Made by a program: the position numbers and the translations under genes. Below are positions 1 to 64,000 of a stretch of 64,000 bases of DNA, one piece after another; the first letter of the stretch is position 1, and the number at the start of each line of letters is the position of its first letter. The DNA comes from a virus, in IMG/VR virus record IMGVR_UViG_3300043464_002284, positions 1 to 64,000 of that record; one strand, given 5' to 3'. Below the pieces are notes generated by a model, which was not told the origin of the DNA, did no database searches, and saw only the letters and a list, made by a program, of their open reading frames with translations.

Positions 1-1
1 A

Positions 2-423
2 GCAACAGCCACGGTAACTCCAACTGAAACCCCAACAGTTACCCCAACCGAAACACCTACTAACACGCCCAGTGTAACTCCCACTGAAACACCAACAGCA
101 ACCAGCACGGCTACGCCGACAGTAACTCCTAGTAGTACAAATATCACTATAGATCAAACTCCTACTCCAACACCAACTTCAGGACTGTCTTCTATAGCAT
201 ATATTGCTAATTTTGATAGTGGAGATATTAGTATTGTGGGAGCATTTACGGCTGAAACTCCAACACCAACCTCCACAGTTACTCCAACAATTACCCCGTC
301 GATCACTTCCACCAGAACACCCACACCAACCAAGACAGCTACGCCAACAGTCACTCCAACAAAAACACTGACTAGAACCCCGACACGAACACCAACAGCT
401 ACACGCACCCCAACTCCTACACC
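2..423 (+). repeat. T/P-linker arrays (two), degenerate ACNCCNAC repeats
   Basis: Two stretches (about 2-172 and 254-423) of degenerate hexamer-like repeats encode Thr-Pro-Thr-X runs. They flank a short YVTN-like segment. They are low-complexity interdomain linkers; valine-rich minus-strand frames across them are shadows. Confidence 0.8.
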
Positions 424-2194
424 TATTGTATTACAAGCTACTTATAATGTTCAACTAAATAATAATAATATTATAATGTCTGTAACCCCAAACAGAAACG
501 ATGTAACATATCAATGGTATGCACTATTAGGAGCTTACCCTCCATCATCTACTTTTGTATATAATCCAAGAAACAACTTCTTAGATACTGGTATAGATTT
601 AGTAGCCAACGCGGCTCCATTGTTTGGCTGGGGCTCTAACAGTGTCAATCAACTTGGCGACGGCACTACCACAGACAGAAACGCTCCGGTCCCGATTGGC
701 ACTGACATTTGGTCCGCCATTGCGTGTGGTGGCGGACACTCGCTCGGCATCAGCGGTTCGCAAAAACTGTTTTCGTGGGGCGAAGCGTTGTATGGTTGTC
801 TCGGTGACGGCACAACATCCACTCGCTCGTCGCCTGTGCAGGTTGGCACTAGCAACTGGTCTGCTGTGGCCGCAGGCGCGTATTCCAGCTATGCGATCCG
901 CTCTGATGGCAAATTGTTTGCGTGGGGTGACAATTCGGTTGGAGCACCCGGAAAACTTGGTGATGGCACAACCATAAACCGTAGTACTCCCGTTCAAATT
1001 GGAACAGACAACTGGATAAAGATATCTGCGAACTATCAACACGTTGCAGCGATCCGCTCTGACGGCAAGTTGTTTGCGTGGGGTTCAAATTCGTCCGGTC
1101 AGCTTGGCGACGGCACGACCACAAATCGCAGCACGCCGGTACAGATTGGAACAGACAATTGGATGGCGGTTTCCGTCGGATATTACGGCACGGCTGCTAT
1201 TCGCTCCGACGGCAAGCTGTTTGTCTGGGGTAGTAATGGAAGTGGTCAGATTGGCGACGGAACAACTACAGGAAGAACTACGCCGGTGCAAATAGGCACT
1301 GACAATTGGCTGAGTGTGGATCAAGGAGAGGGTAACACGTACGCGATCCGCTCTGACGGCAAGTTGTTTGCGTGGGGTTCAAATTCGTCCGGTCAGCTTG
1401 GCGACGGCACGACCACAAATCGCAGCACACCGGTACAGATTGGGACGGACAGTTACACAGCGGTGGCTGCATCTTTCAGAACAGTTCTAGCAATCCGATC
1501 TGATAGTAAACTTTTTGCGTGGGGCGACAATTTTGTTGGCTCTGTTGGCGACAACACAACCACAAATCGCAACGCCCCGGTCCAGATCGGCTCCGGTAAC
1601 TGGTCCTCAGTGGCTATAGGTAATTATTCATCTTTTGCTATCACAACACCAACATCTACTAGCGCCAGCAGATTAACTGTCTCTGCTACTGGTACCATAA
1701 ATATTGGATGGCCAGCATACCCCAACTCAAATGGGCCAAATGGAAAAACAGAAGTAGGATACAACGACGCTACAACAGGACTACCGCACGCTGCTTTGAT
1801 AGGTAAGATAGGAATAAATGGATCTTACTTCTTAATAGGCTCGTCTTACGATCAAATAGTCACAACTTCTGGTCGTTTATATGTGGGTATGTATGATCCA
1901 ATTAGAGGAGATAACAGTGGTTCATTTACATTGAATATCACATCCCCTACTATAGGTAGTCAGAATCTGATAGCTTCTCCAAGTTACATAGGGAAAGAGG
2001 TCTTCATCGATACCTCTGCTTATAGTAATTCATTCAGCTCATTGGTTAATAGCTCTATATATTCTGGCGTATCCACTAACACATTAACAATTTCTAGTTT
2101 GGCCACTACCTCTTATAATGGGGTTTATCGATGCATAATGACCTTTAGTAATAAATCGTTAATAATTGATGTTGGCACAAGATACAAATTATAA
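2..2194 (+). CDS. Modular tail-fibre/adhesin protein with RCC1 propeller, 5' end outside window
   Basis: The reading frame is open from base 2, so the gene starts left of the window; a GTG at 236 only looks like a start. Visible order: T/P-rich linker (residues 1-57), a short YVTN-type strand (AYIANFDSGDISIV), second T/P linker (about 83-141), an Ig-like fragment (141-203), seven RCC1-type repeats of about 49 residues with the signature LGDGTTTNRSTPVQIGT (about 206-548), a PA-IL/LecA-like lectin domain (ALIGKIG, then DNSGSFTLNI; about 555-650) and a C-terminal Ig-like segment with GVYRCIMTF. Seven RCC1 repeats would close one seven-bladed propeller. PA-IL domains bind galactosides in characterised proteins; binding here is inferred. 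The RCC1 part is much richer in G+C than the rest. Likely a virion surface protein that binds host or environmental glycans. Confidence 0.75.
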   Translation, partial: ATATVTPTETPTVTPTETPTNTPSVTPTETPTATSTATPTVTPSSTNITIDQTPTPTPTSGLSSIAYIANFDSGDISIVGAFTAETPTPTSTVTPTITPSITSTRTPTPTKTATPTVTPTKTLTRTPTRTPTATRTPTPTPIVLQATYNVQLNNNNIIMSVTPNRNDVTYQWYALLGAYPPSSTFVYNPRNNFLDTGIDLVANAAPLFGWGSNSVNQLGDGTTTDRNAPVPIGTDIWSAIACGGGHSLGISGSQKLFSWGEALYGCLGDGTTSTRSSPVQVGTSNWSAVAAGAYSSYAIRSDGKLFAWGDNSVGAPGKLGDGTTINRSTPVQIGTDNWIKISANYQHVAAIRSDGKLFAWGSNSSGQLGDGTTTNRSTPVQIGTDNWMAVSVGYYGTAAIRSDGKLFVWGSNGSGQIGDGTTTGRTTPVQIGTDNWLSVDQGEGNTYAIRSDGKLFAWGSNSSGQLGDGTTTNRSTPVQIGTDSYTAVAASFRTVLAIRSDSKLFAWGDNFVGSVGDNTTTNRNAPVQIGSGNWSSVAIGNYSSFAITTPTSTSASRLTVSATGTINIGWPAYPNSNGPNGKTEVGYNDATTGLPHAALIGKIGINGSYFLIGSSYDQIVTTSGRLYVGMYDPIRGDNSGSFTLNITSPTIGSQNLIASPSYIGKEVFIDTSAYSNSFSSLVNSSIYSGVSTNTLTISSLATTSYNGVYRCIMTFSNKSLIIDVGTRYKL
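1049..1443 (+). repeat. 101-bp direct repeat inside the RCC1 region
   Basis: Bases 1049-1149 and 1343-1443 are the same apart from one mismatch that I can see (CACGCC versus CACACC). The offset of 294 bases is exactly two 49-residue RCC1 repeats, so copies 4 and 6 of the propeller are recent duplicates or were homogenised by gene conversion. Confidence 0.9.
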
Positions 2195-2195
2195 T

Positions 2196-2210
2196 GGTGT
2201 AATAAAATAG
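2196..2210 (+). promoter_or_regulatory. Candidate phage promoter, GGTGTA motif
   Basis: GGTGTAATAAAATAG in the short gap 33 bases before the ATG at 2229. It is a weaker member of the GGTGTAT family seen at several other gaps. A promoter role is inferred from position and recurrence only. Confidence 0.4.
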
Positions 2211-2228
2211 CATGAGGCATTATTAAAT

Positions 2229-5200
2229 ATGGAACAATATAGAGAAGTAGGAAAAATTAACGTTGGAGGAAATCCAACTTGCTTAGCTGCATATAATAAT
2301 ACATTATATATAACTAATTATAGTCAGAATATGTCTATAGTAGACACTCTTAGTAATTCTATAACAGGAAGTATCAATACGGGACCAGGAACAATATATA
2401 TTGATATAGATTTAAGTACTAAATATGCTTATGTATTAAATGATTTTACTGGAAATCTAATAATTATAGATATTAATACAAATTCTATAGTAAAACAAAT
2501 TTCTCTATCAACAGGAGCTATTAAATTAGTAATAGATAAAAATCTTCACAAAATATATATTATTAATGTTATAGAAAAATCCTTAACTGCTGTACAACAT
2601 CTTAGTCAGACAAAGAATAGTTGGTATATTGACAATATCATAAAATATGATAGATCTCCAGTCGATATAAGCATAGACAATACTAATGGTAAAGTAAGTA
2701 TAATATATGATCCATACGACAGAGAGATAGACCCTATTTCAAAACAGGTTACTCAACTTAATGACTCTATCACTGAAACTGCAATTAAAAACATATATGG
2801 GCCATCGTATGAAGCTTCCGAGATACTTAACACAAAAAATACACGAATAAATATTTTTGATAGCTTTATTATACTAAGTAAAATGGGAACAGAATATGAA
2901 GTATTAGATAAAAATTTTAACAGTATACAAAAGTATGACCTATCAGAACAAATTCTTACTACAAATAAAGTAAAATATAATACAGAAAATAACAAATTAT
3001 TCTTTTTAGAACCAGAGAGTAATGAGATATCAATTTTTGATAATTTAGCAGACGGTCCTGCTTCTAGCGGTATAGTATCTAGAGTTAGTGTTGGTTCTAA
3101 TCCCATAGACATTATTTTTGCTAAAGGGTTGTTGCCAACACCCACGCCCACAATTACTAATAGTCCCACAGTAACCCTATCAAGGTCCACCACCGTAACA
3201 CCCACAAAAACACCAACCTCAACCCCAATATTATGCTCTAGTACTATTAGTCTTCCTGCTACGACAAACTTTAGAGGGAATCTTGCTTTTGATACTAATT
3301 ATTTTTTAAACATAAGAGACAACATATCAATTATCGCTAATGGGTCAATTAGTGTTGGTAGCAGCAATCCCTCATGTGGTCCCGACGGGATCTTGGATCG
3401 TATGTTCGTTGAAATATTAAATCCAGACGGCACCATCAGTAGGGTCCAGGTCGGATCTTTGGTGGGCAAAATAGGTATAGACGGTAGTATATTTACAATT
3501 GGATCAAAATATTTTAATCAAATAACAAATGCTGGCAGACTATATCTTGGAATTGTTGATGAAAACGGATTTTATTCAGATAATTCTGGAGCTTTTTCTG
3601 TTAACATAGCTATTAATAGTATATGTCCTACAAAAACACCGACGCAGACACCGACCCAAACCCAAACCCCTACAAAAACACCAACACAAACACCAACACA
3701 AACCCGCCGCGGTTGCATAATAACACAAGGGACTTTCTCTTACGGAAACAAAAACATACAAGGTGCAACATCAGCGTCATTACCAGGCTGGACTGCTTCA
3801 AATGTAGATTATTGGCAATTTGGAACATTACCAGAACACTATTGTATAGATCTTAATTCTTGTTCTCCAGGCTATATCTCTCAAACAATTTCAACAATTC
3901 CAAACAAAACATATACACTACAATTCAATTACTCAGGGAATAATTATTCTACTAGTAGTAATAATGTACCACATAAAACATTTAGAGTAACTATTACTAA
4001 CAGCAACTTTATAGCACAAGATTATTCTTTTGATATACGCCCTTACATGCAATACTATTCTAATCTAGTAGGTCCAGATTATAATAAGATGGGTTGGCAA
4101 TACGGATCAATAACATTCACAGCTTCATCATCCTCCTCTGTTGTAAAATTTGAAAGCACTTGTACGTCTTGCGGATGCTATGGTCCGGTAATTGATAACG
4201 TATGCATAGGGTCTAACGATTGTAGTTGTTCAAATGTTATTCCTCCAACACCAACAGCAACTTCCACTAATACTCCGACTATTACTCCTACACGAACAGT
4301 AACTCCAACACAGACTAGAAGCCCAACCGCAACTGCCACACCCACAAGATCTAGCACACCAACAAATACACCAACAAAAACATCGACACCAACAACGACA
4401 CCGACACCCACCGATCCAACAATTTCTAGAGCATATGTAGCAAATTATGGATCAGATAGTATTAGTATAGTACATACTATAACCCAAAAACTATTAAATA
4501 CGATCACAGGAATATCTAAACCTATAAATCTGATTACAAACAGTAATAAATCTGCAGTATATGTTATTTCAGAAAATTCATCAACATTATCAGTTATAAA
4601 TACCTCTACATACGCAAAGACTACCATTAACTTAGCTACTAATGTTATCGATTTTGTTTTTAATACAAATGAGAGTATTGCATTTAGTTTAACTTCAACC
4701 TCTGTTTCCATTGTAAATATTGCTAACCAAAATGTTATCACCACAATACCTATTGGATCAAATAATCAAAAAATTTCTTATGGGTATGATGGAATATCCG
4801 AAAAAATATATGTATTTGATGTAAATAGCGTAGCTATAATAACACTACCCTCCAACTCGACACAATATGCCTCAGCTAACTGGACAGCCCTGACCTATAA
4901 TTTAAATTTGTCATCTAATTATGTTTGCGGTATTTTAAATATTGAAGATCGTAGTTTATATTTAGGTTTACAAAATAATAGTATCAGGATATATGACATA
5001 GCAGGATCTGTCCCAGTCCTCATGGCTACAGTCAACAATAATTCTGATATTACGGATATTGCAATTAATAGACAAAATGGAGATGCATATGCATTGTCAT
5101 CACAGTCTGGTTTTGTTAATGTCATAGACACCGGAACAAACAATATTAAAAATACAGTCTATTTACCATCGACACTAACCACAAAAATAGCTGTTACAGA

Positions 5201-5939
5201 TAGTGGTTTATATTTTTATGTAATAGATACAGATTCTTCTTGTGTTTATAGTTATTCTGTAAACACAGGATCATTAATCAATACTATCTCTGTTGGTAAT
5301 AGTCCCAATAAAATTCTTTTATTAAACAGTATTAACGTAACGCCAACACCTACACCAACAGCAACAAAAACTTCCACGCCCACACCAACTAAAAGCGCAA
5401 CACCCACACCAACAATAACTCCAACTCTTACCAGAACACCCACATCAACGCCCACTCAGTCCCCCTTACCTCCCTTCATCACAACGGGACCGTCCAACAT
5501 AACCATTGTCCAGCAACCAGAAGGGGATGGAGTAGCCATATTTGATGTAGTCGGTGGGCCATCAAACGTGATATATTCATGGCAAAAATCTACAAACCAA
5601 GTAGATTGGAATACTATTGTCAACTCTAATAATTCTTATTTAATTTTAAGTGATTTAACAACACTAGATAATAATGTATATTATAGAGTAAATCTTACGA
5701 GTCCACAAGGTTCTGTAACCAGCAATCCAGCAAGACTAAGTGTTTTGGGGTCTTCTCTAGTGATCGTAAACCAACCAACAGACCAAATTATAAGTAATAA
5801 TAATACAGCAACTTTTTCTATAGGTCTTGACATAGTATTTCCAACGCCAACACCCACTGCTACGACCACGGCTACACCAACCCCGACCAGAACAGCTATA
5901 CCAACAAGAACTCCAACACCAACTCGCACATCAGGCTAA
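2229..5939 (+). CDS. Large modular adhesin: two YVTN propellers, PA-IL-like and DUF642-like domains, Ig
   Basis: 1236 residues, ATG start after a 34-base gap. Order: YVTN/NHL-type beta-propeller (about 1-300; strands such as LYITNYSQNMSIVDT), T/P linker (302-334), PA-IL/LecA-like lectin domain (337-462; LVGKIGIDGSIFTIG), T/P linker (466-494), DUF642-like carbohydrate-binding domain (494-665), T/P linker (671-730), second YVTN propeller (732-1036), T/P linker (1037-1078), a complete Ig-like domain (1085-1174), the first strands of another Ig domain (1176-1202) and a terminal T/P run. The last Ig domain stops after its B strand; its C strand onward is found at the start of the next gene. YVTN propellers occur in prokaryotic surface proteins and are unusual in phage. 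Probable tail-fibre or virion surface protein. Confidence 0.75.
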   Translation: MEQYREVGKINVGGNPTCLAAYNNTLYITNYSQNMSIVDTLSNSITGSINTGPGTIYIDIDLSTKYAYVLNDFTGNLIIIDINTNSIVKQISLSTGAIKLVIDKNLHKIYIINVIEKSLTAVQHLSQTKNSWYIDNIIKYDRSPVDISIDNTNGKVSIIYDPYDREIDPISKQVTQLNDSITETAIKNIYGPSYEASEILNTKNTRINIFDSFIILSKMGTEYEVLDKNFNSIQKYDLSEQILTTNKVKYNTENNKLFFLEPESNEISIFDNLADGPASSGIVSRVSVGSNPIDIIFAKGLLPTPTPTITNSPTVTLSRSTTVTPTKTPTSTPILCSSTISLPATTNFRGNLAFDTNYFLNIRDNISIIANGSISVGSSNPSCGPDGILDRMFVEILNPDGTISRVQVGSLVGKIGIDGSIFTIGSKYFNQITNAGRLYLGIVDENGFYSDNSGAFSVNIAINSICPTKTPTQTPTQTQTPTKTPTQTPTQTRRGCIITQGTFSYGNKNIQGATSASLPGWTASNVDYWQFGTLPEHYCIDLNSCSPGYISQTISTIPNKTYTLQFNYSGNNYSTSSNNVPHKTFRVTITNSNFIAQDYSFDIRPYMQYYSNLVGPDYNKMGWQYGSITFTASSSSSVVKFESTCTSCGCYGPVIDNVCIGSNDCSCSNVIPPTPTATSTNTPTITPTRTVTPTQTRSPTATATPTRSSTPTNTPTKTSTPTTTPTPTDPTISRAYVANYGSDSISIVHTITQKLLNTITGISKPINLITNSNKSAVYVISENSSTLSVINTSTYAKTTINLATNVIDFVFNTNESIAFSLTSTSVSIVNIANQNVITTIPIGSNNQKISYGYDGISEKIYVFDVNSVAIITLPSNSTQYASANWTALTYNLNLSSNYVCGILNIEDRSLYLGLQNNSIRIYDIAGSVPVLMATVNNNSDITDIAINRQNGDAYALSSQSGFVNVIDTGTNNIKNTVYLPSTLTTKIAVTDSGLYFYVIDTDSSCVYSYSVNTGSLINTISVGNSPNKILLLNSINVTPTPTPTATKTSTPTPTKSATPTPTITPTLTRTPTSTPTQSPLPPFITTGPSNITIVQQPEGDGVAIFDVVGGPSNVIYSWQKSTNQVDWNTIVNSNNSYLILSDLTTLDNNVYYRVNLTSPQGSVTSNPARLSVLGSSLVIVNQPTDQIISNNNTATFSIGLDIVFPTPTPTATTTATPTPTRTAIPTRTPTPTRTSG
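3135..3229 (+). repeat. T/P-linker array
   Basis: Degenerate Thr-Pro-Thr coding repeat joining the first YVTN propeller to the PA-IL-like domain. Confidence 0.75.
3627..3707 (+). repeat. T/P-linker array
   Basis: Degenerate repeat, here with TPTQTPTQ phrasing, joining the PA-IL-like domain to the DUF642-like domain. Confidence 0.75.
4242..4413 (+). repeat. T/P-linker array
   Basis: Degenerate Thr-Pro repeat joining the DUF642-like domain to the second YVTN propeller. Confidence 0.75.
5338..5460 (+). repeat. T/P-linker array
   Basis: Degenerate Thr-Pro repeat joining the second YVTN propeller to the first Ig-like domain. Confidence 0.75.
5841..5932 (+). repeat. T/P array at the 3' end of the gene, inside an Ig fold
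   Basis: Unlike the other arrays it joins no domains. It follows the B strand of an Ig domain and runs to the stop codon, and the rest of that fold begins in the next gene. Confidence 0.75.
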
Positions 5940-5943
5940 ATTT

Positions 5944-5958
5944 TAGTGTATTACATTG
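5944..5958 (+). promoter_or_regulatory. Candidate phage promoter, AGTGTAT variant
   Basis: TAGTGTATTACATTG in the 57-base gap before the ATG at 5997. One base off the GGTGTAT core. Weak on its own; supported by similar sequences at other gaps. Confidence 0.3.
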
Positions 5959-5996
5959 TAACTCTCCTTTCCGGTTATCCAAAATAATCTAAAAAT

Positions 5997-8900
5997 ATGA
6001 TTAATTATAAATGGCAAGTATCAACAGACAGAGGAACAACATTCAAGGACCTTACTGGAGCTCCCAGTAATCCGTCTTTATCATTAACAAATATAGACGC
6101 TTCTCAGCATTCATATAGATATAGAGTTATAGCAACCTCTGGTTCGGCATCAGTAACGTCGCTTTCGGCCGAATTAATAGTTTTTCCAACAGTCAATATT
6201 ACACAACATCCATATGATCAAACAATAGACACCGATACTAGCAATACAGCTAATTTTTCTATCATAGCAGACATTAGCACTGGAGCAAATACTGCTTATC
6301 AATGGGAAGTCGCAAATAGAGCATCTCCTCAAACTTTTATTCCCATTTCTGGAGCAACAAATACTTCTCTAGTTATAAATAATATAAATGACGACAATAA
6401 TGGGGATCAGTATCGTATTAAAATTGTATCATTTTTTAATAACAGATTACCCATAACAGTATACAGCAATATGGCTACGTTGAATGTAAACATTAATCCT
6501 ATTAATATTATACTACAGCCAATCAATGCCCACATAAGTATAGGCTCGGAACAAGTAGAGGTTTTTAAAGTAATTACAGATTCTAATAGCTTATTATCTT
6601 ATCAGTGGCAAGAATCTGCAGATGGATATAATTTTAAAAATATTTCATCAATTGACAATAATATTTTATATACAACAGACATTAATGATTTTGAATCTAA
6701 AAACTTATTTAAATATAGAGTTGTGATATCGTCAGCTACATCTAGTACAACAAGCAATAGTGCCACCCTATACACATCAGTAGAACTACCGTACTTTAAT
6801 GAACTAAATAAAAACACTTATTTATGGGGAGATCCTCATTTAAAATTAGCATCTAGTAAAGGTTCACTCGCTAGTTTGGATGACAATAAAAATATAGAAC
6901 CCATAGTATATTTTTATATGCAATACAAAGCTGGAGACTCATATAAAGCGATCTATAAAAATAGATTTCAAACACCAACATCCAGTAGCGGACCAGCAGC
7001 AGTTGATGATGTATGGGTTATGAAAAATAACGAAGAAAAACTACTTAGTTCTACTATATTTGAGGCACCGTCAACCCCTGTACCATCAACAGCATTATCT
7101 TTAGGAAATTGCACAGTAGCCGGTGTAACAGGATGGAATTATATCAATGGTAGATGTATTTCTATGTCCACTCCTATTGATGCTAAAAATTTAACCAATA
7201 TAAACTATAGTAAGATCATTAAAAACAGCATCAAATGGCTGTGTAAAAATAAAACTAATCCTGATATTTTAATTATAAGTTGTGGGAGTAGCAATAACGA
7301 TAATCAAATTAAAAATACACTATCTTCTATTACAAATAAAACTATTAATATAGTAAATGGAGCAAATCTTACAACATTACCATCTACAGACGTTATTGTA
7401 TTACAAAGTGACTCAAAAATGCGCAGCACTATAGATATTTCTATTAAGATGGAAAATTCTATTAAAAATTTTGTACAACAAGGAGGAGGACTACTTACTG
7501 CGGAACCAATTGTTCGTAAGATAGCTTCGGGCAAATTTAAGACACTTTCTGACGTACTGCCGGTTGTTGCCGTGTCCATACAAACCAGAAATTCTCCAAC
7601 AAGATATGTTAAAAATATTAACGATGAAACTATAAATGCTGGAGTAGAATCAGATTTTATATTTGTGTCAAATAGAGAATCGTATGAAACACGTATCAGA
7701 ACAGCAAAGCCAGGATCCATCATTTTCTATCATAGCGAACAATGTGTAAAAACATCATTTAGAAATATAAATGTTGGAAATATGCTAGATATAATATATG
7801 GAATAAGCACATGGCGAAACAACCCCTATAGAAACGTATATACTAAATGGACAAACAGCGTACAATATCCAGGAACAATTAGAATAGGTGGTGCTCTTTA
7901 TTGGATACTAAAATCCTTAATAGAAAATAAAAAAAATCCATCTAATCTAAAATACGCCGTATGGAAAGGATTAACAGGATCACAAAAAGACGGATTTGGT
8001 TTAGTAATGAAACCTTTTGGAATTACTAGACAAATGCTAACTGATGCTGTAACGGCAGCAGATAGTTCTTCTCAAATACTAAATATTACAGAAGAGATTT
8101 CTATGAACGACCCGTTCTGGAAAAATCTTTCTAAATTATTGAGAGGATTAAAACCAGATGATAAATACTATAATTCTAATATTCTTTATTTTGTGACCAA
8201 TCCAGGAAACAGATCAACAACACCGAATGTTGCAGTATCTATGGATGGTTCTGCTAGAAGCTCCATCAATTCTCCTGTTACATATAGATGGCAATATAGT
8301 ATTTCTAATAATGCATTTCAAAATTTAAGCGACGGCAACAAATATTCTGGTACGTCTACAAATACTTTGACCATCAAAACTCCAGCACTTGCAGATAATA
8401 ATACTTTATTCAGACTCTCGGCGGAATCAAAAGACGCTACAACAAAATACAGCAAAACATGCTCTTTAACTGTAGTTCCTAGTATAATTGTTTCAAGTTA
8501 TCCAATAGAGCAAATTGCTAATAACAAAAAAGCTATTTTCTCTATACAGGCAACTTCTAATAATGGAATTTTAAAATATCAGTGGCAAAAATCGAACAAA
8601 AAAAATGGGATATACACAAATATCCCACAAGCCACAGCTAATACATTAGAATTGAATATTTCATCATATGTTGACGACCAAACCTATTACAGAGTGGTTT
8701 TGAGAGATAACGGCTCTAGCATAACCACTAATGGAGTTAAATTAACTGTTTTATCAACTATCTCCATATTATCTCAGCCCTTATCTGTATCCACAGACAC
8801 TACATCAGCAGTTTTTGATGTTCAAGCCACAGCTACAGATCCTCTTTCAGCAAATCCAGTAATAAATTACCAATGGCAAAAATCAGCAAATAATAAAACT

Positions 8901-9320
8901 TATACAAACATACCGAATGCTAATAGTAGAGCTTTGTTTTTAAGTAATTTAACTTCAGCTTCAAAAAATTACTATTATAGAGTTATATTAACCGTTAATA
9001 AAGTACGATTAGCCAGCGAACCTGCGCAACTAAAATTTTTACCATCTATACGAGCGTTTCCTATTAGCTCCCTTGTTAGTTATACAAAAATTGGAACCAC
9101 AGAATATGCTAATATTGATCTATCAATTAATGCAAGCTCATCAGCTGGTAATCTATCATATCAATGGAAACAATCAAAAGATGGAGGAAAAACATATACT
9201 AATATAGCAACAAATACCAGCTCTATAAAAGTTAACAATATAATTAAAAACTTTTATCCTAATTATAAATATCAAGTATTAATCACTGATTCCATATCCA
9301 CAATTACGGTTTATCAATAA
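5997..9320 (+). CDS. Ig-domain fibre protein with an embedded GATase1-like domain
   Basis: 1107 residues. It begins at the C strand of an Ig-like domain (INYKWQVSTDRGTTFKDL), so its first fold lacks the A and B strands. Two more Ig domains follow (about 63-266). A central region (about 270-745) has a WGDPH motif like that of von Willebrand D-type domains and then a Rossmann-like stretch (PDILIISCG, STDVIVLQS, FVQQGGGLLTAEP) resembling the class I glutamine-amidotransferase-like/ThuA fold. No catalytic Cys-His pair could be assigned, so enzymatic activity is not claimed. Four Ig-like repeats follow (about 750-1107); each carries a W in a YxWQ-type C strand. The last one ends after its F strand at TITVYQ. 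Probable elongated tail-fibre shaft. Confidence 0.7.
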   Translation: MINYKWQVSTDRGTTFKDLTGAPSNPSLSLTNIDASQHSYRYRVIATSGSASVTSLSAELIVFPTVNITQHPYDQTIDTDTSNTANFSIIADISTGANTAYQWEVANRASPQTFIPISGATNTSLVINNINDDNNGDQYRIKIVSFFNNRLPITVYSNMATLNVNINPINIILQPINAHISIGSEQVEVFKVITDSNSLLSYQWQESADGYNFKNISSIDNNILYTTDINDFESKNLFKYRVVISSATSSTTSNSATLYTSVELPYFNELNKNTYLWGDPHLKLASSKGSLASLDDNKNIEPIVYFYMQYKAGDSYKAIYKNRFQTPTSSSGPAAVDDVWVMKNNEEKLLSSTIFEAPSTPVPSTALSLGNCTVAGVTGWNYINGRCISMSTPIDAKNLTNINYSKIIKNSIKWLCKNKTNPDILIISCGSSNNDNQIKNTLSSITNKTINIVNGANLTTLPSTDVIVLQSDSKMRSTIDISIKMENSIKNFVQQGGGLLTAEPIVRKIASGKFKTLSDVLPVVAVSIQTRNSPTRYVKNINDETINAGVESDFIFVSNRESYETRIRTAKPGSIIFYHSEQCVKTSFRNINVGNMLDIIYGISTWRNNPYRNVYTKWTNSVQYPGTIRIGGALYWILKSLIENKKNPSNLKYAVWKGLTGSQKDGFGLVMKPFGITRQMLTDAVTAADSSSQILNITEEISMNDPFWKNLSKLLRGLKPDDKYYNSNILYFVTNPGNRSTTPNVAVSMDGSARSSINSPVTYRWQYSISNNAFQNLSDGNKYSGTSTNTLTIKTPALADNNTLFRLSAESKDATTKYSKTCSLTVVPSIIVSSYPIEQIANNKKAIFSIQATSNNGILKYQWQKSNKKNGIYTNIPQATANTLELNISSYVDDQTYYRVVLRDNGSSITTNGVKLTVLSTISILSQPLSVSTDTTSAVFDVQATATDPLSANPVINYQWQKSANNKTYTNIPNANSRALFLSNLTSASKNYYYRVILTVNKVRLASEPAQLKFLPSIRAFPISSLVSYTKIGTTEYANIDLSINASSSAGNLSYQWKQSKDGGKTYTNIATNTSSIKVNNIIKNFYPNYKYQVLITDSISTITVYQ

Positions 9321-9321
9321 A

Positions 9322-11916
9322 ATGAGTAATTTCATATTTGACAATGACATAATAGTATCTATTACACAAAATCCTGAGCTGCCCATAGAGGGAGACAATG
9401 TTGTTTTTAAAGCTCAAGTTAATATGCAAAATCTTACAGCAGAGTATAGTAATGCATCTACTTATTTTTTTAGTTATACTTGGTATGAGTCTCGTGATGG
9501 AGGACAAACATATTACCAAATAGGACAAGATTTGGATACTCTGGAAATTTCAAATATTAGTAAGAATTTTTTTAATAATACGTATAAAGTAAAAGTAGCT
9601 CTTATAGATTTAGAAAATATATTACTAACAGAAGCAGGAGATAATATAACAACACAGTTTGGTGAAATTTTAATCTCGTCTAATCAAGCAGTATCAATGT
9701 CAATACAAAACGATATAAGCAATAGTAAAATTGATGAAAAAACTATATTGGCCAATAATGATGTTGCTGCCATAGACATAGAAAATTTAGATAGTATTGT
9801 TAATGAAGCTTCAAAGTATGACGACACCATAGACGACAACAGTGCAGCAGAAGTTCTTAGTGGACAATCAATAAATGCATTAGAAGATACTAGCGATAGT
9901 ATTAATGGACAAAGCATAATACTAAGTCCATCAGAAAGTATTCCAGAACCAACCATTAATTCTGAAATAAATACCCAAAGTTTTATATTAACAGAATCAG
10001 AACCAAAATATACTAAAAAAATAATAAAACATATGGCACCATGTGCTCAATTTAGATATGAAAGATGTGTAACAAACAATAACGGAAATTATACCATAGA
10101 TAACTGTGGCTGCGCTCAGTCTACAATTGGTTTTCTGGAGACAGTTCCAAAAGAAAATAGAAAAACATTAGGATGGAACTATACATACATTATAGAAAAC
10201 GGTAAAAATAATGGTCCAGATTTACCTGAAGGTATTTTGGTTCGTAAAGAAAAGTGTGAGTGGTGTTGTGAGGGTGGTGATGTAATGTGTGACGCTAAGC
10301 CTAATCAAACAAATATATTCCCAAACAGCCCAACAGAATGCTGTGATTTAAATTGGACCAGGCCGACCAACAAGATTAAAACGGTTGTAGACGAGGGACC
10401 TTTTATTTCAACAACAACAGGAAGAGGTAATGCTGGAGGACCAACTGTTACTTTTAAAAAGGGTATCACTACCGTATTTAGTACTAGAAGAGAAGGCATA
10501 CCAATTGATGTAGAACCAACACCAGAAGGACTAACAATGATTTGGAGCCAGTCTCAGGATGCATGTTATCAAAACGTAAGTAATGGCATTATAAGTGCTA
10601 AAGGAGTATCTGTAGTGAGTACGCCTGGGACATATTATCCATGGGTATATACAACATATAAAACCGGGCTAGAATTAAAATATAGAATACAAGAATTTAA
10701 ACCAATAGTAAAATGTCATGATGGAAACAATAATAGTCTTGAATACTATAAACTTGATGAAAAACATAATATTCAAGAAATAAAGTATACACCCGAGTAT
10801 GATTGTACATGTACCTCTACTGGTGGAGCACTAACAGCTGGAAATATAGGAGTATATTTAGATCACAGCGAACAAGGAGTATTTTGGAAAGTCTTTGAAC
10901 ATTATGGACCTCCTGGCGCTAATTGTGAATGCACATTACAAAATCCTCCACCAAAACTTTACCCTCAGCCTCTTGTTCAGATAGACAATGGGATAATAGC
11001 AACAAAATATTCATATACCATGTCAGACAAATCAGATTTTGATATTAAACCAATAGAAGGACCTTATGGTATTTGTTTTGATTTTGCTGATTCTGTAACA
11101 GGCTCATGTCTAGACGGAGCAAACGAGCTATCAAAGCCATCAGACGGTAATTGGAAAAAAGAGCCCAGTAATGTAAAAATGTGCGGTCATGAGGAAACTA
11201 TAATTTATGAGCTGTCCACACCCAAACAAAGAGATATTAGATGTGATATTGGTGGCAGAGCATTTAATGATTTTGACTCCCCAGACACATTAATAAAAGT
11301 ATGTAATCTTGAGTCGGACAAGACTTACTCTATACTGGAATGCTCACTAACAGAAAAACTTCGCCCATGCAACACAATAATAAACGGAATAAGCACGTTT
11401 TTAAAACCCGAAGATGCTTTTGCTTATGTTCAAACTTTAGTAGGATCTCCAAAAGAAGGTAAGTCTATAGTTGCATATATAAAAAGAATAAAAATAGAAA
11501 AAAATGAACAAACATATAAAGAACTATCTGATAGTAAGACTTTATTAAATGGATTTCCTCATGAATATTGGAAAAACTCAACAGATTACACAATTGAAAT
11601 AATTAAAAAAGATGATCCTTGTAATTTTTGTATTCCTGTTTATAGGTCGGTGTGTAATGACGACACCTATCCCTGTAATGATCAAACCGTAAATATATGT
11701 GGACAATCAGCTAATTGTGCGGGTAAAGAAGGAAATATTAATATAATAACGTGTGTAATTAGCCTAATACCTGATCCAGATGAAAATGAAATTGAAAATG
11801 CTATTAATAAAAAAAATGGCTATGGATTAGTATTAGATGAAGTAATAGGTATGGCCGAAAAAGAGATCAAAGAATCAGAAGATCAAATAGGAATTATAAA
11901 AGCAGACACTTGTTAG
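9322..11916 (+). CDS. Cysteine-rich virion surface protein with N-terminal Ig strands
   Basis: 864 residues. The ATG lies one base beyond the preceding TAA. The first residues (SNFIFDNDIIV) look like the G strand missing from the last Ig domain of the previous protein, followed by a complete Ig-like domain (about 12-110). Residues 120-225 are acidic, low complexity and Asn/Ser-rich. From about residue 232 onward the protein is strikingly rich in Cys (for example CEWCCEGG, ECCDLNW, YDCTCTS, NCECTL), with many pairs two or three residues apart. I do not recognise this domain. Such spacing suits metal binding or disulfides after release from the cell. Its position in the fibre block suggests a structural or receptor-binding role. 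Confidence 0.65.
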   Translation: MSNFIFDNDIIVSITQNPELPIEGDNVVFKAQVNMQNLTAEYSNASTYFFSYTWYESRDGGQTYYQIGQDLDTLEISNISKNFFNNTYKVKVALIDLENILLTEAGDNITTQFGEILISSNQAVSMSIQNDISNSKIDEKTILANNDVAAIDIENLDSIVNEASKYDDTIDDNSAAEVLSGQSINALEDTSDSINGQSIILSPSESIPEPTINSEINTQSFILTESEPKYTKKIIKHMAPCAQFRYERCVTNNNGNYTIDNCGCAQSTIGFLETVPKENRKTLGWNYTYIIENGKNNGPDLPEGILVRKEKCEWCCEGGDVMCDAKPNQTNIFPNSPTECCDLNWTRPTNKIKTVVDEGPFISTTTGRGNAGGPTVTFKKGITTVFSTRREGIPIDVEPTPEGLTMIWSQSQDACYQNVSNGIISAKGVSVVSTPGTYYPWVYTTYKTGLELKYRIQEFKPIVKCHDGNNNSLEYYKLDEKHNIQEIKYTPEYDCTCTSTGGALTAGNIGVYLDHSEQGVFWKVFEHYGPPGANCECTLQNPPPKLYPQPLVQIDNGIIATKYSYTMSDKSDFDIKPIEGPYGICFDFADSVTGSCLDGANELSKPSDGNWKKEPSNVKMCGHEETIIYELSTPKQRDIRCDIGGRAFNDFDSPDTLIKVCNLESDKTYSILECSLTEKLRPCNTIINGISTFLKPEDAFAYVQTLVGSPKEGKSIVAYIKRIKIEKNEQTYKELSDSKTLLNGFPHEYWKNSTDYTIEIIKKDDPCNFCIPVYRSVCNDDTYPCNDQTVNICGQSANCAGKEGNINIITCVISLIPDPDENEIENAINKKNGYGLVLDEVIGMAEKEIKESEDQIGIIKADTC

Positions 11917-11931
11917 GAGTATTAAGATTAA

Positions 11932-11946
11932 GGTGTATGATTTGTT
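11932..11946 (+). promoter_or_regulatory. Candidate phage promoter, GGTGTAT motif
   Basis: GGTGTATGATTTGTT in the 60-base gap, 45 bases before the ATG at 11977. Member of the recurrent intergenic motif family; function inferred. Confidence 0.45.
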
Positions 11947-11976
11947 ATCTACCAACATTTTAGAGATATAATTATT

Positions 11977-13176
11977 ATGGCCAATTTAAGAATTAGTCAA
12001 CTAGATCAGGCTCCAATAGTTTCTGGAACCTATGTTTTTCCTGCTAGTAGCACTGATTCGACCTATAAGATTAGTTTTGATCAGTTATCTTCATGGATAT
12101 CTAGTAAAGAAGTTAAAAATAGTATTGGAAATTATAATGTAAATTCTTTTGATACTAAAACTATTGTTACCTTTAATAATAGTCAGCCTGTAGTTTTTAC
12201 TATTCCTAATGAAACTATTCAATATCTGCCCATTGGAACAACTATAGAATTGATACGATTAGGAACGGGAATTGTTAACATTACGGGCGGCTCTAATATT
12301 ACTGTTAACTCTAGTGTGGGATGGACACTAAGAGGAGTTTATAGTAAGGCTACTGTTAGTAAAATTAATGGTAATACTTGGATTGTGAGTGGAGACTTGG
12401 CTTTGAGTCCGACACCTACACCAACTACAACGCCAACAAGAACTCCAACACCAACTACCACTCCCACAAGTAGTCCAACGCCAACCACAACCCCCACAAA
12501 TACTCCAACAACAACAGCCACAGCCACTGTTACTCCAACAAAGTCCCCAACACCAACAGTAACTCCTACCGCCACAGTTACTCCGTCTCCATCTATGTTT
12601 GGAGCACCAAGCTCTCCACAAAATCTGTCTGCTTATGGAGGTAATCAAGAAATCGTCTTATCTTGGGATGCTCCAGCTAGTAATGGCCGTTTAGATATTA
12701 GTCAATATATAATAGAATACCAACCAGAACCTACTCCTTCGACTACTCCCGGTTTAAGTCCGACTCCTACGACTACGACTACACTTAGTCCAACACCCAC
12801 AGTTACCACATCAAGAACACCGAGCGCAACGCCTCCAGCAAATCAAAATCCCGCTTTTACCAACACAATATTATATCCACAAGGTTCGTGGAGTGGTTCT
12901 GGAGAATCTAACGATCCACTTATTCCGAGTCATCGTTTTGGAAACAATACCGCTTCTAGGACTAGTCTAACCGTTGGAAGAAGTGGAATATTACGAATTA
13001 CTGGAACCGTTTTGTATTCTGACTGGTTCTATATTTTTAAAGGTTCAACTGACATTATAATGGACTCTTCTCATAACTCACTTAATGTTTCTGTAAATGT
13101 TGCAGTTGGAGACGTAATCGGTTTTGTAGCAGATAGTGTGTCTTACGATACTAATATTCGTGTTTGGATAGAATAA
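11977..13176 (+). CDS. Fibre protein with N-terminal anchor domain, T/P linkers and half an FN3 domain
   Basis: 399 residues. The N-terminal about 145 residues ([31 protein letters not shown]) form a domain paralogous to the N-terminus of the gene at 24947; in phage fibres such N-termini often attach to the tail or baseplate. A T/P linker (about 146-206) follows, then the first strands of an FN3 domain ending at YIIEYQ (about 208-250), a second T/P run (about 251-288), and a terminal beta-rich domain (290-399; [19 protein letters not shown]). The remaining FN3 strands are at the start of the next gene, so the T/P run plus terminal domain appear inserted into the FN3 C-C' loop. Confidence 0.7.
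12409..12594 (+). repeat. T/P-linker array
   Basis: Thr-Pro-Thr coding repeat between the N-terminal anchor domain and the FN3 half-domain. Confidence 0.75.
12730..12838 (+). repeat. T/P array interrupting an FN3 fold
   Basis: Thr/Pro/Ser-rich coding repeat placed directly after the FN3 C strand (YIIEYQ), where the fold should continue to C'. Confidence 0.75.
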
Positions 13177-13192
13177 TTATGAAATAAATTGA

Positions 13193-13207
13193 GGTGTATA
13201 TAAAAAT
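13193..13207 (+). promoter_or_regulatory. Candidate phage promoter, GGTGTAT motif
   Basis: GGTGTATATAAAAAT in the 49-base gap, 33 bases before the ATG at 13226. Function inferred from recurrence at other gene starts. Confidence 0.45.
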
Positions 13208-13225
13208 ATATAGATCGGAATTAAA

Positions 13226-16200
13226 ATGACAACAATTAATACTAATAGTCCCAACAGAAGTTATACAATAACTGGCCTAAATAACGACGTAACATACAAA
13301 GTTAGAGTCGCGGCAGTAAACTCTATCGGAGCCGGTCCATTTACCGAGTATGTATTTGCTACTCCATCCCTATTTGCTGTTGATAATGATTATTATAATG
13401 TTGAACTATTATTAAATATGGATCAGACAAGTAATAGTGATAACTATTTTGGAAACTCTTCATTAATTTTAGGTACTCCTGGACTAGACCAAAACGACGA
13501 TCAGTATTCAGTACAAACTAAACTACTATTACATGGCGATGGAATAGCCATAGTAGATTCATCTCTTAATCCTAAATCTATAAGTAGAGTTAATAACCCA
13601 TATACTGTATCAGATAGTCGATTTGGTACAGGATCCATAAGATTTACTGGAAACAATTATTTATCAATGGGGTCTTCTAACGATTTTAATGTTGGTACCG
13701 GTGACTTTACTGTTGAACTATTTATTAAATTCAAATCCTTCAACACTCATAATCCTATTTGTAATAGTACTAATGATGTAAACGGTGCAGATAGTAGTAA
13801 GTGGTATATTAATTATGCTCCTGGAACCGGACTATATATCGGACAACATAGTTCATCAAACTCTGCTGTAGCTGCGTGGTCTGCTAGCATAGACACTTGG
13901 TATCATTTGGCTATCACAAGAACTTCCGGAACCATAAAAATATTTATAGATGGAGTAGAACAAAACGTAAATAATTCTACAGTTTTAAACAATATTAGTT
14001 TCAATCAGAGCGGATTTTTGATTGGTAGAGTAACATCATTGAGTGGTCTTGATGCTCAAATAGATGAATTTAGATTTACCAAGGGGATTGCTCGAACCAT
14101 AACTGTTCCAACGGTCGCTTATCCCAACCCAACTAGTCCATTCAAAGACTTGTCTAGTAATAGTAAAAATGTTATTGTTATTGGACAGCCTTTAGTTTCA
14201 TCATATAACGATACTCCATCAGCAGCTCCCACAAATATAGTTGCTTCTCAACAATCGGGTGGACCGCTCAGATTAGATTGGGATTTTGCTTTTCCGTTAC
14301 TTGTTGATTATGTAGTTCAATATAGTGATGATGGTGGAATAAATTGGACTACTGTTAATGATGGAGTGTCTACTAATAATAATGTTACTATTAATCTAGC
14401 TGATGGTTTTTATATTTTTAGAATAGCAGCAACCAATAGTCTTGGACAAGGACCATGGTCTGATACTGTAGACGTAACATTGCCTATTCCAACAGCTGTT
14501 GAGTATTTAGTTGTGGCGGGCGGTGGCGGTGGAGGTAATGATATGGGCGGCGGTGGTGGCTCTGGTGGATTAATCACAAATGTTTCTGGAGCAACATCAG
14601 GAGGAGGTTCAACAGCAGAACCTGTACTATATTTACAAAATACTAGCACATTTAATATTGTTGTCGGTGCTGGTGGATCTGGGGCTGCTTCTGGTAGTGG
14701 TGGAGCAGGAACCAATGGAGGTAATAGTACTATTGTAGTAGAAGGAAATAGTCTTGTTACAGCAATCGGTGGCGGCTACGGAGCCAGTCAACATAATGGT
14801 AACTCATGGAACGCAAGCGATGGAGGTAGTGGTGGAGGAGGATCGGGTGGTCGTCAAAGCAGTAGTAGCTATGGTGGTTTGCCAGGAAACGGTACAACAA
14901 AGCAAGGATTTAATGGCGCTGGTAGTGGACCAACGTGGTATCCTGGTGGTGGTGGTGGAGCCGGAGGTGCAGGTATTGGCAACGGAAGTGTAAGAGGTCA
15001 CGGCGGTCCCGGAGTGCTAAGTAGCATATTAGGAACTCTTTATTATTGGGCTGGTGGTGGTGGAGGTTCAGGATTTAGCACTACCGGTGGAGACGGTGGC
15101 ATTGGAGGAGGTGGTGGTGGCGCTGTAGGAACCACAACTGGTGGAGCTGGTATAAATAATGGAGCTTCTGGAGGTGGAGGGGGTACCCAAAACCAAACTA
15201 ACACTCCTGGAGGAAATGGTGGAAATAATACTGGTGGTGGTGGCGGTGGTGGCTCTCATTTTAACTCTAATAACTATGGAGGGTCTGGCGGTTCTGGAGC
15301 TGTTATTTTAAGATCATTAACATCAGCAACTTCTACTACCGGTAGTCCAACAGTATCAACAAATGGATCATATAATATTTATATGTTTACTGGAACAGGA
15401 TCAATAACTTTCCCGTCAACGCCAAAAGCTCCACCTCCTCCAAGAAACATAATGAATATTCAAAATAGTCAAGGAGATCTAATATTATCATGGGATGCTG
15501 TAGCATCTTCATATAATGTTACAGATTATGTTGTTGAGTATAGAAGCGCTAGTGGTAGTAGTTGGACAACAGTAAGTGACGGAGTATCATCTAGTACAGG
15601 AGCTACTATTAGTGGATTAGCTGATGGCGACTATATTTTTAGAGTGGCTGCTGTCAATAGCGTAGGACAAGGAGCATATAGAGCCAAATTTGTTACATTA
15701 CCCATACCCATTTCCACTATTGAATATTTAGTAGTGGCTGGTGGTGGTGGTGGTGGACATCATTATGATGGTGGTGGCGGCGGAGGAGCTGGAGGTATGT
15801 TATCTGGCACCATGAATAAATCGGCGGGAGATATTGTAAATATTGTTGTTGGAGCCGGTGGCGCCGTTGGTACAAATGGACAAAATTCTATATTTGATAC
15901 TATTACGGCTATTGGTGGTGGTACTGGAGGAAATAATAATGATTCTAATGGTTCAGATGGCGGTAGCGGAGGAGGACAAGGAAGAGATGGGTGCGGAACT
16001 GCCGGTAATGGAACATCAGGACAAGGTAATAGAGGAGGTAATACAGGATGCGGCGGTTGTCAATCGGGTGGCGGTGGCGGAGGAGCAGGTGAAGTTGGTT
16101 ATGATGGAGGATATGATTGTGGTGGGAGTTTTCCAAACGGTAATCAAAGTAGAGGAGGTAATGGTTTACAGTCATCTATAACTGGCGCAGCAACCTATTA

Positions 16201-16507
16201 TGCTGGTGGAGGAGGAGCAAGCTTTGCTGCGAGCGGCTATACTCCTGGAGGATTAGGTGGAGGAGGAAACGGGAATAATGATATTATTGTCCAGACCAAT
16301 CACGGTCAAGCTAATACTGGGGGTGGAGGTGGAGGAGGAAGAAATAGTGGATCTGGTAATGGTGGTAGCGGAATAGTAATTATTGCCTACCAAGGCTCCC
16401 AACTATTCAACATACCACAAGGTTTAACCTATAGCCTTGACACAACATCTAGACCAGGATATCAGATATATAGCTTTACTGGCGGAAGCGGAAACGTAAT
16501 CTTATAA
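13226..16507 (+). CDS. Adhesin with FN3, LamG and two glycine-rich modules
   Basis: 1093 residues. It starts inside an FN3 domain (TTINT, then SYTITGLNNDVTYKVRVAAV; residues 1-47), completing the half at the end of the previous gene. A short stretch LLLNMDQTSNSDN (about 57-75) looks like an orphan LamG first strand. Then come a full LamG domain (about 92-315), an FN3 domain (330-420), a glycine-rich module opening VEYLVVAGGGGGG (about 424-728), another FN3 domain (732-825) and a second glycine-rich module (830-1093). Polyglycine-rich modules recall adhesins such as T-even gp38, whose loops bind receptors; homology is not claimed. LamG domains usually bind glycans. Likely a receptor-binding fibre component. 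Confidence 0.72.
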   Translation: MTTINTNSPNRSYTITGLNNDVTYKVRVAAVNSIGAGPFTEYVFATPSLFAVDNDYYNVELLLNMDQTSNSDNYFGNSSLILGTPGLDQNDDQYSVQTKLLLHGDGIAIVDSSLNPKSISRVNNPYTVSDSRFGTGSIRFTGNNYLSMGSSNDFNVGTGDFTVELFIKFKSFNTHNPICNSTNDVNGADSSKWYINYAPGTGLYIGQHSSSNSAVAAWSASIDTWYHLAITRTSGTIKIFIDGVEQNVNNSTVLNNISFNQSGFLIGRVTSLSGLDAQIDEFRFTKGIARTITVPTVAYPNPTSPFKDLSSNSKNVIVIGQPLVSSYNDTPSAAPTNIVASQQSGGPLRLDWDFAFPLLVDYVVQYSDDGGINWTTVNDGVSTNNNVTINLADGFYIFRIAATNSLGQGPWSDTVDVTLPIPTAVEYLVVAGGGGGGNDMGGGGGSGGLITNVSGATSGGGSTAEPVLYLQNTSTFNIVVGAGGSGAASGSGGAGTNGGNSTIVVEGNSLVTAIGGGYGASQHNGNSWNASDGGSGGGGSGGRQSSSSYGGLPGNGTTKQGFNGAGSGPTWYPGGGGGAGGAGIGNGSVRGHGGPGVLSSILGTLYYWAGGGGGSGFSTTGGDGGIGGGGGGAVGTTTGGAGINNGASGGGGGTQNQTNTPGGNGGNNTGGGGGGGSHFNSNNYGGSGGSGAVILRSLTSATSTTGSPTVSTNGSYNIYMFTGTGSITFPSTPKAPPPPRNIMNIQNSQGDLILSWDAVASSYNVTDYVVEYRSASGSSWTTVSDGVSSSTGATISGLADGDYIFRVAAVNSVGQGAYRAKFVTLPIPISTIEYLVVAGGGGGGHHYDGGGGGGAGGMLSGTMNKSAGDIVNIVVGAGGAVGTNGQNSIFDTITAIGGGTGGNNNDSNGSDGGSGGGQGRDGCGTAGNGTSGQGNRGGNTGCGGCQSGGGGGGAGEVGYDGGYDCGGSFPNGNQSRGGNGLQSSITGAATYYAGGGGASFAASGYTPGGLGGGGNGNNDIIVQTNHGQANTGGGGGGGRNSGSGNGGSGIVIIAYQGSQLFNIPQGLTYSLDTTSRPGYQIYSFTGGSGNVIL

Positions 16508-16518
16508 AGGAGAAAATA

Positions 16519-16899
16519 ATGGCTCATTTTGCTGAATTAGATTCTAATAATGTAGTAACTCAAGTAGTAGTAGTTAATAATAATGAACTATTAGATAATG
16601 GAGTTGAGAACGAAAATAAAGGTGTAGAGTTTTTGAACTCTTTGTTTGGCCACAATAGATGGAAACAAACATCATATAGTGGTAAAATTAGGAAAAATTA
16701 TGCTGGTATAGGGTATAGTTATAATGAGACCTTGGACGCTTTTATTTCACCACAGCCTTTTGCTTCATGGACTTTGGACGAAAATACCTGTCAATGGAAA
16801 GCCCCAGTAGATTATCCTAATGATGATAAATTTTATACTTGGAATGAAGAGTCAAAGTCATGGGTTGTTATTGAAGTTCCACAACAGCCACAACAATAA
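16519..16899 (+). CDS. Small conserved tail-fibre-associated protein
   Basis: 126 residues, with a clear ribosome site (AAAGGAG) before the ATG. The sequence reads MAHFAELDSNNVV, then VVNNNELLDNGVE, RKNYAGIGYSYNE and PQPFASWTLDE. I recognise this as a small protein commonly found beside tail-fibre genes in marine phages; its exact role is unknown. It is soluble, acidic, and without signal peptide or membrane segment. It sits between two large adhesin genes with 11- and 13-base gaps, so it is probably co-translated with them and may be a fibre accessory or small virion protein. Confidence 0.7.
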   Translation: MAHFAELDSNNVVTQVVVVNNNELLDNGVENENKGVEFLNSLFGHNRWKQTSYSGKIRKNYAGIGYSYNETLDAFISPQPFASWTLDENTCQWKAPVDYPNDDKFYTWNEESKSWVVIEVPQQPQQ

Positions 16900-16912
16900 A
16901 AGGAAATATTAA

Positions 16913-19768
16913 ATGTCTTCTTTGTTAACTAATCTAAAAGTAAATAGTGATGGATACTTATATATTCCTTATAGTGAAGATTTTAATTTTGGATCTGGGG
17001 ATTTTACTATAGAGTTTTGGGTAAAATTTAATAGCTGGTCTGATGCTAAATCGGTATTGACAAAAGGATGGCCAGCATCTGGTTCAGACTCTTTTTTGAT
17101 CTATACTCAAGACGGATCAAAAGTAACATTTTATGCTTCTAGCAATGGTAGCGGTTGGCAAGTATCATCAGGTCAGAATATCATTAACAATGTCTCTTTA
17201 AACAAATGGTATCATATTGCGGTCACACGTTCTGGTTCCACATTTAGAACATTCTCTAATGGGGTTCAAACAGCATCATGGAGTAATGGAGATGCTATAT
17301 TTAATAATGTTAGTCATGGTATCGCTATTGGTAATAGTGAGACCGGAAGCCATCCGGTTGACTGTAATATAGATGGACTAAGAATTACTAAAGGAATTTG
17401 TAGGTACACTTCTAATTTTAGTCTTCCTTTTAATGATGCTAGTTTAGTTACCGAAGGAGCCTTTAAAGACCTTTCAAGATCCCCTAAAAGAGTAGTCAAT
17501 AATAATTACGTAAGTACAAATCAAAATATTAAACAATTTGGTGATTCTAGTGCTTACTTTAATGGTAGCTCTTATTTGAGCGTTCCAGGAGATAAAGCAT
17601 GGCAACTTGGTACTGATGACTTTACAGTAGAAGCTTGGATTAATCCTGATACTGTTAGTAATACTAGAAGTATTGTTGGTAATTATGATGGAGCTGATGG
17701 TGGATGGAGATTAATGGTTGGGTCTCCTGTTGGAGGAACTCCTTCTTATGGACCAGAAGTTAGTTTTACAGCAACCAATTATGGAACCGAAGTAGATCCT
17801 ATTATTCCTGGAGTGTTGGAACTCACAAGAGCTAATCAGAATGGTATATATAATAGTGCTTCGGAAGGATCTTATGTCAGATATTCTTCTCCAGCTAATA
17901 CTTCTTGGAACGGTGAAGGATGGTCTAATATATGTAATTACGCAACCAGATCATATTATGATTGGTTAACTGCTTTAAATAATGCTGGTAGAAATCCTAA
18001 TAATATTGTTGGTCTTGAGATGGTGATGAAACATGTTCCCACCAATCGTAATTGGCTGATTAAATTTACTAATTGGCAGGGTGGCGCTCAGGGTGGAGCA
18101 TTTGCTTATACTAGAAAAGAAATTCTTGGTTGTACAGTAGATAATTCAGTGATACAATTTCGTAATGGTAATAGTACAGTAATAGAAAAAAGTGTAACTC
18201 CACCGCTAGCTTCTGGCACATGGTATCACTTAGCTGCAACCAGAAATAACAATAACTTAAAACTATTTTTAGACGGAAATGAAATAGGATCATCGACTGC
18301 TATTAACGACAACATTAGCAGAGTAAACTCTAATGGAATAACAATAGGAGCAAGTCGATCATCGTCTGGTTCTGTAACCAATACTTATCAGGGGTACATA
18401 GACGATCTTAGAATAACCAAAGGAACAGCAAGATATCCAGCTAGCTTCACCAAACCAGCTGCTCCTGCACCCAATTTAGGATTAGGTCCTATTGCTCCGA
18501 GTAGTCCATCTGGTTTAGCAGTTACTGAAAGAGATAATGTCTTCAAAGTGTCGCTAACTCCTCCAACATTCGACGGTCGTTCACCAATCACAGCCTATAA
18601 CTTCCAGTATTCTGAAGACGGATCAACATGGAACAATACTAGTGTAGTATCAGATCCATACTATGACAAGGTGTCATTATTGCTACCAATGACAGGATCA
18701 AATAATAGTACTATTATTGTTGATGATTCTAAACATAATCATAATGTAAGCTTGGTTGGTAATGTTAAAGTAGTATCGTCTGAAAGCTGGTTTGGTAATG
18801 GTAGTGTAGTATTCGATGGAACCAGCGATAATCTTGTAATACAAAATAATTCAGTTTTTGATTTGACCAATCAAGATTGGACGATAGAAGCTTGGATAAA
18901 ACCTACTGGAGATTGGAGTAAATATAATACTATTATTAGTAAGAGAGGGAACGGGGGAGGAGAAGGAACAGATGGAGACTGGCAATTATATCTAAGGCAA
19001 AATAGTGGTGTTTTATGTTTCTATCCAGGAACAATAGGCGGACAAGAGAGCGGATCAGTACCGTTAGTTAACATTTGGAACCATGTTGCTGCTGTGCGTA
19101 ATGGAAAAATAATAACATTATACTTAAATGGAATTTCAGTATTAAGCTTTGTTGCTGATACTCTTTATACTGCTAACCGCAAAATTTATGTGGGTGGTTG
19201 GCCTGCTGGTAATGAATATTTTAATGGAAACATGAATGATGTTAGAGTAACTAAGGGAGTAGCAAGATATACATCCAATTTTGATCCACGAACGCTACCC
19301 CAAGCTCCTGCTAATAGGGTTACAGGATTATCAACTCTAGGTACTCCATACTCTTTCAGAGCAAGATCAGTTAATTCTATCGGATCAAGCGACTATAGTT
19401 CATCAACAACGTCAGTCATATCAACCTTGGGCGCCCCATCTAATCTTAATGTTATTACAGACGACAATAGAGCTTATGTCAACTGGACAGCACCAACAGC
19501 TAATAATTCAGCTATCAAAGATTATGCTGTTCAGTATAAGTCTGATGGTGAAAGTACATGGACAAACTATGCTCATACTCCTAGTATAGATACATCTATT
19601 ATGGTTAGCGGATTACTAGTTGGTACTAGCTATTCTTTCCAGGTAGCAGCAATAAATATAGCTGGCACAGGAAGTTATGTTTCAACAACATCGTCAGTCC
19701 TAACAGCTCTTAGACAAGATAATACATACAATAAGACAAGACTACTACTGCATTTAGATTCAAACTAA
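16913..19768 (+). CDS. Adhesin with three LamG domains, one nested inside an FN3 domain
   Basis: 951 residues. LamG 1 (about 1-185) lacks the usual first strand. LamG 2 (about 196-515) is interrupted at 274-406 by a different beta-rich domain (TNYGTEVD, GIYNSASEG, WLIKFTNWQGG), a module I associate with phage structural proteins. An FN3 domain begins at 531 (PSSPSGLAV), breaks after STWNNTSVVS at 580, contains a complete LamG (581-800), and resumes at RVTGLSTLGTPYSFRARSV (802-838). A normal FN3 follows (840-930). The last residues, TRLLLHLDSN, are the first strand of another LamG whose remainder is the next gene. LamG domains typically bind glycans; host-surface binding is inferred. Confidence 0.72.
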   Translation: MSSLLTNLKVNSDGYLYIPYSEDFNFGSGDFTIEFWVKFNSWSDAKSVLTKGWPASGSDSFLIYTQDGSKVTFYASSNGSGWQVSSGQNIINNVSLNKWYHIAVTRSGSTFRTFSNGVQTASWSNGDAIFNNVSHGIAIGNSETGSHPVDCNIDGLRITKGICRYTSNFSLPFNDASLVTEGAFKDLSRSPKRVVNNNYVSTNQNIKQFGDSSAYFNGSSYLSVPGDKAWQLGTDDFTVEAWINPDTVSNTRSIVGNYDGADGGWRLMVGSPVGGTPSYGPEVSFTATNYGTEVDPIIPGVLELTRANQNGIYNSASEGSYVRYSSPANTSWNGEGWSNICNYATRSYYDWLTALNNAGRNPNNIVGLEMVMKHVPTNRNWLIKFTNWQGGAQGGAFAYTRKEILGCTVDNSVIQFRNGNSTVIEKSVTPPLASGTWYHLAATRNNNNLKLFLDGNEIGSSTAINDNISRVNSNGITIGASRSSSGSVTNTYQGYIDDLRITKGTARYPASFTKPAAPAPNLGLGPIAPSSPSGLAVTERDNVFKVSLTPPTFDGRSPITAYNFQYSEDGSTWNNTSVVSDPYYDKVSLLLPMTGSNNSTIIVDDSKHNHNVSLVGNVKVVSSESWFGNGSVVFDGTSDNLVIQNNSVFDLTNQDWTIEAWIKPTGDWSKYNTIISKRGNGGGEGTDGDWQLYLRQNSGVLCFYPGTIGGQESGSVPLVNIWNHVAAVRNGKIITLYLNGISVLSFVADTLYTANRKIYVGGWPAGNEYFNGNMNDVRVTKGVARYTSNFDPRTLPQAPANRVTGLSTLGTPYSFRARSVNSIGSSDYSSSTTSVISTLGAPSNLNVITDDNRAYVNWTAPTANNSAIKDYAVQYKSDGESTWTNYAHTPSIDTSIMVSGLLVGTSYSFQVAAINIAGTGSYVSTTSSVLTALRQDNTYNKTRLLLHLDSN

Positions 19769-19786
19769 TAGGGTAATAATAAAATG
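19766..19786 (+). other. Stop/ribosome-site/start junction inside a LamG fold
   Basis: Tandem in-frame stops TAA TAG run into an AGGG ribosome-site-like core, followed by an ATG in the same frame. The codons between the stops and the ATG (GGT AAT AAT) still match the loop seen in uninterrupted LamG paralogues. Confidence 0.6.
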
Positions 19787-22700
19787 AGTATAATAGATTC
19801 GTCACCAAAACCTAAAACTGTAACATTAAATAATGGAGCATCAGTTAGCACTCTCAAAAGCCGTTTCGGTGGAGCTTCATTATTATTGAATGGATTAAAT
19901 CAATATGCTAGTATTCCTGAGCATACGGATTTTGGTTTTGGCACAGGCGATTTTACTATAGAGATGTGGGTTTATCCACTAGACAACAACGACTATAGAA
20001 CCTTGATCTCCATTGGAACACACATGGACGGACTATTATGGAGAATGTGTACCGAAGGAAATCAATTATGGTTTAATGGAACTCCTTGGAACTGGGGATC
20101 TAGTAGTGTTCCATTACATACATGGAGTCATTTAGCTTTAGTTAGAAATAGTGGAGCGATTAAAGTTTATATTAACGGAACTGAATCTTTATCAATTTCT
20201 GGCTCTGCTGCCGCTAGTAATCTAGGCTCATCCAGAGCGGTAAATATTGGAGCATATAATCCAGGAAGTGAAACATTTAATGGATATATAGACGAAGTTA
20301 GAATAACTAAAGGAATAGGATCTGCAAAATACAATAGTAATTTTGATGTTAAAACACTATATGCTCCATTCCCATCATCAGGAACTCCTGTAACTCCACC
20401 CAATGCTCCTACCGATCTAGTAGCTGGACCACTAGATCGCACTATTAATATGATATGGAATACTCCAGCAGAGGATAACGGAGGTATTATTACCGATTAT
20501 TCTATTCAGCATTCAACAAATGGTTTTGACTGGATTGATTTTCCTCACTCTCCTAGTGTTGTTACAGCTATTAGTGTAACAGGACTAGATAATGGAACTA
20601 ACTATAGTGTTAGGGTTGGAGCCATTAATTATACCGGCGTACAAAATTATGTATCTCAATCTGATCTTATGCCGTCAGTACCTCCAGTTGATACTAATCC
20701 AGATCCATATTTTTATAGTACCTCGTTATTACTTCATTTTAATGGAGCACATAATAGCACAACCATCACCGATACGTCATATCTTCCAAAAACTGGGACT
20801 GTTCAAGGAGATGCTAAACTCAGTATCGCTAAGAATAAGTTTGGTGGTAGTAGTATTTATTTTGATGGTAGTGGAGACTATTTAACAGTACCAGATCATC
20901 CAGGATTTGATTTTGGTGATGAAGATTTTACAATAGAATATTGGGAATATCGTTTAGGTTCGGGTACTGGGTCTGTTATGTGTAGGGTACGCACAGGACA
21001 GGGTTATAATCCTTGGTTGCTTGGACATAATGAATCTGGCACTCTTAAACTTTATATGAGTGTTGATTATGCTAACTGGGCTGTTAGTAGCTTAAGTATG
21101 GGTTCCATGATCCAGAATGCTTGGACTCATTATGCTGTTGTTAGACAAGGTAGTACTGTTAGAACATACCAAAATGGATCACAAGTTAGTACAGCTAGCT
21201 TTACCGGGACATTACCAATAGGTGGCGGTTCGCTATCAATTGGGCGATATGCTGATAATAGCACTGATTATTTTAATGGTTATCTTGATGATGTTCGCAT
21301 AACTCGTGGAGTTTGTAGATATCCAGATGGAACGACCTTTTCCGTACCAGCACTACCTTATTCCGATGTCGCACCAACAATTACTGCTCCAGAAGCTCCC
21401 TCTAGCATAACCGTTTATGGTGGAGATGCCTCTGCAGAAGTTGTTTTTGTTTCTCCAGCAAGCGATAAGTCCGTATTAGTATCATATGACTTACAATACT
21501 CAGAAGATTTAGCTGAACCATCATGGACACCGGTTTCATCATCTCCTACCAGACTATTATTACATTTTAATAAGGGAGACATTCGAGGCAACGCCAAACT
21601 TAAAGATTATTCATTGTATAATCGTAATGTTCTTTGGAATACTACTAATAATCCTGCTTTTATAGGTGGAGATAACTCATCTAACTATCAAAAGTTTGGA
21701 GATGGATGCTTAGACATACAATATAATCGAACAAACTATACTTCTCCTTATATTGTTAAGGTGGATGAATCGTCTGATCTGAATCCTGGAACTGGTGATT
21801 ATACTCTGGAAATGTTTTTAATGCTAGACGATCCCTATACTTCAACAAGTATAGGCAGACTATTTGGATCATATAATGCTTCTTCTGGTTCTTATTTTGG
21901 TATAAATAAAATGGATTACTATACCGTTAGATTAACTAAGATGGTTAATGGATCAGCAGCTTATTATGTTGATATAGGTAGTTCTATTTTAAGAGGAAAT
22001 ACAGACCAAAATGGTCCAGGAAATTATAGTAAAAAACCCATACATCTAGCATTTTGTCGTCAAAATGGAACTATAAGAATTTATGTTAATGGAAATAAAG
22101 TAGTAGATAGAGCAGATACTAATAATGATAATTTTTCTGCTGGTGGATTAGTAGTTATGGGTGGAGACTCTGGATCTCATTATGCTAATAATTACGTATT
22201 GGGTCGAATGGACGAACTAAGATATACCATCGGAGAAGCACTATATACAGGAGCCAGTATTGATGTATTACCAAGCTCAGAATTTAAAAATGTCAAAGTT
22301 ACAGGAATACCCAATAATAAAAATTATGTATTCCGCATTCGTGGACAAAATAGTGGTGGATATGGAGACTATAGTAGTGAAAGCTCACCAGTAACAGTAG
22401 CTCCTCCTCCAGTACTAACAATAACTTCAGAACCAAAGAATGATAGAGTACTAGCACTCAACGAAAACGCCACGTTCTCTGTGTCTGCAACAATGTCCGA
22501 TAGTTCTGCTCTATCATATCAGTGGCAAAAATATGATACCGACGCCAATGATTGGAATGGAGAGAACGGAAGAAATTGGCAAAATATTAGTGGCGCAACA
22601 GGATCGACCTTAACTATTAATAGTCAAGGATTTAATGCGGTAAACAATTGGACATGGCAAAGTCCTCCAGGAAAAGATGCTGTACGATGCATAATAACTT

Positions 22701-23683
22701 CAGCATATTCAACTGTAGTTACCAAGTCTGTTAGATTAGTAAATATGAGCTTTATTTACTACTCTATGGAAGTACATCCAGATGGGAACAGAAATAACAA
22801 CTCTGAAGTTGTAAATGGTATTAACTATAGAGGATATTATGCTAATGCAAATGAAACATTTAACCTTTATCCATACTCAGGCTGGGGTATGGGTCCACCA
22901 CCAGACGATAGCTGGTACTCCGGTAATGACACTGCCATAAGATTTCAATATTCTCTCAATCCGTCTGAAGGAATATGGACAGACGCAAATTCATCAAGCA
23001 ATATAGGTTTTAGATACAGCGCAGCCTCTAATCTGAATTCTGTTACTTATCTAACACCAACAGTAGATTTGAGTGGAAGAGTGTATTTTCGCACATTAGT
23101 ACAAGATTTATGGCCATATAATACCAGTAATGGATCTTCTTCTTCTACAGAATCATCATACTCTGTTGTCCAAACAAACGGAGAGTATGGTTATTTCTAT
23201 ATTGATTTCACAGCCACAGCCCCCACACTTATGACTAATTTTAGTGCTGATCCGGGAGATAGATTGGTTGCTCTGTCGTGGACTAAGGGACTTAGTGGAG
23301 GTTTACCATCTGGTACAACATACTCTATAGAATATAGTACAGATGAAACTAATTGGGAAACTTTTACTAACACTCTAGCATTTTCTAATAGTAGTATTTA
23401 TGTTACTGGATCAAACGGATTAACTAATGGTACAACATACTACTTTAGAATGAAAGCAGTTAATAGTGTTGGTTCAACAAGTTATACCAGCACAATATCA
23501 GCTACTCCTAATGTTTCAGAGGCTACTGCCCCATCAGCAATCAATAATCTAACAGCGGTTGCTGGAGACGGCAGAGCATATTTAACTTGGGATAGTCCAG
23601 CTAGTGACGGTCAATCATTACCATTATCGTATGCTGTAAGATACTCCAGAGACGGAGGATCTACTTGGACAAATTATCCTTGA
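19784..23683 (+). CDS. Large LamG/FN3/Ig adhesin, starting and ending inside domains
   Basis: 1299 residues. It starts within a LamG domain (SIIDSSPKPKTVTLNNG) whose first strand ends the previous gene. Order: LamG (1-205), FN3 (206-303), LamG (306-525), the first half of an FN3 (535-588, ending WTPVSSSP), a nested LamG (589-834), the second half of that FN3 (835-873; KNVKVTGIPNNKNYVFRIRG), an Ig-like domain (874-985), an unrecognised beta-rich region (985-1145), FN3 (1146-1245) and the first half of a last FN3 (1248-1299, ending GGSTWTNYP). The rest of that FN3 is at the start of the next gene. Probable fibre component with glycan-binding LamG units. Confidence 0.72.
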   Translation: MSIIDSSPKPKTVTLNNGASVSTLKSRFGGASLLLNGLNQYASIPEHTDFGFGTGDFTIEMWVYPLDNNDYRTLISIGTHMDGLLWRMCTEGNQLWFNGTPWNWGSSSVPLHTWSHLALVRNSGAIKVYINGTESLSISGSAAASNLGSSRAVNIGAYNPGSETFNGYIDEVRITKGIGSAKYNSNFDVKTLYAPFPSSGTPVTPPNAPTDLVAGPLDRTINMIWNTPAEDNGGIITDYSIQHSTNGFDWIDFPHSPSVVTAISVTGLDNGTNYSVRVGAINYTGVQNYVSQSDLMPSVPPVDTNPDPYFYSTSLLLHFNGAHNSTTITDTSYLPKTGTVQGDAKLSIAKNKFGGSSIYFDGSGDYLTVPDHPGFDFGDEDFTIEYWEYRLGSGTGSVMCRVRTGQGYNPWLLGHNESGTLKLYMSVDYANWAVSSLSMGSMIQNAWTHYAVVRQGSTVRTYQNGSQVSTASFTGTLPIGGGSLSIGRYADNSTDYFNGYLDDVRITRGVCRYPDGTTFSVPALPYSDVAPTITAPEAPSSITVYGGDASAEVVFVSPASDKSVLVSYDLQYSEDLAEPSWTPVSSSPTRLLLHFNKGDIRGNAKLKDYSLYNRNVLWNTTNNPAFIGGDNSSNYQKFGDGCLDIQYNRTNYTSPYIVKVDESSDLNPGTGDYTLEMFLMLDDPYTSTSIGRLFGSYNASSGSYFGINKMDYYTVRLTKMVNGSAAYYVDIGSSILRGNTDQNGPGNYSKKPIHLAFCRQNGTIRIYVNGNKVVDRADTNNDNFSAGGLVVMGGDSGSHYANNYVLGRMDELRYTIGEALYTGASIDVLPSSEFKNVKVTGIPNNKNYVFRIRGQNSGGYGDYSSESSPVTVAPPPVLTITSEPKNDRVLALNENATFSVSATMSDSSALSYQWQKYDTDANDWNGENGRNWQNISGATGSTLTINSQGFNAVNNWTWQSPPGKDAVRCIITSAYSTVVTKSVRLVNMSFIYYSMEVHPDGNRNNNSEVVNGINYRGYYANANETFNLYPYSGWGMGPPPDDSWYSGNDTAIRFQYSLNPSEGIWTDANSSSNIGFRYSAASNLNSVTYLTPTVDLSGRVYFRTLVQDLWPYNTSNGSSSSTESSYSVVQTNGEYGYFYIDFTATAPTLMTNFSADPGDRLVALSWTKGLSGGLPSGTTYSIEYSTDETNWETFTNTLAFSNSSIYVTGSNGLTNGTTYYFRMKAVNSVGSTSYTSTISATPNVSEATAPSAINNLTAVAGDGRAYLTWDSPASDGQSLPLSYAVRYSRDGGSTWTNYP

Positions 23684-23695
23684 TCTATAACTCTC

Positions 23696-23708
23696 TAATA
23701 GGAAATAA
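23696..23708 (+). promoter_or_regulatory. TAATAGG ribosome-site cassette before an FN3 second half
   Basis: TAATAGGAAATAA lies in the 35-base gap between two halves of an FN3 domain. Very similar strings occur at 19766 (TAATAGGGTAATAA) and 24661 (TAATAGGTAATAA), each at a gene junction. Likely translation re-start sites. Confidence 0.45.
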
Positions 23709-23718
23709 ATAACATAAT

Positions 23719-24663
23719 ATGGCTAAAATTACTCAAATGATTACTGGATTAATCAATGACGAACCAAATCAATCATATTCTTTTCAAGTAGCAGCAGTTA
23801 ATCCCATAGGAACAGGAACCTATTCAACACCAGCTACCGGCATAGTTCCTTATACTGGGGGTTTTATTGATGCTGTTCCCATAGAATATTTAATTGTAGC
23901 TGGTGGTGGTAGTGGAGCAAATACAGGGAGTGGAGGAGGAGCCGGAGGAGTTTTGACCGGTCAAATGAATCTTTTTTCTCCAAACACTTATAATATTGTG
24001 ATAGGAGCAGGTGGTACTATTTTAGATTATGGAGCTGCTCCCGGCACCAACGGAGAAAATACAACAGCTTTTGGATTAACAGCAATTGGTGGTGGTGGCG
24101 GAGTATCTCACGGCGCAGGCAATGGAGTATCTGGAGGTAGCGGTAGTGGAGGCGCCGTAACCGAATCCAACAGCGGTATTCCTCTTAGATTTGGAGGATC
24201 AGGAACTGTTGGTCAAGGAAATAGTGGAGGTAATGGTTTTGTGGCGTGGAGTTGGAGTGGCTGTTCCGGTGGTGGTGGTGGTGCTGGACAAGCAGGTTCG
24301 GATGGCGGCAATAGTCCCGGTAGCGGTAAGGGTGGTAATGGAATACTATGGTATGGAAATTACTATGGTGGTGGAGGTGGAGGTGGAGAAGTTAATGGTA
24401 GCTATGTTGGAGCAGGCGGTTTAGGTGGAGGAGGCAATGCAGTTATTAATAGTACTGGTCAAGATGGGGTAAATAATACTGGCGGTGGTGGCGGTGGAGG
24501 AAGTTATACCGGAGCGTACTATAACGGAGGAGCAGGAGGTTCCGGAGTTGTTATCATTCGCTCTTTAGTTCTTGCCTCATCAACCACGGGCTCTCCAATC
24601 ATAACAACAGACGGATCTTATAACGTATACAAATTTACAGCAACAGGCTCTATCACATTTTAA
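23719..24663 (+). CDS. FN3 half-domain plus glycine-rich adhesin module
   Basis: 314 residues. Residues 1-48 (ITQMITGLINDEPNQ, then SYSFQVAAVNPIGTG) are the E, F and G strands of an FN3 domain whose front half ends the preceding gene. The rest (about 53-314) is a glycine-rich module opening IEYLIVAGGGSG and closing with STTGSP and GSYNVYKFTATGSITF. It is paralogous to the two modules in the gene at 13226, and the closing motif is nearly the same as that of the first of them. The starting ATG at 23719 is far from the AGG ribosome-site core at 23700-23702. Likely a receptor-binding tip. Confidence 0.68.
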   Translation: MAKITQMITGLINDEPNQSYSFQVAAVNPIGTGTYSTPATGIVPYTGGFIDAVPIEYLIVAGGGSGANTGSGGGAGGVLTGQMNLFSPNTYNIVIGAGGTILDYGAAPGTNGENTTAFGLTAIGGGGGVSHGAGNGVSGGSGSGGAVTESNSGIPLRFGGSGTVGQGNSGGNGFVAWSWSGCSGGGGGAGQAGSDGGNSPGSGKGGNGILWYGNYYGGGGGGGEVNGSYVGAGGLGGGGNAVINSTGQDGVNNTGGGGGGGSYTGAYYNGGAGGSGVVIIRSLVLASSTTGSPIITTDGSYNVYKFTATGSITF

Positions 24664-24676
24664 TAGGTAATAAATT

Positions 24677-24946
24677 ATGAAATTAGATAATACAGTAACA
24701 ATCGACTTAGGCTCTGGTGATCCTTTAGTACTAAACGAATTAGATGTTGTTCTTATGGATCATGAATCTAGAAAATTAGTTTTAGCAAAAGTTCATCCAT
24801 TAGCAGGCCCTCTCTCACTATGGAGAGGTTCAGAGTATGACGAGGCTGGGGACTATACTCAAGCTCAAGTTGAAGCTAGAATAAAAGAACTATTAGGAGA
24901 GAATCTAGAAAGACTACCAAGCTTATTCCACAGAGAAATAGTATAA
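24677..24946 (+). CDS. Hypothetical small protein in fibre operon
   Basis: 89 residues, acidic, no membrane segment or signal. It reads as a compact beta-hairpin start (TVTIDLGSGDPLVLNELDVV) followed by a helical C-terminus (QAQVEARIKELLGENLERL). It starts 13 bases after the glycine-rich gene behind a TAATAGG ribosome-site cassette and abuts the next gene with no gap. I do not recognise a family. Position suggests a small tail or fibre accessory protein. Confidence 0.55.
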   Translation: MKLDNTVTIDLGSGDPLVLNELDVVLMDHESRKLVLAKVHPLAGPLSLWRGSEYDEAGDYTQAQVEARIKELLGENLERLPSLFHREIV

Positions 24947-26719
24947 ATGGCTACACAAACTCTTAATCTATTACCATCTGCTCCATCTCAGGTGGATCCT
25001 TTTTATGTATTGCCAGCAAGCGATAGCGGTAAGACATATAAAGTTTCCATATCTTCTTTGTCTGATTGGTTATCGTCTAAAGATATGGTTACCAAAAATT
25101 CTAACTATACTTTATCTTACTCTGATGGTAAAGCTGTTATAAATTATGTTGGTAATGGTGCGTCTAATTTAATCGTACCAAGTCATAATGAGCCAATTTC
25201 AATTGGTACCACCATTAATATAGCAAATAATTCTCTAATGGGCTCTCTCAATATTGTGTCATCTAGTGGTGTTGTTGTTAATAGTGCTTTAGGATCATAT
25301 GTCAAAAATTATGGACTAGCTTCATTAACTAAAGTCGATACTAACTCTTGGATTCTGGGTGGTAATCTATCTGTTTATCAAGACCCATATTTTGAACAAA
25401 CTAAACTTTTATTAAGAATGACAGGAACCGATAACAGTACAACATTCCTAGATAGTAGCTTATCTCCTAAGACCATAACGCCTAACGGCGGAACTAAAAT
25501 TGTAACATCTAATAGCAAATTTAACGACAGTAGTGCTCAATTTTCTAATAGTACTCTATCAATACCAAGCAGTTTGGACTTTAATTTTGGTACGGGAGAT
25601 TTCACAATAGAATGTTGGGTATATTTAAATAATCATGGAGGTAACGGATATAATCACTTTTTCTCCATTGATCAACAAAATACTTTCGCTTTTAAATCAT
25701 ATAATGAATCATATTATTTATACGCTAATAGCACAACAGCAGTATCAACAACCATCTCTCCGATTTTAAACTCTTGGCATCATCTGGCATTAGTTAGATA
25801 TGGTCAAAGATTATTCATATTTGTAAATGGAGAATTAAAAGGGGAATCAATAATACCTCAATCAAATACTTACGGTAGTACCTCTGGAGTTTTGATAGGT
25901 TCTGCTAATGGTACTACTGGAGAATATTTAGACGGATTTTTGAATGATCTTAGAGTAACAAAAGGACAAGCCCGATATACTGTTAATTTTACTCCACCAA
26001 CTGAATATCTTTATAAAAACCAAAATGTCATTACTAATCCAAGTAGCATTCTTGGGTTACAGCTATGGTTAGATGCTAGCGATAGTAGTACCCTATATGA
26101 CGCAGTAGACGGGGGGTCGTTGGTGTCAGCAGATAGTTCCGTATTAAAATGGACAGATAAAAGTACCAACAACTATACTGCAACACAAACAAATTCTTCA
26201 TATGCTCCAATAAGAAAAACTTCAGTCATTAATAATAAAGATGCTTTATTGTTTGATGGAACTAATGATTATATAGATATTAATAGTGTATCAATGTCTC
26301 AAAGAATTACTGCTTTTGTTGTATGGAGACCGAATAATGACTCTTCTTATGCTTTTGATTCTACAACAAGCACAGATGGGACTTCCAATAGAGTAACCTT
26401 TTTAAATGTTCAAGGACCATATGTTTATGCCGGAGCAGATTTAAGGAATACAGATAATCAACTCACTAATAATTGGACTGTTTGTTCTATGGTATTTGAT
26501 AAAACATCTTCTAAGTCTTATATTAATTCAGCATTATCCGCAAGCGGAAACTCAGGTTCAAACAATATGACCTCCCTTAGGATTGGTTCTAGATACTCTT
26601 TGGAGAATTATTTAAATGGGTATATTGGAGAAATACTATTATACGATTCTGCAATAACAGACAGCGAAAGAATAGCTATTGAGGCTGGATTAAAGCTCAA
26701 ATGGGGAATTAGCTCATAA
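24947..26719 (+). CDS. Anchor-domain fibre protein with two concanavalin-like domains
   Basis: 590 residues. The N-terminal domain (1-146; TLNLLPSAPS, FYVLPASDSGKTYKVSISSL, TNSWILGGNL) is a paralogue of the N-terminus of the gene at 11977 and probably attaches the protein to the same class of tail site. A LamG domain follows (about 147-365; FNFGTGDFTIECWVYL, DLRVTKGQARY), then a second concanavalin A/LamG-like domain (366-590; LQLWLDASDSSTLYD, LLFDGTNDYIDI) with a C-terminal ITDSERIAIEAGLKLKWG helix typical of such bacterial and phage domains. Unlike the genes before it, its start and end match domain edges. Likely a short self-contained fibre or decoration protein. Confidence 0.72.
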   Translation: MATQTLNLLPSAPSQVDPFYVLPASDSGKTYKVSISSLSDWLSSKDMVTKNSNYTLSYSDGKAVINYVGNGASNLIVPSHNEPISIGTTINIANNSLMGSLNIVSSSGVVVNSALGSYVKNYGLASLTKVDTNSWILGGNLSVYQDPYFEQTKLLLRMTGTDNSTTFLDSSLSPKTITPNGGTKIVTSNSKFNDSSAQFSNSTLSIPSSLDFNFGTGDFTIECWVYLNNHGGNGYNHFFSIDQQNTFAFKSYNESYYLYANSTTAVSTTISPILNSWHHLALVRYGQRLFIFVNGELKGESIIPQSNTYGSTSGVLIGSANGTTGEYLDGFLNDLRVTKGQARYTVNFTPPTEYLYKNQNVITNPSSILGLQLWLDASDSSTLYDAVDGGSLVSADSSVLKWTDKSTNNYTATQTNSSYAPIRKTSVINNKDALLFDGTNDYIDINSVSMSQRITAFVVWRPNNDSSYAFDSTTSTDGTSNRVTFLNVQGPYVYAGADLRNTDNQLTNNWTVCSMVFDKTSSKSYINSALSASGNSGSNNMTSLRIGSRYSLENYLNGYIGEILLYDSAITDSERIAIEAGLKLKWGISS

Positions 26720-26721
26720 TT

Positions 26722-26736
26722 GGTGTATTAATAGAT
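26722..26736 (+). promoter_or_regulatory. Candidate phage promoter, GGTGTAT motif
   Basis: GGTGTATTAATAGAT directly after the fibre block, 40 bases before the ATG at 26762. Strong match to the motif family; it would start the small-protein/nucleotide-metabolism operon. Confidence 0.5.
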
Positions 26737-26761
26737 ATCCTCTAATATTAGGAGCTTTATA

Positions 26762-27160
26762 ATGCCTGATAATGAAAAGCTAAAAGCCATCGCTATTAAA
26801 ATTCTAGAAAAGTCAAGAGTACCCAAAGAAGATAACTATGGATTTGCTGTAGTCACCATTCTGATGATCATAAGCATAGTTCTAACATGTGTTAGAATTC
26901 TACAAGAATGCAACAAGAACAAACTATCTGATCAATCTACTGCAGAGGATAAATGCTCAATGTATGGTGAACAACTTAAAGAGTTCAGCTCAAGAAAAGG
27001 CTGGTTCACTAAAATGAGAATCAAAAAGATTTTGAGAAGAGAGATGAGTAGGGAAGATTATGAAAAATATTCTCTAACCATACTGAACGCTTTGTTAGAA
27101 ACAGGAGAAATTCTCACGGATGATGAGGTAGTAACTTTAGTGGAGGCAGCAAATGTTTAA
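26762..27160 (+). CDS. Hypothetical single-span membrane protein
   Basis: 132 residues with a strong ribosome site (TAGGAG) before the ATG. One clear transmembrane helix (FAVVTILMIISIVLTCV, about 28-46) follows a charged, probably cytoplasmic N-terminus. The C-terminal part is highly charged and helical (MRIKKILRREMSREDYEKY). No family recognised. It overlaps the next small membrane gene by 8 bases, so the two are probably coupled. A role in membrane remodelling or lysis is possible but unsupported. Confidence 0.6.
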   Translation: MPDNEKLKAIAIKILEKSRVPKEDNYGFAVVTILMIISIVLTCVRILQECNKNKLSDQSTAEDKCSMYGEQLKEFSSRKGWFTKMRIKKILRREMSREDYEKYSLTILNALLETGEILTDDEVVTLVEAANV

Positions 27161-27398
27161 TATAATGGTGTGGTGTGTTTATGGCTTGTTTGTTGGATCA
27201 ATAGCAAAGAGCATAGTACCGGGAGAAGAAAATTTTGGTTTTTGGAAAACTGTAGCTCTAGGGGTTGCAGGATCGTACTGCGGAGGTATAATAACCTATC
27301 TCTTGGGCATGACGCCCTTACAACCCGCAGGGATAATCATGGGAGTTGCAGGAGCAATTGCTTCCTTGGTATTTTACAAAAAGCTATTAGAAAAATAA
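27153..27398 (+). CDS. GlsB/YeaQ/YmgE-type small membrane protein
   Basis: 81 residues, translated from an ATG with a near-ideal ribosome site (GGAGG six bases upstream). Three hydrophobic segments and the motif GLFVGSIAKSIVPGEENFGF, then glycine-rich GVAGSYCGGIITYLLG, match the transglycosylase-associated (GlsB/YeaQ/YmgE) membrane family. In bacteria these are small stress-associated inner-membrane proteins of unclear biochemistry. Phage copies are found but not characterised. A competing frame from 27170 is a shadow. Confidence 0.65.
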   Translation: MFNIMVWCVYGLFVGSIAKSIVPGEENFGFWKTVALGVAGSYCGGIITYLLGMTPLQPAGIIMGVAGAIASLVFYKKLLEK

Positions 27399-27411
27399 TC
27401 GACTCTACAAA

Positions 27412-27879
27412 ATGAGACCAATCTGGACGGACTACTTCTTGGGATTAGCGAAAGTTATTTCTCAAAGAAGTCATGACATACATACGCAACATGGATGCGT
27501 AATAACTGATCAAAATAATAGGATTCTAGGGGTTGGATATAATGGATATCCACGAGGATTAGACGATAGCAAGCTACCCAAAAATCGTCCGGATAAATAT
27601 CCGTGGATGGTTCACTCTGAAAGAAACGCACTATCCAATTGTGTTGTACGACCAGACAATGGAATAGCATATGTTACAGGTCAGTGCTGCAATGATTGTA
27701 TTATGGCTTTGTGGCAAGAAGGAGTTCAGACAGTTTATATGATTGATGACCACGGGACTCATTTATTTGATGATAACGCTAAAAAAATATTTGACACTTT
27801 TGTAGAAATGAGTGGAATAAAAATTTCTAGAGTAACACCAGATCTCTCTTGGCTCAAGAGCTTGTGTGGTGTACTATGA
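27412..27879 (+). CDS. dCMP deaminase-type zinc cytidine deaminase
   Basis: 155 residues. Deaminates dCMP to dUMP, feeding dTMP synthesis together with the downstream RNR and dUTPase. The zinc site of the cytidine/deoxycytidylate deaminase family is visible: HSE at residues 68-70 (His ligand, catalytic Glu) and CNDC at 93-96 (two Cys ligands, in place of the usual PCxxC). VGYNGYPRG (41-49) is the typical substrate-loop motif of dCMP deaminases. The stop overlaps the next ATG (ATGA). No thymidylate synthase gene is present in this window. Family assignment is firm; specificity for dCMP rather than other cytidines is inferred from the phage setting. Confidence 0.85.
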   Translation: MRPIWTDYFLGLAKVISQRSHDIHTQHGCVITDQNNRILGVGYNGYPRGLDDSKLPKNRPDKYPWMVHSERNALSNCVVRPDNGIAYVTGQCCNDCIMALWQEGVQTVYMIDDHGTHLFDDNAKKIFDTFVEMSGIKISRVTPDLSWLKSLCGVL

Positions 27880-28019
27880 ATACATCAGTATTTTGTTTTT
27901 TATTATCGTTATCCGTATCAATTTATTCTTTTTACAAGGGCGATCAGCCAAATATGGTTTTAGGCAATTTTTTGATCACTCTCGCCCTAGGTTTCACAGC
28001 ACTATTAAGTAGGAGATAA
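27876..28019 (+). CDS. Small two-helix membrane protein
   Basis: 47 residues, starting in a 4-base ATGA overlap with the dCMP deaminase stop and ending one base before the RNR start. Two hydrophobic segments (VFCFLLSLSVSIYSF and FLITLALGFTALL) are joined by a short polar turn (YKGDQPNM), giving a hairpin membrane protein. Its coding region also provides the RNR ribosome site (AGGAG). No family recognised. It fits the space exactly, which supports it being real. Confidence 0.55.
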   Translation: MNTSVFCFLLSLSVSIYSFYKGDQPNMVLGNFLITLALGFTALLSRR

Positions 28020-28020
28020 T

Positions 28021-30213
28021 ATGTCAGCACTTCAAGAACTACAGAATTATACATTTGTTAGCAAGTATGCTCGTTGGTTAGAAGACAAGAACCGTAGAGA
28101 AACCTGGAAAGAGGCGGTTGATAGAGTAAGAAGTATGATGCATACTAAGTATGATGAGTTCGGTATCTCAGAGGATATCGATTGGGCTTATGATATGATG
28201 TATAAGAAAAAGGTTCTTGGTAGCCAAAGAGCTTTACAGTTCGGTGGAGACCCTATTCTAAAGCGTCACGCTAAAATTTATAATTGCACAGCAAGCTACT
28301 GTGATCGCCCAAGATTTTTTCAAGAATGCTTTTGGTTATTATTGTGTGGTTCTGGCACAGGCTTTAGCGTTCAAAAGCACCACGTTGCAAAACTACCATC
28401 ATTAGAACACGACGTAGAAGAAGGTCAAGCCGTCAAGCACGTTATTGATGACAGTATCGAAGGATGGGCCAATGCTCTAGGGGTTCTATTGAGTTCCTAC
28501 TTTAGTAAGCCTGTTGATGAATTCAAGCAATACAAAAATTCTCATGTGGTATTTGACTACTCAAATATTAGGCCAAAGGGCGCTGCTTTAGCTTCTGGTG
28601 TGGGCAAGGCTCCTGGATATGAGCCATTAGCTAATGGTCTAGAAAAAATTCGTGCTCTATTAGATACTTGTATCGCTAATGGACAAAAGAAGCTTCGTCC
28701 TATTGATGCTTACGATATTGTTATGCATAGTAGTGATGCGGTATTATCTGGTGGTGTTCGACGAAGTGCTTCATTAGCGTTATTTAGTCATGATGACGAA
28801 GAAATGGCTAAAGCTAAAACAGGCAACTGGTATATCGACAACCCCCAAAGAGCACGAAGCAACAACTCAGCACTCCTGCTCAAGAACGAAACAACTTATG
28901 AAGAATTTACTACTCTAATGGAGAGTGTAAAAGAATTTGGAGAACCAGGATTCATATGGAGCGATTCAACAGAGATGGTTTTTAATCCCTGTGTAGAAAT
29001 CTCTCTTTATCCTGTGAACGAACAAAACGGCAAATCTGGCTTTCAAGGTTGTAATCTATCTACCATTAATTGTTCGTCAATTGTTGATGAAGAAGATTTT
29101 TACGAACGCTGTAAGGCAGCAGCCCTAATAGGAACTTTACAGGCTGGTTTTACTAAGCTAGAGTATCTCGGTAAAGACAGTGAAGCAATCTTTGAAAGAG
29201 AAGCTTTGCTTGGAGTATCTATGACCGGCATTATGGAAAAGCATGACCTAATTCTTTCTGAAGAAGTCTTAAAGAAAGGGGCCAAGATTGCTGTTGATAC
29301 TAATAAGAAAATGGCCCAAAAGATTAATATCAATCAGGCTGCAAGAGTAACCTGTTTAAAGCCCGAAGGAACATCTTCAAGCATGTTGGGCACAAGCTCC
29401 GGCATCCATCCACATCATGCTAAACGATACATAAGGCATGTACAAGCCAACGTTTTAGAAGCACCCTTCCAGCACTTCAAGAAACTAAACCCGCAAGCCT
29501 GTGAAAAGTCTTCGTGGTCGGCCAATAATACCGATGAGGTTATTAAATTTCCAATAGAGGTTCCAGACGGGGCCAAATTAAAGAACCAGCTTCCAGCAGT
29601 AGAAATGCTTGGCATTGTTAAAGACACTCAAAAAAATTGGGTACAATCTGGTAAAAACAGATCATTATGTACTCAAGAATATTTAAGTCATAATGTGAGT
29701 AATACTGTCACAGTTAAACCAGACGAGTGGCATGCTGTAACCCAGTATATTTATGATAATCGAAAATATTTTGCAGGAATATCTTTGATTCCACAAAGCG
29801 GAGATAAAGATTATCCACAGGCCCCATTTACCACAGTTTATACTAGCAGAGAGATTGTTAAAGAATACGGTGATGCTGCTTTATGGTGTTCTGGTTTAAT
29901 TGAGCTTGGACTAAATGCTTTCAATAATAATCTATGGGCAGCTTGTGATTATGTTTCAATGAATCAAGCCAAAGATGGAGATAATGAGAATAAGCTTGTG
30001 TTCACTACCAAGATGAAAAATTTTGCTGGTAAATACTTTGATGGAGACACTAGGAGACTAACGTACTGCATGAAGGATGTTTATAATTGGAAAATCTACT
30101 GTGATCTATTTGATAGCTTTAAAAAGGTAGACTACACACAACTTTCTGAAACAGAAGACAATACTGCTGGTATTGAAGAAATTAGTTGTGCAGGAGGGGC
30201 TTGCTTACTATAA
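28021..30213 (+). CDS. nrdJ: Class II (B12-dependent) ribonucleoside-triphosphate reductase
   Basis: 730 residues, matching monomeric adenosylcobalamin-dependent RTPR (about 740 in Lactobacillus leichmannii). It reduces ribonucleotides to deoxyribonucleotides for phage DNA synthesis without oxygen or a second subunit. Visible signatures: NPCVEI at 322-327 with the predicted thiyl-radical Cys324, redox-pair cysteines Cys89 (NCTASYC) and Cys344 (GFQGCNL), SGGVRRSASLALFSHDD, the phosphate loop LKPEGTSSS, GTSSGIHPHHAKRYIRHVQ, and a C-terminal shuttle pair Cys723/Cys728 (CAGGAC). All key residues are present, so it should be active. Strong ribosome site (AGGAG). It overlaps the dUTPase start by one base. 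The host or medium must supply cobalamin. Confidence 0.93.
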   Translation: MSALQELQNYTFVSKYARWLEDKNRRETWKEAVDRVRSMMHTKYDEFGISEDIDWAYDMMYKKKVLGSQRALQFGGDPILKRHAKIYNCTASYCDRPRFFQECFWLLLCGSGTGFSVQKHHVAKLPSLEHDVEEGQAVKHVIDDSIEGWANALGVLLSSYFSKPVDEFKQYKNSHVVFDYSNIRPKGAALASGVGKAPGYEPLANGLEKIRALLDTCIANGQKKLRPIDAYDIVMHSSDAVLSGGVRRSASLALFSHDDEEMAKAKTGNWYIDNPQRARSNNSALLLKNETTYEEFTTLMESVKEFGEPGFIWSDSTEMVFNPCVEISLYPVNEQNGKSGFQGCNLSTINCSSIVDEEDFYERCKAAALIGTLQAGFTKLEYLGKDSEAIFEREALLGVSMTGIMEKHDLILSEEVLKKGAKIAVDTNKKMAQKININQAARVTCLKPEGTSSSMLGTSSGIHPHHAKRYIRHVQANVLEAPFQHFKKLNPQACEKSSWSANNTDEVIKFPIEVPDGAKLKNQLPAVEMLGIVKDTQKNWVQSGKNRSLCTQEYLSHNVSNTVTVKPDEWHAVTQYIYDNRKYFAGISLIPQSGDKDYPQAPFTTVYTSREIVKEYGDAALWCSGLIELGLNAFNNNLWAACDYVSMNQAKDGDNENKLVFTTKMKNFAGKYFDGDTRRLTYCMKDVYNWKIYCDLFDSFKKVDYTQLSETEDNTAGIEEISCAGGACLL

Positions 30214-30641
30214 TGCCAGTATATTTTAAAAAACTAGATCCTAAAGCTACTCTACCATCTAGAAATAATGTTTCAGATGCTGGAGCTGATTTGAGATCTA
30301 TAGAGAATGTTATTATTCCTCCGTTGTCTCGTGCTCTTATTAATACCGGATTGTCTTTAGAGATTCCTTATGGCTTTTATGGAAGGATAGCTCCAAGATC
30401 TGGTTTGGCAGTTAAAAACGGAATAGATGTTTTAGCTGGTGTGGTGGATAGTTCTTATCGAGGGCCGCTAGGTATCGTTCTGTATAATACAGACAAAGAG
30501 AAAGAGTTTGTTGTCAATATTGGAGATAGGATTGCACAGATCATATTTGAACAACACTGGAATTTTAAAATGGAAGAAGTATCAGACCTTTCAGATACCA
30601 GTAGGTCAAATAATGGGTTTGGCTCTAGTGGTATAAAATAA
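30213..30641 (+). CDS. dut: dUTPase
   Basis: 142 residues. Hydrolyses dUTP to dUMP and pyrophosphate, preventing uracil incorporation and supplying dUMP. Trimeric dUTPase motifs are in order: SDAGADLRS (motif 1), APRSGLAVK (motif 2), GVVDSSYRGPLGIVLYN (motif 3, catalytic Asp and Tyr), GDRIAQIIF (motif 4) and SNNGFGSSG (motif 5, phosphate-binding loop). The ATG at 30213 (TAATG overlap with the RNR stop) is preferred over an upstream in-frame start at 30186, which adds nine non-conserved residues (MCRRGLLTI) inside the RNR gene. Confidence 0.93.
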   Translation: MPVYFKKLDPKATLPSRNNVSDAGADLRSIENVIIPPLSRALINTGLSLEIPYGFYGRIAPRSGLAVKNGIDVLAGVVDSSYRGPLGIVLYNTDKEKEFVVNIGDRIAQIIFEQHWNFKMEEVSDLSDTSRSNNGFGSSGIK

Positions 30642-30645
30642 CATA

Positions 30646-30701
30646 ACTACAGATAGCGGTGTATATTAATAGTAAATTGGCACACATTTCTCCTCTGTAG
30701 T
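30646..30701 (+). promoter_or_regulatory. Inverted repeat flanking a GGTGTAT promoter motif, phoH leader
   Basis: ACTACAGA (30646-30653) and TCTGTAGT (30694-30701) are perfect 8-base inverted arms. Between them lies GGTGTATATTAATAGTAA (30658-30675), the best form of the candidate phage promoter. The right arm ends just before an AAAGGG ribosome site and a TTG start at 30715. Promoter plus operator or leader hairpin is inferred. Confidence 0.5.
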
Positions 30702-30714
30702 AAAAGGGTATAAA

Positions 30715-31443
30715 TTGAGAAATAGAAAAAACGCTAAGAAGAAGAAGGTTCTAGATGCGACAAAAGATCTCACCCCAACAATAGGAAGTGCTTACAGAAA
30801 TAGATTAAAGCCCAGAACAGAAAACCAAAAAGAATACATTAGAACAGCGGCCGAAAATGTTATTACTTTTTGCCAGGGTGTTGCCGGAAGCGGCAAAACT
30901 CACATCGCCATTGGTATGGCTTTAGAATATCTACTAGACGAAAAAATCAAGAAGATTATTATTACTAGACCAGTAGTAGAATCCGGAGAAAAAATAGGGT
31001 ATTTACCAGGAACAGCAGAAGAAAAAATACATCCATATCTTTTACCTCTGTTAGATGAAGTAAATCACTTTATACCAACCGCTCAATATATTAGTCTAAA
31101 AACCAATAATAAGATAGAAATAGTGCCACTAGGCTTGATGAGAGGTCGTAATTTTCATAATGCTTTTATTGTTGCTGATGAATGCCAAAATGCTTCTTAT
31201 GATCAGCTTAAGATGCTATTAACAAGAATTGGAAACAATAGTAAAATGATACTAACTGGAGACGTTAGTCAGTCAGACCTACATAGACATATGCAGGGAG
31301 GATTTTATGATATGATTACCGCTCTCAATGGTGTTGAAGGCATAGGTGTTTCTAGATTAGACAGTTCAGATATTGTTAGACACCCAATTATAGGAAAAAT
31401 AATAGGCCGTTTGGATAGCTACGAAAATGAAAGTTCAAAATAG
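30715..31443 (+). CDS. phoH: PhoH-like ATPase
   Basis: 242 residues from a TTG start with AAAGGG eight bases upstream; the alternative would be a much shorter protein. Walker A is GVAGSGKTH (Lys61), followed by ITRPVVESGEKIGYLPGT, the hallmark of PhoH, a Walker B-like FIVADECQNAS, and ILTGDVSQSDL. PhoH-family ATPases are common auxiliary genes in marine phages; they are RNA-associated NTPases whose role in infection is not settled. The basic N-terminus (RNRKNAKKKKV) may bind nucleic acid. The end overlaps the next HNH gene by 17 bases. Confidence 0.9.
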   Translation: MRNRKNAKKKKVLDATKDLTPTIGSAYRNRLKPRTENQKEYIRTAAENVITFCQGVAGSGKTHIAIGMALEYLLDEKIKKIIITRPVVESGEKIGYLPGTAEEKIHPYLLPLLDEVNHFIPTAQYISLKTNNKIEIVPLGLMRGRNFHNAFIVADECQNASYDQLKMLLTRIGNNSKMILTGDVSQSDLHRHMQGGFYDMITALNGVEGIGVSRLDSSDIVRHPIIGKIIGRLDSYENESSK

Positions 31444-32014
31444 TAGATGTCTTGTATTAAATGCTGATTATACTCCACTTGGAATTATATGTTGGCAGAG
31501 AGCATTGGTGTGGTCTGTTCGTTATGAACATAGCTCATCCATGTCCATAGAAATTATTGACTTTTATAAAGACGATTGGATAGTAGGAACCAACAATAAG
31601 AAACACCCAATCCCAGCAGTAGTAAAAACTAACAGATATTTAAAGCTACATAATCAGTCTGTAAATTTTTCTCGTAAAAATCTTTTTATTAGAGATGATT
31701 ATACCTGTCAATATTGTCATCAGAAAAAAGAAACAAATCAATTAACTTATGATCATGTTATTCCTAAATCTAAATGGCAAAATAAAAATACTAGCCCAAC
31801 ATGCTGGACTAATATTGTAACAGCATGTGTGGAGTGTAATAGGAAAAAGGCGAACAGAACACCAACTCAAGCCAATATGGCGCTTAAAACTTTGCCGTAC
31901 CAGCCTTCCAAAAATTTTAAGTACTTGCCTGTGGTCGGACTACTGTTTAATATAAGATCGGATATTCCTAATGAATGGCAACCGTTTTTACCAGAAGCAT
32001 ACTTTTATAACTAG
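31427..32014 (+). CDS. HNH endonuclease
   Basis: 195 residues. The HNH core is visible at about 85-145: RDDYTCQYC (zinc CxxC), LTYDHVIPKSK (catalytic DH), NIVTACVECNRKKANRTP (second CxxC and the closing N/K residues). The N-terminal 80 residues (CLVLNADYTPLGIICWQRAL) match the HNH family found widely in bacteria and phages. In phages such proteins may act in genome packaging or recombination, or nick DNA as selfish elements; the context (between phoH and small hypothetical genes) does not decide. It overlaps phoH by 17 bases. Confidence 0.85.
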   Translation: MKVQNSRCLVLNADYTPLGIICWQRALVWSVRYEHSSSMSIEIIDFYKDDWIVGTNNKKHPIPAVVKTNRYLKLHNQSVNFSRKNLFIRDDYTCQYCHQKKETNQLTYDHVIPKSKWQNKNTSPTCWTNIVTACVECNRKKANRTPTQANMALKTLPYQPSKNFKYLPVVGLLFNIRSDIPNEWQPFLPEAYFYN

Positions 32015-32025
32015 GATTCACTAAG

Positions 32026-32445
32026 ATGAAATCAGGAGCTTTTCATATAAGTCCCAGTGCAGAACAACAAGAAAACAATACAAAATACTACGGACTAATC
32101 GACGAACATGACTTTTTAGACGATCAGGGCGATCCTAGAATCACAAAAGAAAATGATGGAAAAATTATGGCTAAGGCCATGCCGAATAAGCCATCTAAGC
32201 ATATGACAAATACTCAAATGCAATATAGATTTTATGTCAGAACCGAACAAAATAATACTATTTATAATCCTGTGCCGATAGCTTCGTCTGTTAAGGACAA
32301 GAAACCTTTTCAGTTCATTAATAATGTGTGTAAAAACAATATGAACTTTAAAGAAGTTTCACAGTCCGTGTTTGATAAGTATCTAACTTTCTTAAAAACC
32401 AAAAATAATAGATGGTTAAATGCGGCACAAAGAGAAATAAAATAA
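32026..32445 (+). CDS. Hypothetical protein, paralogue of the gene at 33157
   Basis: 139 residues, no recognised family. The C-terminal half shares a clear pattern with the protein at 33157-33540: RFYVRTEQNNTIYNPVPI here and RFYIRVSNNGKLYNPVSI there, then VCKNNMNFKEV versus VCKDSIKFKEV, FLKTKNNRWLNAAQREI versus FLNTKNIAWLNNAEREV. The N-terminal halves differ. The pair brackets two other small genes in the operon between phoH and uvsX. Soluble and charged; no membrane segment. Function unknown. Confidence 0.65.
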   Translation: MKSGAFHISPSAEQQENNTKYYGLIDEHDFLDDQGDPRITKENDGKIMAKAMPNKPSKHMTNTQMQYRFYVRTEQNNTIYNPVPIASSVKDKKPFQFINNVCKNNMNFKEVSQSVFDKYLTFLKTKNNRWLNAAQREIK

Positions 32446-32446
32446 A

Positions 32447-32830
32447 ATGCCAACATACTCATATTCGTGTAATAAGTGCAATAGCTCTTTTGAGTTGTTT
32501 TTTTACATTAAAGACTACATTGAACAACCAAAGTGTCCGTCATGTAATTCGAAACAAACAAATAGGTGTTATATCGAAGACGTTTCAACCATAAATGCTT
32601 CTGTAAAAAAAGCAGACAGTGAACTTACTAGCCTAGGAGATTTAGCAAATAGGAATAGAGACAGAATGAGTGATGACCACAAACAGTTTTTATTCCAAAA
32701 GCACAACGAATATAGGGAGGATGCATCTAGTACTGATCTTCCTACCGGCATGTCAAGAATGAAGAAACACCCTAAGACAAAATGGACAGACAATGGAAAA
32801 ACAACCACTAACAGACGAAGAACTCGATAA
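32447..32830 (+). CDS. FmdB-type zinc-ribbon protein
   Basis: 127 residues. The N-terminus is a four-Cys zinc ribbon: YSCNKC at 6-11 and CPSCNS near 31-36, with FELFF between, as in the FmdB/CxxC_CxxC_SSSS putative regulatory family. The remainder is polar and charged, ending in a basic RRRTR tail. FmdB-like proteins are small and common in phages, possibly acting in regulation or as zinc-dependent adaptors, without a settled function. It starts one base after the previous stop and its end overlaps the next gene by 38 bases. Confidence 0.7.
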   Translation: MPTYSYSCNKCNSSFELFFYIKDYIEQPKCPSCNSKQTNRCYIEDVSTINASVKKADSELTSLGDLANRNRDRMSDDHKQFLFQKHNEYREDASSTDLPTGMSRMKKHPKTKWTDNGKTTTNRRRTR

Positions 32831-33164
32831 GCTAAAAAGTCTTTTATCAGATGACTCATACAATTTTTATGAAAGACAATTCAGAAATCAGTTAGATTTG
32901 TTTCCAGAACAGACTAAGTTGATCGATTGTCCTTTAGAGTTAACTCTAAATTTAAGTATTAATGTATTAGAGCAAGATGAAGAAGGCAAAAACGTAGGCT
33001 CTGCAGGGCTGAGTAATTATACTTATCATATACCAGTACCTAGTGGACAAGATCATCAAAAGTATATAGATGCTTTTATATCTCACTTTGAAAAAGCAAT
33101 AGTAACAGCATCAGAACAAACAGAAGAAACATTAACACAAGAAAAGAACGATACCAATGGATAG
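32793..33164 (+). CDS. Hypothetical protein
   Basis: 123 residues, acidic, with a helical N-terminus (LTDEELDKLKSLLSDDSYNF) and a central beta-rich part (PLELTLNLSINVLEQ, NYTYHIPVPSG). No recognised domain. It begins inside the FmdB-like gene (38-base overlap) and ends inside the start of the next gene (8-base overlap), a pattern consistent with translational coupling. Function unknown. Confidence 0.5.
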   Translation: MEKQPLTDEELDKLKSLLSDDSYNFYERQFRNQLDLFPEQTKLIDCPLELTLNLSINVLEQDEEGKNVGSAGLSNYTYHIPVPSGQDHQKYIDAFISHFEKAIVTASEQTEETLTQEKNDTNG

Positions 33165-33540
33165 CTTTATATTTCAACAAAAACCAGCGACCAATGTCGA
33201 TTCTACGAATGAATTCTATACCTTACAGGGGATGGAAGATGTTGTAGACTCGGAACAAAACTGTAGACTAAACGACGAAACACCAAACAAAGTATTCGCC
33301 AAAAAGATATATCGTGCTGATAATACACATAGATTTTATATTAGGGTTAGCAATAACGGTAAACTCTATAATCCAGTATCTATCTATGGAGAAGAAAAAA
33401 TTAATACATTTTTAGACAGAGTATGTAAAGACAGTATAAAGTTCAAAGAAGTAAATGAAAAAACCTTTAATCTTTATGTTGGTTTTTTAAACACTAAGAA
33501 TATCGCATGGCTCAATAACGCCGAAAGAGAGGTTTCATAA
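33157..33540 (+). CDS. Hypothetical protein, paralogue of the gene at 32026
   Basis: 127 residues. Its C-terminal region matches the protein at 32026 (see RFYIRV, LYNPVSI, FKEV, WLNNAERE), pointing to a duplication followed by divergence of the N-termini. Soluble and charged, no recognised family. One-base TAATG overlap with the next gene. Function unknown; conservation of the aromatic and Asn residues suggests the C-terminal half is the functional fold. Confidence 0.62.
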   Translation: MDSFIFQQKPATNVDSTNEFYTLQGMEDVVDSEQNCRLNDETPNKVFAKKIYRADNTHRFYIRVSNNGKLYNPVSIYGEEKINTFLDRVCKDSIKFKEVNEKTFNLYVGFLNTKNIAWLNNAEREVS

Positions 33541-33884
33541 TGTCTGCTAGAATCACTAAAACACAAAAATATGCAATAATGTGGCTACATAGTCAAGGAC
33601 AAGAGTCCGCATCAATAGCCAAAGAACTAGACGTAGATACCAAGTCGGTGGATCGTATTTTAGAAAAAACTACCAACACTAAGGGATCAGACAAAATTAA
33701 GACCACTTCAGAGGTAGTAGGTAAGACTTCTTCGAAAGAGTTAATGATCAGACACACATCATCAAAGAAAAATAATAGTGTAGCTATCATGACTAAAGAA
33801 GCATCAGAAGTAAATGATCATGCACGACCAACTAATACAGCTAATCCCAGAAATCAAAAACACATCTTTAAACCAAATGGGTGA
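33540..33884 (+). CDS. Helix-turn-helix protein
   Basis: 114 residues. The first 40 residues (TQKYAIMWLHSQGQESASIAKELDVDTKSVDRILEKT) read as a helix-turn-helix of the resolvase/sigma-like type, with SIAKELDVDTKSVDRIL as turn plus recognition helix. The remaining 70 residues are Ser/Thr/Lys-rich, probably disordered, and end in an RNQKHIFKPNG tail. It may be a phage regulator or a DNA-binding accessory for recombination, given that uvsX is two genes downstream. Confidence 0.6.
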   Translation: MSARITKTQKYAIMWLHSQGQESASIAKELDVDTKSVDRILEKTTNTKGSDKIKTTSEVVGKTSSKELMIRHTSSKKNNSVAIMTKEASEVNDHARPTNTANPRNQKHIFKPNG

Positions 33885-34312
33885 ACATGAGCAATAAGTA
33901 CCCTTCGAAATACTCGAACGGTAAGCTCGTATCTGCTGCTCAATATATTACAGAGATAATATGCGAGAATAAAGCCAAGCTTACTGGTCAAGATTTGCAT
34001 TATAGATTTTGGGCAAATAAAACATGGTCAGCATATTACAGGAATCAAATAGGCACGGCCAACAAGCTTCTGGAAAAGTATTCTGAAACAGCAATCGTTA
34101 GAGCTTTGAATACCAAGGAAGCTTCAAAAATTTATTCCTTACGTGCTCCTCACCTGAACCCTATTATAGAACAACAGGAGAAAATACTAGAATCTCAGAA
34201 TAAGTCATTAACTCTTGAGTTTGACAGAAAAGAAGACAAGACTTATAAGACTAGCGATAATATTAAAAAGGGCATACTTTCTAAATTAAAGGATCTAGAC
34301 GATGGCGCTTAA
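33881..34312 (+). CDS. Hypothetical protein upstream of uvsX
   Basis: 143 residues from a GTG that overlaps the previous stop (GTGA); an ATG six bases later (33887) is an equally plausible start. The sequence is basic and aromatic in the first half (AQYITEIICENKAKL, LHYRFWANKTWSAYYRNQIGTANKLLEKY) and charged and helical in the second (IEQQEKILESQNKSLTLEF). No family recognised. It overlaps uvsX by 11 bases, so expression is coupled, and a recombination accessory role is possible but not shown. Confidence 0.6.
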   Translation: MNMSNKYPSKYSNGKLVSAAQYITEIICENKAKLTGQDLHYRFWANKTWSAYYRNQIGTANKLLEKYSETAIVRALNTKEASKIYSLRAPHLNPIIEQQEKILESQNKSLTLEFDRKEDKTYKTSDNIKKGILSKLKDLDDGA

Positions 34313-35321
34313 AGAAGATGTTAAAAAGAATTTTGGAGATAATGTGATGCTAACGGCAAATGCCGTTATTGATAAGTCCTTGATTACCATCCCAGTTAGT
34401 CCGGCATTAGACGTTGTACTAAATGGCGGCATCCCAGAAGGATCGTTTGTTATTTTTACAGGACAACCCAAATGTGGAAAAACAACGACCTCTTTAGATT
34501 TCTGTGCAACCGCACAAAAGAAAGAGTACGCTCACGGATCATTCAAAGAAGGTAGAGAAGTTTACTACCTCAATATAGAAGGTCGCTTAAAGAAAAGAGA
34601 CTTAGAAGGAATACCCGGATTAAATCTAGAAAAATTCAACATTATTGGATCTCAAGAAGGTAAAATCTTACACGCAGAAGAATATCTTCAAATTGGAGAA
34701 AGAATCATTAATGAAATTCCGGGATCAGTAGTTATTATCGACTCATACTCTGCTCTGTGTACAGAAGCTGAAATTACTAGCGATATGGACAAGATGCAAA
34801 GAGCAGACGGAGCTAAGTTATTGGCTAAGTTTTGCAGGAAAGTCTCAAATGTTATTCCCGTTAATAGGAACGTAGTTATAGGCATTACTCACCAAATGGG
34901 TAATCCAGGAATGGGTCATAGTGAGTGGAAAGAAAAGAGTGGTCAAGCTATCGCCTATCAAACAGACATTAAAATTAAAGCCAACTATTTTAGTCCTTGG
35001 AACTTAAGTACCGACAGTCCTCAGATTGGTCAAGAAGTACATTGGCAAGTTATGTGTTCTGCTCTAGGTGCTCCTGGTGGTAAAATCACAAGCTATCTTA
35101 GATATGGTCAGGGAATTGATAAGCAGATGGAATTACTGACACTTGCTGTAGATTTGGGTCTTGTGTCAAAGGGTGGTGCATGGTATACTATGTCATCTGT
35201 TGAGGATAAGCCCAAATTTCAAGGTCTTGAGAAAACAAGACAGTATTTGGTTGATCATCCCGAAGTTTATGATGATTTATGGACAAAGGTCAAGGATACT
35301 ATGGGAATCAAATGCAAGTAA
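34302..35321 (+). CDS. uvsX: RecA/UvsX-like recombinase
   Basis: 339 residues. Strand-exchange ATPase that coats ssDNA for recombination-dependent replication and repair. Walker A is GQPKCGKTT (Lys60); a Walker B-like strand SVVIIDSYSALC follows, and NRNVVIGITHQ corresponds to the RecA L2/ATP-sensing region. The gene has a good ribosome site (AAAGGA) and partly overlaps its neighbours. Related RecA-type proteins are called UvsX in T4-like phages. The C-terminal region (LEKTRQYLVDHPEVYDDLW) is a short helical cap. Nearby DnaB, primase, PD-(D/E)XK exonuclease and SSB complete a replication/recombination module. Confidence 0.9.
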   Translation: MALKEDVKKNFGDNVMLTANAVIDKSLITIPVSPALDVVLNGGIPEGSFVIFTGQPKCGKTTTSLDFCATAQKKEYAHGSFKEGREVYYLNIEGRLKKRDLEGIPGLNLEKFNIIGSQEGKILHAEEYLQIGERIINEIPGSVVIIDSYSALCTEAEITSDMDKMQRADGAKLLAKFCRKVSNVIPVNRNVVIGITHQMGNPGMGHSEWKEKSGQAIAYQTDIKIKANYFSPWNLSTDSPQIGQEVHWQVMCSALGAPGGKITSYLRYGQGIDKQMELLTLAVDLGLVSKGGAWYTMSSVEDKPKFQGLEKTRQYLVDHPEVYDDLWTKVKDTMGIKCK

Positions 35322-35719
35322 AAGATCTAGACGGGAATTCTTGTAATTGGCAATTAATTGGTAATATTGCACATGGATCAGTTCAAAATAAGTCTAGTCT
35401 GCATTTACAGGCTAGAGAATTAATCCATACGTGTTTTCCTACTTTACAAGTTTTGGAAGAAATACCAGTTAATATCAGAAGATCAGAAACCCTTTATCTA
35501 GACTTTTATTTGCCACTAATTAAAAAATGCATAGAGGTTCATGGTGAACAACATTATAAGTTTAGTAGGTTTTTTCATAATAGTCCACTAGGATTTATCA
35601 GACATAAGAAAAGAGATCAGGAGAAGAAAGATTGGTGTGAATTAAATGGAATTGAATATATAGAATTACCATTTGATCAAATAGACCAATGGGAATCAAG
35701 GATAAAAAATGAATACTAA
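35312..35719 (+). CDS. Vsr/EDxHD-like PD-(D/E)XK nuclease
   Basis: 135 residues from the ATG at 35312, chosen over 35279 because it shortens the overlap with uvsX to 10 bases. The core reads LDFYLPLIKKCIEVHGEQHY, then KKRDQEKKDWCELNGIEYIELPF: the Asp, Glu and Glu/His pattern of very-short-patch-repair-like and DUF559-like nucleases. The same superfamily includes the EDxHD homing nucleases described at fractured phage genes. It may therefore be a repair/recombination nuclease tied to uvsX or a homing-type element. Cleavage specificity cannot be read from sequence. Confidence 0.7.
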   Translation: MQVKDLDGNSCNWQLIGNIAHGSVQNKSSLHLQARELIHTCFPTLQVLEEIPVNIRRSETLYLDFYLPLIKKCIEVHGEQHYKFSRFFHNSPLGFIRHKKRDQEKKDWCELNGIEYIELPFDQIDQWESRIKNEY

Positions 35720-36191
35720 AGAACAAGTTAATGAATGGGATAGGATTCTTGACGAATATGAAAAAGGCCTTGGTCTGGGAACATATAGAGCAGATACTTT
35801 TCCAGAAGAAGAGCTTAACAGCTATTTTCAAATGAGTAGGGATGAGCTTGAAAAAACAACGCCAGAAGTTTGCGGAGAGATAGCTTATAGATTGGGACAA
35901 TTTGCATTTCATGTTCAGAGATCTATAAATAGAGAACTATCCCGATTGAATTGGGCAGACGAGACCATAAAAGAGACAATAGCTGAAGACATTAATAATT
36001 ATAAGGGATATGGTTATATTGAAAAGTCTTTTCAGGCCATTAAAAATAATGAGAAAGCATCAGCATTAAATAAGATTAAAAAGTACGCTAAACAAAGAAG
36101 CGATAGACTTCAATATTTGGCAAACAGTATTAAACATCTATCAGACATTATGTTATCTATCCAAAGGGCAAAGGTGAAAAATGGATCTTAA
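35709..36191 (+). CDS. Hypothetical helical protein
   Basis: 160 residues, ribosome site AAGGA five bases before the ATG. Predominantly helical and highly charged, with a long C-terminal stretch rich in Lys, Arg and Ser (ALNKIKKYAKQRSDRLQYL). No Cys cluster, no recognised motif. It lies between the nuclease and a zinc-ribbon protein in the helicase/primase operon and overlaps both neighbours by about 11 bases. Helicase loader is a possible role by position only. Confidence 0.58.
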   Translation: MNTKEQVNEWDRILDEYEKGLGLGTYRADTFPEEELNSYFQMSRDELEKTTPEVCGEIAYRLGQFAFHVQRSINRELSRLNWADETIKETIAEDINNYKGYGYIEKSFQAIKNNEKASALNKIKKYAKQRSDRLQYLANSIKHLSDIMLSIQRAKVKNGS

Positions 36192-36573
36192 TGATTTAGC
36201 TAAAAATCCAGAACAGCTTAAAAATTTAATTACTCTTCTTCAACAAATGCTGCCTACAACAGCAGAGGAGAATAATGAAGAACAGGGGTCCGAAGAGGAG
36301 TTTACAGCACCACTAAGGACCAAGGGTTCTAGACGTAAGACTAAACAAGCAAAGAATAAATTCGTTGATATGCCAGAGCGAGATATGCATAAAGACGATA
36401 CTATTATTGATCAAAAATTAGCTAGATTTCCACCAGTTAGTAGAGCAAGACCATTTCAATTGGTGGAAGTTCGTTGTCGTGTTTGTGGCAAAACTGAGAA
36501 GGTAAGCCCCTCATTAGTTTTTGAGGGAGTAGATCGATATAAGTGTAATAACTGTTCAACGTCGTCGGGGTGA
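36181..36573 (+). CDS. Small zinc-ribbon protein before DnaB
   Basis: 130 residues. The C-terminal 35 residues hold a clear zinc ribbon (VRCRVCGKTEKVSPS, then YKCNNCSTSSG). The N-terminal part is acidic then basic (EENNEEQGSEEEF; SRRKTKQAKNK) and probably disordered. It precedes the DnaB-type helicase by 11 bases. It could be a nucleic-acid-binding adaptor of the replisome; function is inferred from position only. Confidence 0.62.
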   Translation: MDLNDLAKNPEQLKNLITLLQQMLPTTAEENNEEQGSEEEFTAPLRTKGSRRKTKQAKNKFVDMPERDMHKDDTIIDQKLARFPPVSRARPFQLVEVRCRVCGKTEKVSPSLVFEGVDRYKCNNCSTSSG

Positions 36574-36584
36574 AAGGACATAAA

Positions 36585-38054
36585 ATGATATTGTGTGATC
36601 CGTCAGCCGAAAGGGCTGTATTGGCCGGTATATGTAGGTTTGGTGAAGATGCTTATTTGGATATTGCAGACATTGTCCAGCCATCTACTTTTACCATAGA
36701 TAGTAATGGCATTATATACTCTTGTTTAAAAACTTTGTGTGAACGGGACCATAAACCCACGATAGACATCCCATCCATTTTTTCTGTTGCACAAGAATTA
36801 AACTTTGGTCAAATATTAACAAAAAAAGAAGAAGCCCAGCATCTGAAGGCTATTCTTGATTTTCCTGTTAATCTGGAGAATGTTCGCAAGTTTGCGGCTA
36901 AAATTCGTAAGCTAGAAATTGCTAGACTATTAAGACAACAACTTGAAGCAGCACAAGACAAGATATTAGATATTAATGGTAGCGAACCAATAGCTTCTAT
37001 ATTAGGCATAGCAGAAGATGCTGTGTTTAATTTTTCTTCACTCCTTAGTGACACAGACAATCATCCTGTTTGTTTCGGCAATAACATAGATGAGTATCTG
37101 GTCGAATTAGAGGAAAAGAAGGTTGATCAAGTAGGTATATCCACAGGCTTTCCAATATACGATCAGTCCATTGGCGGAGGATTGCGAAAAGGCACGGTTA
37201 ATGTAATCGCCGCTCGACCTAAGACTGGTAAAACTCTGTTGTCTGATAATATGGGGCAATATATAGCTAATACGGTAGGCATACCAGTATTAAATATGGA
37301 TACGGAAATGAACAAAGAAGACCATATCCATCGAATTCTAGCAATGATGACGGAAACAGAAATTAACGATATAGAAACTGGCAGGTTTGCTGACTCCCCA
37401 GATAAGAAATCTAAGATAGTACAAGCCGCTAGTTGCCTAAAGAAAAGTAGATGGTTTCATAAGTCTATAGCAGGTAAAGCATTTGAAGAACAGCTAGCAG
37501 TTATGCGTAGATGGCTTTTGAAAGAGGTTGGACTCAATGATGACGGCACAGCTAAGGAGTGTGTGATATTCTATGATTATCTAAAGCTTATGGATAGCGC
37601 AGGCATGAGTCAAGACCTTAAAGAATATCAGGTCTTAGGTTTTATGATGACAGCACTACATAATTTTGCTGTTAGATATAAAGTTCCAATAGTGGCCTTT
37701 ATTCAATTAAACAGAGATGGCATCACAAAAGAAAGCACCGACACCGCATCTGGGTCAGATCGTATTATATGGTTATGTAGTAATTTTTCAATTTTCAAAC
37801 GCAAGTCTGACGAAGAAATTGCAGAGGATGGCCCAACAAATGGGAATAGGAAATTAGTACCGTTAATTAGTCGTCACGGCGGAGGCTTAGACGATAATGA
37901 CTACATTAACTGTCATATGAAAGGTTGGTGTGCTAAAATTAGCGAAGGCCAGACCAGACTAGAACTAATGCATAACAATAAAGGCAATAACAAAGACGGA
38001 TTTATTATAGATGACGAATCTAACAATGAAACAGCACAAATTCCATTTGAATGA
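36585..38054 (+). CDS. dnaB: DnaB-family replicative helicase
   Basis: 489 residues from the ATG at 36585, preferred to a GTG at 36570 because AAAGGA lies six bases upstream of it. N-terminal domain (AERAVLAGICRFGEDAYLDIADIVQPSTF) is of the DnaB type. The RecA-like motor has Walker A ARPKTGKTLL (Lys216), then VLNMDTEMNKEDHIHRILAMM, a Walker B-like CVIFYDYLKLMD, VPIVAFIQLNRDG and GSDRIIWLCSN, the H2-H4 region. Unwinds DNA at the fork ahead of the split Pol III alpha. It overlaps the primase gene, so helicase and primase are coupled. Confidence 0.87.
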   Translation: MILCDPSAERAVLAGICRFGEDAYLDIADIVQPSTFTIDSNGIIYSCLKTLCERDHKPTIDIPSIFSVAQELNFGQILTKKEEAQHLKAILDFPVNLENVRKFAAKIRKLEIARLLRQQLEAAQDKILDINGSEPIASILGIAEDAVFNFSSLLSDTDNHPVCFGNNIDEYLVELEEKKVDQVGISTGFPIYDQSIGGGLRKGTVNVIAARPKTGKTLLSDNMGQYIANTVGIPVLNMDTEMNKEDHIHRILAMMTETEINDIETGRFADSPDKKSKIVQAASCLKKSRWFHKSIAGKAFEEQLAVMRRWLLKEVGLNDDGTAKECVIFYDYLKLMDSAGMSQDLKEYQVLGFMMTALHNFAVRYKVPIVAFIQLNRDGITKESTDTASGSDRIIWLCSNFSIFKRKSDEEIAEDGPTNGNRKLVPLISRHGGGLDDNDYINCHMKGWCAKISEGQTRLELMHNNKGNNKDGFIIDDESNNETAQIPFE

Positions 38055-39165
38055 TCAAGCCAAATTAAAGATTGTCTGTGACGATTTATGTGATCGTATA
38101 GACGAGCTAATGGACCATTTTGGTTTAGAGTACACCTACAGTGGAAAACTTTTAACTATGAGTTGTCCCATTCATGGTGGAGACAATAAGTCTGCACTTA
38201 ACTTATATCCTCAAGGTGATGTATATAGAGGTAATTGGAAATGTAGAACGCATGGGTGCGATAAATATTTCAAATCTTCCATCATAGGTTTAATTAGAGG
38301 TATTATATCTCACCAAAAATACAACTGGATCAAAGATGGAGACGATCACTGCTCGTTTCAAGAGGCCCTATCCTTTTGTCTTGCGTTCTTAAATAAAGAC
38401 CTATCTGATATCAAGGTCTCAAAAATAGAAAGAGATAAAAAAGCATTTACTAGCACTATTAGATATATCAATCCAGAAAATACAATTAACCATGAAGGAA
38501 TAACCCGTCAGCAAATCCGTAAAAATCTTGCCATACCAGCACAATACTATATAGATAGAAGTTATTCATCAGATATTTTGAGCAAATATGATGTAGGGCT
38601 ATGTAATAGGGTCGGTAAGGAAATGTATAACCGCGTTGTTGTTCCTATCTATGATCATAAGCATCAATATATGGTTGGTTGCTCTGGTAGAAGTATTTTT
38701 GAAAAATGTAAAATTTGTTCATCTTTTCATAATCCAGAGGAAAAATGTCCATCAGAAGATAAAACAAGATTTTATTCAAAATGGAAGCACAGTGCAACAT
38801 TCCAATCCCAGAATCACCTATACAATATATGGTTTGCAAAAAAGACTATTTTAGAAACTCATACGGTCATACTTGTAGAAAGTCCAGGCAATGTGTGGAG
38901 ACTAGAAGAAGCTGGGATACACAATAGCGTAGCTATCTTTGGTTCTTCATTGAGCGATAGACAAAAAATGATCCTTGATGCATCCGGGGCGATGACTATC
39001 ATAACTATGATGGACAATGACGAGGCTGGCAAGAAAGCTTCAGAAATAATTCGTCAAAAATGCTATAAAACATACAACGTTAAAAATATAGAATTTCCAA
39101 CACAAGATGTTGGTGAGTTATCGGTAAATTACATTCAACAGAATATAGTCCCCTTACTAAAGTGA
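38011..39165 (+). CDS. DnaG-type primase with zinc finger and TOPRIM
   Basis: 384 residues; an ATG at 38026 is an alternative start, and both lie inside the helicase gene. An N-terminal CHC2-type zinc motif (LTMSCPIHGGDN, then WKCRTHGCDKYF) is followed by a region that binds template, and by a TOPRIM domain (VILVESPGNVWRLEEAGI; ITMMDNDEAGKKASE) that coordinates catalytic metal. A second cysteine cluster (KCKICSSFHNPEEKC, about 230-245) is inserted before the TOPRIM and is unusual. It should synthesise RNA primers for the fork. Shorter than cellular DnaG (about 580), like many phage primases; it has no obvious C-terminal helicase-binding domain. Confidence 0.82.
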   Translation: MTNLTMKQHKFHLNDQAKLKIVCDDLCDRIDELMDHFGLEYTYSGKLLTMSCPIHGGDNKSALNLYPQGDVYRGNWKCRTHGCDKYFKSSIIGLIRGIISHQKYNWIKDGDDHCSFQEALSFCLAFLNKDLSDIKVSKIERDKKAFTSTIRYINPENTINHEGITRQQIRKNLAIPAQYYIDRSYSSDILSKYDVGLCNRVGKEMYNRVVVPIYDHKHQYMVGCSGRSIFEKCKICSSFHNPEEKCPSEDKTRFYSKWKHSATFQSQNHLYNIWFAKKTILETHTVILVESPGNVWRLEEAGIHNSVAIFGSSLSDRQKMILDASGAMTIITMMDNDEAGKKASEIIRQKCYKTYNVKNIEFPTQDVGELSVNYIQQNIVPLLK

Positions 39166-39168
39166 AAT

Positions 39169-39894
39169 ATGATTTTAGGAATTTCTGGCCGCAAACAGTC
39201 TGGCAAAAGCACAACAGGAAACTTTATTGTTTCTTCAAAACTAGCTGAATTAGGAATATCTCATAAGATAGATATAGACGCTGAAGGAAGAATAGTTGTT
39301 TCAGATTTGTTTGGAGATAGTAATTATGCTGGTATTTTAGATGTTTTTGTGAAGAGCAATGACTATATGATTCAGAAACTACATGAGGTTTTGGATCCCC
39401 ATGTCAAAATTTATAGTTTTGCGGACCCTTTAAAACAAGATATTTGCATGAATATTCTGGGTTTAACCTATGAACAATGTTATGGGTCTGACGATGAGAA
39501 AAATGCATTAACAGATTTGACTTGGCCCGACTCAACTAATAGAATGTCGGCTAGAGACATTATGCAATATGTCGGCACCGATATTTTTCGTAAAATGAAA
39601 TCAGATGTCTGGGTTTCTGCGACTATTAATAGAATTCAAAAAGAAAAACCTCAAATAGCCCTAATTACTGACTGTAGATTCCCTAACGAAGTATCTAGCA
39701 TTAAAGATGCTGGGGGTTTAGTCATGAGGCTGACTCGCAATCCGTTTCGTTCCGATCATCTAAGCGAAACAATATTAGATGAATCTAATTATGATTGGTC
39801 TAATTTTGATTATGTATGCAATAATGACGAAATGAGCATATATGATCAGTGTACGGATATTCAAAAATTTTTACAGGAGACTCTACCATTATAA
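39169..39894 (+). CDS. Deoxynucleoside monophosphate kinase
   Basis: 241 residues. Walker A is GISGRKQSGKSTTGN (Lys13-Ser14 region), followed by YSFADPLKQDI, LTYEQCYGSDDEKN, SARDIMQYVGTDIFRKM and LITDCRFPNEV with GLVMRLTRN, the motif series of phage dNMP kinases such as T4 gp1. It phosphorylates dNMPs to dNDPs, linking the dCMP deaminase, dUTPase and RNR products to polymerase substrates. Start ATG three bases after the primase stop. Confidence 0.87.
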   Translation: MILGISGRKQSGKSTTGNFIVSSKLAELGISHKIDIDAEGRIVVSDLFGDSNYAGILDVFVKSNDYMIQKLHEVLDPHVKIYSFADPLKQDICMNILGLTYEQCYGSDDEKNALTDLTWPDSTNRMSARDIMQYVGTDIFRKMKSDVWVSATINRIQKEKPQIALITDCRFPNEVSSIKDAGGLVMRLTRNPFRSDHLSETILDESNYDWSNFDYVCNNDEMSIYDQCTDIQKFLQETLPL

Positions 39895-39915
39895 ATATGT
39901 GCCGATAAAATACCT

Positions 39916-39933
39916 GGTGTATATTAATTAGTA
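39916..39933 (+). promoter_or_regulatory. Candidate phage promoter, GGTGTATATTAAT motif
   Basis: GGTGTATATTAATTAGTA, 37 bases before the ATG at 39953. Together with 30658 this is the best form of the motif. GTGTA and TACAC arms form a small inverted repeat. It would drive the HNH gene independently of the upstream operon. Confidence 0.5.
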
Positions 39934-39952
39934 CACATAAGGAGTTTTATCG

Positions 39953-40486
39953 ATGAAAAAAATATATGATATATCTAAGGAATATCTAGAAGAACACTAT
40001 GTAAAACAACAAAAAAGTGCTGATGACATTTGTAAAGAATTAAATATTAAATCCAAGACAATAATATTTAGATTACTTAAAAAGTACAACATAAAACCCA
40101 ATTCTAGAGAAGGCAAACCTTGTAAAAAAACAAAGAAATTTGGAGAAATACATCAATCGTATCTTTATTTACTAAAAGAGAGAGCAAATAGGAAAAATTT
40201 AAAATTCAATTTAAACGGTAAATATTTATGGAGGTTGTTTTTAAAACAGAATAGAAAATGCGCACTGTCTGGAATTGAGATAGTTTTTCCAAAAGCATGG
40301 GGAGCTAGATCTAAAACCCAAATTACCGCATCGTTGGACAGAGTAGATTCCAATAAGGGTTATATTGTTGGCAATGTACAATGGGTACACAAACAAATAA
40401 ATACTATGAAAATGAATATGTCTGATGACGAATTTATCAACTTATGTAGAATGGTGACCAAAAATTATGATAGTGACCTACTTTAG
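39953..40486 (+). CDS. Free-standing HNH-type homing endonuclease with HTH
   Basis: 177 residues. The N-terminus (LEEHYVKQQKSADDICKELNIKSKTIIFRLLKKYNIKPN) is a helix-turn-helix. The C-terminal half carries the phage HNH-like signature CALSGIEIVF, ASLDRVDSNKGYIVGNVQWV, KQINTMKMNMSDDEFINLC. Such proteins are typically mobile, cutting DNA near their own insertion site. It has its own promoter motif and ribosome site (AAGGAG), and sits in the only substantial gap between the dNMP kinase and exonuclease genes, overlapping the latter by 20 bases. It looks like an inserted selfish gene that kept its promoter. Confidence 0.82.
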   Translation: MKKIYDISKEYLEEHYVKQQKSADDICKELNIKSKTIIFRLLKKYNIKPNSREGKPCKKTKKFGEIHQSYLYLLKERANRKNLKFNLNGKYLWRLFLKQNRKCALSGIEIVFPKAWGARSKTQITASLDRVDSNKGYIVGNVQWVHKQINTMKMNMSDDEFINLCRMVTKNYDSDLL

Positions 40487-41510
40487 AAGTTCTTCTTACA
40501 ACACCCACAGTCTCTGCGAGCAGCAATATTTTCTTGAATACGTTTTAGGTTATCGTGGTCCATCAGGACAAAAAGCCGATAAAGGAACAATTGTTCATAA
40601 GGTTCTAGAAATTCTGGCCGTTATTAAAAAGGCGGAACAGGACGGTATTAATACCATAGATGATGATGTTATTGGAAAGCTAGATATATCTACATATAGT
40701 CTAAATACAATAATTGAAAAAGTCTATAAGTATTATACAGAAGCTAACTCCCATCACAAGTGGGCTTTAAAGGACTACAAAGACTGTCATGCATGGGTAT
40801 ATAAAGCTATTGAATTTAATGGTGGTATGTTCGACCCAAGAAACAGACACATTCTATGTCCAGAGCAGCACTTTGACATAGAAATTAAAAAACCCTGGTC
40901 AGCATACTCATATGACACTCCAGACGGCAAGCTGGAGGGCAACCTAGCCATCAAAGGAACGATAGATCTTATAACTCTGGTTGGCGATAATACAATAGAA
41001 ATTGTAGACTGGAAAACAGGAAGAAGATTAGACTGGGCCACAGGCAAAGAAAAAACCCAAGAAAAACTAGAGCAAGATCCGCAGCTTAGAATTTATCATT
41101 ATGCTATTAGTCATTTATATCCTAATATAGATCATATTATTTTTTCTATCTACTTCATCAATGACGGTGGTCCATTTTCTATATGTTTTGATAAGTCTGA
41201 TTTACCAAAGACAGAAGAAATGCTTCGTCAAAAATTTGAGATAGTAAAGAACACAAGAAAGCCCAGATTAAATAAAAGCTGGATGTGTACAAAATTATGT
41301 CATTTTGGAAAAACAACATTTGATAATACCCACATAACGCCACAGATAGAATATAGAGAAAACCATACATGCAGTATGGGCTCAACTATGACCAAATGCG
41401 AACAAGTCAAACATGATATCGACTTGCACGGAATGAATGTTGTGGTAGAACAGTACAAAAACCAGAATCACTCCTTTGGAAAATATAAGGCGCCAGGAAG
41501 CACAGAATGA
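40467..41510 (+). CDS. PD-(D/E)XK exonuclease, RecB/Cas4-like
   Basis: 347 residues. An opening SSYNTHSLCEQQYFLEYVLGY and GTIVHKVLE match the RecB/Cas4-type nuclease fold. The metal site is visible as IKGTIDLITL (Asp), IEIVDWKTGRR (Asp-x-Lys), QLRIYHYAISHLYP (Gln motif). Several downstream Cys residues (CTKLCHFG, CSMGSTMTKC) could hold an iron-sulfur or zinc cluster as in Cas4/AddB proteins; which is undecided. Likely a DNA end-processing exonuclease for recombination or degradation of host DNA. Its ATG lies within the preceding HNH gene and its stop overlaps the dnaE start (ATGA). Confidence 0.8.
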   Translation: MIVTYFRSSSYNTHSLCEQQYFLEYVLGYRGPSGQKADKGTIVHKVLEILAVIKKAEQDGINTIDDDVIGKLDISTYSLNTIIEKVYKYYTEANSHHKWALKDYKDCHAWVYKAIEFNGGMFDPRNRHILCPEQHFDIEIKKPWSAYSYDTPDGKLEGNLAIKGTIDLITLVGDNTIEIVDWKTGRRLDWATGKEKTQEKLEQDPQLRIYHYAISHLYPNIDHIIFSIYFINDGGPFSICFDKSDLPKTEEMLRQKFEIVKNTRKPRLNKSWMCTKLCHFGKTTFDNTHITPQIEYRENHTCSMGSTMTKCEQVKHDIDLHGMNVVVEQYKNQNHSFGKYKAPGSTE

Positions 41511-43372
41511 AAAACTACGTTCCACTTCATGCACACTCTCACTACAGTCTATTGGATGGCCTCAGCAAGCCTGTTAAAATGGCTGAAAGATGTTCAAAAA
41601 TCGGTGTTAAATCTTGTGCTTTAACGGACCATGGCACAATAGCTGGTTCTGTTCAATTCTTTCAGGCAATGAAGTCTAAAGGAATAAAGCCTATTTTGGG
41701 CTGCGAGATTTATGTAAGTGAACAAGATTCTCATATTAAGACTAAAGAAAATAGTTCCTTAAGTCATTTCATATTATTGGCTAAAAACCTAAGTGGATGG
41801 AATGATCTTATAGCCATTATTTCTGAGTGTAATAAACCAGACAATTTTTATCATAAGCCGAGAATTAGCTTTGACAAATTAAGAGGCTTATTGAAAGGCA
41901 ATATTCTTGGCTTTTCTGGACATTTGGGTTCTTGTTTAGCTGATGCCATAACAAAAGACAGAGACGATGCCATTAAAATAGGTACAGAACACATCGGCTT
42001 GATGAAGGATGTTTTTGGTGCTGAAAATTATTTTCTGGAAGCACAACTAATGGACAGAGAATTCACACCAGAACAAATTGAATTAACGGAAACTATACGC
42101 AGACTAGGCAAATTAACCAACACTAGAGTTATTTGTACTCCAGATGCTCATTATTGCGAGAAAGAAGATTCTGTAGACCAAAGAATATTGTTGTGTAGTA
42201 ATCTAAAAATAACACTAACAGATATTAATAAGAAAATCTTAAATGGACAAGATGTTCCCATGGGTTGTTTCTTTAGGTCTGACAACTTTCATATCTTGTC
42301 TCCAGAAGAAATAGCAGAGCTACACACAGAAGAAGAAATAGAAAATACACTATATGTAGACGGCTTATGTGATAATTATGACATACTACACAAACCCATG
42401 TTACCTCCTTTTGAGTGTCCTGGTGGTATGAACCCAGACGCATATTTGAGAGAGCTATGCAGAAAAGGATGGAAAGAAAAAATAGCAAATAATATAGATA
42501 AAGAACTACAACAGTCTTATGTAGATAGAATTAAGTATGAACTAGAAATATTACAGGGTGCTGGATTATCTAGCTACTTTTTAATAGTGGGGGATATTGT
42601 AAATAAGGTTAGACATGAGCATTGGCTACCCGGCCCTGGCAGAGGATCCGCTGCCGGATGCTTGGTGTCGTTTTTAATAGGTATTACGTCTATTGATCCA
42701 ATGAAATATAATTTGATTTTTGAAAGATTTTATAATGCTGGTAGAAATACCCAAGATCGCATCTCCATGCCAGATATTGACGTAGACGTTCCTATTGATA
42801 AAAGAGAAGAGATTATCAGCTATATTAAAAACAAGTATGGTTCAAGCAAGGTGTCTCAAATGATTACTTTCAATACCATGAAAGGAAGAGGAGCACTTAA
42901 GGAAGTATTAAGGGTCTATGGCAATGTTACATTCGACGAAATGAATCGTATTACAAAATTTATTCCAGACGAAGCTAAGATAGCAGACGAACTACAGGAA
43001 ATGAAAGAAGATACGGGAGAAGCATCGATTATTCGCTGGGCACTAGAAAACAATGTTGACAACCTCAAGGAATGGTGTTATATTGATGAGGATGGTGCTT
43101 TGTCTGGTCCGCTGGCAAAAAGATTTGAACAGGCTATACGCTTAGAGGGAACTAAAGCTAATCAATCTAAACACGCTGCTGGCGTTGTCATCAGTAGCCA
43201 GGAATTGAGTGCCGTTTGTCCTATGGTTTACGATTCAAAAAACAAACAATGTATCGCTGGAATGGAAATGCAAGACTTAGAAGCCATCGGAGTTATTAAG
43301 TTCGATATTTTAGGCATAGCGTTATTGGATAAAATTATGCTTATTTCTGACCTAATGAAAGCCGGTGTATAA
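41507..43372 (+). CDS. dnaE: DNA polymerase III alpha, N-terminal part (PHP and palm)
   Basis: 621 residues. Family C replicative polymerase fragment. PHP domain at 1-210 (HAHSHYSLLDG, ALTDHGTIAGS, and later metal ligands). Polymerase palm with PGRGSAAGCLVSFLIGIT and the catalytic aspartates Asp423 and Asp425 in PDIDVDVP; the third, Asp600, is in GVIKFDILGIALL. The protein stops 21 residues later, where intact DnaE continues into the fingers. The missing fingers, thumb and OB part is the gene at 44294. Together the two add up to 1160 residues, about full length. There is no intein-like Cys start or splice junction at the end. Confidence 0.88.
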   Translation: MKNYVPLHAHSHYSLLDGLSKPVKMAERCSKIGVKSCALTDHGTIAGSVQFFQAMKSKGIKPILGCEIYVSEQDSHIKTKENSSLSHFILLAKNLSGWNDLIAIISECNKPDNFYHKPRISFDKLRGLLKGNILGFSGHLGSCLADAITKDRDDAIKIGTEHIGLMKDVFGAENYFLEAQLMDREFTPEQIELTETIRRLGKLTNTRVICTPDAHYCEKEDSVDQRILLCSNLKITLTDINKKILNGQDVPMGCFFRSDNFHILSPEEIAELHTEEEIENTLYVDGLCDNYDILHKPMLPPFECPGGMNPDAYLRELCRKGWKEKIANNIDKELQQSYVDRIKYELEILQGAGLSSYFLIVGDIVNKVRHEHWLPGPGRGSAAGCLVSFLIGITSIDPMKYNLIFERFYNAGRNTQDRISMPDIDVDVPIDKREEIISYIKNKYGSSKVSQMITFNTMKGRGALKEVLRVYGNVTFDEMNRITKFIPDEAKIADELQEMKEDTGEASIIRWALENNVDNLKEWCYIDEDGALSGPLAKRFEQAIRLEGTKANQSKHAAGVVISSQELSAVCPMVYDSKNKQCIAGMEMQDLEAIGVIKFDILGIALLDKIMLISDLMKAGV

Positions 43373-43378
43373 TCTTCT
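43364..43378 (+). promoter_or_regulatory. Candidate phage promoter, GGTGTAT motif
   Basis: GGTGTATAATCTTCT, overlapping the last codons of the dnaE N-part, 66 bases before the ATG at 43430. It also contains a TATAAT box. Would separately express the second half of the polymerase with its exonuclease. Confidence 0.4.
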
Positions 43379-43429
43379 GTGTAGAAACAGAAACCTTTAT
43401 ATCAAACCTTCTTTAAAAGGAGAATTATT

Positions 43430-43609
43430 ATGGAAAAGAAATTCGGAGAAATAGCTGTAGGCGATAGATTTATATTAAATGGTGTCGAGTATGTCAAAAC
43501 CCCCGACGTCAGAATTAGTTGCTGTCGTAGCGTCAATTGTCAGAGCGTGGGTAATCCAGACCAAAAAGAATTTATATCTGTAGAAACGGTGGTTAATATA
43601 AATGGCTAA
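43430..43609 (+). CDS. Small hypothetical protein between the dnaE halves
   Basis: 59 residues, with an excellent ribosome site (AAAAGGAG) before the ATG. The sequence reads FGEIAVGDRFILNGVEYVKT, then VRISCCRSVNCQ and FISVETVVNING: a small beta-barrel-like SH3-type pattern with three nearby Cys. Similar short proteins are common in phages, with no assigned function that I can name. It overlaps the exonuclease start by 8 bases. The strong ribosome site suggests substantial expression. Confidence 0.6.
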   Translation: MEKKFGEIAVGDRFILNGVEYVKTPDVRISCCRSVNCQSVGNPDQKEFISVETVVNING

Positions 43610-44291
43610 TTATCAAAAACTTTGTGTGTTCGATCTTGAAACCGATGGGGCTAATCCTGAAAAATGTAGTCCTGTCCAAATTGCGGCTGTAATGGTTGAT
43701 CCATATAAATTAGAAATTATACCGGATTCAGAATTCAACATCTGTTTAAAACCAGAAGCATTGCAGCAAAATACAGAGTACGATTACAACGACAGTGATG
43801 TGCTAGACTTTCATGCCAAGGTTAAAGGAACATCAAAAGCCGAAGTGTTGAAAGAATGGCACGGTTATCAGCCTCAAGATCAGGGATGGAAGTTATTTGT
43901 TTCCTACTTAGAGCTATATCATACTCGATCAGAGAAAAAATCGTGTTTTACAGCACCTATTGCTGCTGGTTATAATATCAATAGATTTGATATGAAAATC
44001 ATAGAAAGATTAAGTACGAAATATAATAACATAAACAAAGAGGGCAAGACCTCTCTTTTCTATCCTAGGGATGTTGCGGACATGATGAATGTCATGTTCT
44101 ATTGGTTCGAAGGAAATAACGAGCTTAAAAACTATACCTTGGATCATGTTCGAGAATATTTTGGCATGTCTAAGGACGGGGCACACGACGCATTAAAAGA
44201 TACCAAAGATACGGCCCAACTATTAATTAGATTTATGAGACTACATCGCAACCTATCTAACAAGATTAAGTTCAAAGGATCTTTTGTTTAA
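43602..44291 (+). CDS. DnaQ-like 3'-5' exonuclease
   Basis: 229 residues. DEDDh exonuclease signature: FDLETDG (Asp11, Glu13), GYNINRFDMKI (motif II Asp) and AHDALKDTKDTA (His195, Asp200). Acts as a proofreading subunit equivalent to Pol III epsilon. Placed between the two dnaE parts, so it is probably the proofreading partner of the split alpha. An insertion FYWFEGNNELKNYTLDHVREYFGM fits the helical region before motif III. Overlaps the upstream small gene and ends two bases before the dnaE C-part start. Confidence 0.87.
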   Translation: MANYQKLCVFDLETDGANPEKCSPVQIAAVMVDPYKLEIIPDSEFNICLKPEALQQNTEYDYNDSDVLDFHAKVKGTSKAEVLKEWHGYQPQDQGWKLFVSYLELYHTRSEKKSCFTAPIAAGYNINRFDMKIIERLSTKYNNINKEGKTSLFYPRDVADMMNVMFYWFEGNNELKNYTLDHVREYFGMSKDGAHDALKDTKDTAQLLIRFMRLHRNLSNKIKFKGSFV

Positions 44292-44293
44292 TA

Positions 44294-45913
44294 ATGTCAG
44301 AATATTTAACTTTCGAGTGTGGATGTAAATTCCCAGTACAGAAAACTTCTGATGGAGCAATTTCTGTATCTTTCTCTCCAAAAATCGAAGATATAGACCT
44401 TAACTGTTCTAAAACCTGGGATTTAATATCTGAGGGTAATACTAAAGGCTGTTTTCAGTTGGAGTCTAGATTGGGTCAATCTATGGCCAAGAAACTCAAG
44501 CCAGAAAATATAGAACAGCTTTCTGCTCTAATCAGTATCTTGAGACCGGGATGTTTGGAAGCTATTAGAGAAGGAAAGAGCGTTTCAAATCACTATATCG
44601 ATAAAAAAAATGGACAGGAAAGTGTAGATTACTTTCATCCTAGTTTAGAGTCTGTACTCAGAACAACTTACGGTGAGATGATCTATCAAGAACAGGCTAT
44701 GGAAATTGCTCAAACAATAGCTGGTTTTGATTTAAAAGAAGCAGACATGCTTAGAAAAGCCATTGGAAAAAAGAAGCCAGAAGAAATGGCTAAGGTTAAA
44801 TCTAAGTTCCTAGAAGGAACAAAAAACAAGCAAATAGTTTCAGAAAATCAGGCAGAAGAGATTTTTAGTTGGATCGAAAAAAGCCAAAGATATAGCTTCA
44901 ACAAGTCACATGCCGTATCATATGCCATTAATGGCTACTTATCAGCATATGCTAAAGCTCATTTTCCTAGAGTATTTTTTGCGTCATATTTAAGATTTGC
45001 TAAAGATAAAATTGATCCTCAGCAAGAGATAAAAGAACTAATAAGAAACGCTAATGAGATGGATATAAATATTTATATTCCTGATTTTAGAAATCTTAAT
45101 GAGTTTTTTACAATCAAAGACAAGAACATATACTTTGGATTAACTGATATTAAAGGTGTTGGAGCTTCTGTCTATAAAAAGATTCTGGAGATTACAGAAC
45201 CTCTTGATGTGACCTCTTTGTCTTGGTTGGAAACAACAACTAAGATTTTAATGAAGATTAATTCTACGGCAGCAAAAGCTCTTATATCTGCTGGGGCATT
45301 CGACTTCTTTAAGAAAAACAGAACCCAAATGTTATTTGAATATGAACTATTAAGTAATTTAACACAAAAAGAGCTAGAGCAATTTGACAAGATTATGGTT
45401 CCTCAAGAGACGCTCAAAAACAATATTATAAGACTAACAGAAATCGGTAAACTAAATAAAAACAGGAAAGACATTGTAATCAATTTAATTAAGTCAATAG
45501 ACAATCCACCATATTCTCTAATAGATAAGATAGAATGGTTATCTGATACAGAGAGTGGTTTGCTGGGAACATCTATAACCTGTTCTAAGCTAGACACATA
45601 CGACATCAGTATGACCAACATGGATTGTAAGGCATATAAGAATACCTATATAGACAAAAATATTATTCTGGCTGGTGAAATTACCAATATTAATATCGTA
45701 AAAACTAAAAAAGGTAAAAATCCTGGACAGGAAATGGCATTTGTTAGTGTCGAAGACAATAGTGGCATGTTAGACTCTGTTGTCTTTTTTCCAGAAAAGT
45801 GGACCGAATACAAGCACTATTTATTCGAAAGGAATATATTGATATTCGTCGGCAACAAAACCAAAAACAAAGATGCCTTTGTGGTAGAAAAATGTTTTAT
45901 TCCAAAATCTTGA
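44294..45913 (+). CDS. dnaE: DNA polymerase III alpha, C-terminal part (fingers and OB)
   Basis: 539 residues. From about residue 38 it follows DnaE fingers exactly: LISEGNTKGCFQLESR, LSALISILRPGCLEA, FHPSLESVLRTTYGEMIYQEQAMEIAQ, DLKEADMLRKAIGKKKPEEM, YSFNKSHAVSYAI. Later come the helix-hairpin-helix region and an OB-fold (ILAGEITNINIVKTKKGK, FVSVEDNSGMLDSVVFFPE). The first 37 residues (EYLTFECGCKFPV) are not part of normal DnaE and may be a docking extension. It lacks an obvious C-terminal clamp-binding tail. It must associate with the 41507 product to form an active polymerase; no clamp or clamp-loader gene was recognised in this window. Confidence 0.88.
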   Translation: MSEYLTFECGCKFPVQKTSDGAISVSFSPKIEDIDLNCSKTWDLISEGNTKGCFQLESRLGQSMAKKLKPENIEQLSALISILRPGCLEAIREGKSVSNHYIDKKNGQESVDYFHPSLESVLRTTYGEMIYQEQAMEIAQTIAGFDLKEADMLRKAIGKKKPEEMAKVKSKFLEGTKNKQIVSENQAEEIFSWIEKSQRYSFNKSHAVSYAINGYLSAYAKAHFPRVFFASYLRFAKDKIDPQQEIKELIRNANEMDINIYIPDFRNLNEFFTIKDKNIYFGLTDIKGVGASVYKKILEITEPLDVTSLSWLETTTKILMKINSTAAKALISAGAFDFFKKNRTQMLFEYELLSNLTQKELEQFDKIMVPQETLKNNIIRLTEIGKLNKNRKDIVINLIKSIDNPPYSLIDKIEWLSDTESGLLGTSITCSKLDTYDISMTNMDCKAYKNTYIDKNIILAGEITNINIVKTKKGKNPGQEMAFVSVEDNSGMLDSVVFFPEKWTEYKHYLFERNILIFVGNKTKNKDAFVVEKCFIPKS

Positions 45914-45938
45914 CTTTCTGCCACCCCTCTAGTATTAT
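45910..45938 (+). promoter_or_regulatory. Sigma70-like promoter for ssb
   Basis: TTGACT (45910-45915), spacer of 17 bases, then TATTAT (45933-45938). The -35 hexamer overlaps the dnaE stop. It lies 50 bases upstream of the ssb ATG, with AAGGAG as ribosome site. Unlike other gaps it has no GGTGTAT motif, so ssb may be read by unmodified host RNA polymerase. Confidence 0.7.
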
Positions 45939-45987
45939 ACTGTGTTGTGTCTGATTACTTTTTGAACTGAACTAAGGAGAACATTGA

Positions 45988-46365
45988 ATGAATATTACAA
46001 TTCTAAGAGGAAACCTTGCTCGTGATCCAGAACTTCGCGTAGTCAATACTGGAGGAAAGCAAACTTCGGTAGTAAATTTTACTGTTGCAGTTTCTCGCGA
46101 ATACACAAAGGCAAATGGAGAAAAGGACAAGGTTGCATCTTTCATTAATTGTGAAGCATGGGACACTGGAGCAGAGATCATCGGGTCGTCTTTCCAGAAG
46201 GGCGATTTGGTATTAGTGGAAGGATCACTTAGGAATGACACCTGGGAGAAAGACGGCGTTAAGCATAGTAGTCTAAAAGTAAGAGTAAACAACTTCTCAA
46301 AGATTACTAAGCTAAGTAAGGCAGCCAAGTCTCAGGCAGAAGAGAGTGAAGTAGTCAACTTCTAA
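45988..46365 (+). CDS. ssb: Single-stranded DNA-binding protein
   Basis: 125 residues. Bacterial-type SSB OB-fold: ITILRGNLARDPELR, VVNFTVAVSREY, SFINCEAWDTGAEII, FQKGDLVLVEGSLRND. It coats ssDNA at the fork and in UvsX recombination. The usual acidic DDDIPF tail is reduced to EESEVVNF, so interaction with host tail-binding partners may be weaker. The gene stands alone between a sigma70-like promoter and a strong terminator, and its codons are somewhat richer in G+C than neighbours, consistent with high expression. Confidence 0.93.
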   Translation: MNITILRGNLARDPELRVVNTGGKQTSVVNFTVAVSREYTKANGEKDKVASFINCEAWDTGAEIIGSSFQKGDLVLVEGSLRNDTWEKDGVKHSSLKVRVNNFSKITKLSKAAKSQAEESEVVNF

Positions 46366-46389
46366 TCAAAAGAACTGTCAAAAATAGGG

Positions 46390-46420
46390 TGGGGGCTGGG
46401 TTATCTCGGCCCCCATTTTA
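46390..46420 (+). terminator. Rho-independent terminator after ssb
   Basis: A 7-base-pair G/C-rich stem (TGGGGGC at 46390-46396 with GCCCCCA at 46409-46415) with a 12-base loop, followed by TTTTATTAT. It lies 25 bases after the ssb stop. Confidence 0.82.
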
Positions 46421-46434
46421 TTATCTTTACCAAT

Positions 46435-48111
46435 ATGAATAAAAATAAACTAAAAGTATTAATGTGTTCAGAAGCCAGTTTTTTAAGTTCTGGTTTTGCT
46501 GTTTATGCCAGAGAGCTTCTCTCTCGTCTTCATGCAACCCAAAAATATGAAATAGCTGAGTTTGCTTCTTATGGAACTGTCAACGATCCCAGAGACGGCT
46601 CCATCAAATGGAAATATTACGCTAATGCTGTAGGTCCAAATGATCCTAGGAGTTCTGATTATAACTCCAGAATAGATAATCAATTTGGCAGGTGGAGGTT
46701 TGAAAAGGTTTTGTTGGATTTTAAGCCTGATGTGGTAATTGACGTTAGAGATTATTGGATGAGCGCCTATCAAGCAATGTCCCCGTTAAGAAAATACTTT
46801 CATTGGATTCTTATGCCCACAGTCGATTCTGAACCACAGCAAGAGGCATGGCTAGACACGTATTTGTCTGCTGATGCCGTGTTTACTTATTCTGACTGGG
46901 GTGCCGAGGTATTAAAAAAACAAACCTCTGGAAAGATCAATTACATCGACACAGCCGCTCCAGGCGTTGATCTATCTATTTTTAAGCCACAGACCAAGGA
47001 CTATAAGCTTGGACTTAAAAATAAACTTAATATACCATCAGATTCTATTATTTTAGGGTCTGTAATGAGAAACCAAAAAAGGAAACTAATCCCTGATCTC
47101 TTTTTATCTTTTAGAAATTTACTGGACATATTTGAAAAAGAATCTCCAGACATTGGTTCTAAATTATATCTATATCTGCACACCAGCTATCCAGACGCAG
47201 GGTGGGATATACCCGAACTCTTAAAGGAATATCGTATATCTAATAAGGTTCTATTAACTTACATTTGCAAACAATGTAAAAATTTCTATAGTAGAACATT
47301 TGCTGGCCCTGTAATCGGTTGTCCTCGTTGTGGGGAAATATCTTGCCAATTTACATCGGTTACTCAGGGTATCACATCCGAACAGCTATCAGACATATAT
47401 AATCTATTTGATTGTTATATACAATACGCTATATGTGAAGGTGCTGGAATGCCACAAGTTGAGGCAGGGGCGTGTGGGCTTCCCATTTTTACTGTTGACT
47501 ATAGTGCTATGATTGATATCATAGAAAAACTTAAAGCAACACCTATTAAGGTTAAGTCTAGATTTAAAGAACTAGAAACAAAAGCCATAAGAGTATACCC
47601 AGACAATGAAGATTTAGTAAAGAAACTTTATAAGTTCTTAAATTCTTCTAAGAAAGACAATCAACAACAATCTAATAATATTAGGAAGTTAACAACAAAA
47701 TATTTTGATTGGGATATTTGTTTTAAAAAATGGGAATCTTATTTAGATACTTTAGATAAGAATGGATATAGGTCCAATTGGGATAGTCCCATGATCCATA
47801 TGTCAAATGTAAAAACCCCAACCAAACACAATCCGCAAGATAATTTTGATTTGCTGATGTATATTTGTAATAACGTATTTCATAATCATAACATGATGTC
47901 TTCTATGATTTTATTGGGTATGCTTAAAGATATAGATTATGGTTTTATCCAATCTGGGTTGAATATTCAGCCATCGAACCTAGAAGATACTATGGAAACA
48001 ATAAATACAATGATACATAATAATAACGCAACAGAGTCAGTTAGATTGAGTGGTCAAGTCTTTGATGATGACTATATCAGATATGCAAACATGAAAGGTT
48101 CCTCCATATGA
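46435..48111 (+). CDS. GT4-like glycosyltransferase with zinc ribbon
   Basis: 558 residues. GT-B fold enzyme: N-terminal acceptor domain (VLMCSEASFLSSGFAVYARELL, a glycine-rich start motif), and a C-terminal donor domain with the EX7E motif CEGAGMPQVEAGACGLP (Glu335, Glu343). A zinc ribbon (CKQCKNFYSR, then CPRCGEI; about 280-302) is inserted in the donor domain, which I have not seen as standard. The C-terminal 130 residues are extra. It transfers a sugar from an activated donor; acceptor unknown, perhaps DNA, a virion protein or a host surface. First gene of an eight-gene coupled cluster. Confidence 0.8.
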   Translation: MNKNKLKVLMCSEASFLSSGFAVYARELLSRLHATQKYEIAEFASYGTVNDPRDGSIKWKYYANAVGPNDPRSSDYNSRIDNQFGRWRFEKVLLDFKPDVVIDVRDYWMSAYQAMSPLRKYFHWILMPTVDSEPQQEAWLDTYLSADAVFTYSDWGAEVLKKQTSGKINYIDTAAPGVDLSIFKPQTKDYKLGLKNKLNIPSDSIILGSVMRNQKRKLIPDLFLSFRNLLDIFEKESPDIGSKLYLYLHTSYPDAGWDIPELLKEYRISNKVLLTYICKQCKNFYSRTFAGPVIGCPRCGEISCQFTSVTQGITSEQLSDIYNLFDCYIQYAICEGAGMPQVEAGACGLPIFTVDYSAMIDIIEKLKATPIKVKSRFKELETKAIRVYPDNEDLVKKLYKFLNSSKKDNQQQSNNIRKLTTKYFDWDICFKKWESYLDTLDKNGYRSNWDSPMIHMSNVKTPTKHNPQDNFDLLMYICNNVFHNHNMMSSMILLGMLKDIDYGFIQSGLNIQPSNLEDTMETINTMIHNNNATESVRLSGQVFDDDYIRYANMKGSSI

Positions 48112-49118
48112 ATATCCTATATGTCGGACCATATCGTGTAGAAAATGACATTGGTATTGAGTCCCAGTCTCATATTCAAAATTTATTAGCCTCCAAACAT
48201 ACTGTTACAACCAGACCAATTTATACCAGTATTAATGACCCAACAATAAAACTAGATATTCTACCTTGTGAATCACGAATATGTGACTCTTATGATGTTC
48301 TAATACAGCATGCTCCTGTTGATTGGCTTCAACCTCATCAGGGCTTTGTTACAAATATCGCAATACCGATATTGGGTCCAGCTCTGATTCTCAGAGAATG
48401 CCAAGTATCTTCATTGAAGCGATTTAATAAAATCCTCGTAGCTAACACACAAGATGAAGTAAGACTTGTTAGATCTGGTTTAGGCGACTCTATTACTAGA
48501 ATATCCTACCCCATTCTTCCTTCATCGGTAAGCGATATTAAAGATCAGAAAATTGATTTTGGGGTTCATAATAAGTCACTTAAATTCTATTTTTTTGGCA
48601 ATATGCATACAGATGCAGATATTATTCAAAAAATACTTGTTAGTTTTTATACCGCATTTAGGGGAAACTTCGGGAGAAGCCTAATACTGTTATTGGATAA
48701 TGTAACAAATAAAGACAAACAACAATTTATGGAAATAATTAATTCTATTAAACAACAGCTGAAAATACACAAATATCCTAAAAGCACAACAGAGTATGTT
48801 ATGTTTAAGTCGTTATCTTTTCAAGAAAAATTAATGATCCACAATACATGTGATGTTTTTCTAAGTCTTAATTCGACTACTAAGTCAACCATCCAAGAAG
48901 AACATGCAAAATACCTAAATAATGTTATTATTAATACAGAAAACCTAGAGACAGTCTCTGTACCAAGAATTACAAATGAGGATTTTGAGCCAAATGAACG
49001 AGTTGATTCTATTATTACAGAATCCCTTGTTGAACAAATAAAACTGGCTTCCATGATTGACCCAAAATCTCAGAAATATACCACCCCCAATACAAACTAT
49101 CTAGCCAACATAATATGA
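48108..49118 (+). CDS. Probable GT-B glycosyltransferase-like protein
   Basis: 336 residues, coupled by a 4-base ATGA overlap. MNILYVGPYRVENDIGIESQSHIQNLL is a GT-B-like opening, PVDWLQPHQGF and IPILGPALILRECQVSSLKRFNKILVANTQDEV continue the N-terminal Rossmann unit, and KFYFFGNMHTDADIIQ starts a second Rossmann-like unit. No EX7E motif found, so it may be a divergent or inactive member. Likely acts with the preceding glycosyltransferase in the same pathway. Confidence 0.6.
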   Translation: MNILYVGPYRVENDIGIESQSHIQNLLASKHTVTTRPIYTSINDPTIKLDILPCESRICDSYDVLIQHAPVDWLQPHQGFVTNIAIPILGPALILRECQVSSLKRFNKILVANTQDEVRLVRSGLGDSITRISYPILPSSVSDIKDQKIDFGVHNKSLKFYFFGNMHTDADIIQKILVSFYTAFRGNFGRSLILLLDNVTNKDKQQFMEIINSIKQQLKIHKYPKSTTEYVMFKSLSFQEKLMIHNTCDVFLSLNSTTKSTIQEEHAKYLNNVIINTENLETVSVPRITNEDFEPNERVDSIITESLVEQIKLASMIDPKSQKYTTPNTNYLANII

Positions 49119-49984
49119 GCGTTTATCCTAATCATAATATCATTGACAGTGTTTATAGAAATTATAAGAAACTAAAGCCTAGTGTTGTTATAAATGCTCA
49201 GAATAGTATCTTTGCATCTACATTAATAAATCACACTAATGACTATTCTTTTGTAGCAATCAAAAATTCAAAAGAAATGTCAAATCTCTGTAATTTATTT
49301 AATATAAACGCATATATAACATCCGACTATCTTAGTCATTCACAAGAAAGAGATATATATCAACAGTATCATATCAAAGAAATTCTTTTATTAATAGATA
49401 GCCCAATGGTGTTGCTTAAAAAAGAAGATCTGATTTTATTAAGAGACAGACTTAACGACGTTAACAAAATAGTGGTGGGTAGCCAAATAGCATCATCTTG
49501 GGACTTCCTTAAAGAAATTGGAACTATTGATCCGGGAATACCAAAATACTCACTAAATACAGAACCTAGAAAATCAGTTATCGTTATTAGCGATAGTTCT
49601 AATGTCTCAAAAAGAATATGCAAAATATTATATGAGCACTATCCTGATATGAAAATATGCAAAACTTTTGATGACTATAACGAATCCATGAACGATCTTA
49701 ATTCTTATAAGGTGTGTGTTAATTTAAATACCCCAATAGATAGTCTATATGGTCTATATGCGGGGTGTCACGTTATATCTAATAAGTCTTTATATGATCA
49801 TGAAACGATTTATGAGAACATAGAACACATCCCACAACTGATCAAACAAAAAACAGAAACTTTTGATATCCAAGAACAAAAAGATGTTCATTATTCTTTG
49901 GAACAAAAGTATGATTTGCAAAAATTTGCTGCTAATATGAGTAATTTAATGTATAAATATATCAAGGAGCCTTTTTATATATGA
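49115..49984 (+). CDS. Probable GT-B-like protein
   Basis: 289 residues, 4-base overlap. Two alpha/beta units are visible: one with VVINAQNSIFASTLINH and EILLLIDSPMVLL, the other starting KSVIVISDSSNVSKRICKIL and ending DSLYGLYAGCHVISNKSLYD, which resembles the donor-binding end of GT-B enzymes. Catalytic residues could not be assigned. Function inferred from fold pattern and cluster. Confidence 0.5.
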   Translation: MSVYPNHNIIDSVYRNYKKLKPSVVINAQNSIFASTLINHTNDYSFVAIKNSKEMSNLCNLFNINAYITSDYLSHSQERDIYQQYHIKEILLLIDSPMVLLKKEDLILLRDRLNDVNKIVVGSQIASSWDFLKEIGTIDPGIPKYSLNTEPRKSVIVISDSSNVSKRICKILYEHYPDMKICKTFDDYNESMNDLNSYKVCVNLNTPIDSLYGLYAGCHVISNKSLYDHETIYENIEHIPQLIKQKTETFDIQEQKDVHYSLEQKYDLQKFAANMSNLMYKYIKEPFYI

Positions 49985-50400
49985 GTAGAAATATTGCAAT
50001 ATGTATTGACAAGTCGGCATTTAGAGCTATTGATGGATTTAATAGTGTTGACATAAATAATTTAGGTAATATAATAAACTATTCAGTGGGCGCTCTTGTG
50101 ATTGACCATTTAAATATCATCGATGATGATGATATTCCTATGTTATGGCAGGAGATTAGCAGCAAGATGGCTGTTGGTGGACAAATAGTGATGAGATTTA
50201 TTGACGCCAAAGTACTAGCTCAAAAATTTGTTGATAATATCATTGGAGATAAGGAATTTATGAACTATATTTCTATCTTAAAATCTGTATTAACAGTAGA
50301 TAAAATCTATAATCAAATAGGCTCAGATTTCATAGTTACCGATACGGACAGATCAGAGATTTATACAACCATTAAAGTGCTGAGAAATAGTATATCATGA
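49981..50400 (+). CDS. Small methyltransferase-like protein, probably degenerate
   Basis: 139 residues, ribosome site AAGGAG. The stretch GALVIDHLNIIDDDDIPMLWQEISSKMAVGGQIVMRF resembles the middle of a class I SAM-dependent methyltransferase (acidic turn, helix, then GG before the fifth strand). The usual glycine-rich SAM loop is missing, so it may be a truncated or non-catalytic relative. It lies within the sugar cluster with 4-base overlaps on both sides. Confidence 0.42.
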   Translation: MSRNIAICIDKSAFRAIDGFNSVDINNLGNIINYSVGALVIDHLNIIDDDDIPMLWQEISSKMAVGGQIVMRFIDAKVLAQKFVDNIIGDKEFMNYISILKSVLTVDKIYNQIGSDFIVTDTDRSEIYTTIKVLRNSIS

Positions 50401-51149
50401 TAACGAACACAAACTGCAAAAAGTGCTTATTTGCCAATAAAGCTAGTTCTGATACTCCATGCGAACATAATATTATTGAACACATTAAAGGACATAAGAA
50501 AACTAGCATAGTAGATGACTTCTATGTCATAGAAGAATATATGTGTAGGATGGGTTTTAACAAAGACGTATTTGAAAAAAATAAAGATAATGTTTCTATA
50601 GACGTTATCAAACAAGAAATAATTAATAAAGCGTGTATGGGATACTATGCAGTGATAGATATAACCACACTAGATCCAGCTGGGGTTTCTCGTCTTTGCG
50701 AAACCTTAATAGGACTATCTATCAAGCCTAAATTTGTATCTTTTTTGCTTTTTCCAGATGATAGCAATAAAGAAAAAATTCTAGCACTAAAAAATCAAAT
50801 AGGCGATCATTTTATGTGGAAAGCACATAGTTTTATAAGTGAAATATCTTTCGATGATGCTTTGAATGTTGCTTTAGATACTAATGTTGGAAAAAATAAT
50901 ACTAGTTTTTTATTAATCTACGATGCTAAAAATATAGCAGAGTTGGACGAGGATATTAATGAGCTTAATAGTCATATAGTCATATTGCAAACATTATTTC
51001 ATTATGCAAAGAAAAAGAAAGCCGATGGTCTTGGCGGGTTGTTCATGACTTTTAGCAATTACAATATTTGTAGATCTATCAATAAAAATATAGAGCAAGC
51101 ACTATCCACAATCCCGGAAGCTATTGTATTAGAATATGGCAATCATTGA
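50397..51149 (+). CDS. Hypothetical protein of sugar cluster, Cys motif at N-terminus
   Basis: 250 residues. It opens with a possible zinc site (CKKCLFANKASSDTPCEHNI) and continues with alpha/beta segments (YYAVIDITTLDPAGVSRLCETLIGL, FVSFLLFPDD, SFLLIYDAKNIAELDEDI) that alternate like a Rossmann or GT-A fold, with GLGGLFMTFSNYNICRSI near the end. No DxD motif could be assigned. Partner role in glycan transfer is inferred from position. Confidence 0.45.
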   Translation: MITNTNCKKCLFANKASSDTPCEHNIIEHIKGHKKTSIVDDFYVIEEYMCRMGFNKDVFEKNKDNVSIDVIKQEIINKACMGYYAVIDITTLDPAGVSRLCETLIGLSIKPKFVSFLLFPDDSNKEKILALKNQIGDHFMWKAHSFISEISFDDALNVALDTNVGKNNTSFLLIYDAKNIAELDEDINELNSHIVILQTLFHYAKKKKADGLGGLFMTFSNYNICRSINKNIEQALSTIPEAIVLEYGNH

Positions 51150-51810
51150 ACCTATTCACGCTCTTATTATAGCGTCCGAAGTAACAAAAGGCATGAAGTC
51201 TATAGGATCAAAGTCCTTATTGAGGATTAAGAACTCTGTACTTGTAATAGAACACCAAATACAAGAATTAAAAAGACAACACAAGAACATAGACATTACA
51301 GTTGCTACGGGATTTGAATCTGAAAAGATGTTGAAAATACTCGATGAATATAATGTCAAATTCTTACATAATCAAAAATATCAAACCACAAATCAGACAA
51401 AATCCATTATTGACTATATTAATACTCATATTCCGAATAAGTTATTAGTAATCAGTAGTGGCATATTATTTAAAAGTCGTTTCTTAACATCAGGTCAAGA
51501 CTCTTGTATATTTATGTTAGACAAGCCAAAGTCAGACTTCACAATAGGCTGCAACATGAAGGATGATTCAGTTTATTTATTTTATGATCTTCCACAAAGA
51601 TGGTCTGAATGTGCCATGCTAAACTCTCAAGATCTTAATGTATTAAAGAAAATTGCTAAAGACAAAAATTTAGATCAATTATATTTATTCGAAATCATGA
51701 ACTTATTATCTGATGTTGGGTCTAAGATCAATAAGATTAATATATCTAAGCAACAAATCATGAAAATTGCCAACATAAAAGATTTATCAAAAGCTAGGAG
51801 TTTTGTATAG
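51136..51810 (+). CDS. Nucleotidyltransferase-like protein
   Basis: 224 residues. The first 100 residues follow the sugar-nucleotide/MobA-type NTP transferase pattern: HALIIASE, GSKSLLRIKNSVLVIEHQIQELKRQ, DITVATGFESEKMLKIL, and KFLHNQKY. The usual GGxGTR signature loop is replaced by EVTKGMKSIGSKSLL, so activity is uncertain. Could produce or recognise an activated sugar for the glycosyltransferases beside it. Overlaps the next gene by one base. Confidence 0.5.
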   Translation: MAIIEPIHALIIASEVTKGMKSIGSKSLLRIKNSVLVIEHQIQELKRQHKNIDITVATGFESEKMLKILDEYNVKFLHNQKYQTTNQTKSIIDYINTHIPNKLLVISSGILFKSRFLTSGQDSCIFMLDKPKSDFTIGCNMKDDSVYLFYDLPQRWSECAMLNSQDLNVLKKIAKDKNLDQLYLFEIMNLLSDVGSKINKINISKQQIMKIANIKDLSKARSFV

Positions 51811-52523
51811 TGAATATTTTTGTGCAAAAACAGGATAGTAAATTTATTAACAACATTATTTTAACCCTAAGACATATGGGGATTGATGTTATATCAACAG
51901 ACATAAATAATGATCTATATAAAATATATCATAATCATCAATTTTCAATCGGTATATTTTTAGCTTCAAAATTTAATAACGAAACAGCTCAGTTTGTATC
52001 CGAATTTTATTCGAAACAAGTGAAGTCTATTATTTATCATGATATTGATAATACGGATGTTATGAGTGATTTTAGTAGAGCCGCTCATCACCTGTCCCAT
52101 AATGCTTATGAGAATACTACTACTATTCCTAAGATGATAAACAATCATCTCTATAAAAATTTGGGTTTGGTTCGTAGAAAATCTGCGTATGCATTATTCT
52201 TAGATCATAGGAAAAATATTCCAGATAATATAATAGATATTCTATATCCTAATACTAAACTGCATATTAATATGTTTAATAGCGAACATGTGTCTCATCA
52301 TCAGAACTTAGGCAAAGTGTCTGAGATAGATAAAGCCAATATTCTTAATTCGTATGAATTCTTTATTGATATAAACGGAGACTATTCCGCAGAAGCTGTA
52401 GAATGCGGCGCTAAGCTAATTTCTGTAGATCAGATAAAGCTAGGCAAAAAAACAAAAATAACCAATAAAATAGATCCCACAATAACAACATACGAAACCT
52501 TTATTAGGTCTAATTTACTATGA
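51810..52523 (+). CDS. Hypothetical protein of sugar cluster (GTG start)
   Basis: 237 residues from a GTG overlapping the preceding stop by one base, with AGGAG nine bases upstream. It reads NIFVQKQDSKFINNIILTLRHMGIDVIST, then IGIFLASKFNNETAQF and VKSIIYHDID, and later SYEFFIDINGDYSAEAVECGAKLIS. That order (two Rossmann-like units, an acidic-Gly-Ala helix start) recalls GT-B proteins, without EX7E. Function inferred from context. Confidence 0.42.
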   Translation: MNIFVQKQDSKFINNIILTLRHMGIDVISTDINNDLYKIYHNHQFSIGIFLASKFNNETAQFVSEFYSKQVKSIIYHDIDNTDVMSDFSRAAHHLSHNAYENTTTIPKMINNHLYKNLGLVRRKSAYALFLDHRKNIPDNIIDILYPNTKLHINMFNSEHVSHHQNLGKVSEIDKANILNSYEFFIDINGDYSAEAVECGAKLISVDQIKLGKKTKITNKIDPTITTYETFIRSNLL

Positions 52524-52990
52524 ATGCAACACAAAAAGATTACGGATTTATATTACTAAAATTAGAAGATGGCCCAACCTTTGATAAGGTAATAGATAAT
52601 ATAGAGACCATAGCTTCACATAAGCCATATAATCAAATATGTATTTTTAATAGCTCAAATGATAGAATACAATCCCATACTGTTCCAGTTCTTCATTTAA
52701 ATCAATCCAGATTTTTCTTTGGTAATTTGTTTCTATTTGATATACAGTCCGCCATGATTAGTCAATCTTATCCTAATATTCACAAGAGATATTTATATGT
52801 CACGAATGTACCTTGGGAACAAAACCTTGAGGGCGATTATAAGGAATGGAAGAATGTATTCGATGTAGAAAATCTAGAAATTATTGCACAAAACCAACAC
52901 ATAGCAGATATTTATGAGATATGTTGGAAAAAACCCATTTTAGTAGCGGAGGATTTTACATATGAGCAAATCAAAAACATCCTGGAATAA
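52520..52990 (+). CDS. Hypothetical protein, last gene of sugar cluster
   Basis: 156 residues, 4-base overlap with the previous gene. DYGFILLKLEDGPTFDKVIDNIETIA and NQICIFNSSND resemble the start of a GT-A/GT-B alpha/beta unit. It includes LYVTNVPWEQN and a C-terminal helix. No catalytic motif seen. Its 3' end overlaps the next gene by 29 bases, the next gene's ribosome site (GGAGG) being inside it. Confidence 0.4.
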   Translation: MNATQKDYGFILLKLEDGPTFDKVIDNIETIASHKPYNQICIFNSSNDRIQSHTVPVLHLNQSRFFFGNLFLFDIQSAMISQSYPNIHKRYLYVTNVPWEQNLEGDYKEWKNVFDVENLEIIAQNQHIADIYEICWKKPILVAEDFTYEQIKNILE

Positions 52991-53762
52991 TTTATCAAAA
53001 GGCGATAAGTCCGATATTCTCAACGAGCTATATATTAAACAAAAAAAGAGTTTTGCAGATATAGCCTTGTTGTATGATACATATCCCAACAAAATTAGAC
53101 GTGAAACAGTGTCATTAAATATTCAGATTAGGAACAAGTCAGAAGCTCAAAAAAACGCTCTGAAAACAGGCAAACATAAGCACCCAACTAAAGGAACCCA
53201 AAGACCAGAAGAGACAAAAAACAAAATAGGCACAGGGGTGATGAAGGCTTGGGAGTCCTTGGATGGGCCAGAGCTAGAACAGCGACGAACAAAAGCAAAA
53301 GAGGCGTGGCTTAAACTAGACGACGATGAGAAGATCAGACTAACACAATTAGCCAATCAGGCTGTAAGAAAAACTTCTAAGGTTGGGTCTAAGCTAGAAA
53401 AATATATGCTTGAATATCTTTTGAAAAAGAATCTCAAAGTAGAATTTCATAAAGAGCAAATCCTATCAAATACCAAGTTGCAGATAGACCTGTTTCTTCC
53501 TAACATGGGTATAGCTATAGAAATTGATGGGCCGTCTCACTTCTTGCCAGTATGGGGCGAAGACGCTCTTCAAAAGAACATTAATTATGATCAGAAAAAG
53601 CAAGGACTAATATTAGGAAAAGGTCTGACTTTAATTAGGATCAAACAGACCAAAGATTTTTCTAAAACCAGAGCACAAAGAATTTGTGATAATTTATCTT
53701 TGCTATTGGACAGCATATCCAAAACTAAGACTCAAACAAAAAACTTTTTAATAGAGGATTGA
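52962..53762 (+). CDS. Homing-type endonuclease: HTH, NUMOD3-like and Vsr/EDxHD nuclease
   Basis: 266 residues, ribosome site GGAGG. The N-terminus (LNELYIKQKKSFADIALLYDTYPNKIRRETVSLNIQIRN) is a helix-turn-helix like that of the HNH gene at 39953. A basic linker with KGTQRPEETKNKIGTGVMKAWE matches NUMOD3-type DNA-binding repeats. The C-terminus (LQIDLFLPNMGIAIEIDGPSH, then YDQKKQGLILGKGLTLIRIKQT) is a PD-(D/E)XK/Vsr-like nuclease core related to EDxHD homing nucleases. It is probably a selfish element between the sugar cluster and the following gene. Confidence 0.78.
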   Translation: MSKSKTSWNNLSKGDKSDILNELYIKQKKSFADIALLYDTYPNKIRRETVSLNIQIRNKSEAQKNALKTGKHKHPTKGTQRPEETKNKIGTGVMKAWESLDGPELEQRRTKAKEAWLKLDDDEKIRLTQLANQAVRKTSKVGSKLEKYMLEYLLKKNLKVEFHKEQILSNTKLQIDLFLPNMGIAIEIDGPSHFLPVWGEDALQKNINYDQKKQGLILGKGLTLIRIKQTKDFSKTRAQRICDNLSLLLDSISKTKTQTKNFLIED

Positions 53763-53764
53763 TA

Positions 53765-54490
53765 ATGGTCAAAAACAAGAAAGAAGAAACTAAAGTGGAA
53801 GAGATTACAACAGAAGTTAAGAAGACTGTAACACCTAATGATCTCGATTGGACTGATCATGTGCTAAGTTTACTAAGTGATGATGAAAAAATTAGTGGCA
53901 ATCCCACAACAGATGGACTAAGGCGTATTTTTGAAGTTGCTCTTAATTGTAGGGTAATGTCGTCAACTACCCATATCGCCCAATCCCCTGAGCCAAATAA
54001 TGAAAAAAGAGCTACTGTAGTCCACTCCCTGACATACTTTTTAAATAATGGCACCACGGACATGCCAGAATTAAATACTGTGACTGTGGATGGTGCTGCT
54101 GACGTTTATTGGGGTAATTGTGACAAGGTATATCGTAATCATCCGGTGGCTGTTGCAGAAACCAGGGCTGAAGGTAGGGCTCTTAGACGAGCACTAAAGC
54201 TAAGGAAAGTAGTAGCAGCAGAAGAATTATCCAAGGATATTGAGGATCATCCTGATCAGGACTCGGTATCTAAAATTACAAATAATCAGATAAATTTCAT
54301 TGACGTTATGGCCAAAAGACTTAATATAAACGTAACGAAGCTTCTGGAACAAAACAATCTAGAATCTAAGAATATCTATGTTTTGTCTCATGAAGACGCA
54401 GTATCTATAATTAGACTACTGTCTTCGTATCAGCAAAATATGGGTAATATTGCTGATAATATTTTAGGCTATATTAATGAATGGAAATAA
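53765..54490 (+). CDS. Possible ssDNA-annealing (Rad52/ERF-like) protein
   Basis: 241 residues from the ATG at 53765 (GAGGA six bases upstream), preferred to a TTG at 53759. VAVAETRAEGRALRRALKLRKVVAAEE resembles the conserved ETRAxGRALR helix of Rad52/ERF-type annealing proteins, and NNQINFIDVMAKRLNINV resembles the C-terminal module often found in phage ssDNA-binding partners. The N-terminus is charged. Identification is tentative. It would pair with UvsX, SSB and the exonuclease in recombination. Confidence 0.45.
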   Translation: MVKNKKEETKVEEITTEVKKTVTPNDLDWTDHVLSLLSDDEKISGNPTTDGLRRIFEVALNCRVMSSTTHIAQSPEPNNEKRATVVHSLTYFLNNGTTDMPELNTVTVDGAADVYWGNCDKVYRNHPVAVAETRAEGRALRRALKLRKVVAAEELSKDIEDHPDQDSVSKITNNQINFIDVMAKRLNINVTKLLEQNNLESKNIYVLSHEDAVSIIRLLSSYQQNMGNIADNILGYINEWK

Positions 54491-54492
54491 TT

Positions 54493-54822
54493 ATGAAAGT
54501 TGTATATAAAGCTAATGAAAGACTACAATTTGAACTAGAGGGCTCTGGACAAAAAGAAGTATTTAAAGAACTGGCTATGATCCAGGAAATCTTCTCTGAG
54601 GAAAAGTGTGGAGTCTGTGGCTGTACTAACATAAAGTTCGTAGTAAGAAATGTAGACGCTAATGATTACTATGAGCTAAGATGCACAGACTCTAAGTGTG
54701 GGGCCACGCTTTCTTTTGGTCAACACAAAAAGGGTGGAACATTATTTCCCAAGCGTAAAGATGATGAAAATGCCTATCTACCAAATAAGGGATGGCATAA
54801 ATATACCGGCAAAAAAGATTAG
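54493..54822 (+). CDS. Zinc-ribbon protein, last forward gene
   Basis: 109 residues from the ATG at 54493, preferred to 54481 because GGA lies eight bases upstream and the latter start is inside the previous gene. A zinc ribbon is visible: KCGVCGCTNIKFVVR, then YELRCTDSKCGATLSFGQH. The N-terminus (VYKANERLQFELEG) is beta-rich. I regard this as a common phage protein of unknown function. The gene ends one base before the convergent reverse-strand gene, with no hairpin terminator visible between them. Confidence 0.62.
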   Translation: MKVVYKANERLQFELEGSGQKEVFKELAMIQEIFSEEKCGVCGCTNIKFVVRNVDANDYYELRCTDSKCGATLSFGQHKKGGTLFPKRKDDENAYLPNKGWHKYTGKKD

Positions 54823-54823
54823 A

Positions 54824-57800
54824 CTATATCTTAGGTGGTAATTTACTTCCTTGTGTAAATCTGGTAATTCTTTGATTTATTGATTTTGGATCTTTAGTGG
54901 TATTTCTTAATATCTCTCCAGCCGATCTAAATTTACTAAGATTATATATCTGTCCTTTTTGTGGTACCATATAATTTAATAATGGATCAGGATTATAATA
55001 ATCGTTATAGGCATATGTAAGCGAAGGAAGTTCTTCAAACCAAGCTGGTTTATCCATCCTAAAAAAGCCAAAGCCATCCATCAGATCGTTATAGTCTTCT
55101 GGCATTGGTGGGATAATTGGTGTTATTTGACCTCCCAAAGCTTCATAAATACCTTTATAGTATAGACCAAAACCTCCTTTCCAATTCCTAACAATTGTAT
55201 CTATTTCTATATATAAGGTAGTTTTTAACATGTTTTTAGTTTCTGTGTTTAATGTCTCATCAGTATCAATAATGCTTATCTGTTTGTAAATTGGTATCAA
55301 CGGAGCTTTAGCAGCTTCGTAGATGCCCTTAAAATTAATCGCAACGTCAAAATAATATGTGGTATCATCTGAGTTTAATTCTGGCCCTATGGGTACCCAT
55401 TGACCACTATAGTATCTAAATATAGCATAAAATCCAGAAGATAATATTGTTATCCTAAAAGGATACTTAATAATCTCTTCGTTTAGATGATTAGTTCTAC
55501 GATCAGTGAAATATACATGTTCGAACAAGTCTATTATACGATCTTCAGAATAGAATTCACGATCATATCGTTCAAGATCCAAAGGATTGTATTGAACTGG
55601 AGCTTTGTGAATATATTCGTATCTAACTTCGGTGGGTAGTCTTGGTAATTGTTCAACAGATTTCTTCACGGCCCATGTTGCTACAAGAGTATTATTTTCT
55701 TGATCCAAGATGTTGATAAAATTGGTTTTAAGATTAACGGCTTCCTGTAATTTCAAGAAAGCCTGATCTTCATTATAAGCTACCACAATAGTGCTTGTAT
55801 TTTTACCTATTTCGTATTTATATTTTGGTTTAAAATTAAATGTTAGCCAATCCCACTCCCTTCCTATATAATATTCGTTATACAAATAATACTCTATTTT
55901 AAATCTATATTTAATAGCAAAATATTTTTCATAATTAACTCCATATAAAAGATAGCTCATATCGTCATCGTCATTATTTGACTCAGACATGGTAGAAAAA
56001 TAATTAGTTCGTGATAGATTAGTATTGATTTGGTTAAGAGATTGTGCAGAGTTTAAGAAATTGATGGTTTCTTGTTCCTCAATGCCTGCACCGGGTTCAG
56101 AATAATACTCATACGGAATCCATTCCCAATCCTCTTTAGTATCAAGGAAGAGAGTGTTTTTATTTTCTATGCCATCACTACTACCAAAAAAAGATCTATA
56201 TCTCATTTCATTTGCTACTTGATAATATGGGGGTAGTCCTGTAAATATTCCGGAAGAATCTACGCAATGCCAACAAGTAAAGTTATTAGCAATTTGACCA
56301 ACAGAACTTGGGGGTCTGCTAGATTTAACTAAACTACCGTTTCTATTGTAGATATACTTATCAAAGCTATCTGAATCTATGCTCTTTAATTTACGGGGAA
56401 TATTTCTAAATTTTAAGTATATCGTATTTTGATTATCCAGGTCTATTCTGTCTTTAATTTTCCCAGTTCTAAGGTCAGAAGTCCCACTAGGTCTTATGTA
56501 AGTTTCTTCTGTAATAACTAACATATCCTTAGAGCTATCTAGTCTAGAAATCATTAGTTTTTTACTATCTCCACTATCTCCTAAACTGCCATATTTGAAA
56601 GTTTCATCTATACCACTCCCCCAAACAATTCCAGTAGACCATTCTTTTTTGGATTCTGATATGGTCGTGTCTCCCATTTTATAACTATATATCAAGCCCT
56701 GAGTATCCATATATACTCCGCTCATATTATGAACACCACTGGGGATGCCAAGAAATGATGTTTGTGGCACTATATGAGAAGCAGAATCTGAGGTTATTCC
56801 TTCATTAAATACCTCGGATATAGGAACAGCCCTCATTCTAATCTCTTTTAGTACTTTAACAGATAGCTCGTCATTAAGTCTGCATTGTTGTTCCGGATCT
56901 ATGTGGATCCAATAGCGGTATGGATTAATAGCATAATTAATAGAGGTACTCCCGTCTGTGCCGGATGAAACAATACCAGAAACATATGGTATAAAACCAT
57001 CCGCTGTTGATGGTAACGACAAGGCTATTTCTATGTTCTTTCTTTCTGCTTCCAGCACCTTTATTTTCTGATAGGTTGATGTTTTTGGACATGTACCCTC
57101 ACTGTAGTCTGTAAAACAGCTTAAGGGGTCTGGGTCCAAAGAATAGTATTCAGCATATGATCCTGGAATAATGCCAGTAGATAATAAGCTCAAGCGATTC
57201 GATAAATTTGTTAAATTACCAGAAGAAAAATATACTGGTATTATTTTATTGAGATCATTTTCTATATGTAGAGAGCCACTGGCAGGGATGCCGGTCCCCT
57301 TTAATTTATCTGATTTAATTTCCATAAACTGCTTGTCTGACCAATCATTAGCCAAAAGACTATTTTGAATCCTATATCTTTCATTGTTGTCTACAGTATT
57401 GATAACATTACTAGATATTGGCTTGCTCAGAAATTGCTCAAGTGTGTACGAGTATCCTTTTAGTAGATTGACACCAACATCTCCACCACTATAGGCAATG
57501 GTGGTGGTCTGTATGCTAGAGCCGCCGTTTGTATCTGGCATGTCTCCTTTTAAAAATACTCGATTGAATTTATACTTATCATTTGATTCATTATTTAATA
57601 ATTTGTTTGTCTCTAACAATTCGCTATTCTTAAAAGACATCTTATATAATATGTCTGGATCCAGAATATCCGATCCTGAATTCATAGATCCTTCTCCATA
57701 TGCAGATACAAAATTTAATGGATTAAGATCTTCTGCTTTTTGGTTTTTGGTTTTAGCCAACATCCACTTATTGTTTTCATTAGCATTGGGATATGAAAAA

Positions 57801-60800
57801 TTCTTTTTATAAAGCCACAATACATTGGCATTATTCATGTCTTTTGAAATGGTTCCATCTTGAGCTACTGATATGTTTAATGTTAATACGGTTTTAACCC
57901 CTGTTGTTGTTTGTATATAAGACTTTTGAGAAATAGTAGCATTTGAATTGCCGTCCTTGGTATTTAAAGTGATAGACTCGTTTTTATCAAAAAAGTGATA
58001 AGCTCTAATACCATCAATCAAAATATGTTTTTGGTCGCTAAGAGAGCTAGCATTAAAACCACTACTAATATTATTATATCTTAAAAAATGAGAAGACGTA
58101 ATTGATGGAACTTTAATCCAGCTATTTGGGGTAATAACATAATATCCATTATCGGCATTTGTGTTTTGTCCGTTTAGCAGGACCATGTCTCCTTCTACAA
58201 ATCCATCTTGTTCTCCTGTTAGGGACGAAACATTGCTATTATAGGTGTAGATGACCGGGGCTAAATCTAAATCGGCATAATTTCTAATTAAATCATACTT
58301 AAAATTAGATATACCAGGAATAATATTATTATATAGTTTGATATAATCATATTCTTGTTTTTGAACTACAAAAGAGTTAAACATATTAAAAATAGGAACC
58401 TCTAGAGTATACCAATAATTCTGATCTTGACTTATGCAAACTATGGCTTTGTCTGGTAATCCAAAAAATTTACTACTATAAACAGGTTTGTAAAATTGAG
58501 AATCTTGCGTGTCTGTTTGATCTAATAGTTTTGTTTCGATAAAAAAGTTAATAATAGGATCTGATCTGCCACCTCTTTCGTATAATGCTTGTAAAGCATA
58601 AATACCCATCAATGCTCCAACAGCACCAAAACTACCACCTCCCATCACCATAGCACTAGTAAGTACATATTGCATGGCGCCTAAGCTAACGGTCCTCAGA
58701 TTTTCATCGCCTGTTGGTCTCATATATGACCAGTTTTTCCCAGCAACGACATCATCATAAGAACACTGATTGATGTTAGCTAAATGATAATAAGGAGCAT
58801 TAGAATGGACTATCGGCATTAAATATGAATTAGGCTGGAAATCTCCAATAAAATTATAGCCACCAATAGCAGAAGATGGTAGTCCATCGTATATGTGGCT
58901 AGTATAATTGATTTTACCTAAAACATCAGAATTGGGAAATTGAGGCGCATCAGAAGTATCTATCTTCAACTCCCAACTACATAAGCTATTATTCGTCGTA
59001 TTGGATTGATTAAAGTTTTCAGTAGTTTTTCCAGTTAATATAAGATTATTAATCAATAAATTATCCATAATCTTATTGGAATATTCCATAGGATTAACGA
59101 AGCCAACATTTAAACTAAACACCATATCCTTTAATGGTTTGTCTTTAAACTTTAATAGACATCCGCTTGTATTAATTTGATTATTTTTTATATTAGCTAT
59201 ATAAAGTTCTGAATTTAAATCATCATACCCATTGGCATATAGTGTTGGCTGTATAGATCCGCCATTGCTAATAGGAATAATGCCTCTATATTGAGTGGAT
59301 ATGTTATGATTTTGTGAACTAGTAGAGATCGCCTTATCTGCATTATCAGAAAAAGTTAGACTAAAATTGGGCTCATAATTTGAGATATGCTCTTGATTCA
59401 ATAAATACACCCTGTCAGTATTAGGAGCAGTGCTAGAATTCATAGTAGTCAGCGCACTGTGATAACTATATAAAGATGAATTACCTGAAAAATCTGATAT
59501 GGTCTTATGCTGTAATAAATCTATAGAAGGAGACGAGCCAGTAGAACTTGTTATATCGAGCCAAACTATTAGTTCTTTAGGATTTACGTAATTTAAAAAA
59601 TTCAGTTTAATGTCTATATTTTTGATATACAGATTATTCACTATACCTGTACTTGGAAATGCATACTCTATTTGTGACAATCCTCCACAAGAATTACTAT
59701 AATCGTACATTGAAGTCCATGAGTCTTCAGAATTATTTATTACAAAATTAGAATCTAGCTTAGGATCATTATAGTTTTTATAACCATAGTTATTAAGATA
59801 TTGCTGAGAAGAATCAGTAGCATTTTCTAAAATTTTAATGTTACTGGTATAAAAATTTAAAGTATTATCGCTCGAAGGCTTTAAAGAGAAAAAACCGTTT
59901 CCCTTAAATACGAAACTTTTTTGTTTATTAAGGTCGCTAGTAGTAACCAAAGACTTTCCTTTTAGATTGGTATCGTCAGTAATTTTAAAGCCATTAACGG
60001 GATCAAAAAATCCTTTGTAAAAAATGTTAGCATCGGAATTAGTGGGTTTTACTTCTTTAAGAAAACAATAGATATTCGGAGGATCTACAATATCGTTACG
60101 TTTTTGCAGAAGTGGGAGGGGCTTATTTTTGTCGTGCATAGGCATTTTAATGCCAATAGTATCAATTTTTGCTTCATTATATCCGCCATAAGGCAATACC
60201 CTAGGAGCTAATGCCGTAGAAACAGAGGAAGGCTGAGATAGTGTTTCTGTTTTAGAAAATATTTCACCATTATTATTAAAGTGAGTTAAATTATACTGAG
60301 CCCCATTATCTCTACTAAAATTGCTGGAACCCAAAACTGGTAAAAATGGACTTCTGGGATCTCTATATATTTTTTCTTCATAAAAAGAACAACACTGACT
60401 ATATTTAGAACCTTTATATCTAGCATGTTCTATATTTATGCCATCAAGCAATAGTTTTGTATCACCGGCCGACATAGAAAATGTTAATTTTAGATCAGCA
60501 TCTGTTTGAATAGGAGCAAAGTTAGTTGGTTTAGGTATGTCTATTTTTATGTCTGTTAATCTAAATGTATCTAATAAGCCAAAACTACTAGTAGATTTCA
60601 TAGTGTAATTATCTTTAATGTAGTGGTCAGTATCCACTATCCATGCTAAGCCATGCTTATTAAATCCTAGTTTGCGAGGAATAGAATTGATGATTTTATT
60701 ATTTGTTGAGGCTGTTCCAGGTAAGGAAACTGGACCAGAAAAGTTCTCATCTGTGGTAACAAATACTTCATCAGACTCTACAATCCCCTCAACATTTCTT

Positions 60801-62599
60801 GTACATCTTAAGCCATAAGTTCCAGCTTGTCTAACATAAATATCCGGATTATAGTCAGTAGAAGTTTTATATCTTAAAACTCTGAACCGATCTCTATTAT
60901 AGTCTGTGAATCTTAAGCATTTTGGCCCAGAAATTTGCTCCCAATAATATGTGCCATCTACATCGCCATTAGGATTGATATCTCTAAAATAGATTTCCGG
61001 AGCAACAAATTCTTTGTATAAGTTATTATTTAATGCAAATGGGGTGGGATTATATCTTGTTATTCCTATATCTGCTAAGGGTACAATTCCCGTTTGATTA
61101 AATCCAGTAACAGATATATTTATAATTGATCCTGTTGTAGAAATATCAGTTGAATATGAAATATTTCCTATGTCTGCTTTAAAATTATTATACAGTATGG
61201 TGCTGTTGCTTATAGATTTTGATGCAACCGTCACGCTACTTAGTCCCAGTAGAGCGTGTGGCCCATTTGATAATTTAGACTTATATTTTAGACTTAAATT
61301 ATTATCTATGTATAGTTGCGCTCCGTACTTAGTTAAAAGTTTTTTTGCCAAGTCTGCATTATTGTTGATATAGTTATTTTTAAGGGTCTGCTTACTAGAA
61401 TGACTTGACAACAAATTATATGATTTATATTCTGTTGCGATAGTATTTAATACGGCTTTTAGCGCTGTTATTTCTGCTGATGCAGAGGTCTGTGCCGTAT
61501 TTATGTATGTTTGTACAGCGTCGTGAATTGTTTTACTAGAAAGAATATTGACGGTTGTTCTGTCTATTAATGGAAAAGTACTCAAAAAGTAACAGAGTTT
61601 CTGCAGTAGGGTGCTTTTGGCTTTGGTTAATCCTGTACTCAAAGATCTTACTATTCTTAGAGTCAATATATCATATATTTCCCTATAAATAGGCATTAAT
61701 AATGGAGACAAATATGTTTTAGAAGGTAAAGATTGGGATCTGTACTTATTTTTATTGACCTCGCTATCAAAATAAGAAAAAACCTCTCCGTCGCTAATCC
61801 ATAAAGAACATTCCGAACCATTAGAAGTAAATGGATTATTATTAATTACTGAGAATGTATTGGTTTTAATGTCAAAACTAGCGCATTTATTTAGATAAAA
61901 TTTATCATAATCTGCCCAAAAGGTAGTACCTGTACCAGTAATATTATTACTGGATTTATTTAGTATCTTTAAGGTATTATTGTCAATCTTCATAAGCTCT
62001 GTTGTTGTGCTTATTAGGGGTGTGGTATCTATTAGAGTTGGAGGAAAAGACTCGCCACTAGGTATAGTGTCAGTATATGTCAAAGAAGATGTTGATTTAA
62101 TCAGTGTTCCATTGGGAATATCTGTCAAAAGATAAGTGGAACTTGATGGTATATCGTTGGGTTTGTACCAAAATAATAGTCCATATTCTGCATATGCTGT
62201 TGGAATAATAGATGTAATATACCAATTTGTCACCATATTAGCAGATGAGGCATTCCCATTTGTATCTAATATGTCCCAGTTTTTAAACGAAGCTGGGAAG
62301 GATAGTGCTGACTCAATACCAAGTATAGTATTGGTGATATTTTGTTTATTAAAGAGAGGCTTATTAGATACATAATTTTCATTTGACACTATAGCGGGAG
62401 TCCATACTCCAGCAGTAGAGCCACTTTCAATAAAAGAGTTGATATTAGAACTACTAATAGAAATTGTGCTATTACTAGTCGAGCCAACATATCTCATGTA
62501 TGTAGAAGAGCTATCTTGATCAATAGTATAATCTACTAGGTCATGACACAATAATGAATTATAGATAATGCAATTTTTTTTATTGTTTATGGTATACAT
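54824..62599 (-). CDS. Giant 2591-residue virion structural protein
   Basis: Reverse strand, ATG at 62599, five bases after the stop of the upstream gene, with no strong ribosome site, so translation is probably coupled. The protein is Ser/Thr/Asn/Tyr-rich and mainly beta. A PKD/Ig-like unit lies near residues 556-620 (GTYYWEQISGPKCLRF, IYVRQAGTYGLRCTRNVEG, SDEVFVTTD). A single hydrophobic glycine-rich helix sits near 1295-1340 (MQYVLTSAMVMGGGSFG, AVGALMGIYALQALYERGG). The C-terminal third is charged and aromatic (PAPVQ-type loops, YYNPDPLLNYMVPQKGQIYN). No catalytic domain recognised. Size and strand suggest a tail, baseplate or fibre-like protein of a separate late unit. Confidence 0.7.
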   Translation of the reverse strand: MYTINNKKNCIIYNSLLCHDLVDYTIDQDSSSTYMRYVGSTSNSTISISSSNINSFIESGSTAGVWTPAIVSNENYVSNKPLFNKQNITNTILGIESALSFPASFKNWDILDTNGNASSANMVTNWYITSIIPTAYAEYGLLFWYKPNDIPSSSTYLLTDIPNGTLIKSTSSLTYTDTIPSGESFPPTLIDTTPLISTTTELMKIDNNTLKILNKSSNNITGTGTTFWADYDKFYLNKCASFDIKTNTFSVINNNPFTSNGSECSLWISDGEVFSYFDSEVNKNKYRSQSLPSKTYLSPLLMPIYREIYDILTLRIVRSLSTGLTKAKSTLLQKLCYFLSTFPLIDRTTVNILSSKTIHDAVQTYINTAQTSASAEITALKAVLNTIATEYKSYNLLSSHSSKQTLKNNYINNNADLAKKLLTKYGAQLYIDNNLSLKYKSKLSNGPHALLGLSSVTVASKSISNSTILYNNFKADIGNISYSTDISTTGSIINISVTGFNQTGIVPLADIGITRYNPTPFALNNNLYKEFVAPEIYFRDINPNGDVDGTYYWEQISGPKCLRFTDYNRDRFRVLRYKTSTDYNPDIYVRQAGTYGLRCTRNVEGIVESDEVFVTTDENFSGPVSLPGTASTNNKIINSIPRKLGFNKHGLAWIVDTDHYIKDNYTMKSTSSFGLLDTFRLTDIKIDIPKPTNFAPIQTDADLKLTFSMSAGDTKLLLDGINIEHARYKGSKYSQCCSFYEEKIYRDPRSPFLPVLGSSNFSRDNGAQYNLTHFNNNGEIFSKTETLSQPSSVSTALAPRVLPYGGYNEAKIDTIGIKMPMHDKNKPLPLLQKRNDIVDPPNIYCFLKEVKPTNSDANIFYKGFFDPVNGFKITDDTNLKGKSLVTTSDLNKQKSFVFKGNGFFSLKPSSDNTLNFYTSNIKILENATDSSQQYLNNYGYKNYNDPKLDSNFVINNSEDSWTSMYDYSNSCGGLSQIEYAFPSTGIVNNLYIKNIDIKLNFLNYVNPKELIVWLDITSSTGSSPSIDLLQHKTISDFSGNSSLYSYHSALTTMNSSTAPNTDRVYLLNQEHISNYEPNFSLTFSDNADKAISTSSQNHNISTQYRGIIPISNGGSIQPTLYANGYDDLNSELYIANIKNNQINTSGCLLKFKDKPLKDMVFSLNVGFVNPMEYSNKIMDNLLINNLILTGKTTENFNQSNTTNNSLCSWELKIDTSDAPQFPNSDVLGKINYTSHIYDGLPSSAIGGYNFIGDFQPNSYLMPIVHSNAPYYHLANINQCSYDDVVAGKNWSYMRPTGDENLRTVSLGAMQYVLTSAMVMGGGSFGAVGALMGIYALQALYERGGRSDPIINFFIETKLLDQTDTQDSQFYKPVYSSKFFGLPDKAIVCISQDQNYWYTLEVPIFNMFNSFVVQKQEYDYIKLYNNIIPGISNFKYDLIRNYADLDLAPVIYTYNSNVSSLTGEQDGFVEGDMVLLNGQNTNADNGYYVITPNSWIKVPSITSSHFLRYNNISSGFNASSLSDQKHILIDGIRAYHFFDKNESITLNTKDGNSNATISQKSYIQTTTGVKTVLTLNISVAQDGTISKDMNNANVLWLYKKNFSYPNANENNKWMLAKTKNQKAEDLNPLNFVSAYGEGSMNSGSDILDPDILYKMSFKNSELLETNKLLNNESNDKYKFNRVFLKGDMPDTNGGSSIQTTTIAYSGGDVGVNLLKGYSYTLEQFLSKPISSNVINTVDNNERYRIQNSLLANDWSDKQFMEIKSDKLKGTGIPASGSLHIENDLNKIIPVYFSSGNLTNLSNRLSLLSTGIIPGSYAEYYSLDPDPLSCFTDYSEGTCPKTSTYQKIKVLEAERKNIEIALSLPSTADGFIPYVSGIVSSGTDGSTSINYAINPYRYWIHIDPEQQCRLNDELSVKVLKEIRMRAVPISEVFNEGITSDSASHIVPQTSFLGIPSGVHNMSGVYMDTQGLIYSYKMGDTTISESKKEWSTGIVWGSGIDETFKYGSLGDSGDSKKLMISRLDSSKDMLVITEETYIRPSGTSDLRTGKIKDRIDLDNQNTIYLKFRNIPRKLKSIDSDSFDKYIYNRNGSLVKSSRPPSSVGQIANNFTCWHCVDSSGIFTGLPPYYQVANEMRYRSFFGSSDGIENKNTLFLDTKEDWEWIPYEYYSEPGAGIEEQETINFLNSAQSLNQINTNLSRTNYFSTMSESNNDDDDMSYLLYGVNYEKYFAIKYRFKIEYYLYNEYYIGREWDWLTFNFKPKYKYEIGKNTSTIVVAYNEDQAFLKLQEAVNLKTNFINILDQENNTLVATWAVKKSVEQLPRLPTEVRYEYIHKAPVQYNPLDLERYDREFYSEDRIIDLFEHVYFTDRRTNHLNEEIIKYPFRITILSSGFYAIFRYYSGQWVPIGPELNSDDTTYYFDVAINFKGIYEAAKAPLIPIYKQISIIDTDETLNTETKNMLKTTLYIEIDTIVRNWKGGFGLYYKGIYEALGGQITPIIPPMPEDYNDLMDGFGFFRMDKPAWFEELPSLTYAYNDYYNPDPLLNYMVPQKGQIYNLSKFRSAGEILRNTTKDPKSINQRITRFTQGSKLPPKI

Positions 62600-62604
62600 T
62601 TATA

Positions 62605-64000
62605 TTACTTGCTGGTAGTCAATGTCCATTTACCATTGATATATGTGAATAGTCCTGCTCCTCCGGCTGTTGATAAACCGAAGGGATTTTCGTAGCTAAT
62701 TACCATAGTCGGATAATTTTCTCCCCTTCTCTTGCCTTGAACATAAGACATTTCTATGCTAGCTTGAGTAGTTCCAGGAACCAAAGTTCCTTTAACTATA
62801 TATGTTGGTTTACTTATTGGCTCATAAAAACCGAATTCATTATCGTATCGACATAAGATTTTAGCTCCTCTAGGAGCGGTATACCCACAACGATCTTTAA
62901 CAAAAACCAATCTTCTAGCACCAGAAGGCATGGGTTGTGCCGAAAAATCTAAGTCGTCCAAAAATCCTCTGGCTGGGTAGGTCTCATCTAAATCGTTGTG
63001 CTTAGTTAAGTCTTCTTCCAGTGTTATATGCATCATCTTATAGGGGGTTGGGGTATTTGCCGTCCAGACTTTTCTAGATTCGTCCCATCTTAGATCTATT
63101 GGACCAACAGGCCATAATTCCGGATGTTCTCCCCAATTCAAATAAAATTCCTTTAGTTTTTGTTTGGGTGTCCATTTACCCCCTATATCCTTTTGTGTTT
63201 TACTAACAATCGATCCTTTGTATGTTGCTAGGGGCTCAATACCAGCACGCGTTAAATCGTCTTTATAGACCACCTTTTGAACAGGGGATGTTGCTGTAAC
63301 AGTACCAGTATTGTATCCGACTGTATTTTGTATATTTAAATTTAAAGCTTTTATCATTTCTGCTGATACATCAGTGTTAGAAGTTAAAACAAATACATCC
63401 CCAACAGATAATTTATCCCAAGTTGTAGCGGTTTCTAACGTTCTAGTAACGGCAAATCGTTTAGGCCTACCACGTTCATCAACCTCAAGAGGCTCGTCAG
63501 CAGCATTAGGTACGGGATATCCTTCTTGATCATATCCCCAGCCATGTATTACTAATGGTCCCCTTAAACCAATAAATCTTTGGTTCATATCATAGTCTTG
63601 GTTCGTTCTATCTAATGTCTTAACGTTATTAATTAAGGCTATGTCTTTATGGAAATAATCAGCTTGATATTTAGATGTTGATCCTGTTGGATAAGTCAAT
63701 ATAAATTTTGAATTATCAAGATTATTATGAATTTCTATTGAATTTTGATGTACTGCAGATCTACCTACTATACTAATACTGTGTCTAGATCTATCAATAA
63801 AATTACGTCCCTTGCTATTAAGTGATAGTGCCGAATGAAAACCGTCTGGGTGTTGTCCAGTATAATTCTGTATATTCGGATTTTTAAATTCACTATATGG
63901 AACAATCAGTGGCTGTAAACTAATAAGATTAATAGGAATATTTTGACCAATTGTTCCTTTTGTTCTATTTATTTTTTTAGTAAATGAGGTTATGGAGGAA
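62605..64000 (-). CDS. Virion structural protein, 5' end beyond right edge
   Basis: The reverse frame is open from base 64000 to the stop at 62605; a TTG at 63699 is not a real start, since the preceding codons (reading FHSALSLNSKGRNFIDRSR and AVHQNSIEIHNNLDNSKFI) continue without stop. At least 464 residues. The recognisable part includes GYDQEGYPVPNAADEPLEV, FLDDLDFSAQPMPSGARRLVF, RCGYTAPRGAKILCRYD and a C-terminal STAGGAGLFTYINGKWTL. The RCGYTAPRGAKI phrase I associate with phage structural proteins but cannot name. It is directly upstream of the 2591-residue protein and probably co-transcribed. Confidence 0.6.
   Translation of the reverse strand, partial: SSITSFTKKINRTKGTIGQNIPINLISLQPLIVPYSEFKNPNIQNYTGQHPDGFHSALSLNSKGRNFIDRSRHSISIVGRSAVHQNSIEIHNNLDNSKFILTYPTGSTSKYQADYFHKDIALINNVKTLDRTNQDYDMNQRFIGLRGPLVIHGWGYDQEGYPVPNAADEPLEVDERGRPKRFAVTRTLETATTWDKLSVGDVFVLTSNTDVSAEMIKALNLNIQNTVGYNTGTVTATSPVQKVVYKDDLTRAGIEPLATYKGSIVSKTQKDIGGKWTPKQKLKEFYLNWGEHPELWPVGPIDLRWDESRKVWTANTPTPYKMMHITLEEDLTKHNDLDETYPARGFLDDLDFSAQPMPSGARRLVFVKDRCGYTAPRGAKILCRYDNEFGFYEPISKPTYIVKGTLVPGTTQASIEMSYVQGKRRGENYPTMVISYENPFGLSTAGGAGLFTYINGKWTLTTSK

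Follow-up and report, generated by a model that had tools for sequence, protein, structure and literature searches.

Introduction

In chaperone-usher pili, subunits are joined by donor-strand complementation, in which a strand at the end of one subunit completes the beta-sandwich of the next. Fission of genes for large phage proteins is known from the split RNA polymerase subunits of jumbo phages. An Fn3 domain engineered with a cut in its CD loop is described in PMC11666773, citing Dutta 2005, as reassembling from two peptides, and the same account gives the split domain as less stable, with melting near 45 C versus about 78 C, and with binding retained (PMC11666773).

We found no report of serial split-domain adhesin genes in a phage. 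In the phage locus described here, adhesin folds are divided between separate cistrons, the division is conserved, and the parts are under purifying selection, as read from the DNA and its translations.

Results

The phage and its adhesin block

The window, i.e. the whole stretch of DNA that was analysed, is the first 64 kb of a virus record totalling 237,915 bp. It belongs to a tailed phage and includes ribonucleotide reductase, dUTPase-like, RecA-like, helicase and primase-like genes, named by eye from their translations. No near-identical DNA or close DNA-level relative of the window was found among GenBank phages. The adhesin block (genes 236 to 26719) encodes RCC1 repeats, Ig-like, LamG (PF13385), Fn3 and glycine-rich domains, and Pro/Thr repeats, as assigned by Pfam, and in PHROG it matches baseplate wedge and other virion proteins. 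Gene 23719 gave no match in a tblastn search against phages. Elsewhere in the window, the minus strand at 54824-62599 encodes a 2591-aa protein without a PHROG match.

DNA polymerase III alpha is also split (41507-45913). The PHP and polymerase core lie at 41507-43372, followed by an exonuclease gene at 43602-44291 and by the finger domain and remainder at 44294-45913; the finger domain, which stands after the exonuclease gene, lacks the first 20 profile positions. Thus, making one protein as several chains is not alien to this phage.

The LamG junction between genes 16913 and 19784

The features of the junction are given below, together with their equivalents in two related phage contigs, G008 and L006.

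16913-19768, + strand: upstream adhesin gene, 951 aa, with three LamG domains, an Fn3 with a LamG nested inside and a further Fn3, terminating in strand 1 of the next LamG (ORF, Pfam, own profiles)
19724-19765, + strand: severed LamG first strand, NTYNKTRLLLHLDSN region, last 14 codons (G008 comparison; strand E11-15 in the read-through model)
19766-19783, + strand: TAA TAG stops, AGGG (19770-19773) and spacer to the ATG (equivalent to TAATAGGGCCATAATAAA in G008 and TAAGGATAAAATA in L006)
19784-23683, + strand: downstream adhesin gene, 1299 aa, with a LamG from profile position 19 at its start and an Fn3 first half at its end (ORF, own profiles)
19787-20350, + strand: acceptor part of the split LamG, profile positions 19-210 (167 bits, own profile; AF2 mean pLDDT 91.6 alone)

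The upstream ORF ends in ...NKTRLLLHLDSN, and gene 19784 reads SIIDSSPKPK after its ATG, in the same frame. The stops TAA (19766-19768) and TAG (19769-19771) are followed by the spacer GGTAATAATAAA (19772-19783) and the ATG at 19784. The severed piece is the first beta-strand of the LamG jelly roll, and the cut sits in a loop. The first-pass annotation had described one LamG fold cut in the loop between its first strand and the rest by a stop, a ribosome site and a start, and this was borne out by the sequence and by the LamG profile. Against our own profile, the downstream part scored 173.5 bits alone and 183.1 bits when joined to the upstream end (positions 2-210 of 211), and Laminin_G_3 (PF13385) was found above its curated cut-off in the downstream part (19892-20308, 83.8 bits). 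The distance from the last sense codon to the ATG, previously given as nine bases, is 18 bases (TAATAGGGTAATAATAAA). From after LLL to the Asp there are, as had been counted, 16 codons, two of them stops, while the 13 residues said to be the rule in uncut paralogues proved to be the upper end of a range that begins at 9 (HGDGIAIVD, gene 13226). When the halves are joined without the spacer, the span is 10 in the window and G008 and 9 in L006.

Sequences resembling the 18-base stretch precede two other genes of the block, TAATAGGTAATAAATT before 24677 and CTAATAGGAAATAAATAACATAAT before 23719; hence, the stretch has the look of a routine module that this phage places between genes to provide a ribosome site. 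Set against the ribosome sites of many other genes, the AGGG is weak. A second contig (IMGVR 3300044616_001642) has the same junction letter for letter, so that it is not a private assembly error.

The same cut in relatives

G008 (IMGVR 3300042197_003184, 140 kb) was found by a degenerate DNA pattern for the severed strand. It is cut at the same residue (...NKTRLLLHLDSN, two stops, MSIIDSS), at 67-80% aa identity, with a nearly identical spacer (TAATAGGGCCATAATAAA), tandem TAA TAG and the halves in frame; its downstream gene shares about 69% identity with gene 19784 over 1,298 residues. The distant phage contig L006 (IMGVR 3300023179_000072, 81 kb) carries the same LamG at 58% aa identity, with the same cut. 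There, NKTKLLLHMDA is followed by TAA, GGATAAAATA, ATG and NIIDSS, which leaves a 10-nt gap and puts the halves in different frames; a common frame, proposed from the window, therefore extends to G008 and not to L006. Presence of the same cut in the window, G008 and L006 indicates that the split predates the divergence of the three lineages, and a recent tiny insertion, as first suggested, does not agree with its fixation at these levels of identity. It had also been proposed that a fixed, unrelated sequence in all relatives would speak against a split LamG. The junction is indeed fixed, though what is fixed is the split fold itself and not an unrelated sequence.

Further relatives were sought both with proteins and with DNA patterns; G008, L006, L090 and copies of the window were all that emerged, and the cut is known from three lineages only. 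G008 and L006 are split at the same residue, and no joined form of the junction was present in any contig. In the cyanophage S-SKS1, the best annotated relative, the LamGs are intact and there is no split. Among 4255 adjacent ORF pairs at 193 loci, other border-spanning LamG matches look like frameshifts. L006, a fragment, lacks the two core genes tested. One of its LamG units (12818-13450) carries a long GC-rich antisense ORF (12860-13234) in an AT-rich gene and is apparently a recent import from another phage. Between L090 and the window (21008-30213), the adhesin gene 24947 has dS 0.07 and the nearby ribonucleotide reductase dS 1.77, indicating that the adhesin block was recently exchanged between phages.

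In the last 14 upstream codons, all 14 amino acids are identical between the window and G008, with 7 of 9.7 synonymous sites changed (pS 0.72, near saturation) and 0 of 32.3 non-synonymous sites (pN 0). Neighbouring 18-codon bins of the upstream gene range from 56 to 100% aa identity, and strand 1 of intact LamGs in the same genes is equally conserved (13-17 of 18). Against L006, 10 of 14 residues of the tail are identical, compared with 36 of 102 in the preceding aligned flank (P 0.006). By these comparisons, the severed strand behaves as though it were still part of a LamG. The first 18 residues past the cut are likewise identical to those of G008 (18/18), but the DNA is conserved there too (pS 0.24), and part of this identity may thus reflect an initiation signal or a recombination tract. 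The first about 37 bases of gene 19784 (19784-19820) are identical in G008, silent sites elsewhere being saturated. Both whole genes are under purifying selection (dN/dS 0.16-0.17, window versus G008).

Other borders that split folds

Further split folds were located using profiles built here from intact domains, and the Ig-like cases were aligned by eye.

5751-5837, + strand: first part of an Ig-like domain at the gene 2229 end, with a PTPTRT tail behind it (aligned by eye to the Ig-like repeats of gene 5997)
6000-6206, + strand: matching Ig-like remainder at the start of gene 5997 (by eye)
9072-9317, + strand: Ig-like domain without its last strand at the end of gene 5997 (by eye; moderate)
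9322-9381, + strand: candidate for the missing last strand at the start of gene 9322 (by eye; moderate)
12610-12729, + strand: Fn3 first half in gene 11977, with an anchor-type N-terminal domain in front (own profile)
13229-13366, + strand: matching Fn3 second half at the start of gene 13226 (own profile; kept in G008 and L006)
14135-14206, + strand: segment of gene 13226 matching LamG positions 18-41, probably the first part of a further split LamG (2.2 bits alone; weak)
16946-17425, + strand: LamG positions 55-210 at the start of gene 16913 (133 bits)
23534-23677, + strand: Fn3 first half at the end of gene 19784 (profile 2-48 of 93, 33 bits)
23737-23829, + strand: matching Fn3 second half at the start of gene 23719 (profile 59-86, 16 bits; kept in L090 and G008)

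As in split-domain complementation, both parts of one fold lie in separate chains and the cut is in a loop. The Fn3 halves of 11977/13226 scored 36 and 39 bits apart and 70 bits joined, with the cut in the CD loop. Those of 19784/23719 scored 71 bits joined versus 43 and 27 apart, and are cut in the loop next after the CD loop. The LamG part of gene 13226 is a weak case, its joining to the start of 16913 giving 145.5 versus 140.3 bits; two Fn3, two glycine-rich domains and gene 16519 lie between the parts. The borders 2229/5997 and 5997/9322 probably cut Ig-like domains. At these other borders, the halves are separated by 1-57 nt or by whole genes.

The Fn3 cuts are repeated in L006 before its B and D genes, and in its protein A the Fn3 first half is barely detectable (4.4 bits). 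G008 keeps the cuts with more inserted between the halves, there being four genes within the 11977/13226 Fn3. One of the four (L241:8821-9678, minus strand) is tyrosine-recombinase-like (PF00589, 24.5 bits, just below cut-off) and is a possible clue to how modules enter the borders. At its end, the G008 homologue of 19784 has two Fn3 first halves together with a LamG-like domain; one Fn3 second half then opens each of the two genes that follow. Judged by orthology, the 23719 homologue would supply the partner of the outer half and the new gene that of the inner, in the manner of nested brackets. Fn3 first and second halves number 4 and 4 in the window and 5 and 5 in G008, in nested order, by a post hoc count that includes weak half-domain matches (9.5 bits).

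Whole LamG domains are accommodated in the same Fn3 loop of a single chain (in 16913, 19784 and their homologues), which indicates that Fn3 halves can fold across a break or a long insertion. In G008 (L241, g10554 residues 420-747), a complete LamG is inserted in a LamG loop, with none in the window homologue; in-chain nesting is thus ongoing.

Strand 1 in LamG domains

The LL of strand 1 is more than 90% conserved in 71 LamGs, and the strand is present in 303 of 357. Another 27 of the 357 lack strand 1 and start near the position where the acceptor part starts; almost all of them immediately follow another LamG. In single-chain AF2 models, strand 1 was formed in the read-through chain (mean pLDDT 90.8), and the downstream part without it was equally confident (91.6), with the neighbouring strand at SII lost. 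The TM score to the solved LamG-like structure 5hon_A fell from 0.69 with strand 1 to 0.61 without. Given this confidence either way and the strand-less LamGs, the acceptor may not need the donor, and a conserved fission in which the strand is dispensable is the leading alternative at the LamG junction.

Discussion

The comparisons show that the borders are conserved gene fissions, best read as old, under selection and placed in loops. The reading that we prefer, with a probability of about 0.6, is that fold complementation brings their products back together, without covalent bonds, as a single long adhesin. Retention of both pieces by selection suggests that neighbouring proteins clip together, each supplying what the other's fold lacks. 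Translation of the two proteins is separate, by way of a stop, a ribosome site and a new ATG, and the upstream C-terminal strand (NKTRLLLHLD) would dock into the incomplete LamG that heads the downstream protein, restoring the jelly roll. Fn3-half joints would link 11977 to 13226 and 19784 to 23719, and a weaker LamG joint 13226 to 16913. The Fn3 pairs make the stronger case for complementation than the LamG junction. Physical complementation of the parts, and their assembly into one virion appendage, are inferred from these patterns.

Conserved fission without complementation, in which strand 1 is dispensable for folding of the downstream LamG and the tail remains unpaired as a relic or serves some other purpose, e.g. 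in translation of the next gene, is in keeping with the strand-less LamGs (27/357) and with the AF2 model of the downstream part alone. However, the tail is held at the amino acid level while its codons are saturated with silent changes, unlike a leftover or a DNA-level signal, and this alternative would leave unexplained the Fn3 halves, which are retained in matching pairs and are not plausible as independently folding units. We regard this alternative as unlikely, if deserving of serious consideration.

Programmed readthrough, frameshift or bypass giving a fused protein in part of translations, also raised in the first-pass annotation, would suit the in-frame halves and 18-nt spacer of the window and G008, but both have tandem TAA TAG, and it is excluded as a shared mechanism by L006, where the halves are out of frame across one TAA and a 10-nt gap. 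No RNA structure was detected at the junction (z = -0.10), including a stimulatory hairpin of the T4 gene 60 type, and the other borders, with their gaps of various lengths or whole genes, do not fit such a mechanism. We consider it very improbable.

Even less credit can be given to a recent accident or decay of one gene, or to an assembly error. The contigs are metagenomic and the adhesin genes mosaic; in L085 (796-1437), homologues of 16519 and 24677 stand side by side and 16913-24663 is missing as a block. Nevertheless, the second contig is identical, purifying selection acts on both sides of the cut, and the two divergent phages G008 and L006 refute an accident unless the split arose at that one residue on three occasions. 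A phase-variable switch by slippage, for which the TAATA-rich spacer might be cited, can be dismissed almost entirely, as the junction has no tandem repeat or repeat tract, the L006 spacer differs in length and sequence, the joined form is in no contig, and a length change keeping the stop of L006 cannot join its halves.

Returning to fold complementation, only 11977 in the chain 11977-13226-16913-19784-23719 has the N-terminal anchor-type domain, which is common to 24947 and to fibre-like genes of relatives. The later pieces would therefore need such joints to reach the virion. More tentatively, and with somewhat less than even odds, the appendage may be one virtual giant polypeptide of about 4,000 aa (11977, 13226, 16913, 19784 and 23719), its separate chains stitched in fixed order by split beta-sandwich domains and its borders acting as nested brackets, between whose halves domains or genes could be inserted without unlinking the chain. 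If complementation is true, these would be natural, evolving split-protein connectors that set subunit order along a long fibre non-covalently, the phage could grow or swap host-binding modules at the borders, and several natural split pairs (LamG, Fn3, Ig-like) would be available for protein engineering. Borders of viral adhesin genes need not coincide with domain borders, which matters for annotation and for single-gene structure prediction.

Laminin_G_3 or LamG-like virion proteins of cyanophages and others (PF13385, PHROG 13163) share the fold and the setting, but in them the domain lies within one gene, unlike the split found here. The RNA polymerase subunits of jumbo phages are similar in that one ancestral protein is made as several assembling chains; the adhesin borders differ in being beta-sandwich loops that double as insertion points for domains or genes. 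As in chaperone-usher pili, the end strand of one subunit would complete the beta-sandwich of the next, whereas the phage subunits are large and mutually different and the halves are remnants of one ancestral domain; no chaperone or usher was matched among the phage genes scanned here. Like the engineered split Fn3, the phage Fn3 is cut in an inter-strand loop with its halves in separate chains. The engineered case is designed and concerns a single domain, while the phage case is natural and serial, extends to LamG and Ig-like domains, and would complement by inference. The known parallels of this locus are the engineered split Fn3 and donor-strand complementation.
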